The notes beneath the pieces were generated by a model. It was not told the DNA's origin and made no database searches. It worked only from the letters and a program-made list of their open reading frames with translations. A DNA stretch of 64,000 nucleotides from Amphiura filiformis (lineage: Eukaryota; Echinodermata; Ophiuroidea; Amphilepidida; Amphiuridae): positions 32,123,727-32,187,726 of the forward strand of contig NC_092628.1 in assembly GCF_039555335.1 (NCBI RefSeq), in the 5' to 3' direction. Position 1 is the stretch's first letter. The number at the start of each line of letters is the position of its first letter. This document shows, in pieces, positions 1-64,000 of the stretch. The position numbers and the translations under genes are program-made.

Positions 1-3000
1 AAGAGCTTGTACAGTTGCAAGATACTTTATTGCCAAGTCTTCAATTGATGTTGATAAAGTCAGACCACTTATCTGAAAGGGGAAATTATAGAATATTATG
101 ACTAGAATTCTGGTATGACCAGAGATGAAACAAACATGTCAAATAGTTTTTCCTGATATATGGAAATTGTCAAGAAATAATATATTTCTTCTCTATGGGT
201 ACTATTTGACAACTTTCCAATCTACAAACACAATCTGTTGAAAAAATGATAAATGCAAAATTGAATACAAAGAGAAATGTGAACGCTGCTTTTAACTTAT
301 GATCACATTTACTTTTTTGTTGAGATTTTAAAGAGTTTATATCCAACAGAAATAAAATGAAAACCCAGCATTCAAACGAATGCTCCTGTATATTCCTCTT
401 TATCCTCTTACCATTCCTGTAAGTGTAGGATCAGCTAGTGGTGACCTGTTTCCATGGTAATCAGGCCACACGTGTAAGTCTTTAGTAAGTGTTGCCGGTG
501 AGCTTGACCTCCTCAATGCAGCTATAGATGGTAGCATGTTGTTCAAGGACTCATAAATACTTTCACCACTAAGAAATAAAAAATAGTTAAAAGGGTAAAA
601 AATGTGATACACAATTTCTAGGTAAAAAGCTCTATAAAAATGCACTTTTATGCTCCACATTCTTTCCACATGTAGTTTAAACTATTACAAAGAAAACATT
701 TCGTGTCTGAGATGTCACGAGTAGTGGCTGATTGATGAATAGTGAAAACAGCTTTCTCTGCACAAGCCAACCTCCTCACTGATTTGACTATAATAATTCA
801 TTTGTACTAGTGCTAAATCAGCTTTTTTTAGTTAAGTTTGAACAAAATTGAAGACATTTTTTTTTCTGCTGACAGTTTTGGCAAACAACAGGATTGGACA
901 GAGAGGAGATACTACCATTTACATGGTTGCTGGCACATTGGGCTATTCCATTTAAAATCCACACTAACCCTGTGCAAGATTTAGCTTACGTCTTCCACAG
1001 AGGGAGTATAAATTTTGAATAGAATAGACAATTGGGTAACTTCTATTTGAAATTTGTAGAAGATATAGGTAAACCCATAATACAGAGGGAGTATGGGTTT
1101 CAAAATGATTAACTCTGACCAATTACATTTGAAAAACATACTCCCCCTGTGGAAGATATTTCCAAAATCTTCCACAAGGGTAGCATAGATTTTAAATGGA
1201 ATAGCCCAATTTTGTTCTTATTTATGTTTGTAACCTCTGCTCATCAAGACAACCTCAAGAGATGATTAGTCACATTTTGATGGAATAACAAAATTTTCCC
1301 ACTCCAAAATATGATCAATATAATTTTGAGAAAGCAAGATGTCACACAGCAAATCAGCAGAAAAAGACAGGGTTTTCCAGCAGCATTTGACAACTATACA
1401 CTTTAGTGATTAACGCCAACACTGGGTACATCTAGGTATCTAGGTATCAACTGTTTGTAATAACAAATTGATATCCATTTTTAAAGTAATAACATGCAAA
1501 TTTGTGAGGATTCTTCTTTAATCTCAAGGTACATATATGGGGCACATGATCGCTACGTGAAGCTCTGATGTCCACCCATCCCTTGCATTTTTCAGTTTTA
1601 GGTTCACTACTTCGCACATCTTGCATACTATTATCTGCCAGCACCCTACCTTTTTGAAGCTCTGTTCTCAAGCTCCTTGAAGGCTGGATGTGTGTGTAGC
1701 ACATGGTCAATTAATTTACCAGTGATACTCTGACCTCCTTCATTTGACCATAGCCCTGGGTGCATTGCACTATAGTATGGACCCCACACACCTGGTACAA
1801 ATAGAGGATCTTGGTTGACCTAAAGATGTAAAGAATGGGAGAAAAAATACAAAGCATGTGTTTTTGTAACAGATAAATTGGCTAAATCAATGAGGTATTG
1901 TACTCTGGTGTGGTGTAACAATGCAAATTTACATTAAGTCAATTTATTCTCATGAAAATTGAGCTACCTTGAAGTTTATCTCGACAAGGAACGTACTACT
2001 GACACGGGACTACTGATTGTCTTGCTGTTACCTGGATAAAACTCGGGGTGTTTATCCTGGCTGTGATAGTTATACTGTATAAGTGGTAATTTTCGCGAGA
2101 GTTTTATTTTCGCGAATTTCGCGATTAGAGCTCCAACCGCGAAAATAACACCTCGCGAATGTATGCAATAATGTATTACAAGTATAGGGAAGGACTGGGC
2201 AATCTCGAAAATAACATTTGCGAAAATGTGTCTCTAACTCCAAATCGCGAAAATAACTGTACGCGAAAATTACCACTTATACAGTATATTGCACAATTTT
2301 TATGATATCTGCTTCTTGGCTGAAATTCCATTATTATCTACTAAATTCCATTATTTAAGAAATAAAGGGTAATGCATTATCCTTTATCACGAAAAATAAT
2401 GTGTCGAGACAGTAAAACGTAAATAATGGGTGAGGCGCAGCCGAACCCATTATTTAAAAAGTTTTACTGCCGAGGACACATTATTTTGATGTAAAGGATA
2501 ATGCTGCACCCTTTATTTCTATTCTATTACCACAAAATAGTGCGATTAAAAGAGAAAATGTCACATTTTTTGCCCAAATATTTCATGTTGTTAACCTCAA
2601 GGTGGAGAGCATACGCGTAGCCAAAGCGTAAGTGATAGCGAGTATTACAGAACGCGTAACCAAGCGTAATGCTTTGCGTAGAATGCGTAACGATGCTAAT
2701 ATACTGCATCACCCTTTGCTGTGCGCTGTGATGCGAGAAGAACATAAAGTTCGTTGCCCTGGCCACTTTATTGCTAATTAATGGGCTTTCACGTGCGCGA
2801 TTTTGAATAATGGGTCGTGGAGGTAATAGAATAAGTTTTAAGTGTGCAGCTAGAGGCCACATGGGTTTGGCATAGCATACTATTATCAAAATCCTTTTTG
2901 AACAAAAGATGACATTGATGTCTCTCAGTGGCAGAAAACAAATTGATAGCCGATGTGTTCTTGAATCACATGATAAGATGCATATTGAATCAACTGTGGA

Positions 3001-6000
3001 CACATATGTTAGAGTGCCATTTTTACAATGCTAGTGCTGGCCTGACTCTACACCGGTAACTGTGGACAATAGCATTTTAATGCATTCTTATGCTGCTTTG
3101 GATCTACATGTAGAAACTCTCCAGAATTGCGGACATCTATGCATCCACAATATATGTGTCTTCTTGTTTGCAGGTGTTTACAAAAGCAGGCACACACACC
3201 CCCACACACATATGTGATGTGATCAAGCAAAATCAGTCGAAAGTCGGAAATACCGATTTTGAGATAAAGCCAAACAAAGGAAGGATTTCCTTCTGTTTCC
3301 TATTCTTTGGAAACTCTTGAACTGCTCTTCATATCTTTTGAAATGGTTGTCCAAATTCAATGGGGTTTACCCGGGTTTTCTGCAAAATGTAGCTTTGCAA
3401 ATGCTGTTTACAATCCAACTTCAGACTGATTTTGCTTGATCACACTGCATATCTTACCGCCATATGACAGGATAATGTTCCACAGATAAGGGGAAGACGG
3501 GATGTGATTGGCTTGTCTTGGCAGGGGAGGTTAAACCCTTCAACGTTGCCTGCCAGCATACCTGTCAATACATGCACACACACGCCCACCCAACACACAC
3601 AAACCCATATCTTACCGCCATATGACAGGATGATGTTCCACATATAATGGGAAGACGAGATGTGATTGGCTTGTCTTGGCAGGGGAGATTAAGTCCTTCA
3701 ACATTGCATGCCATCATACCTGTCAATACATACATATTTCTATTGTCAATGAAGTCATAAATTTACAAGTATTATTGTGCAACACTGTGTCAAGTTTTGC
3801 AACATAATTAGACAATAATAACTGCGCACCATCTATTTTGAGGTCATTGTGTGAAATCGGAGGGTTTTGTTTTGGGCTGAGGTATTTTTCGGAGGGAGGC
3901 CCAAAACAAAACCCGACAGTTTCACACAATGACCTCAAAATAGATGGTGCAAAGTTATTATTGTCATTCATTACCGTCGTATCTAATATTTTGAACAAAT
4001 CAAAATGGCATTTTATGTTATTTTATGCCATAAAAAGCTGTTAAATATAACCAGTTTTAATCATTTTTGTAACCTACCCTACAAAAAATCAACCAGGCGA
4101 ATATAACATTCGCGCCGACAACAAGAGCTACCAATCACAGAAGCGCGACGGCATCGCGTAGGCATGTGCGTTGCCATAACGCTGTAGCTTATATACGCAC
4201 GCCGCAGCAGAAGTCATTGTTGCGTCAGGAGTCATTGTGAGTTATTAATGACCTCGCAATTAGTGCGCGGTCAGGCAATCAATTTCTTTTGATTGGATTA
4301 CAGGCTTCGCGTATATTAATGAGGTTATGAATCATTATTAAAACATTGTTTATGTTTTCATTTTCTGTTTTTTATATTACATTGAGGCGTACCATTGAAA
4401 CAATACATTTCCGGATTGTTAAAACATATAATAATGTCTTACATGATACTTGCGGTTATGGTTACCACAATTCAATATGTATTTGTTCATGCCATCTACA
4501 AGAAACATATCTCAGGCATTACATTTTAGATTTTCAGTTTTGATGAAGAAAGATGGGAAATGAGGCTGTCTATCAGGTCACACCCTTTCAAGAGCCATTT
4601 CCTTACCTACACCTCCAGCATGTGCATCAATAATACCAGTACCAACAGCAGTCCCCTCACATAGACCCAACTCTTTGGCTGCCTCTGCAGTTAGTCCATT
4701 ACCAACAGGGGTTCCTGGTTCCAAAACTTCAGTTCCTAGTAAAAATAAGGCAAATAAGGCAATAAAGTTAGAGGAACACTAAATATTTGGGAAAACTCTT
4801 ATTCTGTGTGTTTATTTTGTTTAGCATAAGCACAGAAACATGATTGATTGATTGATTTAGTAATTAAGAATATAACATAAATTTTTGACCTACTCCTGTC
4901 CTATAACATGTGATGTGATCAAGCAAAATGAATCAGATGTTGGGATTGTTGATTTTGAGAAATAGCTCATAAATATTCAACTTCCTTTGCATTTTATTGT
5001 TCTGAGCAACACTAAGATGCCATATCTCTGGAACCGTAAATCTAATGATGATGGAGTTTTGAGCAAAATAAAACTTTGATAGCATTACACATATGGGCAG
5101 CAAATGCCAGGACACATTGCAAAATTCATTAGAATTATGCAAAGGAATTTATGGAGGAAATAATGATTGTTTTTTGAAGACCAAGAAAGGAACAATCTTG
5201 TTTGGTATGATTTTAAAGCTTGTGAAATAAGACTTTCAAATCTGACAGTCAATTTTATGCTCACCAGGTATGCTCATTTTATGAGGGCAAGTCAGATTTA
5301 GATATCACTTTCATGTAAGCATACTGAGAGTTAGCCTAGTGTCAAGACATGGATTATACAGCTTACACAATAATTAATAAATACTATATGAAATGCTAAT
5401 TTTGTGTAGTGCTTACATGATTGTTAGATTTAAATTTGTCCATTATTGTGTCAAAGTTACATCTGGAGATGCAATAAACATGCAAATGAATGATAGCTCC
5501 AAATTTTTACAATTCTTGTCATCTTTACACCAGGTAAACCCTTGCAAAATATATACAGATGATCCATGTAATTGACTTGGTATATTGTGTCAGACATTAA
5601 TGAACCATAATGACATTGAATTATTTTTCTGATGAGATGAGTGAGTCCACTCATTTCAAGTTTCAACCAATCAACCTTCCAGATACCTACCGACTCTTGC
5701 ATAGTTGTTTTCAATAAGATCCCCTAAACCAATCTGTTGCCAGAATGAATCATCCCAGTGTCTGGCACCCTCTGAGTCAGCCTGATAGGCCCACTTGCAA
5801 ACCAGAGTGCATAATGATCTGCAATTGAAGCAAACCTCTATTTACAGTAACAGTAGATGGGTCGATCCTCTTTTCATGTCTGATGTCAATTTGGTTAAAG
5901 TGCAACAAACCAATGTGCATGTGAAATATGATCACCACGCAAAACACATACAAAGTCCAGATTTATACCTTACCAGTTAAACAAAAAAAATTTCACTAGG

Positions 6001-9000
6001 CCTATATCACCTTGGCTAGGCAGTGCCATCGGTGCACAAATCATTGAGCCCAGCTTGAGGATTTGCACAAAGCACTGGTGTACAATGCACACATTTAAAG
6101 ACGCTGTGTACATGCGCGCAAAACAGATGCCTCATCGCGTTGATGTCACTGCCGCATCAAGAAGAAATTTAGTATAGAAGCATTTTTCTCTTTTGAAATA
6201 AGTGCAACTTTAATAGTAGAAATACTCATGCTACATTTATCAATTTTCATGCTTTATGATCTGTGGTTAAATATGAAATTGTTTATGCGGAAAAGTTATA
6301 AGTATTTGATGACATCATTACCTTGAGGTTGCACCTGTTGCTTTCCATGTCATAAAATCTGCTAGATCAAAAAAGTGTCCCGCTTTACTCCATGTGTTGG
6401 GCATATTCTGAAATAAAATCATAACATGACAATATATATTTGCGTAGGCTAAAAGCTAAAAACAAATACACTGGTAACAAACCGCAAATGAGGGCCAATT
6501 CCCTTCGTGAAATGCGAGACACAAAACTGCTATGCACACCGCATATTTTCAGTCTTTCACATAAACACGAAGACACAACCCTCTGTCTGTTGTTTAACAT
6601 GAAGCAACGCTGGCGTGATTTGTTAGAAAGCACGACTGAATGATCATCCCTCATGAATATGTGAGAATTCACAGCATACAAAGCACAGGGACTTCGGCTG
6701 TTGGTGAATAGTCTGTGGTTGAGACCTGTACCAAAGAAAGTGGCATTTCAGCATAATTTATGCTAAAAATAACACAGCACAGGGCAAAATTGTTCCAATG
6801 ACTTTTGTTTTGCATTAATTGTAGTACTCACCTGTTTCAACCACAGGAGCTTTGGTGGTTCCATTTCCAATGACATCTGACCTCCAACAAACTTCAATAC
6901 TTCATGTTTAGTTGCATTGATGCTATTGGCTTGAGCCTCTGCTCTATGGTCCATCCACATGATGATGTTTCTGGTGGGACAACCTTCAGGTCAAATGTCA
7001 AGATATATGGTTACAATAGAGGCCGTCAGCCTTTTCCGCGGGATCCGCCATCTTGTGGGTACTGCCGTTCTGTATGTCATGCGTTAGACATTACGCCCCC
7101 GATTACGCGTAAGTCGCAGCGCATTACGCACCTCTTCAGTCAAGCATGAACGCGGTGATCTTAGCAACAAGGCACTCCGTACCCACAAGATGGCGGCGTT
7201 GACGTGACAATGACTACCTCTATTGTCTAGTAAGACAATAGAAGTCAAAGGTCAAATAACATGCTGTACACATTCCAATGTAATAATTGATTCTGTAAAT
7301 TCAAAGTCTCAACTTGGTTTTTTAGGTTATGGTCTTGATGGCACAATGTTGAGGTCAAAAGTTGCAAGACATCTGGTATTTATCCCAGATGTTCCATATA
7401 ATATCTATAGAAATTGTAGGGACTGAGCTGCATGAATGAAGGCTTAAAAACCTCTAGTCTAAGGCTGAGATCTATGTTCTGTTCATGTGCAGATTTCTGA
7501 CATGTATGACTATGGGAAAACTACATTGTCAGTTTGATAATGTATGATCTTCCAATATGAATTGGTCCATTTTTTCTTCAAACCTTACATTTGGTTTATT
7601 TGTAATGTTTACACACATCCCAACTTATACTGAAATGGAATCGGCCAAATGTGTTGTTTGTCATGTAAACAGAGCAATTTTGACAATGGTGTAAATTTCA
7701 TGATAGTTAATAATATTAACGGCATTTATCCACGCTTTCTGAATACTCAGGTTCCTAAAAGCGTGCCACAGGTCGATATGCTGCCAAGCCCGAAAGGGCA
7801 GCGCAAGTTGACCTCAATGCTGAGTGTGACCGACAACAAGCCTGGGCTGATCCCCTGCTCTTTACAAAAAGGCCTGCAACTTTTACATGTCCAGATATTG
7901 CTCTTCTGGTACATGGGACCACCATTTTATGTGACTCTCCAAACCATGGCATGCTACATGTATGCACCCACTGTGGTGTTATTACGAATATATTATATCA
8001 GCAGTTTGAGATCAAATGTGATGGAAATCATACATTATGGCTTGAACACACTCTGATGTATTCCATATTTTTATATTCTTAACCTGCTTCACCCTCCCCC
8101 CTCCATTCTCCTCTAATTCTTCCTTTCCCCCCCCCCCCCCTATCCTCAAAGCTTACCTATTGGGCTTACTGTAATTGACTGGAACTTATCATCTAGCACT
8201 ACCAAGGAACACGTAGCATCAAAACCAACCCCTTTCACCTTCTCTGGATTGATGTCACCAACAGCACCCTATAGCATAGGTAAGAAAGTTAGCCTACAAT
8301 GTAGTATAAAGCACATTAGTTGAATACAGGGCTGAGAGTAAGAGGCATTACATCACCATTGGATCAAATATTGAGCTGTGAACAAACAAGCATGCATACA
8401 GCTCATCAGGTGTTCAAATCAACATACATGTACCCCTATCCCCCCCCCCCCTTTGCAGGCCATGGGGAATTTAGGAATGTCATTCCTGGGAAATTTGGTC
8501 ATCTGGGAGGAAACTATGCTTTTTTTTTTATAAAGAAATACATTAGAAATGGTAGGAAATCCTGATATTTTGAAGGGAAATGTGTCTACATTCCTGGGAA
8601 ATGAATATTTGTTTCCACTTCCAGGCCTGCTCCCTTGTATCAAAGAAATTCAAAGTTAGGTAGAGACTCAATTTGGATATTAAATTAATCTCTAGTAACC
8701 ACTGGTATCCACAGAATACTACCATCACCTTAAATAGCTACATGTACCTTTCATGTATTACAATTTTACATGCTTGTGCAAAACTGATATTATTTACTTT
8801 CCTTTTTTTTCTTCATTTAACATTCTTGCCTATATGTTACAATATGCTGATAATCGTACCAAAATTAGCCCCAGCTCTTATATGTGTACATCCATATCAA
8901 AAGCGATGCATTTGTCGGCTGCTACATGTGTCTCATTTCACATAATAGTTAGGAATAAATACCAGACTCATATCAGTGTAGGTCACTTCAAATCATCCCA

Positions 9001-10393
9001 AGTCAAATTGTATAAGAAATATTATCTGTATTCCTAAACCACGTGACTTGGGATAATTTGAAGTGACCTCCACTTCGGAGATGAGTCTGGTATTTATTCC
9101 TAGTTATTATGTGAAATGAGACACATGTAGCAGCCGACAAGTGCATCCTTTTGATATGGATGTACACATATGTGACCCGCTCTGAGTGAAAAAACCAGTA
9201 ACAAGTCGCATTTTTGACATTTCATGATTTGAATTTTAAAATGTAAGCACTAGACAAGTATATATAAGTAGCATCAATACTTTTCAAGATATGGATAATT
9301 TTGTAAATGATACCTTGATATTTTGGCCAAATTGCTATTCTGAGTAATGGGCCAATTAGTTTCCTGCCTTACACAGGATTGAATATATGGATTATCATAG
9401 TTCAACTGTTATTTATTGATTAAATAAACCTCTTTTTTAATAAGTACTTTCAAGGATTTGAAAGTCCACTTAGTCCCACAGTCAAATACCATGATAATAA
9501 GAATTCCAATTTTTTTTTTTTTATGGGAATGTCATCTTTAAAGGCCTATAACTCAAAAATATGTCTGGCGACTTGTTCCGGGTTTTGTTGGAGCTGGTCA
9601 CATATATGAAAATATTCATGTTCCATTATTAGACAAGGAAAAAAAAAGAGAAAAAAAAAGAACTTCAGTGATATTTTACTATAGTTCATTTGGCTTCCTC
9701 GAGGAAGTGACTTCAGTGCTTTGTGCTTGCTGCCACGTACCACCTTTGATCGCGCATGAAAAAATGCCAGTTCTTTGAGTCAACGCACACAATTTAATAA
9801 CTATGTGCATTGAACCATGCACTGATGTCACTCTCTCTTGCATAAGATAACAGCTTTATAATCTTGCATATTGTCTTTAATGACCACTGAAGTTAATTAT
9901 TTTATTGAAAAGGCATCTACCATGCAGCAAGTATGCCTTGTTAAAGTGCTGCTTCCTGGGAACATAATCTAAACAGTCTATGATCTAAATCGCCTTGTTA
10001 GAGCAAAATATCCCACAATTTCTTTAAATGTATTTCTTTACTAAATGACAAAAATTCTCTCTAAATGGGAAAATATCCCTAGAATAGCAAGCAAGCAAGG
10101 AAGCAAGCAAGCAAGCAAACCAACAAAGAAACAAAGAAACAAACAAACAACAACAACAACAAAAACAAACAAGCAAGCAAACAAACCTTCACAGCTGTCC
10201 TGCATGCCTCCCATATATTGTCTGATGATTGCTCATAGTAACCAGGCTGAGGCTCAAAAATTTTGATTCCGTGTTGACAAGTTTTGAGTATAGTACCGCT
10301 AGCATCTACCAAGGCAGCACGGACACTTCCTGTACCAACATCAACACCAACGAACAAGTCTCCTTGAATGATGTCTGCATCTGTTGCAGCCAT
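1..10393 (-). CDS. FGGY: FGGY carbohydrate kinase domain-containing protein (partial; C-terminus outside window)
   Basis: Cytosolic sugar kinase of the FGGY family; vertebrate FGGY is reported to phosphorylate D-ribulose. Coding exons, all phases agreeing: 10187..10393, 8157..8268, 6832..6983, 6322..6407, 5691..5818, 4607..4735, one of 3616..3719 or 3458..3561, 1650..1819, 412..568, and 1..72 (cut by the window). This gives 439 residues; by comparison with the 551-residue human protein roughly the last 130 are missing. Seen: N-terminal phosphate loop [15 protein letters not shown] (about residues 16-30), [25 protein letters not shown], the catalytic-base motif IDAHAGG (Asp about 265), [10 protein letters not shown] at the start of the ATP domain, and [17 protein letters not shown]. 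The ATG at 10393 is the first base of its exon, directly after a TTGCAG acceptor, so a 5' UTR exon must lie upstream; I cannot place it. Introns hold MITEs at 937-1210, 2075-2284, 3811-3965, 7013-7226, 8881-9170 and 9169-9604. Confidence 0.95.
937..1210. mobile_element. Palindromic MITE in FGGY intron
   Basis: The ends ATTGGGCTAT and ATAGCCCAAT are inverted copies, and both arms carry CTTCCACA/TGTGGAAG and TTTAAAAT/ATTTTAAA words. About 274 bp, no coding capacity. A more diverged relative with the same sort of words lies near 47310-47440. Confidence 0.7.
2075..2284. mobile_element. TA-flanked MITE with CTGTATAAGTGG ends
   Basis: 210-bp element beginning CTGTATAAGTGGTAATTTTC and ending with its reverse complement, flanked by TA on both sides, as expected for a mariner-type target duplication. 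Interior rich in CGCGAAAATAA words. A truncated relative of the same family lies at 10661-10797. Confidence 0.8.
2360..2519. repeat. Imperfect palindrome, about 160 bp
   Basis: AAATAAAGGGTAATGCATTATCC is matched in reverse complement by GGATAATGCTGCACCCTTTATTT (both shortened in the arms), and the inner parts ACAGTAAAAC/GTTTTACTG also pair. MITE-like; within an FGGY intron. Confidence 0.6.
3458..3561 (-). CDS. FGGY: FGGY duplicated exon, 3' copy (copy A)
   Basis: Second 104-bp copy, same phases and same splice-site words as copy B, offset by 158 bp. By my reading about ten nucleotides and five of 35 residues differ. One change turns the conserved GTS loop to GTL (about residue 301). There is no stop or broken splice site, so it looks usable. 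The intron between the two copies would be only 54 bp and TG-rich, which may be too short to splice, favouring either/or use. Confidence 0.85.
3616..3719 (-). CDS. FGGY: FGGY duplicated exon, 5' copy (copy B)
   Basis: 104-bp exon encoding residues of about 272-306. It enters in phase 1 from the 4607..4735 exon and leaves in phase 0. It keeps the [10 protein letters not shown]-domain loop found in vertebrate FGGY. The acceptor context is ATTGACAG and the donor GCG|GTAAGA. Because the length is not a multiple of three, only one of the two copies can be included without shifting the frame. Confidence 0.88.
3811..3965. repeat. Strong hairpin, about 155 bp, beside the duplicated FGGY exons
   Basis: GACAATAATAACT through the arm word CACCATCTATTTTGAGGTCA is mirrored by TGACCTCAAAATAGATGGTG and AGTTATTATTGTC. 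The inner arm GGGTTTTGTTTTGGGC pairs with GCCCAAAACAAAACCC. It lies about 90 bp upstream of duplicated exon copy B in gene orientation. Confidence 0.75.
7013..7226. mobile_element. Inverted-repeat MITE, about 214 bp
   Basis: Ends ACAATAGAGG and CCTCTATTGT are reverse complements; further in, GCCATCTTGTGGGTAC pairs with GTACCCACAAGATGGC. The element starts 30 bp upstream of the FGGY exon at 6832..6983. Confidence 0.7.
8881..9170. mobile_element. Long palindromic element, about 290 bp
   Basis: Arms of more than 100 bases: TATGTGTACATCCATATCAA pairs with TTGATATGGATGTACACATA, followed by matching GTCGGCTG, AATAAATACCAGACTCAT and CAAGTCA segments. Within the first FGGY coding intron, touching the next element. 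Confidence 0.75.
9169..9604. mobile_element. Inverted-repeat MITE with TATGTGACC ends, about 436 bp
   Basis: Left end TATGTGACC..AACAAGTCGC is matched in inverse by GCGACTTGTT..GGTCACATA on the right. Non-coding interior. A MITE with similar GTGACCTGCC ends occurs in FBXO4 at 49401-49637. Confidence 0.65.
10079..10186. repeat. Microsatellite (AAGC/AAAC/AAC)n abutting an FGGY splice donor
   Basis: Runs of CAAG, AAAC and AAC repeats begin immediately at the exon edge at 10187. On the gene strand the intron opens GTTTGT and continues into TTGC/TTTG repeats, so the 5' splice site itself lies inside the simple repeat. Confidence 0.9.
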
Positions 10394-10660
10394 CTGCAAG
10401 AGAGATATCATAAAGCTAAATAAATAAACAAACAAAATTAATAAAAACAAACAAAAGGTTTTTTCCCTGTAAGATACTCTCATTTTATTTCATGATCATT
10501 TTGCCATGTAGGCCTATACTTGATTAATTTTCTTATTTGAGAAATCCAAGAAAAATGCTAATTTCATGCATAAAATCCTAAAGAAAATTATTTTTCTCAG
10601 TTTGTTTACAATCAAGAAACATGATATCAATTTTTAATCAAGAAACATGAAATCAATACT

Positions 10661-10797
10661 GCATAAGTGGTAATTTTCATGAGGGTTTTATTTTCGAATT
10701 TAGCGATTAGAGCTCCAACCATGAAAATAACACCTCGCGAATGTATGCAATAATGTATTACAAGTATAGGGAAGGACTGGGCAATCGCGAAAATAAA
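10661..10797. mobile_element. Truncated copy of the 2075-2284 MITE
   Basis: Carries the left end and the unique middle (AGAGCTCCAACC ... GGGAAGGACTGGGCAATC) of the 2075-2284 element but lacks the right terminal repeat. Confidence 0.75.
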
Positions 10798-11718
10798 ATT
10801 TAACTAATAATTAAAACTTTTGAAACCATTTTTCATATCAATAGAACTTACTTTGCAACTGATTTTACAATATCATTTTAATTTGTAACATATTTTACCA
10901 CAAATCCTGATACACATTATACACCCACCCTACCCCTATACCTAAATTAACTTTCAATATTACCGTATTCGTCCGAGTATAGTCCCACGTTCGAGTATAG
11001 TCCCACCCCCCATTTTTCGAAAAAATGGGGGGGGGTAGCAACAACAATTTTTTCATGGCGATGCGTGAGATTTTACTCAATTTTCAGCTTTTTGCGTGAG
11101 ATTTACTTTTAGGCGTGAGATTATACTACCTTGGCGTGAGACCGTGAGAAATTAATTGACCCAATGCGTGAGACTCACGGCCAATGCGTGACAGCGTGAG
11201 AGTTGACAGCCCTGAATAAAGAGAGATGACTACTTTGAATTCATTGAGCTACATGTATATATGCAAGTTATTATTCTTGGGTGATCAGAAGGTGTGCTGA
11301 CATTTTTAAAAAAGCGACCTGGTGCAATCTACAGGACAAGATGGATGGCAATTCGGTGGAGCATGATAAAAAACATCCACAGTCCATAGTGGGAATCTAG
11401 TGCCGTACTATTACGCTGACTTTCGTATTCGGCGAGGAGGACGATTTCGACCTCCTGGTTTGTTTGCAAACAGAGAGGTAGACAAAAGACCGTTCCGCTT
11501 GTCCAAACACTCAAGTATCAGAAGGATGGTCCACAATAGCGTGATTCACGTAACATGAATAGGAGTGCTAATAGGGATTAAAAAGCTGTCACGTAGAACC
11601 ATGTGCTTCTTTTTTTTGTCCAATTTGCCATCAAGATTTCATATGGAAACAGTTCAGACCCAGTACACTGATCATTTCAGAAATTAATATTTTGTTCTGG
11701 GTCTGATTATTCGGACTA

Positions 11719-11955
11719 GTGGGAATCGGATCATGATCGAGGGCCCGAGATATGGCCGCATGAACAATACCTAAATTAATTAGCCCCATTGAAATCATTG
11801 TAAATTGGCCTGGTTCCAAACAGTTATGAACCATGCAGGCCAATTTACACTGTCCACTGATTTCAATGGCGGCATTGTCAATAATGCCTAATTAGGTATT
11901 CCCGGGAGGTATTCATGCGGCCATATCTCGGCCCTCATGATCCGATTCCCACCAA
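11719..11955. repeat. Inverted repeat at the left edge of the tandem duplication
   Basis: GTGGGAATCGGATCATGATC pairs with GATCATGAGGG..CGATTCCCAC-type sequence near 11930-11955 and CCGAGATATGGCCGCATGAA with TTCATGCGGCCATATCTCGG; inner arms AGCCCCATTGAAATC and GATTTCAATGGCGG also pair. The left arm lies outside the duplicated unit, so copy 2 has only the right part. Confidence 0.65.
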
Positions 11956-14900
11956 ATTTGGACTGTGGATGTTTTACAGCATGTTCTACTGAAATATGGT
12001 CATGAAAATGCTGAAATGCAAAAAGAAACTTTTATGACGTCACACTTCGGTACTCTTATGCGATATATATGCATGTCACATCATCATGTGCATGCAATGC
12101 AATCACTGCATCACATCATGTCATTCATGCCTTTTGCAAATACGGTAGATACGCCTCGCGCCTGTCGTGTCTGCAGAACTGAGACAAATATACCTGATGA
12201 AGAGTCTGTTATCAGTTTTTTTATCTCTCGATTATATAATAACAATATTCCCAAATAAAGGGCTCAATTGTTAAACATACCTTTACAACAGCTTCAGGTG
12301 ATAAACTAACTTCAAAAATTTGAGAGAAGGAAGCAGGTCCCACTCATAAGCTTACTCTCCACTTCCACCAGCTTCCACACGACCACACGGTGCTCTCAGC
12401 TGGTGTAGCCACTAGCCTAACTCGCCCTATAACAAAATCGTCCCGGTCGCGCAGTCACTCACTGCCAAGTGCCCCGCCAAGTGCACTGATTTATAATCCC
12501 AAAACAATCTTAACAATTTTATTTAGAAGTAGGCCTATAGGACCTATTAGAGGTATAAAATGTTACTTTAAAAGAGAGGGGTGATTGTGTGTAAAAAACT
12601 TTAAAAGGGGGGGGTCTTTGGTAGGCCTATAGTATTAATTTTAAGACGAGGGTTTCCTGGTTCAGACCTATTTTTGGCCACATCATTTTGAAAAAGGATC
12701 ATCGTCCGTTGTCAAAAAACTTGGAGCGAAATTTTATTTTATTACAATACAATTTCATGAAATTAGGGAATATGAAAGTTTGTTCAAGTTATTTTTAATG
12801 GCAATTGATCCCAAAACAATCTTAACACTTTAAATGCTAATAAAACTACCATATTCAGAAGTAGGCCTATAGGGCCTATTAGAGGTATAAAATGTTACTT
12901 TAAAAGAGAGGGGTGATTGTGTGTAAAAAACTTTAAAAGGGGGGTCTTTGGTAGGCCTGTAGCATTAATTTTAAAACGGAGTTACCCGGTTAGGCCTATT
13001 TTTGGCCACATCATTTTGAAAAAGGATCATCGTCCGTTGTCAAAAAACTTGGAGTGAAATTTTATTTTATTACAATAAAATTTCATGAAATTAGGGAATA
13101 TGAAAGTTTGTTCAAGTTGTTTTTAATGGCATTTGAAATTCTATTAAAAATTTAGAAGGGGCTTTGAAGCATTAAAAAGATAGGGACATCCGACATTGCG
13201 ACATCGTACAGAACTTCTAGGCCTAGTATAGCCGCAGTTCAAAATTAATTTGTACTGGTGTAGATTTCTTTTTGACATGGGGGGGGGGATGAGGTTGGAA
13301 AAATTCATCCAGCACCTTTGGCAACAGTATAATGTTATAGTACAAATGCGCGCGAAGCGAGCGAAAAATATTGCCATATTGAAGCTAATCTGGTCAAAAT
13401 ATGGTGCGAAAGTGGATGGCCAAATATGAGGTGGTAAAAACCCACATACAGGCGTTAACATTGGACGAGTCGTAGTCGAGACCAACGTAAAGCACCCAAT
13501 TTTATCATTATTATGTGTGGATCCAATATTTTCACACACTTGGATTCATCAAAACCTAAATTAATTAGCCCCATTGAAATCATTGTAAATTGGCCTGGTT
13601 CCAAACAGTTATGAACCATGCAGGCCAATTTACACTGTCCACTGATTTCAATGGCGGCATTGTCAATAATGCCTAATTAGGTATTCCCGGGAGGTATTCA
13701 TGCGGCCATATCTCGGGCCCTCATGATCCGATTCCCACCAAATTTGGACTGTGGATGTTTTTCATCATGTTCTACTGAAATATGGTCATGAAAATGCTGA
13801 AATGCAAAAAAGAAACTTTTATGACGTCACACTTCGGTACTCTTATGCGATATATATGCATGTCACATCATCATGTGCATGCAATGCAATCAATGCATCA
13901 CATCATGTCATTCATGCATTTTGCAAATACGGTAGATACGCCTAGCGCCTGTCGTGTCTGCAGAACTGAGACAAATATACCTGATGAAGAGTCTGTTATC
14001 AGTTTTTTTATCACTCGATTATATAATAACAATATTCCCAAATAAAGGGCTCAATTGTTAAACATACCTTTACAACAGCTTCAGGTGATAAACTAACTTC
14101 AAAAATTTGAGAGAAGGAAGCAGGTCCCACTCATAAGCTTACTCTCCACTTCCACCAGCTTCCACACGACCACACGGTGCTCTCAGCTGGTGTAGCCACT
14201 AGCCTAACTCGCCCTATAACAAAATCGTCCCGGTCGCGCAGTCACTCACTGCCAAGTGCCCCGCCAAGTGCACTGATTTATAATCCCAAAACAATCTTAA
14301 CAATTTTATTTAGAAGTAGGCCTATAGGACCTATTAGAGGTATAAAATGTTACTTTAAAAGAGAGGGGTGATTGTGTGTAAAAAAACTTTAAAAGGGGGG
14401 GTCTTTGGTAGGCCTATAGTATTAATTTTAAAACGGGGGTTTCCTGGTTCAGACCTATTTTTGGCCACATCATTTTGAAAAAGGATCATCGTCCGTTGTC
14501 AAAAAACTTGGAGCGAAATTTTATTTTATTACAATACAATTTCATGAAATTAGGGAATATGAAAGTTTGTTCAAGTTATTTTTAATGGCAATTGATCCCA
14601 AAACAATCTTAACACTTTAAATGCGAATAAAACTACCATATTCAGAAGTAGGCCTATAGGGCCTATTAGAGGTATAAAATGTTACTTTAAAAGAGAGGGG
14701 TGATTGTGTGTAAAAAACTTTAAAAGGGGGGGGGTCTTTGGTAGGCCTGTAGCATTAATTTTAAAACGGGAGTTACCCGGGTTAGGCCTATTTTTGGCCA
14801 CATCATTTTGAAAAAGGATCATCGTCCGTTGTCAAAAAACTTGGAGTGAAATTTTATTTTATTACAATAAAATTTCATGAAATTAGGGAATATGAAAGTT

Positions 14901-15345
14901 TGTTCAAGTTGTTTTTAATGGCATTTGAAATTCTATTAAAAATTTAGAAGGGCTTTGAAGCATTAAAAGATAGGGACATCCGACATTGCGACATCGTACA
15001 GAACTTCTAGGCCTAGTATAGCCGCAGTTCAAAATTAATTTGTACTGGTGTAGATCTCGGTTTGTCGCCGTAGGGGGATGAGGTTGGAAAAATTCATCCA
15101 GCACCTTTGGCAACAGTATAATGTTATAGTACAAATGCGCGCGAAGCGAGCGAAAAATATTGCCATATTGAAGCTAATCTGGTCAAAATATGGTGCGAAA
15201 GTGGATGGCCAAATATGAGGTGGTAAAAAACCCACATACAGGCGTTAACATTGGACGAGTCGTAGTCGAGACCAACGTAAAGCACCCAATTTTATCATTA
15301 TTATGTGTGGATCCAATATTTTCACACACTTGGATTCATCAAAAC
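11769..15345 (+). repeat. 1.79-kb direct tandem duplication (two copies)
   Basis: Copy 1 runs 11769..13553 and copy 2 13554..15345, both starting ACCTAAATTAATTAGCCCC and ending CTTGGATTCATCAAAAC. The two differ by scattered substitutions and a short replacement near 13268 versus 15057, so the duplication is recent. Each copy also contains an internal direct repeat of about 300 bp (from near 12520 and 12830 in copy 1) with the words AGTAGGCCTATAG and AGAGGTATAAAATG. No gene is seen in it. Confidence 0.9.
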
Positions 15346-15389
15346 ATAATAATGTAATTTGCCTAGTAGTATAACATGTCCAAGTTTGT

Positions 15390-15660
15390 TAGGGGTGGTG
15401 CAATAATTATATGTGTATACCCGGCCCCCGGGTGGTGAATTATTCGGGTTCCCCAAAATTGTGCATGTGTAGGGGGTGGGGGGAATTTTTGGCACGTCAA
15501 AAGCCGGGGAGGGGGGGGCAAAGGTTTTTGGCACGTCAAAGGAGGGGGGCAAAGATTTTTGGCATGGCCAAAGGGGGGAGCAAGCGATTTTGAAAGTCCA
15601 TTTTGAATTCACCACCGGGGGCCGGGCCTGGGGTACATATAATTATTGCACAGCCCCTTA
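15390..15660. mobile_element. Inverted-repeat element with GGGGCAAAG minisatellite core
   Basis: Ends TAGGGGTGGTGCAATAATTA and TAATTATTGCACAGCCCCTTA are near inverse copies. The interior repeats a roughly 30-bp unit built on GGGGGCAAAGATTTTTGGCA. A second, longer copy lies at 33732-34214 and a partial one near 16356-16480. Confidence 0.75.
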
Positions 15661-16138
15661 GTTCATCGTAAGGACCGTGCGAATCGTGCTGTTATAGGAT
15701 AACTTAAGCTAACTTTAGGAGTTTTCTAGACAGGGATGCAAGCTGACCTGAATGAGGAAAAGCCTGAAAAGTACGTGAATCTGGACCAAAAGTCTCCAAA
15801 ATGTAAATAAAGAAAAGTGCGGGAATTTGGACTTCATGAAAGCAAGAATTCCTGCAAAAGCGGGTAGGATAACTTGCATCCCTACTAGCTCCTACTAGTA
15901 TGCTAGCTATATATAATGCTCTTTGCCCGGGATGTATGCGTAACAGTAATATTATGCTCCTGTTGAAAGCCGGTTGTTTGACCACTCGCCTAAATGATGA
16001 AATAATATTAGTAAATAACTGCAGGGAATGCCTTCTGTCCATTTTAAGCTTAAATATATGCGTGCTTAATGACAAAGTATGAAACGTGATCAGAAACCCC
16101 ACTTAACTATTTTGGCTGTTCTATGGGGGACTTTGACT

Positions 16139-16223
16139 TTATGTCAAAATATTAACCCAATGACCCCATCGATCTTAAATTCAAGATCGATGGGGCCAAC
16201 ACTCAACAGAGCAGTATTTTGAC
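16139..16223. repeat. Short hairpin, about 85 bp
   Basis: CCCATCGATCTTAA and the inverse TTCAAGATCGATGGG pair around a short loop; flanking TCAAAATATT and AGTATTTTGA also match. Function unknown. Confidence 0.55.
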
Positions 16224-17176
16224 CCACAAATATATAACAATTACAAATCAGTGCCGGGTCTGATTCCATTTATAGGTGTAAAGTTGGGCGGGAAGTAAAC
16301 ATTACAAATATGCCAAAGAATCAGGTTTGAAAAAAAAATGAGCCAAATTTGTATTGAGGGGCTGTGCAATAATTATGAGCCCGGGGGGTAAATTTCCAAA
16401 CGGCTCTCCAAAATCGCTTGCCCCCCTCTCGGCCTGCCAAAAATCACTCGCCACCCCCTCTCGGCCAGGGGTAGCGTTAACCCCGATCGGGGGTGAATGA
16501 CCCCTAAATTTAAAAAATGTTAATTTTCACCCTCCATATAGGCCTATTGGGAATGTGCAAGCTCGGTGGTGAACTCTACTTTTGGACCTTACTCCTACTC
16601 CTGACTACACTGCAAAATATTTTTCACCCCCGAGATTTAATTTTGACCCCATGGGGTAAATTGGGGGTAAATGGAACGCTTAAGCAATAAATCACCTTCT
16701 GTGGTCGGGAAGGTACCCATATATGATTTTTGTTTGTTTCAATAAGTAGATAATATGTTTTTACAACTTGTTTTAACAGATTAACTCCCATTTTATGCTT
16801 TGTTTTTTGTACTCGGTCCAACATACATGGTCAGGGTGTTCCAGTTACCCCAACAAATTGGGTAAATGCAACGGCAGGGTGGGTAATTGGAACAAGGAGC
16901 ATTACTTGCAAAGAGCCTACATTCATAGCTATATTTACATTGAAAACACATCAGAATATTTTATTTAACATATATTTCGTTACTAAACAAAAGAATAACA
17001 ACAAAAATTTAGTTTTCATGTTTTTTTATAAACATGGTAATGAACCACGTAAAAATACACTAGTCTTTTTCTTGGTACATAACAGAAAAAAATGGTTTTT
17101 AGATTTAAAAAAACATCAATAAGGGGCCTGATCTACCAAGAATTATTTATTTGTAGTATATAATTTCATATTATTT

Positions 17177-17513
17177 AAAGGAGGATTTCGTGATCCTAGC
17201 ATCCTCTTTTGATAGCTTTTGATGACATTTTTCAGTAGATATCCACGAAAAAAGCTTATTTCCAAAATTTCAGTTGATTCCGATTTTGCGTTTGCGAGTT
17301 ATGCATGATTATGTGTATTACACTGCCCCATAGACAATGTGTTGTAATTTCGTTCTGGTGCACCAGAACGAAATTCAAATTTGGCGATATTTTTGCAAGA
17401 AATATTTGGTACATAAACATTATGTAGCCAGAGGTATCCAGTGGTGTAAAATCTCAACTTTTTTTGGGAAAAGTGGGGGGGATGAGGCTGTGGATCACGA
17501 AATGCCCCTTTAA
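17177..17513. mobile_element. MITE family with GGATTTCGTGATCC end, copy 1
   Basis: About 337 bp with ends AAAGGAGGATTTCGTGATCC and GGATCACGAAATGCCCCTTT. The same sequence recurs in inverse orientation at 38565-38911 and 56661-57185. The core contains TTCGTTCTGGTGCACCAGAA, a short perfect palindrome. Confidence 0.8.
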
Positions 17514-18245
17514 ACCAATCAGCAAAAAAGTATTAACATGATATTATATTTAAAGTCAATCAACCGTGTTCCATTTACCTCAAGCGGATCTGCTGTGGGG
17601 TAAATGGAACACCGAACTAATTAATTAGCTAATTATCATATTACTTTGCATAATTTCATCATGAAAATCTGCTATATTTTTGTTATTGCAGATAACAAAC
17701 ATATTGCCAATATTGTATGACAACTCTCAGAACAATATTCAAATATTTAGGAATCAATACCCTTAAATTAGTATTGTTCACTGAACCGTAGCATCACTTC
17801 ATGGTGATGGTCAGTGACAACCTTTGTGATTTTCTTCCACTCATACCGAGTAAACCCAAGTTTGGGGTATGAAACAAAAGCGAAGCATAACGGTATTTTA
17901 CTTTGAGTAGGGACGAGTCAACCGGGAACGAGCTATATGAGGGCAATCGTTTTTAATGAAGCAGAAACTTATATCTAAATGATAATCAATTTAGATGTAG
18001 TCGTAGAAAGTGGAGAAAAAATAATTATAAAAAAGTGATGGAAAACGTAAAAACATTACATTTAATGGAATATTGAAATCGATATTCCCTTCAAAGTGCA
18101 TCCTTTATGTATATTTTTATACTAGGGAAACCTGGAGAAATTAGTAGCCTAGAAACAATTTTGCCATAGTAAACAATCAATCAAGCGCCGAGGTTGTGAA
18201 ACAAGTGCAGTTGCCAGCTATTTTGTATTATGAAATACGCCAAAA

Positions 18246-21200
18246 ATGGACAAAATAAGAAGTGATGAGCAATCTGGAATGTGGTATTTTGGGCCTGAGC
18301 CATGGGACTTTGGAGAGCTATTCGAAGCATTTCGACAGGTGAGTTCAATAATTATAATTTTGGTACACAGTCGACACGTCACACATGCACACCCATTTCA
18401 ATTTAATTTTAAAGCTTACGTTCAAGACTGCTGAATTCTATTGGCATGGCACTGCTATACATGTACAATGTATCTGCTACTCCGTTCTATTTTAAGGCCC
18501 ATTAGTAATTTGCTCATTGGGAGGATCGTAAAAATCATCAAAATTCAGGTTTTGGCACCTTTGTTACTGTCATAGATGATAGATAGACATGATAGATGTG
18601 ATAGTTGTAAAAGTTGAAAGCCATTTGAACAGTTGAACGACATTTCATTTTACACAAATCTGTAATTTCTCAAGCTTGACAGAGTACTATAAATGCAGTA
18701 GGAATTCCAATTGAATGAACACACTCGATCCATCCACGATCATATATCGCTTATTTCAAACTACAATGCGAACGCACAATGCTAAACCAACCAATCCAAT
18801 CACGAGTGCGTTGGCATGGTTGGATTCACTTTTGCGTTACTCACGCACAGTCGCACACGGTGGCATACATCGCGCAGACTAGTGTATGCTAAAAAATGTC
18901 ATGCTATAAGCCCTTTCGCAAATTCAGATCATGGTGCATCATGGGTAATATTTGCCGATAAAATTGGAGATAAACACGATGAGGCTATTGTACATTTTCA
19001 ATGGGGTGAACTTTGCCGTTTGCATAAAAATGTTTTGTCCTGGAATTTCGCTGACAGTTTGGTCTTCATTCCTTCACAATATTTGTATTTCACAGGAAAT
19101 ATTAACATATGTAGGAATGAATAAAAAATGTTTTACAAAAATATGTTTTTGAAGGAAGTGCAAAGTTCGCCGCCATTGGAAATGCACTGCAGCCTCCTCG
19201 TGTTTATCTCCAAAAAATCGGCAAATATTACCCACAATGCATCACGATTCTGAATTTGCGAAAGGGCTTATTGAAAGCTGTGTTCATTCAACTGGAATTC
19301 TTACTATTCTCTTGGTCGGGCTGACGTCACAAAGGGGAAATAGCCTTGTAAAACCAGTGTGCGCATGTGCAGCGCATGTGCAGTTCCCCTTTCTCGAGCT
19401 GGTTGCTATGGGCGCGCTTGTACAAAGGGGACGAAGGGGACAATGTTCCCGGATGTCCGACCGAGTGAATACCGTATACATGCATGACATGTACGGTACA
19501 CTGTTATTTTTAATAGCGAGGGTTTTATTTTCACGAATTTCACGAGTGCAGATTAATAAAGATACAGTTTTATACATTGTATACCGGTACTTTACATTGA
19601 CTGATGAGGTCAACTTGTAAAATAGGCTGAAAATGAAACATAATTTGTCTATACATGTAGGTCTCATATCTTCAGACGACCTATCTGGAACCCATACCTA
19701 TTTTTTCCTTATTTTTGACACTGATCAGGCCCAGGGCTAACATTTTTCCAAAGGAAAGCTCCTTACTACATCCCCGGGACTACATGTACATCGGAGCCAG
19801 ACATGTGACTCGCATAATTTAAGGGGGTACTACACCCCTGGCCAATTTTGGGCCTACTTTTGCATTTTTCTCAAAAATTATAGCACATTGGTGACAAGTA
19901 ATGTATATTATAGGGGCAAGGACTACAACTACTGCACTGTAAATTCAGCAGCTCAAAGCAAGTAGTTATTGATTTATTGATCAAATATTGGTTTTCCCTC
20001 ATTTTTGACTGTAACTCCACAACTGTTGGCTGTGCTGAAATAAAATTTCCAGTGCAGTAGTTGTAGTCCTTGCCCGGCCCCTATAATATACATATCTTAA
20101 TTGTCCCCAATGCGCTATAATTTTTGAGAAAAATGCAAAAATAGGCACAAAATTGGGCAGGGGTGTAGTACCCCCTTAAGGACCACAGTCCAATGGTCTC
20201 TGAGTAACAAGCAGTGAACATTACGACTTACGTTCCAAAAACTCTTGGTGATCAAATTTTACGCTTTGAGTTAAATCAGTTTAATATTCTTCACCAGTTT
20301 TTTTCCTGGGCTCATAATACCTAAATGTTACATGTACATTGTATATTGCATAATTGTATGTTGTACATCAGTTTGGTTTTTACTTAAAATGATAAGCTTT
20401 GTATAATTTTTTTCCAGGCCCCTTACTACCATATTGCTGTGGAAGTCATCCTTATCCTTTTCATCATACGTCTATTGTTTTCCAAGAGTTACCCAATTGA
20501 AACTAAGTTAACAAAAGAGGTAAGAATCAGCAGTTGTTGAAAATCCACATTTAAAGATAATAGAGAAAATCAAGACAGTAATAAGGAATTTACAAATTAC
20601 AATATATATTTTTACATTATCATTTATTAGTAATGGACATCATTGTATATTTTCGAAGACAACTGACATGCTTTGATGTGATATATCACATTTTGGTTTT
20701 GTCAAAATTATAAAATACCGTATTTCGTCAAATAGTCGCCCCCCCTCAAATAAATGCTCCCCACCACTTTTTTCAACCAAGATGTTTCAAAAATGCCGAT
20801 GGCCAATTCCATGCCAAAGTGCCTTTTGGAAATTTTAAACAAAATTTTGGAACATTATTGCTCAAAACAGGAGCATTTATTTCAAACTAGCTAATCATGC
20901 CTCCATAGATTGATGTCAGACCTACTGCAAGATAATAAAGAAAAAAAATCTGAGGAAGTACCTTGACAGTTTTTTTCATTATGAAAACGTTACGGACGTT
21001 ACATTTGACATAAAATGTAACGTCCGTAACACTAAATCAACAGTGTAGGACGATACAGGAGTATTAATTTCAAACTTACTTTTCATGTTTACATAGAATG
21101 GAGTCAGGGCTTACTCAATATAGTTAACAGAAAAAAATAAAACACAGAACTGAGTGGAGATAAAAGGATATGTACCATCTGTCAAAAAGGCAGGCACTTT

Positions 21201-24200
21201 CGCGTAACGTCCGTAACGCTCGTTTCTAATTTCTGTAGCTAATTAACTAAGAAAGCCAAAACAATATTGCTTCATTATATTGAACATTAGAGTGTGTACC
21301 AGCAGGGTCTTAGCTAGCCACCCGTCTGGCCGTCATTTTAGACAGCCAGTTTGCTCCTGGGACGGGCAAAATTAATGCCTTTGACAGATGGTATATTATA
21401 AATTGTATGTTTTGAGAAGCTAATTGCCCTTTTTAGTAGACCCAATTTGTAGAACAAGGCCATATCAGCACATATTTGAACTCTCTGAACCCCCAATGGG
21501 CTATAGATGTCTGATAAATGTTTTAAAGGTCAAATTAGGACAGGCAATTTTATTCAAATGACGGGCAACCCTCAATTTCTAGCTAAGACCCTGTGTACCA
21601 GTAGCATACTAAGAAATAAAGTGTTATCCTAACAGCAAACATGTGTGCTATTCACTTAAAAGTTGCAAGTTGCATGTATCTGTAACGTCCGTAACGGTGG
21701 AATTGGCCCGATATTTCCATGCTATCTTGTGTAGTAAGCTTACCAAGTTGTGCACATGGTCCATAATAGCGTCAATAATTGGATCAGAAACCCGGAAGTG
21801 AGCCAGAAGTCAAGTGTTTCTAGTTCATAGTTCGTCATTTTAGCGTGTGTTTTTAGTTTACCTAATGATTTTAATGGGAATTATCGTTCTAAAATTGACC
21901 TTGAATAAACGTCTCCCCCTTGGGAAAAGGTAACGCCCCCGGGGGCGTTTATTTGACGAAATACGGTAGATGTTTTTCAGTAACTAAAAAAAAAAAGCTT
22001 ATACAAATTTGAAACTTATCTGGTTTAAAAGGAAATGACCAAGTGAAGTACAGTATTTTAATAAAGGATACTACAATGTATGTGAAATTGAAATATCATA
22101 TACTGGTAATAGAAGTTAATAGAATTTTCTCATGAAACCAAACATTCATTATTTTGTGTTGAAATTCATGTACTGGTACATGACAAGTCGATATTTTATT
22201 GTGTAAAGCTACATTAAAAACTAGAGTCAACAGACGCTGATACAAGCCGCAATTTGACCCCTATAACTTGACCCCTGGGTTACGGATGGGGTCAACTGCT
22301 CTTACATTGTGCTTAGGAGGTCATAAGAAATATTCCTGGTGAATTTCAGCTTAATCGGAACTTATACATGGATTTTGATTTTTTGAAAATTTTGATTGAC
22401 ATTTTGACCCCTTAATGACCTTTGACCTCAATGAAAAAAAAACCTTGTATACACCGACAAAATGCATTGTTCAAATTTTTATTAAAACATTCTAACATGT
22501 TTAGTTCTTGAGATAAAAATTCTTAAAGTTTTTCAGCTAAAAACAGGAAGTGACCCCTTAATGACCTTTGACCCCCAAAATAAAAATACCATGCATACAT
22601 CAGGGAACACTTATTCATGTATGTTGGTTATATTATTCTGGTCTGTTTACATTTTGAGATAAAATTTTTTAAACATTTTTGATAATTTTCGTTTTTGACC
22701 GGAAGTAACCCCTTAATGACCTTTGAGCCCAAAACTGTAGGCATCCTAAAGACCCTGGCTAGTAGCAATGCATGTGTGCTAATGGCGACTCTCTGCTATA
22801 TAATTTGTAAAGACAGTGATTTTTTGAATATTTTTTACAAATTTTTCAGACTTTCACCAGAAATGACCCCTTAATGACCTTTGACCTCAATCTTTTTTAG
22901 GAAGTTTTAAGCACTGCCACATGTTGATTCATATGCATGAGTCACATGATCATTGCATGTAATTTGTGGAAGGAGTAGCATTTTTTTTTTTTTCACATTT
23001 TTGACCATTATAGCTAGGTCAAAGGTCACAGCGAGGTCAAAGTCAAATGGAAGGGTTAGCCTAGCCCAATGGTCATTTGGGTCAACTTTGGTTGAAATCT
23101 GTCAATCCTCATGGAGCTACATGCAGTTGATTGCGGTTGCCAGAAGAAAGAAAGAAGAAAGAAAGAAAGAAGAATTGAGAAGAGACAGAACAAGCCGACA
23201 TTCGTCGTCGGCTTGTAAAAAGTTATCAAAACTGAGCTATTTTACACTAAGTTGTCTGTGATCCTTCATGTTGTGACACTGTTATTGTTGTGGCACTGTG
23301 ATTGTACATTTGTCACCAAGGCTAGCAGTTTTACCCTGCAATGCTTCTCAGGGGTGCAAATTGTGATTTCTTCCTCAGGAGCAAGGTTTTTAGGCTCAAG
23401 ATTTCCTCAATCATACCATGCATAAAATACATGTAGCTTTATTCTGCACTTCAAAAGATGAGAATGTTAACATAGCGTGTATTTTTAGAGCGACTGTATA
23501 TTAGATAATTGAAAGATTCTTGTGAACAAATCCAATATTTTGGGTTGATGTTACGTACCTCAAAGACAGTTTCGTGCTAAGATTTACTGTCTTTGAGGTA
23601 CGTAACATCAACCCAAAATATTGGATTTGTTCACAAGAATCTTTCAATTATCTGTTTTATTGACAATCCTGATGAACTTATTTGCGGACTGTATATTAGG
23701 TTTTCGAGCTTCCAAAAAAGGCTTTATGATGACAATGTGTGCGCGCAAAAATTTGGTATTTTACACTAGTTTTGGGTCAATTTTGGTCGGACAGAGGCTC
23801 CTTTTCCCTTTTATTTTCCTTTACCCCATTCCTCTTTCATTTTTTTGTCAGAGGAGCACAACTTGTTAAGTGCATTATGGTTCTTCTTTTTAAATTTCCT
23901 CAAAATTTTCCAGTTTGTCCTCTTCTCAGTGGCATTAATATGGTCATTTTCACGGTAAAGGGTGTAACTTTGGATTTTTAACATTTTGATCCGTAGTTTT
24001 CTAATAAAGCCACAGAATTCCATGATTTTTGGCCACATAAGTCATCTAGTTAGCAGCTACCTTGGGTAGCATAATCATCTTCGGGAGTTACTGCGTTCAG
24101 TTTTAGCAGGCTTAAATGTACCTAATATTGCCATTTTGAAAAACTGTAAAAACAGTAACATTTTTGTAAAACCCTGTGTTTTCTTCAGTTAGTTCATGGA

Positions 24201-27200
24201 TAATTTTTCTTATCCTGAAAGTACGGTCATATGTTCAGTAAACACTGCCACATTAGATTTAATTGTGAACAGCCCTGTATTTTTTTTTTTCTTTCTTCGA
24301 TATTTGTCGTGTCGGAGGCTTCATTTTCCGTTAACAATTGTTAACAAATTTTGTGGGTATAGCTTTGGTTCATAATTCTTGGTTATTTCTTCACTTCTTC
24401 TTGATTCATAACAGTTGATATCTTAACTTGAAATGGGTAACAAAAATTAGTTGATTTGCAAGCTTTTAAAATTTTTATAAAATCTTGACTTCAAAGAGCC
24501 GATTTTCCGTTAACTTTTTTGAGCCTCCGAAACAAACTGTTCAGCAAGCTTGGGCAAATATAAATAAAAGAGCTCATCCAATCTATTTATCAAAATGTAG
24601 CAAAGTAGATCCTCAAGTCACTTGTTTTTAAATCATGGAGATATATATCACCGTTTGAAAATGGGACCCAATACAAACTTTCCGTTAACAATTGAAGCCT
24701 CCGAAACAAATGAAGCCTCCGAAACAACAGTAAACTTAATTATCATCTATGCATATCTAAATTGGTATGTTCCATATTGATATCTGCATTGTAATTGTTG
24801 CATGATATGTGCAGAATGTCATAAATTTAAAAAAAAATTGATATTATGGTTAATGCTTGAAAAATATACTGATATCCAAGAAAGCCCGTTTCGGAGGCTT
24901 CACATGCAAATAACACCATACTTAACAAATGGGTGAAAAAATTATCATGTTATAAATCTGCAATATCTGCCGCATAGAATCATTGATTCAATACACACAA
25001 GAAAATAACAGCTTAGATGATCCCAACAGTGTTGTTTTCAAAAAAACTACTTCTGCCATGTTTAACCATTGTAAACATGAAGCCAACAGAAACAAAAAAA
25101 ATGACTTGCTGTGATAATTTAATTTTTGTCACAACTGAAATTCAATACTTAGAAGCAAAGCATGAAAATTGGTAATTGTGATATTTTTTACCTATTTTTT
25201 CATGTCAACTTGTAGTAGTTAGCCAAATATGTTACTTTTATGATCACCTGTGTTGTTAACTGAAGCCTCCGAAACACAAATCGCTTGAATTGCCAATTCT
25301 AAAAATAACTCCAATTTCTGTGAAACTTGGCTGGGAGGTTCCTTTCATCAAGTAGTATTTGTACATGAAGTTAGACATTTAAATTATTTTAGGAACCCAA
25401 TTAAAACTTAAAAAATATGTTTAAGGTTGGGAAATTTCCATTGCAAATGACCCTTGATGTTAAAAATTTTCAAAATTGCAATTACAAACATAGCAAAACA
25501 TGGTACAAAATTTAACTTATATCTGTTGACTTCCCTTACCAAAGTGTCAGGCCTGAATTAAACCTGAATTCAGCTAGAAATCAGGCCTGAAATAATGACT
25601 AAATTCAGGCCTGATTCTAACCTGAAAAAGGGCCGAAATATTTAAATGAGATAAGCCAGAAATTTAATGTCAGGCCTGAAATTTTAGCCAGAAAAATTTA
25701 ACCAGAAATAATAAGCCAGAATTTTAGGTAGAATTATTAAACAGAATTATTAGCCAGAAATATTAACCAGAAATGAAATCAGGCCTGATTCTAACCTGAA
25801 AAAGGGCCGAAATATTTAAATGAGATTAGCCAGAAATGTTGGGCTGAAATTTTAGCCAGAAAGATTTATACAGAAAAAATTAGCCTGAATTTTAGCTAGA
25901 ATTATTAAACAGAATTATTAGCCAGAAATATTAACCAGAAATGAAATCAGGCCTGATTCTAACCTGAAAAAGGGCCGAAATATTTAAATGAGATTAGCCA
26001 GAAATTTGATAAGGCCTGAAATTTTAGCCAGAACAAATTAGCCAGAATTTTAGCTAGAATTATGCCCCCAATCGATTGCAAAATTTAGAAAATCCGATAG
26101 GAAAATTGCCAAAAACAGCTTGTGCCCCCATCATACCCGGTGCCCCCAATCATGGTTGGTGCCCCCCCCCCCATTGGATGACCCATGATGCTTCGCCACT
26201 GGAATACACCTTTTATAGGATTGTGTTATCAGAACTTGCTGGATAACATCAGTTTATTTGAACTCCAAACCTGAAAGAAGTTTGATATTCATACTGTGCA
26301 CTTGACCCTCTTTACAAATTAATGCTCTCCTTTCTCAAATGTTGGTCACAAACCTTGTCAGTTTTGTTTTCAGTCTTAACCCAGGTGAAAAGTGTTACTG
26401 ATGTTCTTGGGGTGTTATGAAGTGGGGAAGGGTTATTTGGAGAGTTCAAATATGGTGAGTTGTCATTTGGAGAGTTCTGATATGGCGAGTTGTCAATTGC
26501 AGAGTTCAACTATGGTGAGTCGTCATTTGGAGAGTTCCATGTGGCAATTTGTCACCTTGAGCATATTGGAAAAGTTTTGTTTGTATAGTTGGGATGTGGT
26601 GTGCTATGTCAATGTAATGGGAAGTTTTTATTTTGAAGTGAGGAGGGTAATTTAGAGAGTTCAAATATTCAGAGCTACCTTTAGCATATTGGAAGAGTTT
26701 ATGTTTACAAAGCACATCCTAACGGTACTACACAACTCTCCCAATATGCAGAAGGTGACAACTCACCATATTTGAACTCTCCAAATGACCCTTCCCCCAC
26801 ATTAAAGTACAAACATCCCCAAGACATCAACATGACATATACCACATTGCAACTTTTACAAAATATAACTCCCGGATATAACTCTTTCAATTCGGTGTAG
26901 GTGATAACTTGCTCATCCTGGTGCATTGAATTCTCCAAATGACAGACCCTCCTCCCACTTCAAAGTACAAACACTCCCAATTTATGCATCAACAGAACAC
27001 ACCAAACCCCAAGTTTACCAAATACAACACTTCAAATTTGGTGAAGGTGAAAACTCACCACATTTAAACTCTACAATGACCCTCCCCCCACTTCAAAGTA
27101 GAAACATCCCCAATATATCAACATTGCCCACCAAATCATCCCAACTTTAAAACCAATACGAACGTACCACTATGATAACCTTATTTGAACTCTCCCAATG

Positions 27201-30200
27201 ACAACTCGCCATATTTGAACTCGCTAAATAACCCTCCCCGCTTCAAAGTACAACCTCCCCAAGACATCAGCATAATTAACACCCCAACAACATCAGTAAC
27301 ACATTTCACCTGGGTCAGCCAGCATCAACCTGCAGTATACCCACATAATTATTCTAAATAAATGATACATGCATAATGCATGCATGTCTGCTGAATTCAA
27401 CAACCTTTCTAGGCAATGTCTCCTGGGGAAAAAGAATGACAAAATTCAGGCTTTGAAACTTACGAACAGCTGATCTTCCTTCCACAGACATAGCTGGTAT
27501 GTTCCCCATCAACTACACAATGTTAAAAGACCCTAAAATACCCTTTAAACTGTTATTTTTTCAAAAAGTTGTGGCAGTTTCTGAGCCTTATCAGCAGTCT
27601 GCTTCCTTACAGTTGGTGACCTCTGACCTAATATCATGTGACCATAATTAGCCTGAAAAATAATTAACCAGAATACCAAATCTGGCTAATATATAGCCAT
27701 ATTTTTGATTCTGGTTAATGTTTTAACCAGAATACAAAATCTGGCTAAATATCTTAGCCAGAAAACTTTTCAAGTTAAGATTTTAGCCTGAAATTGGATT
27801 CAGGTTATGATTTCTGTTTATTAAATAACCAGAATTGATATTCTGGTTAATTTGTTAACCAGAAATTGATATTCTGGTTAATTTATTGGTCTTAGAAAAA
27901 TTTCTGTTTAGATTCAGGCTAAATTAACCAGAATGTTTGGTAAGGGTTACTTTGGAATGGGATTTCACATGTATTCCAGCTTTCATGTCATAATTTTCTG
28001 AGCTTATGTAAAATACATTTTTTCTTAGATTTTAACCAAAATGTTATGGAAATGTCAAATTTTTATCAGAAATCAAAAGGTTTAAGCCTTGAAACACTAT
28101 TTTACTGGAATTTAAGTTGCTTCTATGCATGATTACAGTAAACAGAAACATATTTAAGTGGTTTGAAATTTTGACCCTAAAAATCAAAAGTTACACCCTT
28201 TACTGTGAAAATGACCATATTGATACACTGAATTCCTTCATGACTTTTGTTCCCATAAAATCCTCATTGCTGCCTCTCTATAAATTTCCTCAGATATGAT
28301 TGCCGCCTCTCTAAACTTCCTCAGATATGAGCTCTGTTTCCACCTGTCTTCATCCAACTTCTTTTTTTCCTGTTTAAAATTACATTGAATACCTCCTATG
28401 GTGATGAATTGTAAATTTACCACAGAATTAGAGAAGTATCCCATTTCCATATTCTATCTAACACCAACACCTTCCTCTTTTTTTGCTCTTATTTCTTGAA
28501 CAATAATGTGAATTCCTCCAAACTTTGCACAACCAGTGTCTTAAAAGATTTCCTCTCTTCTATTCAGTAGCTTCGCTGCCCCGCAGCCCTCCCCTATTAT
28601 CTTGTACCTCACTCTTCTTCTATTTCTTTCCTCTTTTCCCTCTTCCTCTTCTATTTTATTTTCTTCTCTCTCCCTCCTTTTTCCTCTCTTTCTTTTTTCT
28701 TCTCATGGCATTATTTCCTCAATTTTGACTCTCATTTCCTAGGAGCGGTGCTCCCCGCTCCCGCACAATTTGCATCCCTGATGCTTCTACATGTACGTGT
28801 AGTAATCATTAATCAACCATTTTCATTATTATAAATTTTAGAATTTACACTGTCATTGAAATCAGCTAATTCCTGCAGAATTCCTTTCTACCTAATAATC
28901 AAGATTGCTTCTTGCATTATAAATAATTTGTGCTGCTACAGTAAGCCTGATCATAAAAATTGAACTTTCTCTTATTCATCAGGAAGAGGAACAACTGATA
29001 GAGGAATGGACCCCAGAACCTCTTGTGCCTAAAACTCCTCAAGATCACCCAGCTCTTAACTATAGAGTTGTTACACAGTAAGTCAATATCAAGGCATAAT
29101 CTTTTTACATGTACGGTACCTGAAAATCTTCCATACGGTAATCTAAAACTTGCTTTTTTTCTACAATTTCTGCACTGTTTACTGGATTTGTACAAAAATG
29201 TACATTCTTGATAAAGAATCCAAATCAAATCTATTTTATATATTTTTTGTTTGTGAGCCAGGACTGACTATTATTGTATACTATATTACAAATGTTGTGC
29301 ATCATTTTGTATCTTTTGTTTGATTTTTTTTCTTTTCTTTTATTTTGTGATTTGATTGTGATTTTGGTTGATTTTCATGATTTAAAAAAAAAAAAAAGCA
29401 CAGGGTATCTCGGTGCCCTGTGGAAAAGATAAAAAAAAGAATCCAAATCCAAAGTGTCCATTTTATGGATCAGTGATTTTCATGAATTACAATTTACATT
29501 GTTTGTTGGGGGGGTCTAGGATTGCGGTTTGGTTCACTATTGGGGTTTAGTCCCACATGTGTACATCAGGGTCATGTTGTACTTGGAAATCTTCATTTTA
29601 TATACCACAAGTATGAGCATAGGAGCCCAAACCAAGATCCCAGATGATCCCCCAAGGACCCTCATTACTCCATTAAATGTGATTCAAAGTTCATTTATCA
29701 AATGTCAACTGTAATTGCTATGCATTTAACTTGTTTATGCTACAGACAAGGTGGCTCTATGCTGACAGTAGATGGGATACAAGGTATCAACATGGGCACC
29801 TTTAACTTCCTTGGTATGGTGGGCAGAAAAGAAACAGCGGTAAGTAAAGTGAGAACTAATCAGTGTGTATGAGCGTGCATGCTGTATTTACCACAATAGT
29901 CAGAAAGTGAATAACATGATAATGTAGTTGACACTATTTGTCCCCAGTAATGAAACATCCACAGTTTGCCCTTAAGATATAAGAAGTAGTGTGTTTGCTG
30001 TCAGATACAGAAAGTTCAATGTGAATAATCACAATTGGAAACAAATACAACATGAATAGGGTGAGTATGAGTAGATATGTTTGCCAGCAAACACGGACGT
30101 TAATATGAAACCCAACTGTGGATGTTACTGCAATGGGGGACAATCCCCGTTAGCTGACATATGCAATTGACTGTAAACAAACTAAAAATGCTTTTGAGAG

Positions 30201-33200
30201 TGCGTCCTCTATTACTGATATAAAAATCAGTCTCCCGTTGATAGGTTAAAATTGTTAATATATAACTTGCATAAAACAGGTCAGCATCCCCAGTTAGGCA
30301 CAGAAAATAAGAAACACATCTGTGCTCATCAGTCCAGTTTAGAGTTACCGGTGAATATATTTAGGGGCGTGTTTGTGTGAGGGTCATTTTTTCATTTAAA
30401 AAACAAGCAGAAAAACTTGGTAAGTTCAACCATTTGCTTGATATACAGCCAGCCAGTTATAATAGCTAAAACTTGGTACCTTGGTTCAAAGTAATTTGTG
30501 CATAAGGTCAAATACATTTTGACTTCATTTCTTGTTTAATTGTTACAGGAGGCATCACTTAAAACACTAGACAAATATGGTGTTGGCAGTTGTGGGCCAA
30601 GAGGATTCTATGGAACTATGGGTAATATTATACTTCATCCGAGTCAATGTTGTATATTATATCGATGAATTTGTCAACCAAAAGTTTTCTCCTGACTTAT
30701 GAAACTTACATTAAACAAAACATAGATCATACACGTTCGGACACTTTCTGTACCGCTTGAAATCCAAAGTGCAAGTCCAATGTGTACAAAATATTGAAAA
30801 TGTACTCATTCATATATTCCATGATCCCATATTTTTATCTGGGGGTGATAGACAACAAAATTTACCCTTCTACTTATGGGAATCGTGGGATTAGGGCCGT
30901 AGCTAGTAGGGGTACAAGTCAGTAATAATTAACAGTATTTAGTAATCAGAATTTATGGTCTGACCACAGCCTGTGATTAGTTAGTAGCGTATAAAAGGAA
31001 GGTTGATTCATCTTAATGCCTTCATCGGAGAAAAGGAATCGCATAAAATTATGGTACTTTTACAAAGCAAAACGCAACTTTTCTAGGCATTGTTGGCACA
31101 GTGTCTTAAGGAAATGTTTCCTATTATTAAAACCTAACTTTTGAGACAATTTGTATGTTTAAAAGTGAAAAAATAACCACAGGGCACACTGTGATCTGCA
31201 GCGTCCAGTCATGGTCATATTTTGAGTAAGAAAAATGTTTCTGAGCCTGATTGACAGATGTGTCAGGAGCAAATTAATTCAGTCTCTCATTTTAGGATAA
31301 TCTTAATTTCTGATGACTATTGCTCTTGCAGATATCCACCTTCAATTTGAGGAACAAGTAGCCAAGTTTATGGGCATAGAAGAGGTCATTCTGTATGCAT
31401 ACGGGTTCTCTACTGTAGCAAGTGCCATCCCAGCCTATGCCAAGAGAGGAGATCTCATATTCTGGTAAGGCAATGTAAAATATATTTGGTGGATTTTTAT
31501 TGTGTCTATGTTGAATCTTGTCAAAATGAATAGTTTTGATAATGAAATTTTACTAATTATATAGACCACTTGACATCATTGTTTATCAACAAAAGTGAGG
31601 GACTGGTCTATCAATATGCTTCAGTGGCTCTCATGTACTATATGAAATGTGGTGGCGTTTAAACTGCACATGCTCTGAGCAAACACTATGATGCGTATGC
31701 ACACTGCAGGGCAAAGAACAATGGAAATTGGTATAATTCGCGCGCATACTGCCGGGCAATGACGGTCACATGTCAAGTGGTCTATAAGGTGTGACACAAG
31801 GTATGAGACTCGATTTTTGCCTTGAGCCATGCACATGGTTTTCAAACTAGAAATATTCTGAACTAAATGAACAGTGATAAAGGAATCGGTTTATTAGATG
31901 GAGCTGAGCCCTAAGTACAGGAATGAAAAACAACATTTTAGGACATTAAAGTAGATTTTCTTGTCTTATTTTGTAGCATGTCTGCAAAACTTGACTTGGA
32001 ACCTTACTTGTAACATTTTAGGATCCCTTATTTATCTCTTATTTCAATGTTGTACATTTTATTATTACAGTGATGAAGGAGTGAGTTTCTCAATCCAGAT
32101 GGGTTTACTAGCATCAAGAAGCAAGGTCAAGTTCTTCAAACACAACAACATGGAGGACTTAGAAAGATTGTTAGAAGAACAACATAGAGATGATCAAAAG
32201 GTAAGAGTTTCTTGGTTGTCAACTTTCAGAAAAATTTAAATAATGGTGAAATTTGATAATCTACTTTTGGTATCTGTAACATAATACAAACATAATTATG
32301 ATTTTTAAGCTTTCTTACTTTTTAGTAATATTATTGATATAATTATTCGGCATATGTATTTACTTCTACATGCTTCTACAACATTTGTATGTTTATCTGA
32401 ATTTTACAGAACCCTAAGAAGGCTCAGAAGACTCGTAAATTCATGGTTGTGGAAGGACTGTACACAAATTATGGGGATATTGCAGATATCAAAAAGTTGG
32501 TAAGTAACAAGCTTGTTCAATTTGGGAGTTGACAAAAGTTAGATATTGATATAAAAATATTGTGTATTTAAATCAAGAAATATTTTGATACTAAAACTAA
32601 TGTCAGTGGATTTCAATTCAAGAGTTATGAATGCCTGAATTCTCAATTATCCCAATACACAAAATACACAGTATATTGTGGGCATCTAGCTAACATCCTC
32701 ATTTTGTTATCAAACAAGTAAATTTCAACAAAAACACTTCCAAATCGATCTTTTCTTAACATTTCCAGGGATAATTATCTGATTGGCCAATAATTTAGAC
32801 CATGTGACAATTTTGTTACCATTAGAACTACAGTTAACTACATCAGGCTCATTTAATGTTGTTGAGTCATACACGTATAGAGGCCCTGCATGAATTTATC
32901 GATTGGCTCCAAACAAAGGATTTGAACCGGTATCCTTCACTGTAATCATGGCGCAGGGCAGTCCATTCAATCAAATATTGTCATCAACCTATTTGATCGT
33001 AGTGCATTTGTTATGTGTGTGAGACGGTAGATTGCAATCATGCTTTTGTTGAATGCATTTGAGAAATCCGGCATATTTCGGTATGATACATCATTTGCAC
33101 AACCTCTATAGTCAATTCTCTTACTCTTTTTTACTTCAATTCCTTTATTATTACTCTTACAGCAATACTACATGTGGTGTTCAGTGAAAAAGAATTATGT

Positions 33201-36200
33201 ATTTACTTGTCACTTCTCTTTCTCAATTACAGATTGAGTTAAAATTCAGATACAAGGTGCGGATCTTCATGGATGAGAGCGTGTCATTTGGAGTGCTGGG
33301 GAAATCAGGACGGGGAGTGACAGAACATTGTGGTGTTGATGTAAGTGATGTCAAAGAAAAAGGAAACAGGATTTTAACGGTGGGAATCAAAAAAAGTTTA
33401 TCAGGAGGCTTCAAGGACATTTTTGGCACTTGGTGGGACATTTTGTTTTGTCATAAAGAAGTACTTATGAAATAGTGTGAAATTTGGCTGTCTTCCTGGA
33501 AAATAAACATTTTTTAAGCCTGAGTTTAATTGTTTAAATATTTGGAACGTTGCACGTTGTTAATCGTATTATTGCAGCTATAGATTTGTCTGAATCCACT
33601 AATATGTGCAAATTAGCATGCAATTGCAAGTGTGTGTGGTCAACTCAAACTTGAATTTCACTATTCTTTTCCATTACAATTTTGCTGTTTAAGCACACCA
33701 CTCTGTCTTTAAAGCTGTCCTATCAACTGACTAAGGATTGGTGCAATAATTATGTGTACCCCGGGAGGGGATTATAGGGGGGGCAAAGATTTTTGGTAGG
33801 CCAGATGGGGGGCAAGCATTTTTGGCAGGTCAAAAGGGGGGTCAAGCGATTTTTGGCAGGTCGAAAGGGGGGGCAAGCTATTTTTTGGCACAGATATTTT
33901 GGGTACCGTTTCTACATTACGCCCTAAAAAGGCATAGGAAAACGTTAGGAACACATTGAAATATGCAAAATTTCCAGCTCGCTGCGCTCACATTATATGA
34001 TAAGACAATTTAAGGTTTTAAATTTGGGTTCACCAAAGTCTTGCATGTGTAAGGGGGGCAAAGATTATTTGCACGTCAAAGGGGGGGGCAAAGGTTTTTG
34101 TGCGTCGAAAGGGGGGCAAAAATTTTTTGGCATGGCCAAAGGGGGGCAAGCGTTTTTGGCAGACCATTTTGAGAATTCACCCCAGGGGTACACATAATTA
34201 TTGCACCACCCCTAACCATCTCACTCTGATGGTTTCAAAATAACATTTTCCAATAGAATTCAATGGAGTTAGAAAGCTCAAGTGGCAGTTGAAATCTTGG
34301 AGACAAGAAGTTTGAAAGGGAATATGGGAAGTGCTTTTAAGAACTCATCCTCTGTGTAACAGAAGGGTTATGACTGTTAAGCCATCCGTGAGTTTCGTCA
34401 TGATTCCTGACAATCATTTTTGTTACATTGCACATTTCTTTGTGTTATTTGTTGAATAAAATTGTATTACTTGTATAACTATTATTCTTACCTTTCATTT
34501 TGTTTTGCCTTTGCTTCTCAGATCACAGATGTTGATTTAATCACAGTCTCCATGGAGATGGCATTGGGAACACTAGGTGGATTTTGTATGGGAAGCAAGT
34601 ATATTGTGGACCATCAGGTAAGGACTACCAATCACAAATTATATACTATAGTTTTCAGCAGAGAACTTCAGCAGTCGTAAATTTGGCACAGTTTATGGAT
34701 GTATACAGAAGTGGGATTCTGATTGGCTAATTGAATCACATCATCATCACATCGGCACCTCATTCGCTGGTCATGCTGGGCAGCAACGTGTGACCTTGTT
34801 CTTTTTACGCGATAGTCAGACAAGGCAGACGGACACCGCTGAAGTAATTTGTTGAATGGTATAATGTGTTATAAGGTAGATTGAGAGAGAACAAGTGGTT
34901 GTTCATAGCCTGATCATTTACTGCAACTAAAAAGAAAGGTGGTGAGATCTAATGTCAATTTGACGCCATTCAAGAGTGCTGATTGGTAATACAGCGATCA
35001 TCACATGAAATTGTGCACTTATGTTCCACCGCCACGTTCATTTTTGTTCACCTTGTGCTGCGTAATGTGTCCTCTACACCCTAATGAAATACTAATTAAG
35101 ATACTTAGTCAATGGTAATGGAACATTTATGGTGACATTATTAAGACAGAAAGCTTATTTTCATGCAAAAACAATGTGATTCACTTTCATGTTACATATT
35201 TCAACTAGTAATTTTCAATATTTTATAATGCACTCTTTCTCTCTGCATCTCTCTTTCAGCTCTTCCTTCCTCTCTTTGTCATCTTTTCATCCACGATCTT
35301 CCCAGTCTCTTCCATAGAGATTTTTACCAATAGTGTTTCTAGTTCTCTTATTTTTCACTTGTTTTTGTTGTTACAGAGGCTTTCAGGTTTAGGCTACTGT
35401 TTCTCAGCATCTCTACCACCTATGCTAGCTACACCAGCCATGGTAGCTATTAATATGATCAAAGATAACCCATCAATATTACATGCTCTCAAGGAAAATG
35501 CCAGTTTGTATATGGAGAACTCTCAAAGTAAGTGCACATTTCTGTAAACAAATGAAGTAGGATTTTTAGATTTTAGAAACATTTTCAGAAAGTTCAGAAG
35601 TACAATATTCAGATTCTTTTTGTAAGTTCAGAAATATGCTAATAGTTGGTCTATTCAAAACTTATTCAGAAATATGAAACTGGCTATATCATAGGCGCAT
35701 CCTTGACAGGATGGCGAAATATCGCCAATATTGTTGTGGCAGCGATATCACACATGATTATCATTTATGTTGTTTTCCTATTACAGAATAAAAGGAATGA
35801 AGGTGCAGGGTATTTCAGTATCTCCTATCCAACATTTATCACTGGCCAACGCTGGGGATAGATTGTCAGATATGAAGCTACTTCAAGACATTGTAGAACA
35901 GGTATGTATCACATGTGACACGATCTGGTCCATGGGGGCCAAAGGCGGCAAATTTGAAATTGAGATAAAGGTAAAAATAGGGAGTAAAAAGACAATAAAA
36001 TATATAAGAATATACACATCACAAAACCTCATAACTTTAGAACCAAGTATGCTAGACCTTTGGTGTTTTCAGTATATTATAGCCTAATGTTACTACAAGA
36101 TAATAATAATAGTAACTCAATTTTCAAGAATGCCTCCTTTGGCCCCCCGTGGAGCAGATTGTGTCACATATGATGTCCTTTACTCATTTGTTGTAAATGA

Positions 36201-39200
36201 CTAACATAAAAACTTGATAGTTAGCATTTGTGCTTACTATCAAGCACTTTTAAAACATGCTCACATGAAGAGCCCAATCCACAAAAGTGTAAAGGGTTTT
36301 GAGCAAATCATCAATGCACATAGTTATATACGAACAAGTAAACTGCAAATGTAGGTCTCAACCCCATTAGCTCAGTTGGTAAAGCGCCGGACTTTGGTGC
36401 AATTTCATGTTTTTAAAAGCGCTCGATAGTAAGCACATATGCTAGCTTTTGAGTTTTTACGGTATTCAGAATTATTAGGTTCACATTATTGTCATAGACT
36501 CCGCTTAATCACTTGCAAAGTGATATGTGCATTTGCCTGGATGAAATTACAGGGTTTAGGTTATTTTGGTGGCAAAATAGGTTATGGACGAGATTGTTTA
36601 GCACAGTTAGTCACTCATTAACAATTGTAGGGAAAGTAGCTTTTCAAATTCTATTCAGTCATAATCACCAATATACAGTGACCCAATTCAGGTTGCATCT
36701 CTATTTTCAAGATGGCTGCTCACAAGCCAAACAAAAGGGTTGATATCAACTTTGGATCTCTTTTTATGCCTCCACATGAGGCATCCTGTTTTTGCAATGT
36801 CCATCCTTCAGTCCGTCCGGATGCTGTATCTCGGGCATGGATGGGCGGATTGACTTCAGATTTTCAGGATAGGTGGGTCATGGTCAAAATCAAAAACTCG
36901 GGCTACTTTTTTTTGGGTGGGGTTCAAATATGCTGCGGTCAAAGGTCAATCTGAGGTCAAATTACAAAAACTGTCATATGGGCATGAAACTTGGTAGGTA
37001 CATTCAACATTTAGAGCCAAATTTTTGGAAGGTCATTTTGGGGTCATCCAGGGTCACCAAGGGGTCATCTGAGGTCAAATTACTAAAATTGTCGTATGGG
37101 AGTGAAACTTGGTGGGTACAGTCAACATTTAGAGCCAAATTTTTGGAAGGTCATTTCGGGGTCATCCAGGGTCACCAAGGGGTCATCTGAGGTCAAATTA
37201 ATAAAATTGGTCGTATGTGCTTGAAACTTGGTGGGTACAGTCAACATTTAGAGCCAAATTTTTGGAAGGTCATTTCGGGGTCATCCAGGGTCACCAAGGG
37301 GTCATCTGAGGTCAAATTAATAAAATTGGTTGTATGGGCATGAAACTTGGTGGGTACAGTCAACATTTAGAGCCAAATTTTTGGAAGGTCATTTTGGGGT
37401 CATCCAGGGTCATCAAGGGGTCATCTGAGGTCAAATTAATAAAATTGGTTGTATGTGCTTGAAACTTGGTGGGTTCAGTCAACATTTAGAGCCAAATTTT
37501 TGGAAGGTCATTTCGGGGTCATCCGGGTCAGCAAGGGGTCATTGGAAGGTCAAATTAATGAATTGGGCGTATGGGCAACCTTATATATATGACTATTATT
37601 TTTGCTCATATTTTTTATGTTTGTTTGTTTACCACTCAGTTGACTTTTAGCGTTATCAGATTTGTACACATGTAAATCGCCTCATGGTGGAGGTATCCCA
37701 TTCGACGCCTTGCGTCGAAAACCGTGATGTTTCTAGTTTTGCACTTTGTTCGACTTTGAGTATGGTAGTGAGGTTATTTTTTACACGGTTGCAGTGCAAG
37801 TATTCTGACAAAGTCGGACAAACTGCCCTTGTACACATGTGTATAATATGCTCTGCACGATTAGGCTATCTTGACCTATATCACTTCCAAACGTGACGTA
37901 AGATATATGATATAATATCTATGATGGCAAGCGAGAGTGGTTGGTATTTGTAATGAATAGCCAATGGCACCTCAGGAGAGTAACACTTGTGATTATATCA
38001 AACTGATATCACCTTTTGATAGCATGTCAGTATAATCTGAAGAATTAAGAATAGCTGTGTAACCTTAATAAACCCTTCTACTTATTTAGGTCTTGTGCTT
38101 CTTGATATAAGGCATCTTGAGATGGTGTCCTTCTGGCAATTAAAGTCCAGTAAAACAGGACAGGCAAGGTCCAATTAACTAAACAGACTGATGTTTACTA
38201 CCAATTATGTGTTTGCTTTTTCAGGCATTAGATCGTGGTGTAGTTTTAACGCTATCAAGATACTTGGATGAAGAAGAAGCCTTCCCACCACCCCCAAGGT
38301 AAAGTATTATTACTATTATTCGAAAACAGGTCTGATGGATTCAATATAATGGAGTTTATTCTCTTATTTGACAAAAGCAGCTAAATAAATAAAATAATGA
38401 AGTACTCGCTCGTTATATTTCAGTTCCTATCAGAAACCTTGTTCACTCTGCATTGACTGTGGTGTTTCTAGATGTTGGTAGTCCTTGGTGGCTGTAATGA
38501 CATTGCCACATTTTGAAATGAACCGTTTTTAAATGAACCAGAACTTATTAAATTTAATTGACCTTTAAAGGGCATTTCCTGATCCACGCCCCACTTTCCT
38601 AAAAAAGTTGAGATTTTTATAGCACTGGAAACCTCTGGCTGCATAATGTTTATACAATGTACAAAAACTTTCTTGCAGATTCATCATTTTATAGCAAAAA
38701 TATCGTCAGATTTGAATTATGCTCTGGTTAACCAGAACAAAATTAACTGCATTGGGCTATGGAGCAGTATAGCATAATGCACATATACTAATCATGCATA
38801 ACATGCAAACACAAAATAGGAATCAACTGAAATTTTGGGAATAAGCTTTTTTTGTGGATATCTACTGAAAAATGTCATAAAAAAGGATGCTAGGATCACA
38901 AAATACTCCGTTGAGCAATCTTGATGAACCTCATAAATAAAGAAAAACAACAACTTTACTTGCTAGCCTGTTTATTGGAAATTTCATAATTTTCTTCTTT
39001 CAAATAATCAGTGAAACAGGACAGCCTTTCTTCTTTCCCTCTGATGATGTCCTGCAGCTTCAATGTCTTTTAATGATTTGCATAGCGTCTACCCAGGATT
39101 TTGAGTGGGTTTTTCTTTACCATCAACTTGACTTGAAATTACTTTTGTTTTTGTATCTTCATATTTGACAGTATACGGTGGCTGTGAGTGTAGCATTATC

Positions 39201-39273
39201 TGATGACCAACTAGTATCAGCATTGAAAAGTATCCAGGAAGCAGCTTCAGCTTGTCTTCAACGAGTGTCATAG
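18246..39273 (+). CDS. SPTLC1: Serine palmitoyltransferase, long chain base subunit 1
   Basis: Non-catalytic subunit of serine palmitoyltransferase, which condenses serine with palmitoyl-CoA in the ER membrane, the first step of sphingolipid synthesis; it pairs with SPTLC2. Exons: 18246..18338, 20418..20519, 28983..29077, 29746..29839, 30549..30621, 31332..31464, 32071..32200, 32410..32499, 33233..33340, 34522..34617, 35377..35527, 35787..35901, 38225..38298, 39172..39273. About 485 residues (human 473). Seen: membrane segment [12 protein letters not shown] (about residues 42-53), [17 protein letters not shown] with Cys about 143 (the human C133 neuropathy position), [36 protein letters not shown]. 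No pyridoxal-binding lysine is seen near [12 protein letters not shown], normal for this subunit. The start is fixed by an in-frame TGA at 18231 and an A-rich context. Two junctions (exons 11/12 and 13/14) are one base short of frame. Confidence 0.95.
18697..19304. mobile_element. Inverted-repeat element, about 608 bp, in SPTLC1 intron 1
   Basis: Outer arms AGTAGGAATTCCAATTGAAT and the inverse near 19280-19304; inner arms AAGCCCTTTCGCAAATTCAG with CTGAATTTGCGAAAGGGCTT and GATAAACACGATGAGG with CCTCGTGTTTATC. No coding region. Confidence 0.7.
19819..20179. mobile_element. TTAA-flanked palindromic MITE, copy 1
   Basis: Starts TTAAGGGGGTACTACACCCC and ends with the inverse followed by TTAA. Inner arms carry TTTTGCATTTTTCTCAAAAA. 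TTAA at both ends is the piggyBac-type target duplication. Copies 2 to 4 lie at 45711-46071, 55734-56110 and 59737-59786. Confidence 0.85.
20716..21968. mobile_element. 1.25-kb element with TACCGTATTTCGTCAAATA ends
   Basis: Terminal inverted repeats TACCGTATTTCGTCAAATA and TATTTGACGAAATACGGTA. The interior carries repeated GTAACGTCCGTAACG words and no open reading frame of note. Likely a non-autonomous DNA transposon in SPTLC1 intron 2. Confidence 0.75.
22230..23220 (+). mobile_element. Repeat with TGACCCCTTAATGACCTTTGACC units and GAAA-rich tail
   Basis: The phrase TGACCCCTTAATGACCTTTG recurs about five times at irregular spacing, and the region ends in (GAAA)n followed by AGCCGACATTCGTCGTCGGC. 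The start CGCTGATACAAGCCGCAA echoes the AAGCCG of the end. A dispersed repeat of unknown class; no gene is visible. Confidence 0.6.
23503..23653. repeat. Near-perfect 151-bp palindrome
   Basis: Arms of about 65 bases match almost exactly (for example TTGTGAACAAATCCAATATT with AATATTGGATTTGTTCACAA) around a loop TTCGTGCTAAGATTT. In SPTLC1 intron 2. Confidence 0.85.
24305..25276. repeat. Cluster of GAAGCCTCCGAAAC motifs
   Basis: The word GAAGCCTCCGAAA or its inverse occurs at about 24311, 24524 (GAGCCTCCGAAAC), 24703, 24714, 24889 and 25262 in otherwise AT-rich sequence, often near TTTCCGTTAAC. Spacing is irregular, so this is not a simple tandem array. Confidence 0.7.
25533..27946. mobile_element. 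2.4-kb foldback built of short repeats, ends CCCTTACCAAA
   Basis: Inverted 11-bp ends CCCTTACCAAA and TTTGGTAAGGG bound a layered structure. The outer parts (25550-26060 and 27650-27930) carry arrays of AGCCAGAA, AACCAGAA and AGGCCTGA words. The inner parts (26400-26690 and 26740-27250) carry GGAGAGTTCAAATATGGTGA-type repeats, inverted relative to one another. No coding sequence. Confidence 0.7.
31561..31785. mobile_element. MITE with ATAGACCACTTGACA ends
   Basis: 225 bp with perfect 15-bp terminal inverted repeats ATAGACCACTTGACA / TGTCAAGTGGTCTAT. In SPTLC1 intron 6. Confidence 0.8.
33732..34214. mobile_element. Second copy of the GGGGCAAAG-core element
   Basis: Same termini (TTGGTGCAATAATTATGTG and CACATAATTATTGCACCACC) and the same G-rich core repeat, now in both orientations around a spacer with CGTTTCTACATTACGCCC. 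Located in the SPTLC1 intron between exons 9 and 10. Confidence 0.75.
35377..35901 (+). other. SPTLC1: SPTLC1 exon 11/12 junction with a one-base frame discrepancy
   Basis: Exon 11 ends CTCTCAAA|GTAAGT in phase 1, while exon 12 (acceptor ATTACAG at 35786) needs phase 2 to read [13 protein letters not shown]. As written, the spliced frame meets TAA at once. The residue count otherwise matches the human protein, so no exon seems missing. Confidence 0.75.
36358..36440 (+). repeat. tRNA-like SINE fragment
   Basis: CCCATTAGCTCAGTTGGTAAAGCGCCGGACTTTGG resembles the 5' half of a tRNA with an A box (TAGCTCAGTTGG; quoted in shorter pieces here: ATTAGCTCAGTTGG, AAAGCGCCGG). There is no B box or acceptor stem, so it is not an intact tRNA gene. 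Confidence 0.55.
36935..37575 (+). repeat. Minisatellite, about 119-bp unit, five copies
   Basis: The unit contains GAAACTTGGTGGGTACAGTC, ATTTAGAGCCAAATTTTTGG and GGTCATCCAGGGTCACCAAG. Successive copies differ by a few bases. Directly upstream (from about 36770) is CCTCCACATGAGGCATCC and GTCCGTCCGGATG, giving the whole the look of a dispersed repeat with an expanded core. In SPTLC1 intron 12. Confidence 0.85.
38565..38911. mobile_element. MITE family copy 2 (inverse orientation)
   Basis: Matches the 17177-17513 element on the other strand (TTTCCTGATCCACGCCCC ... GATGCTAGGATCACAAAATA). Diverged in the central palindrome. Lies in the last SPTLC1 intron, between exons 13 and 14. Confidence 0.8.
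39172..39273 (+). CDS. SPTLC1: SPTLC1 last exon, off frame by one base
   Basis: Read in its own frame this exon gives [12 protein letters not shown] ... ACLQRVS and a TAG stop at 39271, aligning with the human tail. The previous exon ends in phase 2 after a run of five C (38291-38295), so joining them as written gives an early TGA. Confidence 0.8.
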   Translation, partial: YTVAVSVALSDDQLVSALKSIQEAASACLQRVS

Positions 39274-39307
39274 CATACTAACTGAAATAAGTTACTGTGT
39301 GTACTAA

Positions 39308-39313
39308 AATAAA
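39308..39313 (+). promoter_or_regulatory. SPTLC1: Candidate SPTLC1 polyadenylation signal
   Basis: AATAAA lies 35 bases after the stop codon. It is the first such hexamer, but others follow, so the true 3' end is uncertain. Confidence 0.45.
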
Positions 39314-39838
39314 CAGGGCTATCTCAACACCACCTGCATATTATTGCTAGTTAACTTAGCAGTCTGGTGGGTAAAATTACAACAGTTACTGTACCCACTC
39401 ATCTTGCTGGCAGGTTTTAAATTTAGATCAGTGTGAATAGGCCATATGTTGGGCAGTGTGAATAGGCCATATGTTGGGCCAGTTATTTTCTTGTTGGGAC
39501 AGCGACTGTTTAGAAATATTTGGCCAACTTGCAAATAGCAAGAAGGAACAGTCATGTGGAATCTTATAGTACATGTAAGTGTGTAAATATTTCCAAGGGT
39601 ACTTGAAACTTGTGCTTTGAACTGCATCAAAGCTCTTTGACGATAGTAAAACACTGCCAGCTTGGCAGCAAAGCCCTTTGAACTTTGAACTCAAGATTAT
39701 TGTTAAGGATTGTGAATACCATTTTAAGTCTTTCCTTTGTAGATATAATTCACTTATATCTCAGTTGTGTAAAGCTTGACGCTTAATTTTATAAATCGGT
39801 ACACCACACCTGTCATACAACCTCATACTCACAGAATA

Positions 39839-40065
39839 CAGGGTGTATCAAAATGATTGGTACCCATCCGTTTCCAGTTATTATGGACAAGACAGCAACG
39901 ACAAAATGCAACAAAAGATCTACCTTATTTATAGATAAATGTTATACAACGTCATAAAACTATAAATCCTGGGCATGTCAAGAGGATCCAATGTTGCATA
40001 ATGAAGAAGCAGGTTTGTCAATAAACATCAAAAACGATGGGTACCAACCATTTTGATACATCCTG
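39839..40065. mobile_element. TA-flanked MITE with CAGGGTGTATCAAAATG ends
   Basis: 227 bp, left end CAGGGTGTATCAAAATGATT, right end CATTTTGATACATCCTG, flanked by TA at 39837-39838 and 40066-40067. Inner arms continue as GGTACCCATC / GATGGGTACC. Mariner-type target duplication. Confidence 0.85.
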
Positions 40066-40689
40066 TAACGCACAGCTCATGGGTGGTTTACCGTTTTATA
40101 CAACCTAGCATAAAGCTTGTATCAGGAGTACTATAATAGCTTTGGCGGTAAAGATTTCAATTCATAATGCAAAACCTGATGTACATGTAAGGTATGAAAA
40201 TATGAAGAGATTGATGTAAAAGCATGTTATAAATAATGAACCAGAATTGTATTTCACAAGTACTGAAAATAGCATGTACTGTTTATTTAAAAATACCACC
40301 AAATATGTATTATGTATGGAGCACAAAGGTGAGATGTCTTACAAAATCTGCAAGTTTATGTTAATTTTAAAGTGCCTTGAATCATGTTTTCAGTAGGAGC
40401 TTGCAATTTTGAAGGCAGTCTTGTCTGTGATGATGTCTAACAGATTTGAATACTGTAGACTGATTAGCTCCTAAATTTATTGTTTAATACAGATTTTTGT
40501 TGTTGAGTTCTAGAGATGTGCACGTAGTAGAGAATATAGAGTGAAAATTAAGAAGAATGAAAGGAAATATGTGATTTCAATCATGTTTACTGTTGTACAC
40601 TTGCACAGAGTCAGTACAATCATAATCGCAGAACCAGTGATTTCATTGAAAATGTTGGCACAAAATAGAGCTGAAATTGAGTGTCCTGT

Positions 40690-43600
40690 TATAGGGCTAT
40701 TTCATTATAAATGACACGTTCACAAAAATGGCTTTTATCATATCTGGTTGATATAATTAGGGTGATAATGCAGTGTTATTAACTTAATTCTAAGTATGCC
40801 ACAAACTACAAGCTACATGAGCATTTTTACAGAATTCTGTCTATTTTTTGTATAAAAAATTGCCAAAAGGTACATTTTAACCCAATTTTGGAGTCCCATT
40901 TCATTTTGCCCATGTATTCTGAATTAATTCTTTGAAAAATTAGGTACATTCTATGGCAATGTGCTTGTTGCAATGAAAATATGATATGTGTGGAACATCA
41001 TGCAAGTTGAATGGTGAAAATTGGTGCAAAAATGTTAAAATTCAGAGATTCTTGCAAAATTGGCATTTTATGTTAAATAAAAAAATGAGTGTCCTCTCCA
41101 ATTCATGCCTCCATTTTTGTTAACATTAAAGAGGAAATATAAACCCTTACCCTACCTGTATAATCTGTGTTATATTACCAATTGATGGGACAGGGCACTG
41201 ATTGAGGAATTCATTTATTTTACATACAGTAGACCACTTGTTCTTGATACCACAGTTCCGTGTTAAAAATTTGTCCTCTCCAGAACTGAAGTTAATTACT
41301 AATTGTTGAAATAAGAAGGATTATATCATAGAATGTGAAATTTGTAGAGGAAGAGTGGTCTTCCTTCTACCAAGGTGGCACATGATTTGGTATTTGTTGC
41401 ATTTTGCAAGCCTGTATCCACGATTCTGTTTGCAATTTAACAAATGTCCTCCAGCACAATTATGTCATTTCCATGAATTGGTAAACAAACTAAAAATAAA
41501 AATTTCAAAGAGCCAAACCCACAAGAAATTTTTGCATTTTATTGCAAATTATGCTTACAAACCACTTTAGTGTTCAAATTATTGTCCAGTTGTTGAGAAC
41601 ACATATATGATATTATTCTGCATTGAACTTCGGTTAGCTAAAAATTGCAATATTCCTAATTTAACCAGAATATTAACCCTGTTTGTAGTGGATTTTAAAT
41701 GCTGGGGATCTTTTATGCAATAATATTGATGCAATAATATTGATGCAGCTATTTCTAAAGTTAAAGTATGCTTTAGGGTCAGTCCATGTCAAAACAGACT
41801 GAGTGTACACCCACCCTCTTGGATTATGCTCTCCTTTGGCTCAGGGGTACCTTTCATGGACCCCTAGGTGAGGTCACAAGAAAAAAGTTCAAATTCAATT
41901 TCGTTTCCGAATGGCGGGCCATCTAAGTTTGGCGACCTTGACCAAAAATGGGAATTTAAGGTGTCCAAATGACAAAGCGCTCTCTTTGAGAGGCATTTTC
42001 TTCTTAATTAAATCAGTTGTGACCCTCTTTTTGAATGTGGTCACTCACTGGCTGTGTCTGAAATGCCTAATGCCAAAAAGATTGATTTGAATTTCGATTT
42101 GGGATTTCAGAGGGGTCAAAATCAGCACTTCATACTGTTCAATCAAATTATCTTTGATTTTGAAGGACCCATGATAATGCCACAGTGCACTTATAGGTCC
42201 TAATTATGTTCAGAATGGATTAACCATGTGCCAATGTCTATGAGCAATTCAAAAAAGAGAAATTTCTAGACCCCCTACAGAATTTTAGGCCCCCTAAAGT
42301 GGTTCAGCCACAAATGGCGCTTAAAATCGGCAAATTTTGACACCTAATAACTTTAGGTGTACACCAGATATGAATTTCTAGTCTTTTGCATCTGAAAGAA
42401 TGTAGTCTAATGTTACTAGGAACATAAGATTTGTTTTGTATTTTTTGTGTTTTGATACTTTCAAAAAGGTCGTTGACCTATGAACATTTTTCGTCATAGC
42501 GCCCTCCTGAAAGGTCTGACACATAACACACTATACATTTTGGAATCCTCATGACCATACTGAGTAATTTGATATATTACTTGACATAATTGGGAGCATT
42601 CTGAAAATTTGACCCCCATAACCTGTACTTTGCATGTGCATCGTTGCCAGGAAGTGCATTTTTGACCCCTTAAAAATCCATACAGAGGATTAGAAAGTAG
42701 TTTTTCTTATTACTTGACTCAAGAGCAACTTGAAATATCAGGATAAATAATACAAATGGCTATAAAGTGATCAAAAATATATAAAAATATCATACTAAAA
42801 TTGGCATTTTGTACCGTATCCTGTATGCATGGTATGTTAGGCAAAAATGACTATTTTTGAAAGCGCCAACTTAATACTAAAACACAAAAATACAAAACAA
42901 ATCTTATGTTCCTAATAACATTAAACTACATTCTTTCAGATGCAAAAGACTAGAAATTCATATCTGGTGTACACCTAAAGTTATTAGGGTCAAAATTTGC
43001 CGAATTTTAAGTGCCATTTGTGGCTGAACCACTTTAGGGGTGGCCTAAATTTCTGTAGGGGCTAGAAATTTCTCTTTTTTTTTAATTGCTCATAGACATT
43101 GGCATATGGTTAATCCATTCTGAACATAATTAGGACCTATAAGTGCACTGTGACATTATCATGGGTCCTTCAAAATCAAGATAATTTGATTGAACAGTAC
43201 GAAGTGCTGATTTTGACCCCTCTGAAATCCCAACTAAATTCAAATCTATCTTTTTTGGCATTAGGTATTTCAGACACAGCCAGTGAGTGACCACATTCAA
43301 AAAGAGGATCACAACTGATTCAATTAAGAAGAAAGTGCCCTCAAAGAGAGCACTTTGTCATTTGGACCCCTTAAATTCACAATTTTGGTCGAGGTCGCCA
43401 AACTTTGATTGCCCACCATTCGCCAACGAAAAGGAATTTGTACTTTTTTCTTGTGACCTCACCTAGGGAACCATGAAAGGTACCCCTGAGCCAAAGGAGA
43501 GCAAAATCCAAGAGGGTGGGTGTACACTCAATCTGTTTCGACATGGAGTGACCCTTTATTATGTGTTAAAAAATGTGTCCTATCCAGAACAAATGACACA

Positions 43601-44149
43601 GGAGGGGTCTTTTATTTTAGGTTTTCCATGACTAGTACAACAGATTGACGCAGAATACTCACTTATGCATCAGTGTAGCTATTGGGCAGGACAAAATGAC
43701 TATTTCATGAATTTTTCATGTGAAGATAAAGTTTATCCTTAAAATATGTAGTAATTTTGCACCATTTATCTGGATTAGTATCAATTTACTAATTGTTTTA
43801 TATTGAAACTGGCATATTTAAGACACTGAAGTGTAAAGGAACATACAACAATTATTACAGACTAAATATGAATAAGTATGAACCCAATGTTGGTTACATA
43901 TACTCTTTCAAAGTTGTGTATTAAATTGTTTAAAAAATGTCCCTCCAGACGGCAGCTATGTTTTTACACAGCAAAAATTCAATTTAATTTTTTTAATGGT
44001 TCCTGAGGGTTTGACGCTCTAATATTTTGAGAATTATTGACACACCATCTGAACTTTGAAATGATAATGAATTTGCATGAAATAAATGAGTTTGAATTTT
44101 GACCCCTTTTGGGACTCAATGTTGTCATTTATAATGAAATAGCCCTATA
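40690..44149. mobile_element. 3.46-kb element with TATAGGGCTATTTCATTATA termini
   Basis: Left TATAGGGCTATTTCATTATA and right TATAATGAAATAGCCCTATA are inverse copies; the match extends to AATGACA. No transposase frame is visible, so it is non-autonomous. A foldback occupies its centre. Confidence 0.75.
41775..43555. mobile_element. 1.78-kb foldback with arms of about 700 bp
   Basis: AGGGTCAGTCCATGTC at the left pairs with GACATGGAGTGACCCT at the right. Correspondence continues along both arms (CTTTGGCTCAGGGGTACCTT, ATCTGGTGTACACC, CAAATCTTATGTTCCTA) to about 42470 and 42880, leaving a unique centre of roughly 400 bp. Sits inside the 40690-44149 element. Confidence 0.85.
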
Positions 44150-45710
44150 AATGTATCATTATTGATGATGTGCCATGTTGATAACCTTTTATTATATTTA
44201 TATAAATTAAGTGTTACTGTGATTTGAAACACAATGTACATGACCAAAACTCACAAATTTTATTAGTCAAATTCATAATTGTTTAGATGTTGTTTTTGAT
44301 TTTGTTGCTGTGTTTCTCATTTTCCATTGTTCCATATTGTTCAATTTTGTAGGTCCTTGCATGTGTACCCAAAATCTGGCTTATGAAATGGTGATATTCA
44401 AGTCTTATTTGTGATAGACATATCTTGTCCTAAATTGTAAACCATTGGTTATTTAATAGTAGTTATTCCCATCAGAGCAGGTCAGTCGATTTAAAGATAC
44501 AAACTTCAAATCTGCGAGTTTTACCATCTTAAGCATCCAGATTTTGATGGTACACATTGCATTTGTCTAAATTATGTTGTGAAATAATATTTACTAAGTT
44601 TGTTCAGTAGAATTATTTATTGCTCCCTTGAAATAGAGGTTGCCAGTGTGACATCATTTTCAGTCATCTTGTGGGTTTAATCAATAGCATTACATGTGAT
44701 AACCTAATGATGAGTACATAGATTTGCACCCATGACAATAAAGGGAAATGCAACTTGATTATAATTTATCAATTTACCAGGTTTTGCCCACAATATGGTG
44801 AAAGGCTGATGGCATTAAATTGTTTAATTATCTAGAAATTAAAATGAAAGTATTCTGGGAGGAAATGATTATTTTTCATGTAAAGTGCCTCCTTAAAAAT
44901 TGTTTGTTTTAATCAGTTCTTATGAAATTGTGTCAAATGAAAAATGTTTTTTAGTTGGTGTGTGTAGGAAACTAGTAATGCACCTTAAATTATTATTGTT
45001 AGAGGAACTTGTAATAATATTATGCAATACATGATGGTAATTGTCAAAACGTAATACCTGAATAATGATTCTGTTGCATAAGAAATTTTTTGCTTGTTAA
45101 TACTGGAATGGTAAAGTAAGTTTCCAAAATTCACTTTTTAAGCCAGAATTGGAGGCTCTACTTTAGTATACATGTAGGTTCAATGTTATGTAGTGACCAT
45201 TGTGTGAATGAGCCTTCATTAAAAGGACTCAATTAAAAAAAAAGGCAAGTGACAAGGTTTCCAGTGCAACTTGTTTTACACTTATTAATAATTGATGATC
45301 TTTTAATCACTTATCAGGATCATGAAAGAACTGTAATTGAATATGACAAATGAGACATGTTCTAACTAAATGAGTGGGAAGTTGCCAGGGATAATCTTTC
45401 CAGAAAACAATACAAAAGGACAAGTTCTTTACTGAAATATTGACTTTTTAATGCAGAGGGAGGGGGCAACCCTGGCAAGTTATATATCATTTTAAGGCAT
45501 ATGATTCGGTGATTATCAATCTGCACATGACTCAAATTTTATATTTGCAACTTTCCTCTCATTTGGTGGCAACAGGTCTCAAATGTGTGTATTTGTAGTA
45601 ATTACGTTGTGTGTAGTTTAACATGTGGTAATGGGTAGAATTTTAGAAACAGAATCCTGTGTGAAAAAATACCTGTCACATTGAATTATGGCAGGTGTCA
45701 GAACCATCAT

Positions 45711-46071
45711 TTAAGGGGGTACTATACCCCTGTCCAATTTTGTGCCTATTTTCGCATTTTTCTCAAAAATTATAGCACAATGGGGACAAGTAAGATATGT
45801 ATGTTATAGGGGCAAGGACTACAACTACTGCACTGGAAATGTTTATTTCAGCACAGACAACAGTTGTGGAGTTACAGTCAAAAATGAGGGGAAACCAATA
45901 TTTGATCAATAAATCAATAACTACTTGTTTTGAGTTACAGAATTTTCAGTACAGTAGTTGTAGTCCTTGCCCATATAATATACATAAAATACTTGTCACC
46001 AATGTGCTATAATTTTTGAGAAAAATGCAAAAATAGGCACAAAATAAGCCAGGGGTATAGTACCCCCTTAC
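45711..46071. mobile_element. TTAA-type palindromic MITE, copy 2
   Basis: Same family as 19819-20179. The left flank is TTAA, the right has decayed to TTAC. The two arms share the segment GGGGCAAGGACTACAACTAC and its inverse, as in copy 1. Confidence 0.85.
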
Positions 46072-46993
46072 GGACAAAATGTGTAAAAAGAAGACTGTAA
46101 AAGCAGAATTTGTGCTATGTTTGTCACATGTTTGATGGTTCAATTTAAAGCTAAGTCCCAGCTCTATATGCTGTCAACATGCTTTAGTTTATGTCAACAT
46201 TATGTTGACATGATGAATATCTTGACATATCAATTTAAAAACACCCAAGAAGTGTCAAACTCTTTAAGGCTGCTGTGCTGCATAGTATTTTCCTAACTGC
46301 AAATGATTCCCAGGGCCAGGCAGACTTTAATAGTGGATATAATTATTCAACAAAACTGATGGATTTCTTTCATTTTGTGATTACTTGCCCTGTGAACCAA
46401 CTTGAATTGAATCCTGGTCCCAATACTGATCCCAACATTGGGATCTCATTTTTATTGACATGTGGACATAAAAATTATCTTGACAACAGCACTACAACTT
46501 AAGAATCCAGAATTGTTTTTTTCGGCGTTGGATACAAGACATTTTAAGCGTAGCATTATCAGCTTGCACTACTTGATTTTTGTTACATTTGTACTGTATA
46601 AGTCTATGGCATAAAATTGCTATGCATTTCCCTAATTGTGTAGCATTTTGCTCCATGATACTGGCTATGGCCAATGCTATTTTCTTTGGAGGTGATTGCC
46701 GGACTATGATGTGATAGAGTCTCAATTACTGCCTAGCAAATTACACATAAGGTTAATAAATCAGAGATTATTGATGTTCAAATTATGATGTATGGTACTA
46801 TAGCTTTTATTTATACTGTACAGTTGTCTGTATAGATAATAAACTTTCTTGGCAAGTTTTATACAATAACAATCTCTTTTTCTTCATTCTTTGTTTACAT
46901 AATTGTAAAATATAAAAATATATTTTGAGCACTTTTAATAAATAACGACTAATGTGCATACATTGATGCTTATCGGTAGCATGACTTCTCTCT

Positions 46994-47208
46994 TGTCCTA
47001 AGGGTCGCTAGTCCAAAGGTTCTCTAGTTCGAAGGGTCGCTAGTCCAAAAACCAAAATAAAGTTAACTAATCCAAATATAGAATAAGGGTTAGGGTTAGT
47101 GAGCCTTATTCTATATTTGGACTATAGAACTTTATTTATTAGTCTGACTAGCGAATGGTAAATTATGTGTTCGGACTAAGGAACCTTCGGACTAGGGAAC
47201 CTTTAGAT
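46994..47208. repeat. Inverted repeat with GGGTTAGGGTTAG centre
   Basis: CTAGTCCAAA/TTCGGACTAG words flank arms AATATAGAATAAGG and CCTTATTCTATATT. Between them lies GGGTTAGGGTTAG, two telomere-like units, probably coincidental. Confidence 0.55.
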
Positions 47209-49209
47209 TTATAGAGAGTTGTCACCATCGGTAGTTGGGTGTATGACATAAACTGTTAAAAATTTACTGGGCTTTTCTAGTTGAAATCCATCACCTATAG
47301 AAGACATGACCTTATTCTCACACAAAGGAAGTGTGAATTTCAAATGGTTACCTGAATGGGCGACTATTTGAAATACACATTCCCCGTTTGGGAGATTACG
47401 GCCATATCTTCCATGTATGGATTTAAACTGGATTAGCCCAATTAGTATCAGTTCATACAAGCATCTTATTATGCAGACCCAGAGCGATTTTTTTACCCTT
47501 GGACCATTACAGAGTTGAAAGGCTTGAAATCATACAGGTTTCACATGACAATCAAAGGTAAGATTTTTTCAACAGCTCTAGGATTGGTAAAAGTGAATCC
47601 TACTTCTAGAAATTGCATGATCAGGAGCTAAGACAAGGCAAAGTCATAATGCAATGATCAGGCCCATAAACGGGATTCTTTGCAAAAAGTGGACCTAACC
47701 CCCCTAAAAATGGCCCTTTTAGGAACTTTTTAATCCCTTATTACCTGTATTTGTAAATTTTTCTCACATTTTTGGACAGTTTTATTTTTTTTAAATAGTA
47801 AAAAGTGGATGAGGCTGTGTATGGGCCTGGGAATGATATAGAACAGTATCAGTTGAGTGAAGCACCTTGCTGGGTGCCTTCAAGTATGTGTGCCTGGTGC
47901 ACTCTGTGAATTTATGGAAAATGTAGATTCAACTTAATTAACTTATGCACCCTCTTGCGCACTAACAAAGAAAAAAAAATCATTTTATTTGGTGTTGAAC
48001 AAAGTTGAGATGCATAAATTGCATATGGCTGCTAGTCTATTATCACTGACCCTCTGAACATGTCACTGGTCACAAGACAAAGACATGAATATCTTCAGGT
48101 CAAATCTGATTTTTGTTGTGCAGTGGGTCTTATTAATGGCTCAGGTAATGGACTGTCTTATAAGTAGATTAAGTACTGTAAACTTAGTGCAAACCTTCAG
48201 TGTTATTATTTATTCCAGCTCCAGTTAATTTCCCTGGACTTTAGGATGCATTGAAATAGGTATTAGCATTTTACTTTGGACAATCAATGTAACAGGGCCG
48301 TAGTGCTAGTTTTCATGCCCCTAGTGAACATTGGTTAATCCTACCTACAATATGTATGAGGTGTCACTGGCGTTGGAACAGATAATAGCTACCAGTCTTA
48401 TCTTCCCATTTAATATCCACTCACGTTCCCATTGAAAACCAACAGTGGTAGTGAAATTCTATAAGCATAAGAATTTTCCTATTTAAACAGGTACCCAAAT
48501 TTCCACATTTCTTGTTATCTTGCCACTGCAATGGTTCCAATTCAGCTCAATTCACCTTCATATGCATAAATGAGGCAGGTATAATCTGAGACCAAAAGGC
48601 TAGTTTGCGTCTGACATCAGGGTAAAGGTGCATCGTGATTGGTTGCTGACCTGCACAATACGGCATTTTCAGTCTGGTTGACTGGATGTCAGATGCAACC
48701 TACTCCGTTTAATTCACTCTCAGATTATAGTGGGCATTCTCATTTTGGATTCATGAATGGATATCATGTGATCACCATGGAAACCATCCTGCAGAGCTTG
48801 AAGTTGATATATATAGGTTCTTATTTTCAAGACTTCTACAGGTACACACAGGCACAAAATGCCATCATGATGGCATCATATGCTGGCAAATAGTAGTGAT
48901 CTCTGCTACTTTAAACACTTGCAATCTGGAATGTAATGCAATTTTAAAAGGCTTGTCATCTGGAATGTAATGTAGCCAAAAGAAAAGAATAAGTTGATTT
49001 TTTTTTACAGATTTTGTAAATGGACCAAGAATGGAACAAGAATGTTGCATTGTAGGTATTGGAGAGACCAATGTAATGTTTCAATTGTTTGTATGGTCCT
49101 TCCGTTTGCCAACAGATTCTCTTCAAGACTTGGTGTCAAATGTTTGCATCATATTTTGCATAATGTCCACTCAATCTAATCTTTGTAGGCTACAGCTGAC
49201 CGGAGATGA

Positions 49210-52200
49210 TCATCTTCTATTTGTAGCCTCCAATAGCCATGTGATTCCTTCCACAACACCAGATAATGTTGACACATTGGCATCAAACATCTGCAAGGCA
49301 ATAGTGGAAACAAAGTGATGATTAGAGCATTGTGTCAAGATGTAAAGGTTACATATTCCTTAAAAGCCTTAATCATAGATCTATTCAATCTATTCTAAGA
49401 TGTGACCTGCCATTACGAAATGAGTGCAAAGTCGCAAGTTGGTATAGTTTCAGAACACCCTGGCTACTGCCTTGGTGGTCTTTGTTTCCTTTGTGAATGG
49501 CCCATTCACAAATGACATACAGACATACTTCTAGCTTCAACAGGTGCCAGGCAAACAAAGCCCTTCAACTCAGTCAGCCTGAATGTCTTGAAACTACCAA
49601 CTTGTGACTTTATACTCATTTGTTATGGCAGGTCACATATATTGCCCACTGTACAAGAACTCCCAATCCACTTGACATTTTGCACTTCATATAGCAATTG
49701 TAAGAAGTTTTTATTTATTTAATCATTTCATTTACCTTCCAAGTTCTGTTAATCCTATGCATAGCTAGTTGTTCTGCTACATCCACACATGGTATTTTAC
49801 TGCTTTCACAGTCAGGCACACATGATAATATAAGTAATGGAGCCTTATTTGGAGTCCATCTTTCACTCATCATGGCAAAGAGCTCCGGTCTGCCTTCTGG
49901 TACTGTTTGAAAAAAAAAAAGTATGGAGATATTTAGTTTGGCTGGAATTTAACAGATCAGGCATAGCTCAAAACACCTGTACATACAAGAAAGTGGTTGT
50001 TTTGGATTCATTTAGCCAAAACCCCAAGTGCTATGTGTTTCTAGTTTGTTTATTTTTCCCTCGGAAAAGGCTGTGCTGATGCATATTTATTTGCCTGCAG
50101 TTAAATTTCATTTCTGAAGATTAAAAACAAAACCCAAGCTCAAAAAAATGTGCTTAAAGTTAAATGTAATTTTTTAAAAAACCTATGCGCATGGGAAGCT
50201 GAGACAAACCTGGGGGTGGGGGGGGGGCTAATTGCTATCTAATATCCAGGTGTATCGTAACACCAGCCAGCATGCCAGTGGTACGCAATTCTGTTATCAA
50301 TTATCATGCCGATACAATTTCAGCAGTGCCTGCCCCTCTGGCAGGTATCAATTCAAATGTCAGGCCGATTAATTTTGAAGCTGGACTGGTAGCTTTTTAT
50401 CTGTCTGACTGATGTAGTTCATGTAGGCCTAAAGCCTTGCTTAAAACAATAATAACAATAACAACAACATCACTGTTTGCCTTACCACAGTGGCATTTTT
50501 CTCTAAAACAACAACAATACTGCTTGCCTTGGAACAGTGGCATATTTTTTATCTTAAAGATAAAGATGTATCCATAAAAATGTTGTGATCAAAATCCAAT
50601 ACTCATCTTTTCTTTTACATTGTACATGATCAAAATTAACTGAGACCCACTTTCCCACATGAACACAGTTTAAGAACAGGCAATAGGTACTTAGGGTCTC
50701 CTCATAAACTTGTCATTTCAGAACCCAGACTAGGGGTCTCCTCATAAACTTGTCATTCAGAACCCAGACTAGGGGTCTCCTCATAAACTTGTCATTCAGA
50801 ACCCAGACTAGGGGTCTCCTCATAAACTTGTCATTTCAGAACCCAGACTGACAAACCCCTTGGGAAGTGAAGCAGAAAAGTAGTTGCCATGATTTGACTT
50901 ACATTCTTCTACCGATGCAGATGAGTCAACAACAAATATGAATGCATCTGTACCACTGCACAAGTCTCTGACGGCCGGGATGGGCTCATATTTCAGATCA
51001 GTCTCATCACCATCTGGGTTATTGCTAGCAGCTGTTGGTCTTAATAACTTATTCCTGTCTGCTCTGGTTGCATTTGGTATGTTCACATTTGTTCTGTCTC
51101 TCCTGAAAAATTGATCAAGATTATTCATTAATATTATAACAATGGTCTCTCCTGAAAAATTGGTGATGGTTATTTATTATTATAACAATTATATGGTCTC
51201 TCCTGAAAAATTGGTCAAAGTTATTCATTATTATAAGAATGGTCCATAACAACATGCTTGTATTTGCTTGCTTGAAAATTTTTTGACCTATATGAAATAG
51301 AATATGGAATATGCTTTTCTAGATGGTTGGATTTAAACATGGGGGGGCACTTAACACAAATGACCATACGGGTATGCTCCCCCGCAAAGACTCTTGATTT
51401 TGTTTTGTTTTTCAGCTCTAAAAGACCCCAAAATTGCTCATTTCTCATATATCTGGTTTTTCCAGGAGATTTTCAACCAAAAAGTCAAGAAAGACCCTTG
51501 ATTTTGACTGTTCGCAGCTCCAAAAGCTCCCATTTTACTTGTTTGCCATCAGCTCCCAAAGACCCACCTCCTCGAAATTCCGGGGGAGCATACCCACCAT
51601 TTTTTTTTGATGTGCCCCCCCTGGATTTAAACTGAAAGTAAAATAATATAATTTAGACTCATCAAATTGATTGTAGTTCTTACTTTGTTCCAGAGTACAG
51701 GGTGATAAGTCCGAGTTGTGCTTTGTTGTTCATTGAAATGTTGAAGCCTGTGCCAACACCTGAAACCAATAATAACAAAATTAGTACAAATGAACCATTG
51801 TCGATTGTCTTATTCATAAGATATAGGCCTGGGGTATAGGTAAAGATTTTTATTTCACTTTATTCCCACAATAGCAACATTGCCATTACACTGTATTACT
51901 TGTCACTTGAAGAAAATGGTCTGCTTTATTTTTTTTTTCAAAATTTAAAACAAAACAATGAACCCTCTTAATAATTTGCACTTACTGATGTATTTCTTTT
52001 GTCGACAACTTGTCGTCATGTAAATGTCAACAATGAAAATTCTACTTGACAACAGGCCTAAAAAATATATGTTTAATAACAAACTCAGTCAAAAGCTCAA
52101 TTTTGATACAACTGCGCAATCTTAATGCATTAACATATGTTTCTTAGTTGTCAGCCCAGAGAGCATCAGTCTATTTATAACAGATAGATCTATTCAAAAT

Positions 52201-55200
52201 ACAACTACCTGGTTGTGAAGCTGGAAACATTCCTTGATATTGAAATATGCCCGACTCATCGTTACCGATTAGTTTGTGAACAATTTTTGATGTATCTGAG
52301 TCCAAGCCAGGCCCAAACATGACCACCTTAGGTGCTTTGTGAGGTATGAATGACCACAGGAATCTTGGAATGGATAGAATATCAAATTGTTCCTGTCTTG
52401 CACAATGGGGGTTGCATCGCATGTATCTATGGAAACAAAAAAGAAAATACAAAATGTTGTAAATTGACACTATAGTATTGCAACTGAAGGGACAAGTTTT
52501 CAGAGATGGTATTGACAACTTAATAATGTGCCAACAGTGCAGAATAATTTACCTGTTTAATAATTTGAAATATGTTGCCACACAGTGTCGACTTCCTATT
52601 CGATAAATATAAATTTAATACTCCGTTGGTGAGCGACAGGCGACTGGTATTTCACCGAACGCAAGAAAAGGAGTTCTATCTGATTGGCTAGCAATCGATC
52701 GCTTAGGTCGCTTAGTAGTCAACTACAAACTCAAAACTGAGCATCGTATTCAATTCGATTGAAATCGATATTCTATTATTGCCGTAGATAAAGAGAGTGA
52801 TAGTGTGTCAATAATGTACATTGTATTGCAGCTGGATTTTACATGCATTCTTTTCTCAAAGAGTTGAATATGATCAAAATCTTTACTCAGGATTTCAAAT
52901 TTTTACCCGCAAATTGCAGTTAAACATATCCACAGCAAAATACCGGTCCTCACTAATTAGTGTATTTAATTTCCAGTTAGTGTATTTAAGATAAAACCTG
53001 ACAACAAATAAAATTTTCTTGCAATAGAAATATCATATGGGATACTGATATGGTAGGTCGCAACCGCCTAACGTGGAGCTGCTACTGCCGTAGCTGACTT
53101 TTTGCTCCGTGGAGCCAAATTGACCAATCATGATCATGTTAGAGTTTTTCATTACTCGGAGGTAAAACTGACTAATTAAGTACGACTTAATCATTACGTG
53201 AAGCAAATTTATTCATTAAGAATTTGCCAGACGAGCGTCACGTAGTTGCAAGATATCCTCGGTCACGAAAGTTATGATTCAAAAAGTAGTTTATGAAAAG
53301 TACGAACTGACTTATTATTAAGATGGACATGCACTCATAAGAAACTCATACAGTATTGTACATAACTATATAGCTAGGCAGAGTGGTGGTAAACTATGCA
53401 CACAGTTCTGCGATCTGCAGTGTATCGCCGGGAGCTAATTTGTATAACTTATGCGGTGTCCCTGCGTGAATTCGACCTTCAGCAAACTGCAAACCAGTTC
53501 GGATTTACTTTATATACTAGTAGTAGGCCATACATACTGTAGTTACTGTCCGTTTTCCTATACACAATACTCAGTGCGCTCACACGTGACCTCTACAAAT
53601 AGTTTATGTTAGAAGTATAGGCCATTGCCTAGTTGACGCGTCACTACTGTGTAAAAAATAACCGCCAATATTTAAAGTATTCTCTGAAATTCTAGAAAAT
53701 ATAGTTTTGTAACATGTCCTAAATTTTAGCTAATTTAGGTGTTTGGAAATATTGGTACTTTTGTACCAAAAAATATGAAGAAATTATTTCTAAACCGTGT
53801 TAAGTCATTAAGCTTCTCATTTTCAAGAACGCTGGTTAACAATAAGCAGACTATTGTCTCATTTCAGTAAACAAAAGCCCACAGTATTGTTACCTTGCGT
53901 TCGCTTTATAATCGTTCACCCAACTGAAACTATAATACCAGCTCATTGCTCATTGCACAGGTAAAACAGACACAAGTGCAGTGTGTATTTAACCAGAGAA
54001 GATCTGATGTAACATAGTTGAGCCGTTTTCATTGAGTGTTATCTTGGTTTAATAGCTTTTAATAGGGTTTAAGTCCTTCAAAGGTCGTGGTGAGTTCTAC
54101 TGTAAACATGACTGCATCATGATTATTTTTAAGTCAACAACATTCAACAATATGATCACCGTGATAGTATGAGAGTATCAGTACCGTGGGTGTCAGTGAT
54201 CCTGGCCTGACACAGTAGACAAACAAACAAACAAACACGCCACACACATGACACATGCATGCAAGGTAACATTGACTTTGCTCGAGAAACGCTAGCTACG
54301 AATTTGCTCACGGATGCCCTCGCATTCGTAGCTAAGCGCCCTCGAGTATCTGAATGCAGTGCGGAATAAACATGTAAATAACACCGTATACTTAATACAA
54401 TAGGCCACTTACTGCTTCAATAAGCATACCCTCAAATACCACTTTCCACATAACATGACCTACCAATTTGTTACTATACACGTTCCCAACATAACTCTCA
54501 GTAATATCAGATTTCAAGTGCAATTGCGTGGATATTTCATCACTAAAATTGCTCCCATTTTTCCATTGATCGGCGATGATTCAACTGTCAGTTCACGAAA
54601 TAAAATTTACTGTTGTTTCTAGTTTGTAATTTCAATTTCCCTAGACATGTGTATTAATAAACAAAACTCTTAAAAATAATAAATTTTTCTAATTGCTACT
54701 GACAGTATATCGGAAATTACTTCTTCATTAACTGCTGATTTGTTTTTGGACTATTTTATAAGACTATATCAATATTTTGTATTGTTAAATTAGGTTTGTA
54801 CTAAAAACACTAAAACTAATTGCTCATCACGTGAGCCTGTTACGTCGATAATATTCTCAACCCCACAAAACGTTATTCAGTCATTAATAAGCACAATTTA
54901 CGTGTGTGAAATGCCCTCGTAGGTTAAGACTGTTTCACCATCAGCACGGCGCAAACGGCTACAATAATAATAGCATGTGCAGGCCGGATCCAGCTCTGAA
55001 AAACTTGCGAATATTTAGCTGATATTTCCTTTATAATGTTAGGATCGTATGCATCGAAAGTGCAAACAGGCAGGTAATAGTACAATAAAACTTATATAAT
55101 GACACGCTTATTAATATGTGCTGGTGAAGTAAGCCAATACATAGCATTTTTATCAGTCATGTCACTTTGTTTATATCCCGATGCATTTTTATACACGGGT

Positions 55201-57870
55201 TCGACCGATATTCAGTAGGAGCAGATTCTAACGGTCAAAGCAAGCTTTGACCGTTAGTAAATATTTCGAACAACATTGACTATACACTAATCAAACAATG
55301 GTATTGATCCTGTACAACTGGTCGTGGTTTATTTACAATCGATTCATTTAAAATCCCCATAGTAAACATTAATTTTGGCAAGAGTTTTCTCTCTCTGGAA
55401 CGAGGATGCATCCACTGGCTCCGGCGTAATGAAAAGATCTAACATGATTGGTCAATTTAGCTCCGCGAAGCGAAAAGTAAGCTACGCGTAGCAGCTCCAC
55501 GTTGTGGCGTTTACGGCCAGCCATATATTGATCATGCGAAAATCGTAAAACATAGAATAGAAACAGTGTGGCAGGTGCTCAAAATCTCAAATTGTATGCT
55601 TAGCCTGAGTTGCACGGCCTATCTCGAATAAAATCACCATGCGTAGTTGTTGAAAAACGTGAGGATTCATCGTACTATCACGGCAATTTTTAACACGAAG
55701 ATATAGGGATGATGACGGTGTGTGCCAGTGCAGTTAAGGGGGGTACTACACCCCTCGATAAATTTGTGTCTATTTTTGCATTTTTCTCAAAAACCAATAA
55801 CATAGTGGTAACAAAGGTAAAAGTATATTATAGGGGCAAGGAATCCAATTACTATGTACACTGGAATTTCAGTGACCCAAGACAATCGGTTCGTTATTTA
55901 TGATAAGAAATAAGGTACCGCTAAGATGTACCTCATTTCCTATCATACATGATACTGAACCGCTTGTCTTGAGTCACTGAAATTTCAGTGTAGTAATTGG
56001 ATTCCTTGCCCCAACAATAAACATAACTTTTGTTACCAGTGTGTTATTATTTTTTGAGAAAAATGCAAAAATAGTCACAAATTTAACACAGGGGTGTACT
56101 ACCCCCTTAAGCAGGTATGGATCCAAGTTTTTGAAGGGGACATATTTGCACTAATTTATTTAAACTGTGCTCTCTTTCCTCCTTTTTATCCCCAGACCTG
56201 CTTCTGGGTGTAAGACCTTGTGTGATCGTACATTATAAACTGTTTTCCATGGTAAAAATCTCACAAATTTATAACAAATCTAAAAACACTTCTTACATTT
56301 CTTTGTAACCGAGATCTGAGTTCACATCTTCATATAAAGCAGGATTGGAAGTATTGCCGAGCTCCGTCCATGATGATTTCTCCTTCTTCAGAACATCTCT
56401 CCAGAGTAACTCATCAGCACAAATACTCTGGCATTGTTGACATGTAGCACTGAGTCTGCAAATGTCCGATGCATTCAGGTATGAAAGGATGTGTAGGTGA
56501 ACTTGTATCTGAAGAGAAACAACATAAATCATATAATGTACTTGTATGAAATCATATGCATGTGAGTATCGGGTTACAAGTTACAACAAATAAAGGTTAA
56601 AGCCACTGATTAGTCAAAAAGTAACAAAAATATTGTATGACTTATTTAGTGCAATAGGTTAAAAGGGCCGCATTTCGTGATCCACAGCCTCATCCCATAC
56701 TTTTCTCCAAAAAAAATGGAGATTTTTATATCACTGGAAACCTCTGGCTACATAATGTTTCTATACAAACAATTTCTTGCAGACTAATTCGTTTAGCAAA
56801 GATATCGTGAAATTTGAATTTCGTTCTGGTGCACCAGAACAAAATTACAACACATTGTCTGGAGCAGTGTAATACACATAAATCATGCATACTGTAAAAG
56901 TCAATATTTTGAAGATTTTGTCAATTGCACAAGAATTAAATTTCGCGGTTTTGATATTGATACAATAGAAACCTAATGCAAAAGTTTATTTTCGCGATTT
57001 TTTATTTTCGCGATTTTATGTCCACTCGCGAAATTCGCGAAAATAAAAACCTTGCGAAAATTTCTACTTTTACAGTAACTCGCAAACGCATAATCGGAAT
57101 CAACTGAAATTTTAGGAATAAGCTTTTTTCGTGGATATCTACTGAATAATGTCATAAAAAGAGGATGCTAGGATCACTTAAATACTATGGAAATTTATGG
57201 ATCATTAGTTTCCAATTGGACACCTCAAAAAAGGTGTTGTATTTGCTAAAAACATTGTTTGACTATCTGAAATCAGTTAAAAATCATGTGGGATTGTTCA
57301 GTACAAGTCTTGGCAAACAATGACAAGCATTTGTAAATCACCATTTCCTCTACAAGCGAAGCGAGTCAAGATATACGACAAGAGACTACTAAATATTTCA
57401 TTATTATCATTATTATTAACTTGAAACTGTTCTAAAATCATCGGAAAGGTTAGTAGTAGGTACAGAGATGCTCCAAATCTTTTTAAAGAAAAAGTGCAAA
57501 ATGGATTATGGTAGTTGGTTAAATTACTTACTGGTAAATGAAGAAATGGTATCCCAGCGATTCCTTTCTCATGCTCAGACTGCTTCTCAGTTCTCTCTGA
57601 TTCTGCACTTCCATTTCCTTCTTCAATCAAATTTGAGTTTGACATGTTTGAAGAACTTTCTCCACTCACTTCGGATGTTGTGGTACATCTGGCAGTCCCA
57701 TTCATTGTGTCAAGTGTCACTGCATATGTGTCTGAGTACAACTGCATCATGTATTTCAATGACACATCTAAACCACTTCCAAGATCTCCAGCAATGAAAC
57801 TGCTTCTGTCTGCCTCTTGTTTTGCTAAAATGTTTTGCACATTTGACAAAGTTTTCTCGTCACCAAACAT
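49210..57870 (-). CDS. FBXO4: F-box only protein 4
   Basis: Substrate receptor of an SCF (SKP1-CUL1-F-box) ubiquitin ligase; the vertebrate protein binds TRF1 and cyclin D1. Exons, phases agreeing throughout: 57532..57870, 56297..56508, 52209..52426, 51684..51759, 50903..51102, 49736..49902, 49210..49290; 430 residues (human 387). Seen: an acidic/serine-rich N-terminus; the F-box, whose Leu-Pro is the last codon pair of exon 1 (FLHLP) and continues HLHILSYLNASDICRL ... LLWRDVL (about residues 109-155); then the atypical GTPase-like domain with VVMFGPGLD, VGTGFNI, AFIFVVDSS, APLLILSCVPD and a C-terminal helix EGITWLLEA. The start is the first ATG after an in-frame stop at 57916-57918. Introns carry MITEs at 49401-49637, 53048-55526, 55734-56110 and 56661-57185. 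Confidence 0.95.
49401..49637. mobile_element. Inverted-repeat MITE in FBXO4 intron 6
   Basis: TGTGACCTGCCATTACGAAA pairs with the right end GTTATGGCAGGTCACA, and GTCGCAAGTTGGTA with TACCAACTTGTGAC. It fills most of the intron between exons 6 and 7. Confidence 0.75.
50694..50848. repeat. Minisatellite, about 40-bp unit, four copies
   Basis: The unit contains GGTCTCCTCATAAACTTGTC and CAGAACCCAGACTAG. Copies differ only in one T of CATTTCAG versus CATTCAG. It ends 54 bp from the donor of FBXO4 exon 5. Confidence 0.9.
51096..51243 (-). repeat. FBXO4: Three tandem copies spanning the FBXO4 exon 5 splice acceptor
   Basis: Roughly 50-bp units repeat AATTTTTCAG|GAGAGAC on the gene strand, giving acceptor-like sites with exon starts at 51102, 51151 and 51202. 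Only the site at 51102 keeps the FBXO4 frame; using 51151 leads to TAA within about ten codons. Confidence 0.85.
53048..55526. mobile_element. 2.5-kb element with inverted ends in FBXO4 intron 2
   Basis: The left end has ACGTGGAGCTGCTAC, TAGCTGAC and GAGCCAAATTGACCAATCAT; the right end has the inverse ATGATTGGTCAATTTAGCTC, GTAGCAGCTCCACGT and CCATAT. Arms about 100-130 bp. No reading frame of note inside; probably a non-autonomous DNA transposon. Confidence 0.65.
55734..56110. mobile_element. TTAA-type palindromic MITE, copy 3 (diverged subfamily)
   Basis: TTAAGGGGGGTACTACACCC at the left and TACTACCCCCTTAA at the right. The core differs from copies 1 and 2 (GGATTCCTTGCCCC, TCATTTCCTATCATACATGA). 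In FBXO4 intron 2, close to exon 2. Confidence 0.85.
56661..57185. mobile_element. MITE family copy 3, interrupted by another MITE
   Basis: Same family as 17177-17513, opposite strand. It is split at the word CATGCATA by the element at 56892-57075, after which the sequence resumes with ACTCGCAAACGC. Lies in FBXO4 intron 1. Confidence 0.85.
56892..57075. mobile_element. TA-flanked MITE with CTGTAAAAGT ends, nested insertion
   Basis: 184 bp from CTGTAAAAGT to ACTTTTACAG, flanked by TA at 56890-56891 and 57076-57077. The intact host copy at 17177-17513 has a single TA at the matching place, so this is a clean target-site duplication. The interior is rich in TTTCGCGA words, like the 2075-2284 family. 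Confidence 0.9.
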
Positions 57871-58382
57871 ATTTATGATATAAATGATAAATCTCTTTTC
57901 AGATCTAAAAAGCGTCTACGTTAAAGAACCAGCAGGACTCAAATGTTTCCTTTCCCAAATCCTGGTCCGGTCTGTCAGTGTCATCGGTAAGCTTAATTTA
58001 GATGCATGTGTCATTCCAGATACGTGTACGGATCCACGTCATGCACGTGGAAGTTTGTTTTGTAAACAAAAAAGTCAAAGTATCTCTAGGATCAAGAATA
58101 CAAATATTTTTAAAAGTAAACAACAAAAACGAATTTTTCAATAAAAAAATCTAAAAATTATTTGTAAAATAATATCCTTGCTTTACAATGCTTTAAATAT
58201 GAAAAAACTGTTTTGCAAAAGAAATTACCAGCATGTATTTTAGATTTAATTTCATTATAGGTAAAAACACAATTGACCCAGTTTCCAATCAATTACAATT
58301 TACTTCCGGGTTAAAATTTCACGCGAATGCACGCGTTTTGACGAGATTTGGTCTTTTGCACCGAGGCCATTACGGTACCAAG
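57871..58382. promoter_or_regulatory. Shared upstream region of divergent FBXO4 and RPL37
   Basis: Only 512 bases separate the two start codons on opposite strands, so the 5' UTRs and promoters of both must lie here. No TATA box stands out. CTTTT at 58353-58357 is a candidate start for an RPL37 transcript of the oligopyrimidine (TOP) type, by family expectation. Confidence 0.6.
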
Positions 58383-61300
58383 ATGGTTAGTAAACCCCGA
58401 AAATAAATCCACTTTATCCGACTGAATGAACCAAATAAAGAGTATCATTTTAAACTGAATATAAAGTTAAGATACTAAATGACAATTTGTGGTTGATATT
58501 TAGTAATTGAAGCTCTAGGTTTTGATCGTGTAGAGAATTTAACATACTACCCCGTGTCCATATATTCCTCGTAAATTCTGTAGTACATGAGTAAAAGCGA
58601 GTAGGTACAAGTTTAGCGTTCTACAATCACTGAATCACAAACAAGCCTCACTCAGTGATTTTAGGCACTAGAACACGATCGAATTCGGTGTTGAAATGAG
58701 CAAAATTGTGCGCTTAACACCATTTCCATGCATTGTTTCACGTTTTAAATAAATAGCGCCCGAGGGCCGAGCATTGCCGAGGGGGTAAAGTATTATTCAG
58801 ATTTCCTTTTACAAATTAAGCGTGCACTGCTAGCCGTCCAGCGTATTATTTTACACATGGTCCAATGCCAATGCACACGCTTGACGTCGCGCACGTATAC
58901 GCGATGCGATGGTTAATTTGTAAAAAGAAATCTGAATAATACCTTATCATTCTTTAATTAATTTAGGAAGGTCGAAAGAGGTCCCAAATTTCGGCATGTT
59001 CCAGTTCCAATAATTGAAACTCCCGGCTCCGACCGGGAGTTTCAACAGGTGCGGATGTGTATGTGATGTGCATTTGATTCACATGCATACTTATTTAGAT
59101 GTTGGTATGAAGAAATCGTTAGACGTTGCTCCAAAAATGATTGCAAAAAAAAAACACATTTGTTATCATTTTGTAATCATTTTGTAAACACATTTGTATC
59201 ATTTTTCACCACAAATATGATAATCCGAAAAAATTTGGGCCAAAAAACCAAATTTACTTTTTTTTATCCAAAATTTTTTTGCCCAAATTTGACATCTCGG
59301 ATTAATTCATATCAAGTCTCTGGCATTCCAAGTGTACACTTATACTGGTACTTTTTTAAACCAACAAGAAGCCCATAAGTTTCTGTAATTCAGGCAGGGT
59401 TAGAGTTAAAGGAAGTCTCTGGCAATCACAACATTTTGCCTTTTATATGTAAGCATGAATCGTGTGATTATATTTTAAACAAACTCATATAAATTTGCCA
59501 TAAAAATGAATAAAAACAGCGGTCTGTCTCTCACGCGATATTCCAAATTCCCTGGCACTGACATTGTCTAGTGCAATGACGTCCCAGTAATACAATGAAG
59601 GCTGACAACAATTGTGCACAAATAACTATTACGCCATTGCACTAGAAAATTCCGGCACGGGAATTTTGAATATCACTTGTTGAGAGCCGACTGTTTTTGT
59701 TTGCTTTTATGGTCAATATGAGTTTGTTACTTTGTTTTAAGGGGGTACTACACCCCTGTGGTAAATTTGTGACTAGTTTTGCATGTTTAAACCATGTTTA
59801 TCATTTTTCTTTGCAGACGAAGGGTACGTCAAGCTTTGGTAAGAGGCACAACAAGTCTCACACCTTTTGCAGACGATGCGGTCGTCGTAGTTATCACATC
59901 CAGAAGAAACGATGTGCTAGCTGTGGATACCCATCCAAGCGCATTAGGAGCTGTAAGTTGAGATTTTTGTGTTCCATATATCCAACTTTGCTTACCGTAC
60001 AAGTTACAATATTGCTTACATATGTACAGATCTATAAATATGTACCGGTATCTACTCTCAATTCCAGAAAAATACAACACTCATTTTTTAGGATAAATAA
60101 AAAACATATATGTTTATAATTGATATAATTAAAAGACTAAAGAGATTCGAAAATGTGTTTTCCAAAAATTAGAATGCATAATCTGGAATTAGTGCACAGC
60201 GGTACAGGTTCTGCCTTTGCGAGCGCAATCAGAGGATTGTGAGCGCACAATCAGAGGATTGCAAGTTTGAGTCCCAGCAGTGCCATGGGTAAAGCCCTTT
60301 ATCTCCCTTGCCTGTCTCTACTTGTCCATTGAGCATGCCTTGGGCATTGTATGGCAGCTGACATATTATGTTATTGATAGTGCAGAGATGTCACTTTTCC
60401 TGATTTATCAGGAATTCCTGATTTTTTCCCCTGATTTTTGCCATTTTTAGCCAAACATTCAGGATTATTTTTGGCAATGAGTGAGTGGCTATGCTTTGCA
60501 ACTTTCCGATTTTTTTTTCAACAAGCAAGTGCTTCTGTAGGCAACTGAAGGGTTGTAATTTAATGCCACGCCACCATTATTTGTGGAGTGGCAGTACGGT
60601 ACTAAACAGGCCTGGAAATAAGTCCGTCTGAACCAGGAGCCAAACATTTGGAAAAGCGGCTCCTGGTCCTGTAATTTTCTAGTGAACCAGGAGCCATTTT
60701 TAAAAAGCCAGGAGTTATTTTTTTGAAAGTATCAAAATGCTTATTTTTGGTATTTCTACAGCTTTCGATGCTCACCTGAGACATTTAGATCCATGTTATT
60801 TGTTTTAATCTTATTATATTTTAACAAATAATAACAAGTTGTAACAATGTTATTTTATCTGAACAACAGACCAGTTAAAAAACCACGAGTCTTATTTATT
60901 TTATTTTATTTTGTTTGAGTCTTATTTATTTTATTTTGTTTTGTGTTTTATTCTAATCTATTGTAGTTATTTCACTTTATTTTATTTTATTTTATTTTAT
61001 TTTATTTTATTATTTGAATAAAATTTGAATCCAATGACTAAAATCAGGGCTTAATTTGGCCTTACCCGTTTTTTTTCATGATTTTAGGAAAATTGTAAAA
61101 AAATCTAGAAACAACCATCGGCAAAATTCAAGATGGTCGCCTTCATGATCGCGATCATCGTGATCACCTAACCAGAAAACAAGGCAAAATACTGCCAAAA
61201 TTATGAGCCCTAATGGCAAATATCAAGGAAAATTTGCAAAATATTAGGTAACTAAAAGATAAGATTTGGGTGCTGCATTTTGTTGAAAATACATTGGAAA

Positions 61301-62599
61301 TGGCCAATATTTTGAGTGGAAATGATATTGCCTGACGAACTTTTACTGGGCCATTTCCTGAGCACTGAGGCTGAGCACTGAACTCGACAAAATGGAGCAA
61401 TACTGGTCATATATACCGGGCGCAAAATATAGATTTTCTGTGGCGCCTGGGCGTGTAATTCTGGTTGGATCCAGGCGTCAAAACTCGGTAACCGTAGGGT
61501 AAAAATCGCTCGGCGCCTGCTTGTTTCCAGGCTTGGTACTAAACATGAAATCGGGTTGATTGTGGCAGCGGTACCTGTATAAAAAGGAATGTTTCGCTCA
61601 AAATTATCCATTAATGTGTTACTCTGCCAAACTAATACAGGTGATCAATATTCTCATAAATCATGCATATTAATTTTTTTTTATTCCTGCAGATAACTGG
61701 AGCTTCAAGGCCAAGAGAAGACGTACCACTGGCACTGGTCGTATGCGCCATCTTAAGAATGTCCATAGAAGATTCCAGTAAGTTCATCAGTCTAGCTGTT
61801 AATACTCTTTCTGTACGGTCTCCTTTAGTTTGTGTTTAAGTCAAACTCTTTTTACTTTGAATGTGTATGAAGAACATTATAAACATTACATGAATCAACT
61901 TCAGTGGTCACAGAAAGGAGGTGCATCAATTTATGAATCTCAGTTTGACAAGTTTTTGTGTAGGTACATGTAGACCCTAGACTAAATCCATCACTGGGGC
62001 AACTCTACATTTAGTTTTCTCAGTCATCAACCCTGACAGTTGACAAATGAGGTAGACCTGTGGAAGAAATTTCTAGCCTGTTTCATCACTTTCATGTTGA
62101 AAATATTCCTTCATTTTGAGGAATGTGAATATGCTGAAGACAGTAGCAAGTGATCCCATAGAGCAAATTTGTGTGATGTTGGAATTTCGAACACCTAGGC
62201 ATTGTATTCAGGGCCACGATTTGTCTTGGTTTGCGAGAATCAAAATCGCACTTACTGTATGATTTTAATGTTGGAATTTCAAACGCTAAGGCATTGTGTT
62301 CAGGGCCACGATTTTGTCTTGGTTTGCGAGAATCAAAATCGCACTTACTGTATGATACAATGAGAGAAGTTGATTCTTGCAACCAAATCATCTTATCAGT
62401 AGTACTTGTAGTCTTGTACTGTACAAAACTGTAAAAGCTTGTGTCACCACACAAAATTGTCCTTTTAATTTTAAGGATTTTGTTTTAACCAAAACATTTT
62501 TCTCTTCTTTTCTTCTTCCACTTTTGCAGGAATGGTTTCCGAGAAGGGACAACTCCAAAGCCCAGGCAAAGAGGTGTAGCAGCAGCCCCCTCAAAATAG
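58383..62599 (+). CDS. RPL37: 60S ribosomal protein L37 (eL37)
   Basis: Zinc-binding protein of the large cytosolic ribosomal subunit. Exons: 58383..58385 (the ATG alone), 59817..59952, 61693..61777, 62530..62599. This gives 97 residues, the same as the human protein. Seen: [16 protein letters not shown], then the zinc ribbon Cys19-x2-Cys22 and Cys34-x2-Cys37 (FCRRCGRR ... KRCASCGYP), basic [17 protein letters not shown] and the tail [13 protein letters not shown]. All phases agree. Exon 1 coding is inferred from family gene structure: ATG|GTTAGT, with exon 2 starting at the second codon. Introns hold an inverted repeat at 58787-58945, a MITE end at 59737-59786, a SINE fragment at 60190-60370, (TTTTA)n near 60900-61015 and a 92-bp duplication at 62177-62361. 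Confidence 0.96.
58787..58945. mobile_element. MITE-like inverted repeat in RPL37 intron 1
   Basis: TATTATTCAGATTTCCTTTT and the inverse AAAAAGAAATCTGAATAATA form the ends, continuing with ACAAATTAA / TTAATTTGT. About 159 bp with a GC-richer core. Confidence 0.7.
59737..59786 (+). mobile_element. TTAA-type MITE, left-end fragment in RPL37 intron 1
   Basis: TTAAGGGGGTACTACACCCC and about 30 further bases of the arm, ending 30 bp before RPL37 exon 2. No right end is present. Confidence 0.75.
60190..60370 (+). repeat. tRNA-derived SINE fragment in RPL37 intron 2
   Basis: AAGTTTGAGTCCCAGCAGTG resembles a tRNA B box followed by a loop; the motif GAGCGCAATCAGAGGATTG is duplicated just before it. 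No folded tRNA is possible. Confidence 0.5.
60895..61020 (+). repeat. Simple repeat (TTTTA)n
   Basis: Two blocks of TTTTATTTTA-type sequence in RPL37 intron 2, the second about nine units, ending near TTTGAATAAAATTTGAATCC. Confidence 0.85.
62177..62361 (+). repeat. 92-bp tandem duplication in RPL37 intron 3
   Basis: Two copies of a unit starting TGTTGGAATTTC and containing TTCAGGGCCACGATTT and GCGAGAATCAAAATCGCAC. The second word is itself a small hairpin. I do not see C/D or H/ACA boxes that would make it a snoRNA. Confidence 0.8.
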
Positions 62600-62637
62600 A
62601 TAAATAGCACTTAAAACTATAGACAAGATCTGTGAGA

Positions 62638-62643
62638 AATAAA
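62638..62643 (+). promoter_or_regulatory. RPL37: RPL37 polyadenylation signal
   Basis: AATAAA 39 bases after the stop codon, fitting the very short 3' UTR typical of ribosomal protein mRNAs. Confidence 0.8.
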
Positions 62644-62782
62644 GTATGGACTTTGGTACATAAAATGGACATGGTGTGATATTTGTGTTATTTCAAGAAA
62701 GTGAAGATATGTGTTTGTAAGGTAATTGGTGGAGATCAAAATTTAAAACAATTTTGTGGGGAAAAAGTAGTTTTAACCTTTA

Positions 62783-63508
62783 ATGCTGGTTTTATACTTT
62801 CTGCCGCTTGCCACTAAGGTTCTCACCAATTCCCAGGTACCAGAGTTTGTCCTTCCTTGGCCTACCCGGGTCAAAATTCACGGGTCAAAGTACCTACAAA
62901 AAAAATTATAAACAAAAAAAGAAGTTACGCCCTAAATTACTTGTTTTAAGGTTGGAAACCAGAGAAATACTGAGCACTAAAAAGCTAATTTTTTTTTCTT
63001 CAAAGTTGTACATTTTAATTACTTTTCCTTCTATTGAACAGCTAGCATACTAATTCAATGTGTCCCTGCCTGTTCAATAGAAGCAAAAGTGATTAAAATG
63101 TACACTTGATTCAAGTATTTTTTAATTGGTATGAATATTTCTCTGGTTCCTAACCTTGTTTAATAAGTACTTTAGGGCCTATAACTTTTTTGTAAAAAAA
63201 AAAAAAATTCAATCGGGTTCCCGAGTACATAATTACTAGCTAGTTGAGAGCCCTACTTGCCACTGAGCGGCGTGACACTTCATCATGCCGCTTGTCTTTT
63301 CTGCAGCGGCATGACTATGAAAATCGCTTTCTGTTCGTGATACGTCAGAGTGGCTCTGCTCGAGTTGATTTGAATTTGATCTGCCGCTTTGGTCAAAGCG
63401 ATGGAGTGATCAATATATCAGCTTGCCACTGGTCACCACTAGCGTTTCTGGTGCGTCTGCACAGTGAAGCAAAATCGTACAAGCGGCAAGAAAGTATGAA
63501 ACCAGCAT
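62783..63508. mobile_element. Inverted-repeat element with an inner palindrome
   Basis: Outer ends ATGCTGGTTTTATACTTTCT and the inverse AGAAAGTATGAAACCAGCAT, followed by GCCGCTTG / CAAGCGGC. Inside, 62925-63182 forms another palindrome (ACCAGAGAAATA with TATTTCTCTGGT; TTCTATTGAACAG with CTGTTCAATAGAA), suggesting one element inserted in another. Confidence 0.75.
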
Positions 63509-63744
63509 AAATCATTAAATGGATGTTGTGCAGAGATATTATGGCCATGGCAAATGGAATTCTGATGAAAGTTGGTCCATTGGTTCCTGTTTCATACATA
63601 ATTTGGATTTAGGGAGGTGGGGACTACCAGGTATTTCATTATTTGACATATTTTCAATCAAGTTTCATAGTGAAATATTGTGGTAGAGCATTGAAACTGC
63701 ATGAACAAAACTACCTACTTGCATTGAAACTATTATTAGGGGTA

Positions 63745-63893
63745 GTCACAGTCGTTGTACTGATGGACCCTGCGCCACTTGTTGGCTGCAAACATGGTTC
63801 CGACATTTTCTAATGACGGCGGAATAAATGTAAAGCGTTTTGAGGCTGGTTACGGCATAAAGCGCTATATAAATATCTACATTTATTAAACTA
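63745..63893 (+). repeat. SINE-like 3' tail
   Basis: TAAAGCGTTTTGAGGCTGGT and ATAAAGCGCTATATAAATAT followed by CTACATTTATTA are of the kind found in widespread deuterostome SINE tails. Class assigned by resemblance only. Confidence 0.5.
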
Positions 63894-64000
63894 CATAACA
63901 ACCTTCATAGCCATTTATCTCTAATTGCACTAAATGTGACTTGGGGCCCCTTTTTGAACTAGCATCCTAATGTGAAGTAATGACCAGGTCATACCTTTGG

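Follow-up and report, generated by a model that had tools for sequence, protein, structure and literature searches.

The 64,000-nt stretch of Amphiura filiformis DNA analysed here (the window) contains, on its reverse strand, a gene whose predicted product is an FGGY-family pentulose kinase (TIGR01315; PDB 3gg4/3l0q). The gene model was rebuilt by eye from the reading frames. It has GT-AG introns with compatible phases and ten exon positions, and the seventh of these is doubled. The richness of the gene in introns points to an animal, as do pieces nearby that resemble ribosomal protein L37 and FBXO4. The 5′ copy was named exon 7A (A) and the 3′ copy exon 7B (B). The features of the gene are listed below in the direction of transcription.

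10187..10393, reverse strand: exon 1, coding part, with the ATG at 10393 (gene model)
8157..8268, reverse strand: exon 2 (gene model)
6832..6983, reverse strand: exon 3 (gene model)
6322..6407, reverse strand: exon 4 (gene model)
5691..5818, reverse strand: exon 5 (gene model)
4607..4735, reverse strand: exon 6, upstream of the pair, ending in phase 1 (gene model and frame check)
3616..3719, reverse strand: exon 7A (5′ copy), 104 nt, phase 1 in and phase 0 out, encoding G and 34 residues (first codon shared)
3562..3615, reverse strand: 54-nt intron between the copies, UG-rich, with no A at nt 9–42
3458..3561, reverse strand: exon 7B (3′ copy), 104 nt, phase 1 in and phase 0 out, encoding G and 34 residues
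3210..3452, reverse strand: inverted-repeat (MITE-like) insertion, 243 bp, its first base at intron position +6 after exon 7B
3187..3209, reverse strand: GT-rich stretch, read as the intron tail of the second copy displaced by the insertion; it resembles the 54-nt intron (86% over 3187–3208)
1650..1819, reverse strand: exon 8, downstream of the pair, beginning in phase 0 (gene model and frame check)
412..568, reverse strand: exon 9 (gene model)
1..72, reverse strand: exon 10, cut by the window end, the gene continuing outside (gene model)

The kinase and its paired exon

The product encoded within the window has 439 residues. The gene leaves the window at position 1, so that the C-terminal part lies beyond the window end, and is otherwise intact inside it. 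With exon A the product scored 581 bits against the TIGR01315 profile (residues 14–439) and with exon B 574 bits, the curated cut-off being 408.7 bits, which bears out the assignment to the FGGY kinases made in the first-pass annotation. The best PDB match was 3gg4 (3gg4/3l0q), with an E value of 2.2e-145. From family membership, a D-ribulokinase-like activity phosphorylating D-ribulose would be expected. The 67 relatives of the kinase used below are bacterial loci from genome contigs and served for residue conservation only. Viral contigs scanned for animal relatives with the kinase protein and an exact 23-nt exon pattern gave no match.

Exons A and B start 158 bp apart and differ at 10 of 104 nt (90.4% identity). 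In each case the flanking splice words are TGTATTGACAG upstream and GTAAGATATG downstream. Exon A encodes GTSSCHM and exon B encodes GTLSCHM. Lengths, phases, shared splice words, spacing, the 54-bp intron and the two motifs had all been given in the first-pass annotation and agree with our coordinates and translations. Exon 6 is joined to exon 8 in frame through either copy alone. Inclusion of both copies, or of neither, shifts the frame, as had been predicted, and leads to a stop in exon 8, and retention of the 54-nt intron brings in an in-frame TGA. One copy at a time is therefore supported as the only productive outcome. This outcome follows from an exon length of 3n+2 (104 nt) and would be the same for any such duplication.

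Mutually exclusive exons were judged as in PMC5740500, that is, as adjacent homologous internal exons of like length and frame whose joint inclusion is prevented or unproductive. The kinase pair consists of such adjacent exons (104/104 nt, phases 1 and 0), and its joint inclusion is blocked or unproductive through the short intron and the frame shift with its stop. As to their own splice signals, both copies have intact donors and AGs; A has a TTGAC at −27, and B has only far candidates. Among 629 mutually exclusive clusters in a human set, 60% contain exons of a length not divisible by three and 9% have a short donor-to-branch-point distance (PMC5740500).

Five of the ten changes from A to B alter residues, namely M274L, C276G, L281F, I296L and S301L. 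The column of S301, a residue of the GTS phosphate loop, holds Ser in 66 of the 67 bacterial relatives, with a gap in one, and S301 is invariant when isoform A is aligned with 16 of these relatives. When replacements were placed singly in A and scored with the profile of the 67 relatives, S301L cost 4.7 bits, while the other four were neutral, at −0.4 to +0.1 bits each. The profile deficit of B, 4.2 bits, comes nearly all from S301L. At position 274, Leu is found in 40 of the 67 relatives and Met in none; B has the commonest residue there and A has not, so A may also have changed.

It had been suggested that the gene could make one active and one dead kinase. As a firm inference, death of the 3′ copy through S301L was rejected. 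In the six paralogues of E. coli K-12, column 301 is Ser in AraB and XylB, Gly in GlpK, Trp in RhaB and FucK, and Phe in LsrK. Since other FGGY kinases vary at this column, loss of activity in B does not follow from the change; judged from the alignments, Leu301 is unusual for the subfamily and is no proof of an inactive enzyme. Ser243 of the D-ribulose kinase from Synechococcus probably corresponds to T300 of the product, not S301. This serine holds the beta-phosphate in the Synechococcus enzyme (PMC4880283).

The duplicated unit and the insertion behind exon B

The longest direct repeat in the region 2500–4800 is a 129-nt repeat at 91% identity (3448–3576 and 3606–3734). BLAST within the window gave this pair an E value of 3e-47, and it is therefore not due to chance. 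Upstream, the homology ends 15 nt before the exon (at 3734 and 3576), short of the TTGAC at −27 of A. On these boundaries, the repeat is read as a real 158-bp tandem duplication, whose unit would comprise exon 7 with about 15 nt of intron 6 before it and about 39 nt of the following intron behind it. BLAST of the unit across the window at E ≤ 1e-3 revealed no further relic copies beyond the two. Past the 158-bp unit the flanking introns have no tandem copy, only dispersed or inverted repeats being found there. The duplication event itself is unremarkable, because the window has five other tandem arrays with units of 93–333 bp.

Between A and B, dN was 0.066 and dS 0.252, a ratio of 0.26, with a synonymous excess of p = 0.046 (Fisher, one-sided) that applies to both lineages together. 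Under neutrality, at least five synonymous codons among ten substitutions would occur with a probability of 0.048. Constraint on A together with neutral evolution of B was not rejected as a model (P = 0.21–0.27 for five or fewer nonsynonymous of 10). The splice-proximal intron has no differences in 21 nt; the probability of this is 0.12 if the exon rate applies, and 0.012 if the rate is set to 0.19. Selective constraint on B is hinted at by these figures, and with a dS of about 0.25 the duplication looks young.

The MITE-like insertion behind exon B (3452–3210) has 39-nt arms that are 85% complementary, and as RNA it is predicted to form a strong hairpin from donor position +6 (z = −5.45). When it was removed in silico, the GT-rich tail came to adjoin the donor of B. 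Of 8,528 positions sampled, this tail was the best non-self match of the 33-nt intron tail of A, scoring 16 as against 14 for the next unrelated site, and 2,000 shuffles gave no score as high. GT-rich sequence is simple and the margin is small, so we regard the match as support rather than proof. It suggests that removal restores a clean 158-bp tandem duplication and that the insertion is later than the duplication. In intron 5, at 4908–4949, the terminal sequence of this MITE-like element is present again (22 nt at 100%, 36 nt at 86%).

Splice signals of the two copies

The branch-point candidate of exon A, TTGAC at −27, lies outside the duplicated unit. Exon B has no adenine 15–45 nt upstream. 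Among the 6,653 AGs of the window (both strands), only two lack an A at −45 to −15, and the acceptor of B is one of them. The repeat boundaries, the reading frames and this missing adenine are read directly from the DNA. In the 54-nt intron, adenines are found at +3, +4, +6 and +8 and again at +43, +47, +51 and +53, the latter within 12 nt of the acceptor. A donor-to-branch-point limit of 50 nt has been given (PMC7969005), and no adenine of the intron combines this distance with a normal position. Since no more than about 15 nt of the upstream intron were included in the duplication, B would be without the native branch point.

Branch points were also scored with a matrix that is rough and was not trained on the source species. 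Within 60 nt upstream, the best score for B was 1.03, whereas the other nine acceptors in the gene reached 3.0–6.0. When the search was restricted to −45 to −15, the nine scored 2.7–6.0 and B had no candidate. Of the window AGs, 46 of 6,653 (both strands) score as low as the acceptor of B or lower. The matrix is imperfect elsewhere in the same gene: the best site of exon 5 (3.0) has two AGs in between, and the best site of exon 8 is at −10.

Pyrimidine content is 0.41 in front of A and 0.47 in front of B, the poorest acceptors of the gene, and 0.53–0.82 at the other eight. Being common to both copies, the pyrimidine weakness is, by this comparison, old. Upstream of B, a UG-rich tract occupies the usual place of the pyrimidines. 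Two remote branch-point candidates for B were found inside exon A, at −62 (GTCAT, 3.1) and at −102 (ATCAC, 3.7), each with one AG between it and the acceptor. A branch point for B inside exon A would mean that A itself is excluded, as in OGDH.

The predicted fold of the two exons with the intron between them is no better than that of shuffled sequence (z = 0.65), 73 of 100 shuffles doing as well, which gives no sign of an RNA-structure switch there. Docking/selector pairing was considered for an intron 6 stretch (4122–4139), which is 78% complementary to one and the same 18-nt segment in A and in B. It was rejected as evidence, since the two exons, being copies, match the stretch alike and, by our estimate, a region this large would contain such a complementarity by chance.

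Use of the two exons

The explanation we favour, with modest confidence, is a tandem duplication in which A is the default exon and B replaces it rarely or never, giving at most a minor S301L isoform. In this reading, the 158-bp tandem duplication arose within an FGGY pentulose-kinase (D-ribulokinase-like) gene of an animal. The upstream intron of copy A would be the native one, branch point included, and copy B would have been born behind the GT-rich tail of A, with no normally placed branch point. The MITE-like hairpin would have inserted later, directly behind the donor of B. Joining of A to B would be unproductive, the 54-nt intron being too short and the frame broken, so B could only replace A and probably does so seldom or never. 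We infer the default use of A, the rarity of B and this order of events from the signals described above. Since B has no normally placed branch point and a hairpin insertion lies at +6 of its intron, A is probably the default and B minor or silent. Some findings count against this: the frame of B is kept, the 21 nt of splice-proximal intron are identical, synonymous changes are over-represented, and exon A contains far branch-point candidates. In OGDH, exons of this kind are served by distant branch points (PMC7969005).

The first-pass annotation took either/or splicing as the simplest reading. This stands for the productive outcome, on the frames and the short intron. It does not extend to regulated use, against which the missing adenine and the UG-rich tract in front of B both speak. 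Regulated mutually exclusive exons, with both copies used according to tissue or state and B relying on a distant branch point close to or within exon A, would yield two kinases differing at the phosphate loop, the choice being enforced by steric exclusion together with the frame. The frame logic and the 54-nt intron are consistent with this, as are the identical 21 nt of splice-proximal intron, the synonymous excess and the bulky residues at column 301 of other FGGY kinases, and there are precedents in OGDH 4a/4b, FYN at its ATP site and Khk 3A/3C (PMC7969005, PMC9741552, PMC6464065). However, the acceptor of B is poor in pyrimidines as well as lacking the adenine, the distant branch points of OGDH accompany long pyrimidine tracts that are absent here (PMC7969005), and S301L replaces a residue that is invariant wherever the close relatives can be read at this site. 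On balance we consider regulated use unlikely.

A more specific proposal carries a smaller chance still. In a young pair with B spliced through a branch point at or inside A, the adenine-free UG-rich tract would be a CELF/TDP-43-type site. A UG-binding protein could then make the cell change over from the Ser301 kinase to a Leu301 form that handles phosphate differently; we rate this combination as improbable.

The pair might also be an assembly error in which two haplotypes of one exon were strung together at the GT-rich tract. The breakpoints do lie in GT-rich, microsatellite-like sequence, and the MITE-like insertion is found behind just one copy, as would suit an allelic insertion. Yet an exon divergence of 9.6% with five amino-acid changes would be high for alleles, the flanking introns lack a tandem copy past the unit, and other tandem arrays occur in the same window, all of which make such an error very improbable. 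We give even less credence to a switch in which joined or retained copies create a premature stop and nonsense-mediated decay tunes the kinase level. Transcripts with both exons, with neither or with the intron retained would all carry stops, but splicing of A to B looks sterically and chemically poor, nothing was found that points to selection for such an outcome, and the stops are a property of any duplicated exon of a length not divisible by 3.

We know of no duplicated exon in the FGGY pentulose kinase family. Ketohexokinase (Khk) lies outside the FGGY kinases, and its exon pair consists of tandem duplicates. Among the matches listed in a search of the open-access literature, covering titles and abstract openings, none reports the duplication described here. 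Like the present gene, Khk is a sugar kinase gene with two either/or exons, 3A and 3C, that give isoforms; unlike here, both isoforms have been demonstrated in tissues (PMC6464065). OGDH 4a/4b resembles the kinase pair as a metabolic enzyme with neighbouring either/or exons and an intron whose donor-to-branch-point distance is below about 50 nt, its branch points at 25–41 nt from the donor enforcing the exon choice (PMC7969005). It differs in that the distant branch points of exon 4b were mapped experimentally and have long pyrimidine tracts (PMC7969005), whereas the kinase pair has a UG-rich tract with no A at nt 9–42 and is known from DNA alone. In FYN, too, a tandem duplicated exon spans part of the nucleotide-binding site, although FYN is a protein tyrosine kinase and both of its isoforms are known (PMC9741552). 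Exon 10 of oyster AOX is likewise a tandem duplication with alternative use in an invertebrate metabolic enzyme; in contrast to exon 7, it is a terminal exon, its copies are more diverged (63.5% in C. virginica), its transcripts are demonstrated and the choice is made through an alternative 3′ splice site (PMC5589949).

Tandem exon duplication is one of the principal origins of mutually exclusive exons, and most of the human examples that have been studied well are old (PMC9741552). The kinase pair is a real and apparently young duplication of this known kind. Its boundaries show why a new copy need not be a usable exon, the acceptor AG having been carried along and the branch point left behind. 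Should B be used at all, it would allow a clear test of how new exons acquire their branch points and of how the phosphate loop of FGGY kinases copes with Leu. Should it not be used, it would be a duplicated exon of the ordinary sort, one that predictors working from coding frame and length would class as mutually exclusive.

Several other features were noted in the window. Intron 6 holds, 92 nt upstream of exon 7A, a 155-bp foldback (3811–3965) with 67-nt arms at 91% complementarity and no other copy in the window. A dispersed 'TTCGCG'-type repeat in intron 7 (2071–2220) recurs at 10656–10801 and 56991–57077, the copies matching at 93% over 148 nt and 82% over 87 nt. A long segment at 11634–14368 is apparently duplicated with a spacing of about 1.79 kb and has near-identical ORFs at 11634–12581 and 13458–14368, each copy being followed by tandem repeats of about 330 bp. 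The palindrome TAGGCCTA occurs 14 times in the window as against 0.54 expected, and 10 of the occurrences lie at 12.5–15.0 kb (12530–15015) in a duplicated repeat block. Exon pieces named by eye resemble ribosomal protein L37 (59823–59954, forward strand) and an F-box protein of the FBXO4 type (50823–57915, reverse strand).
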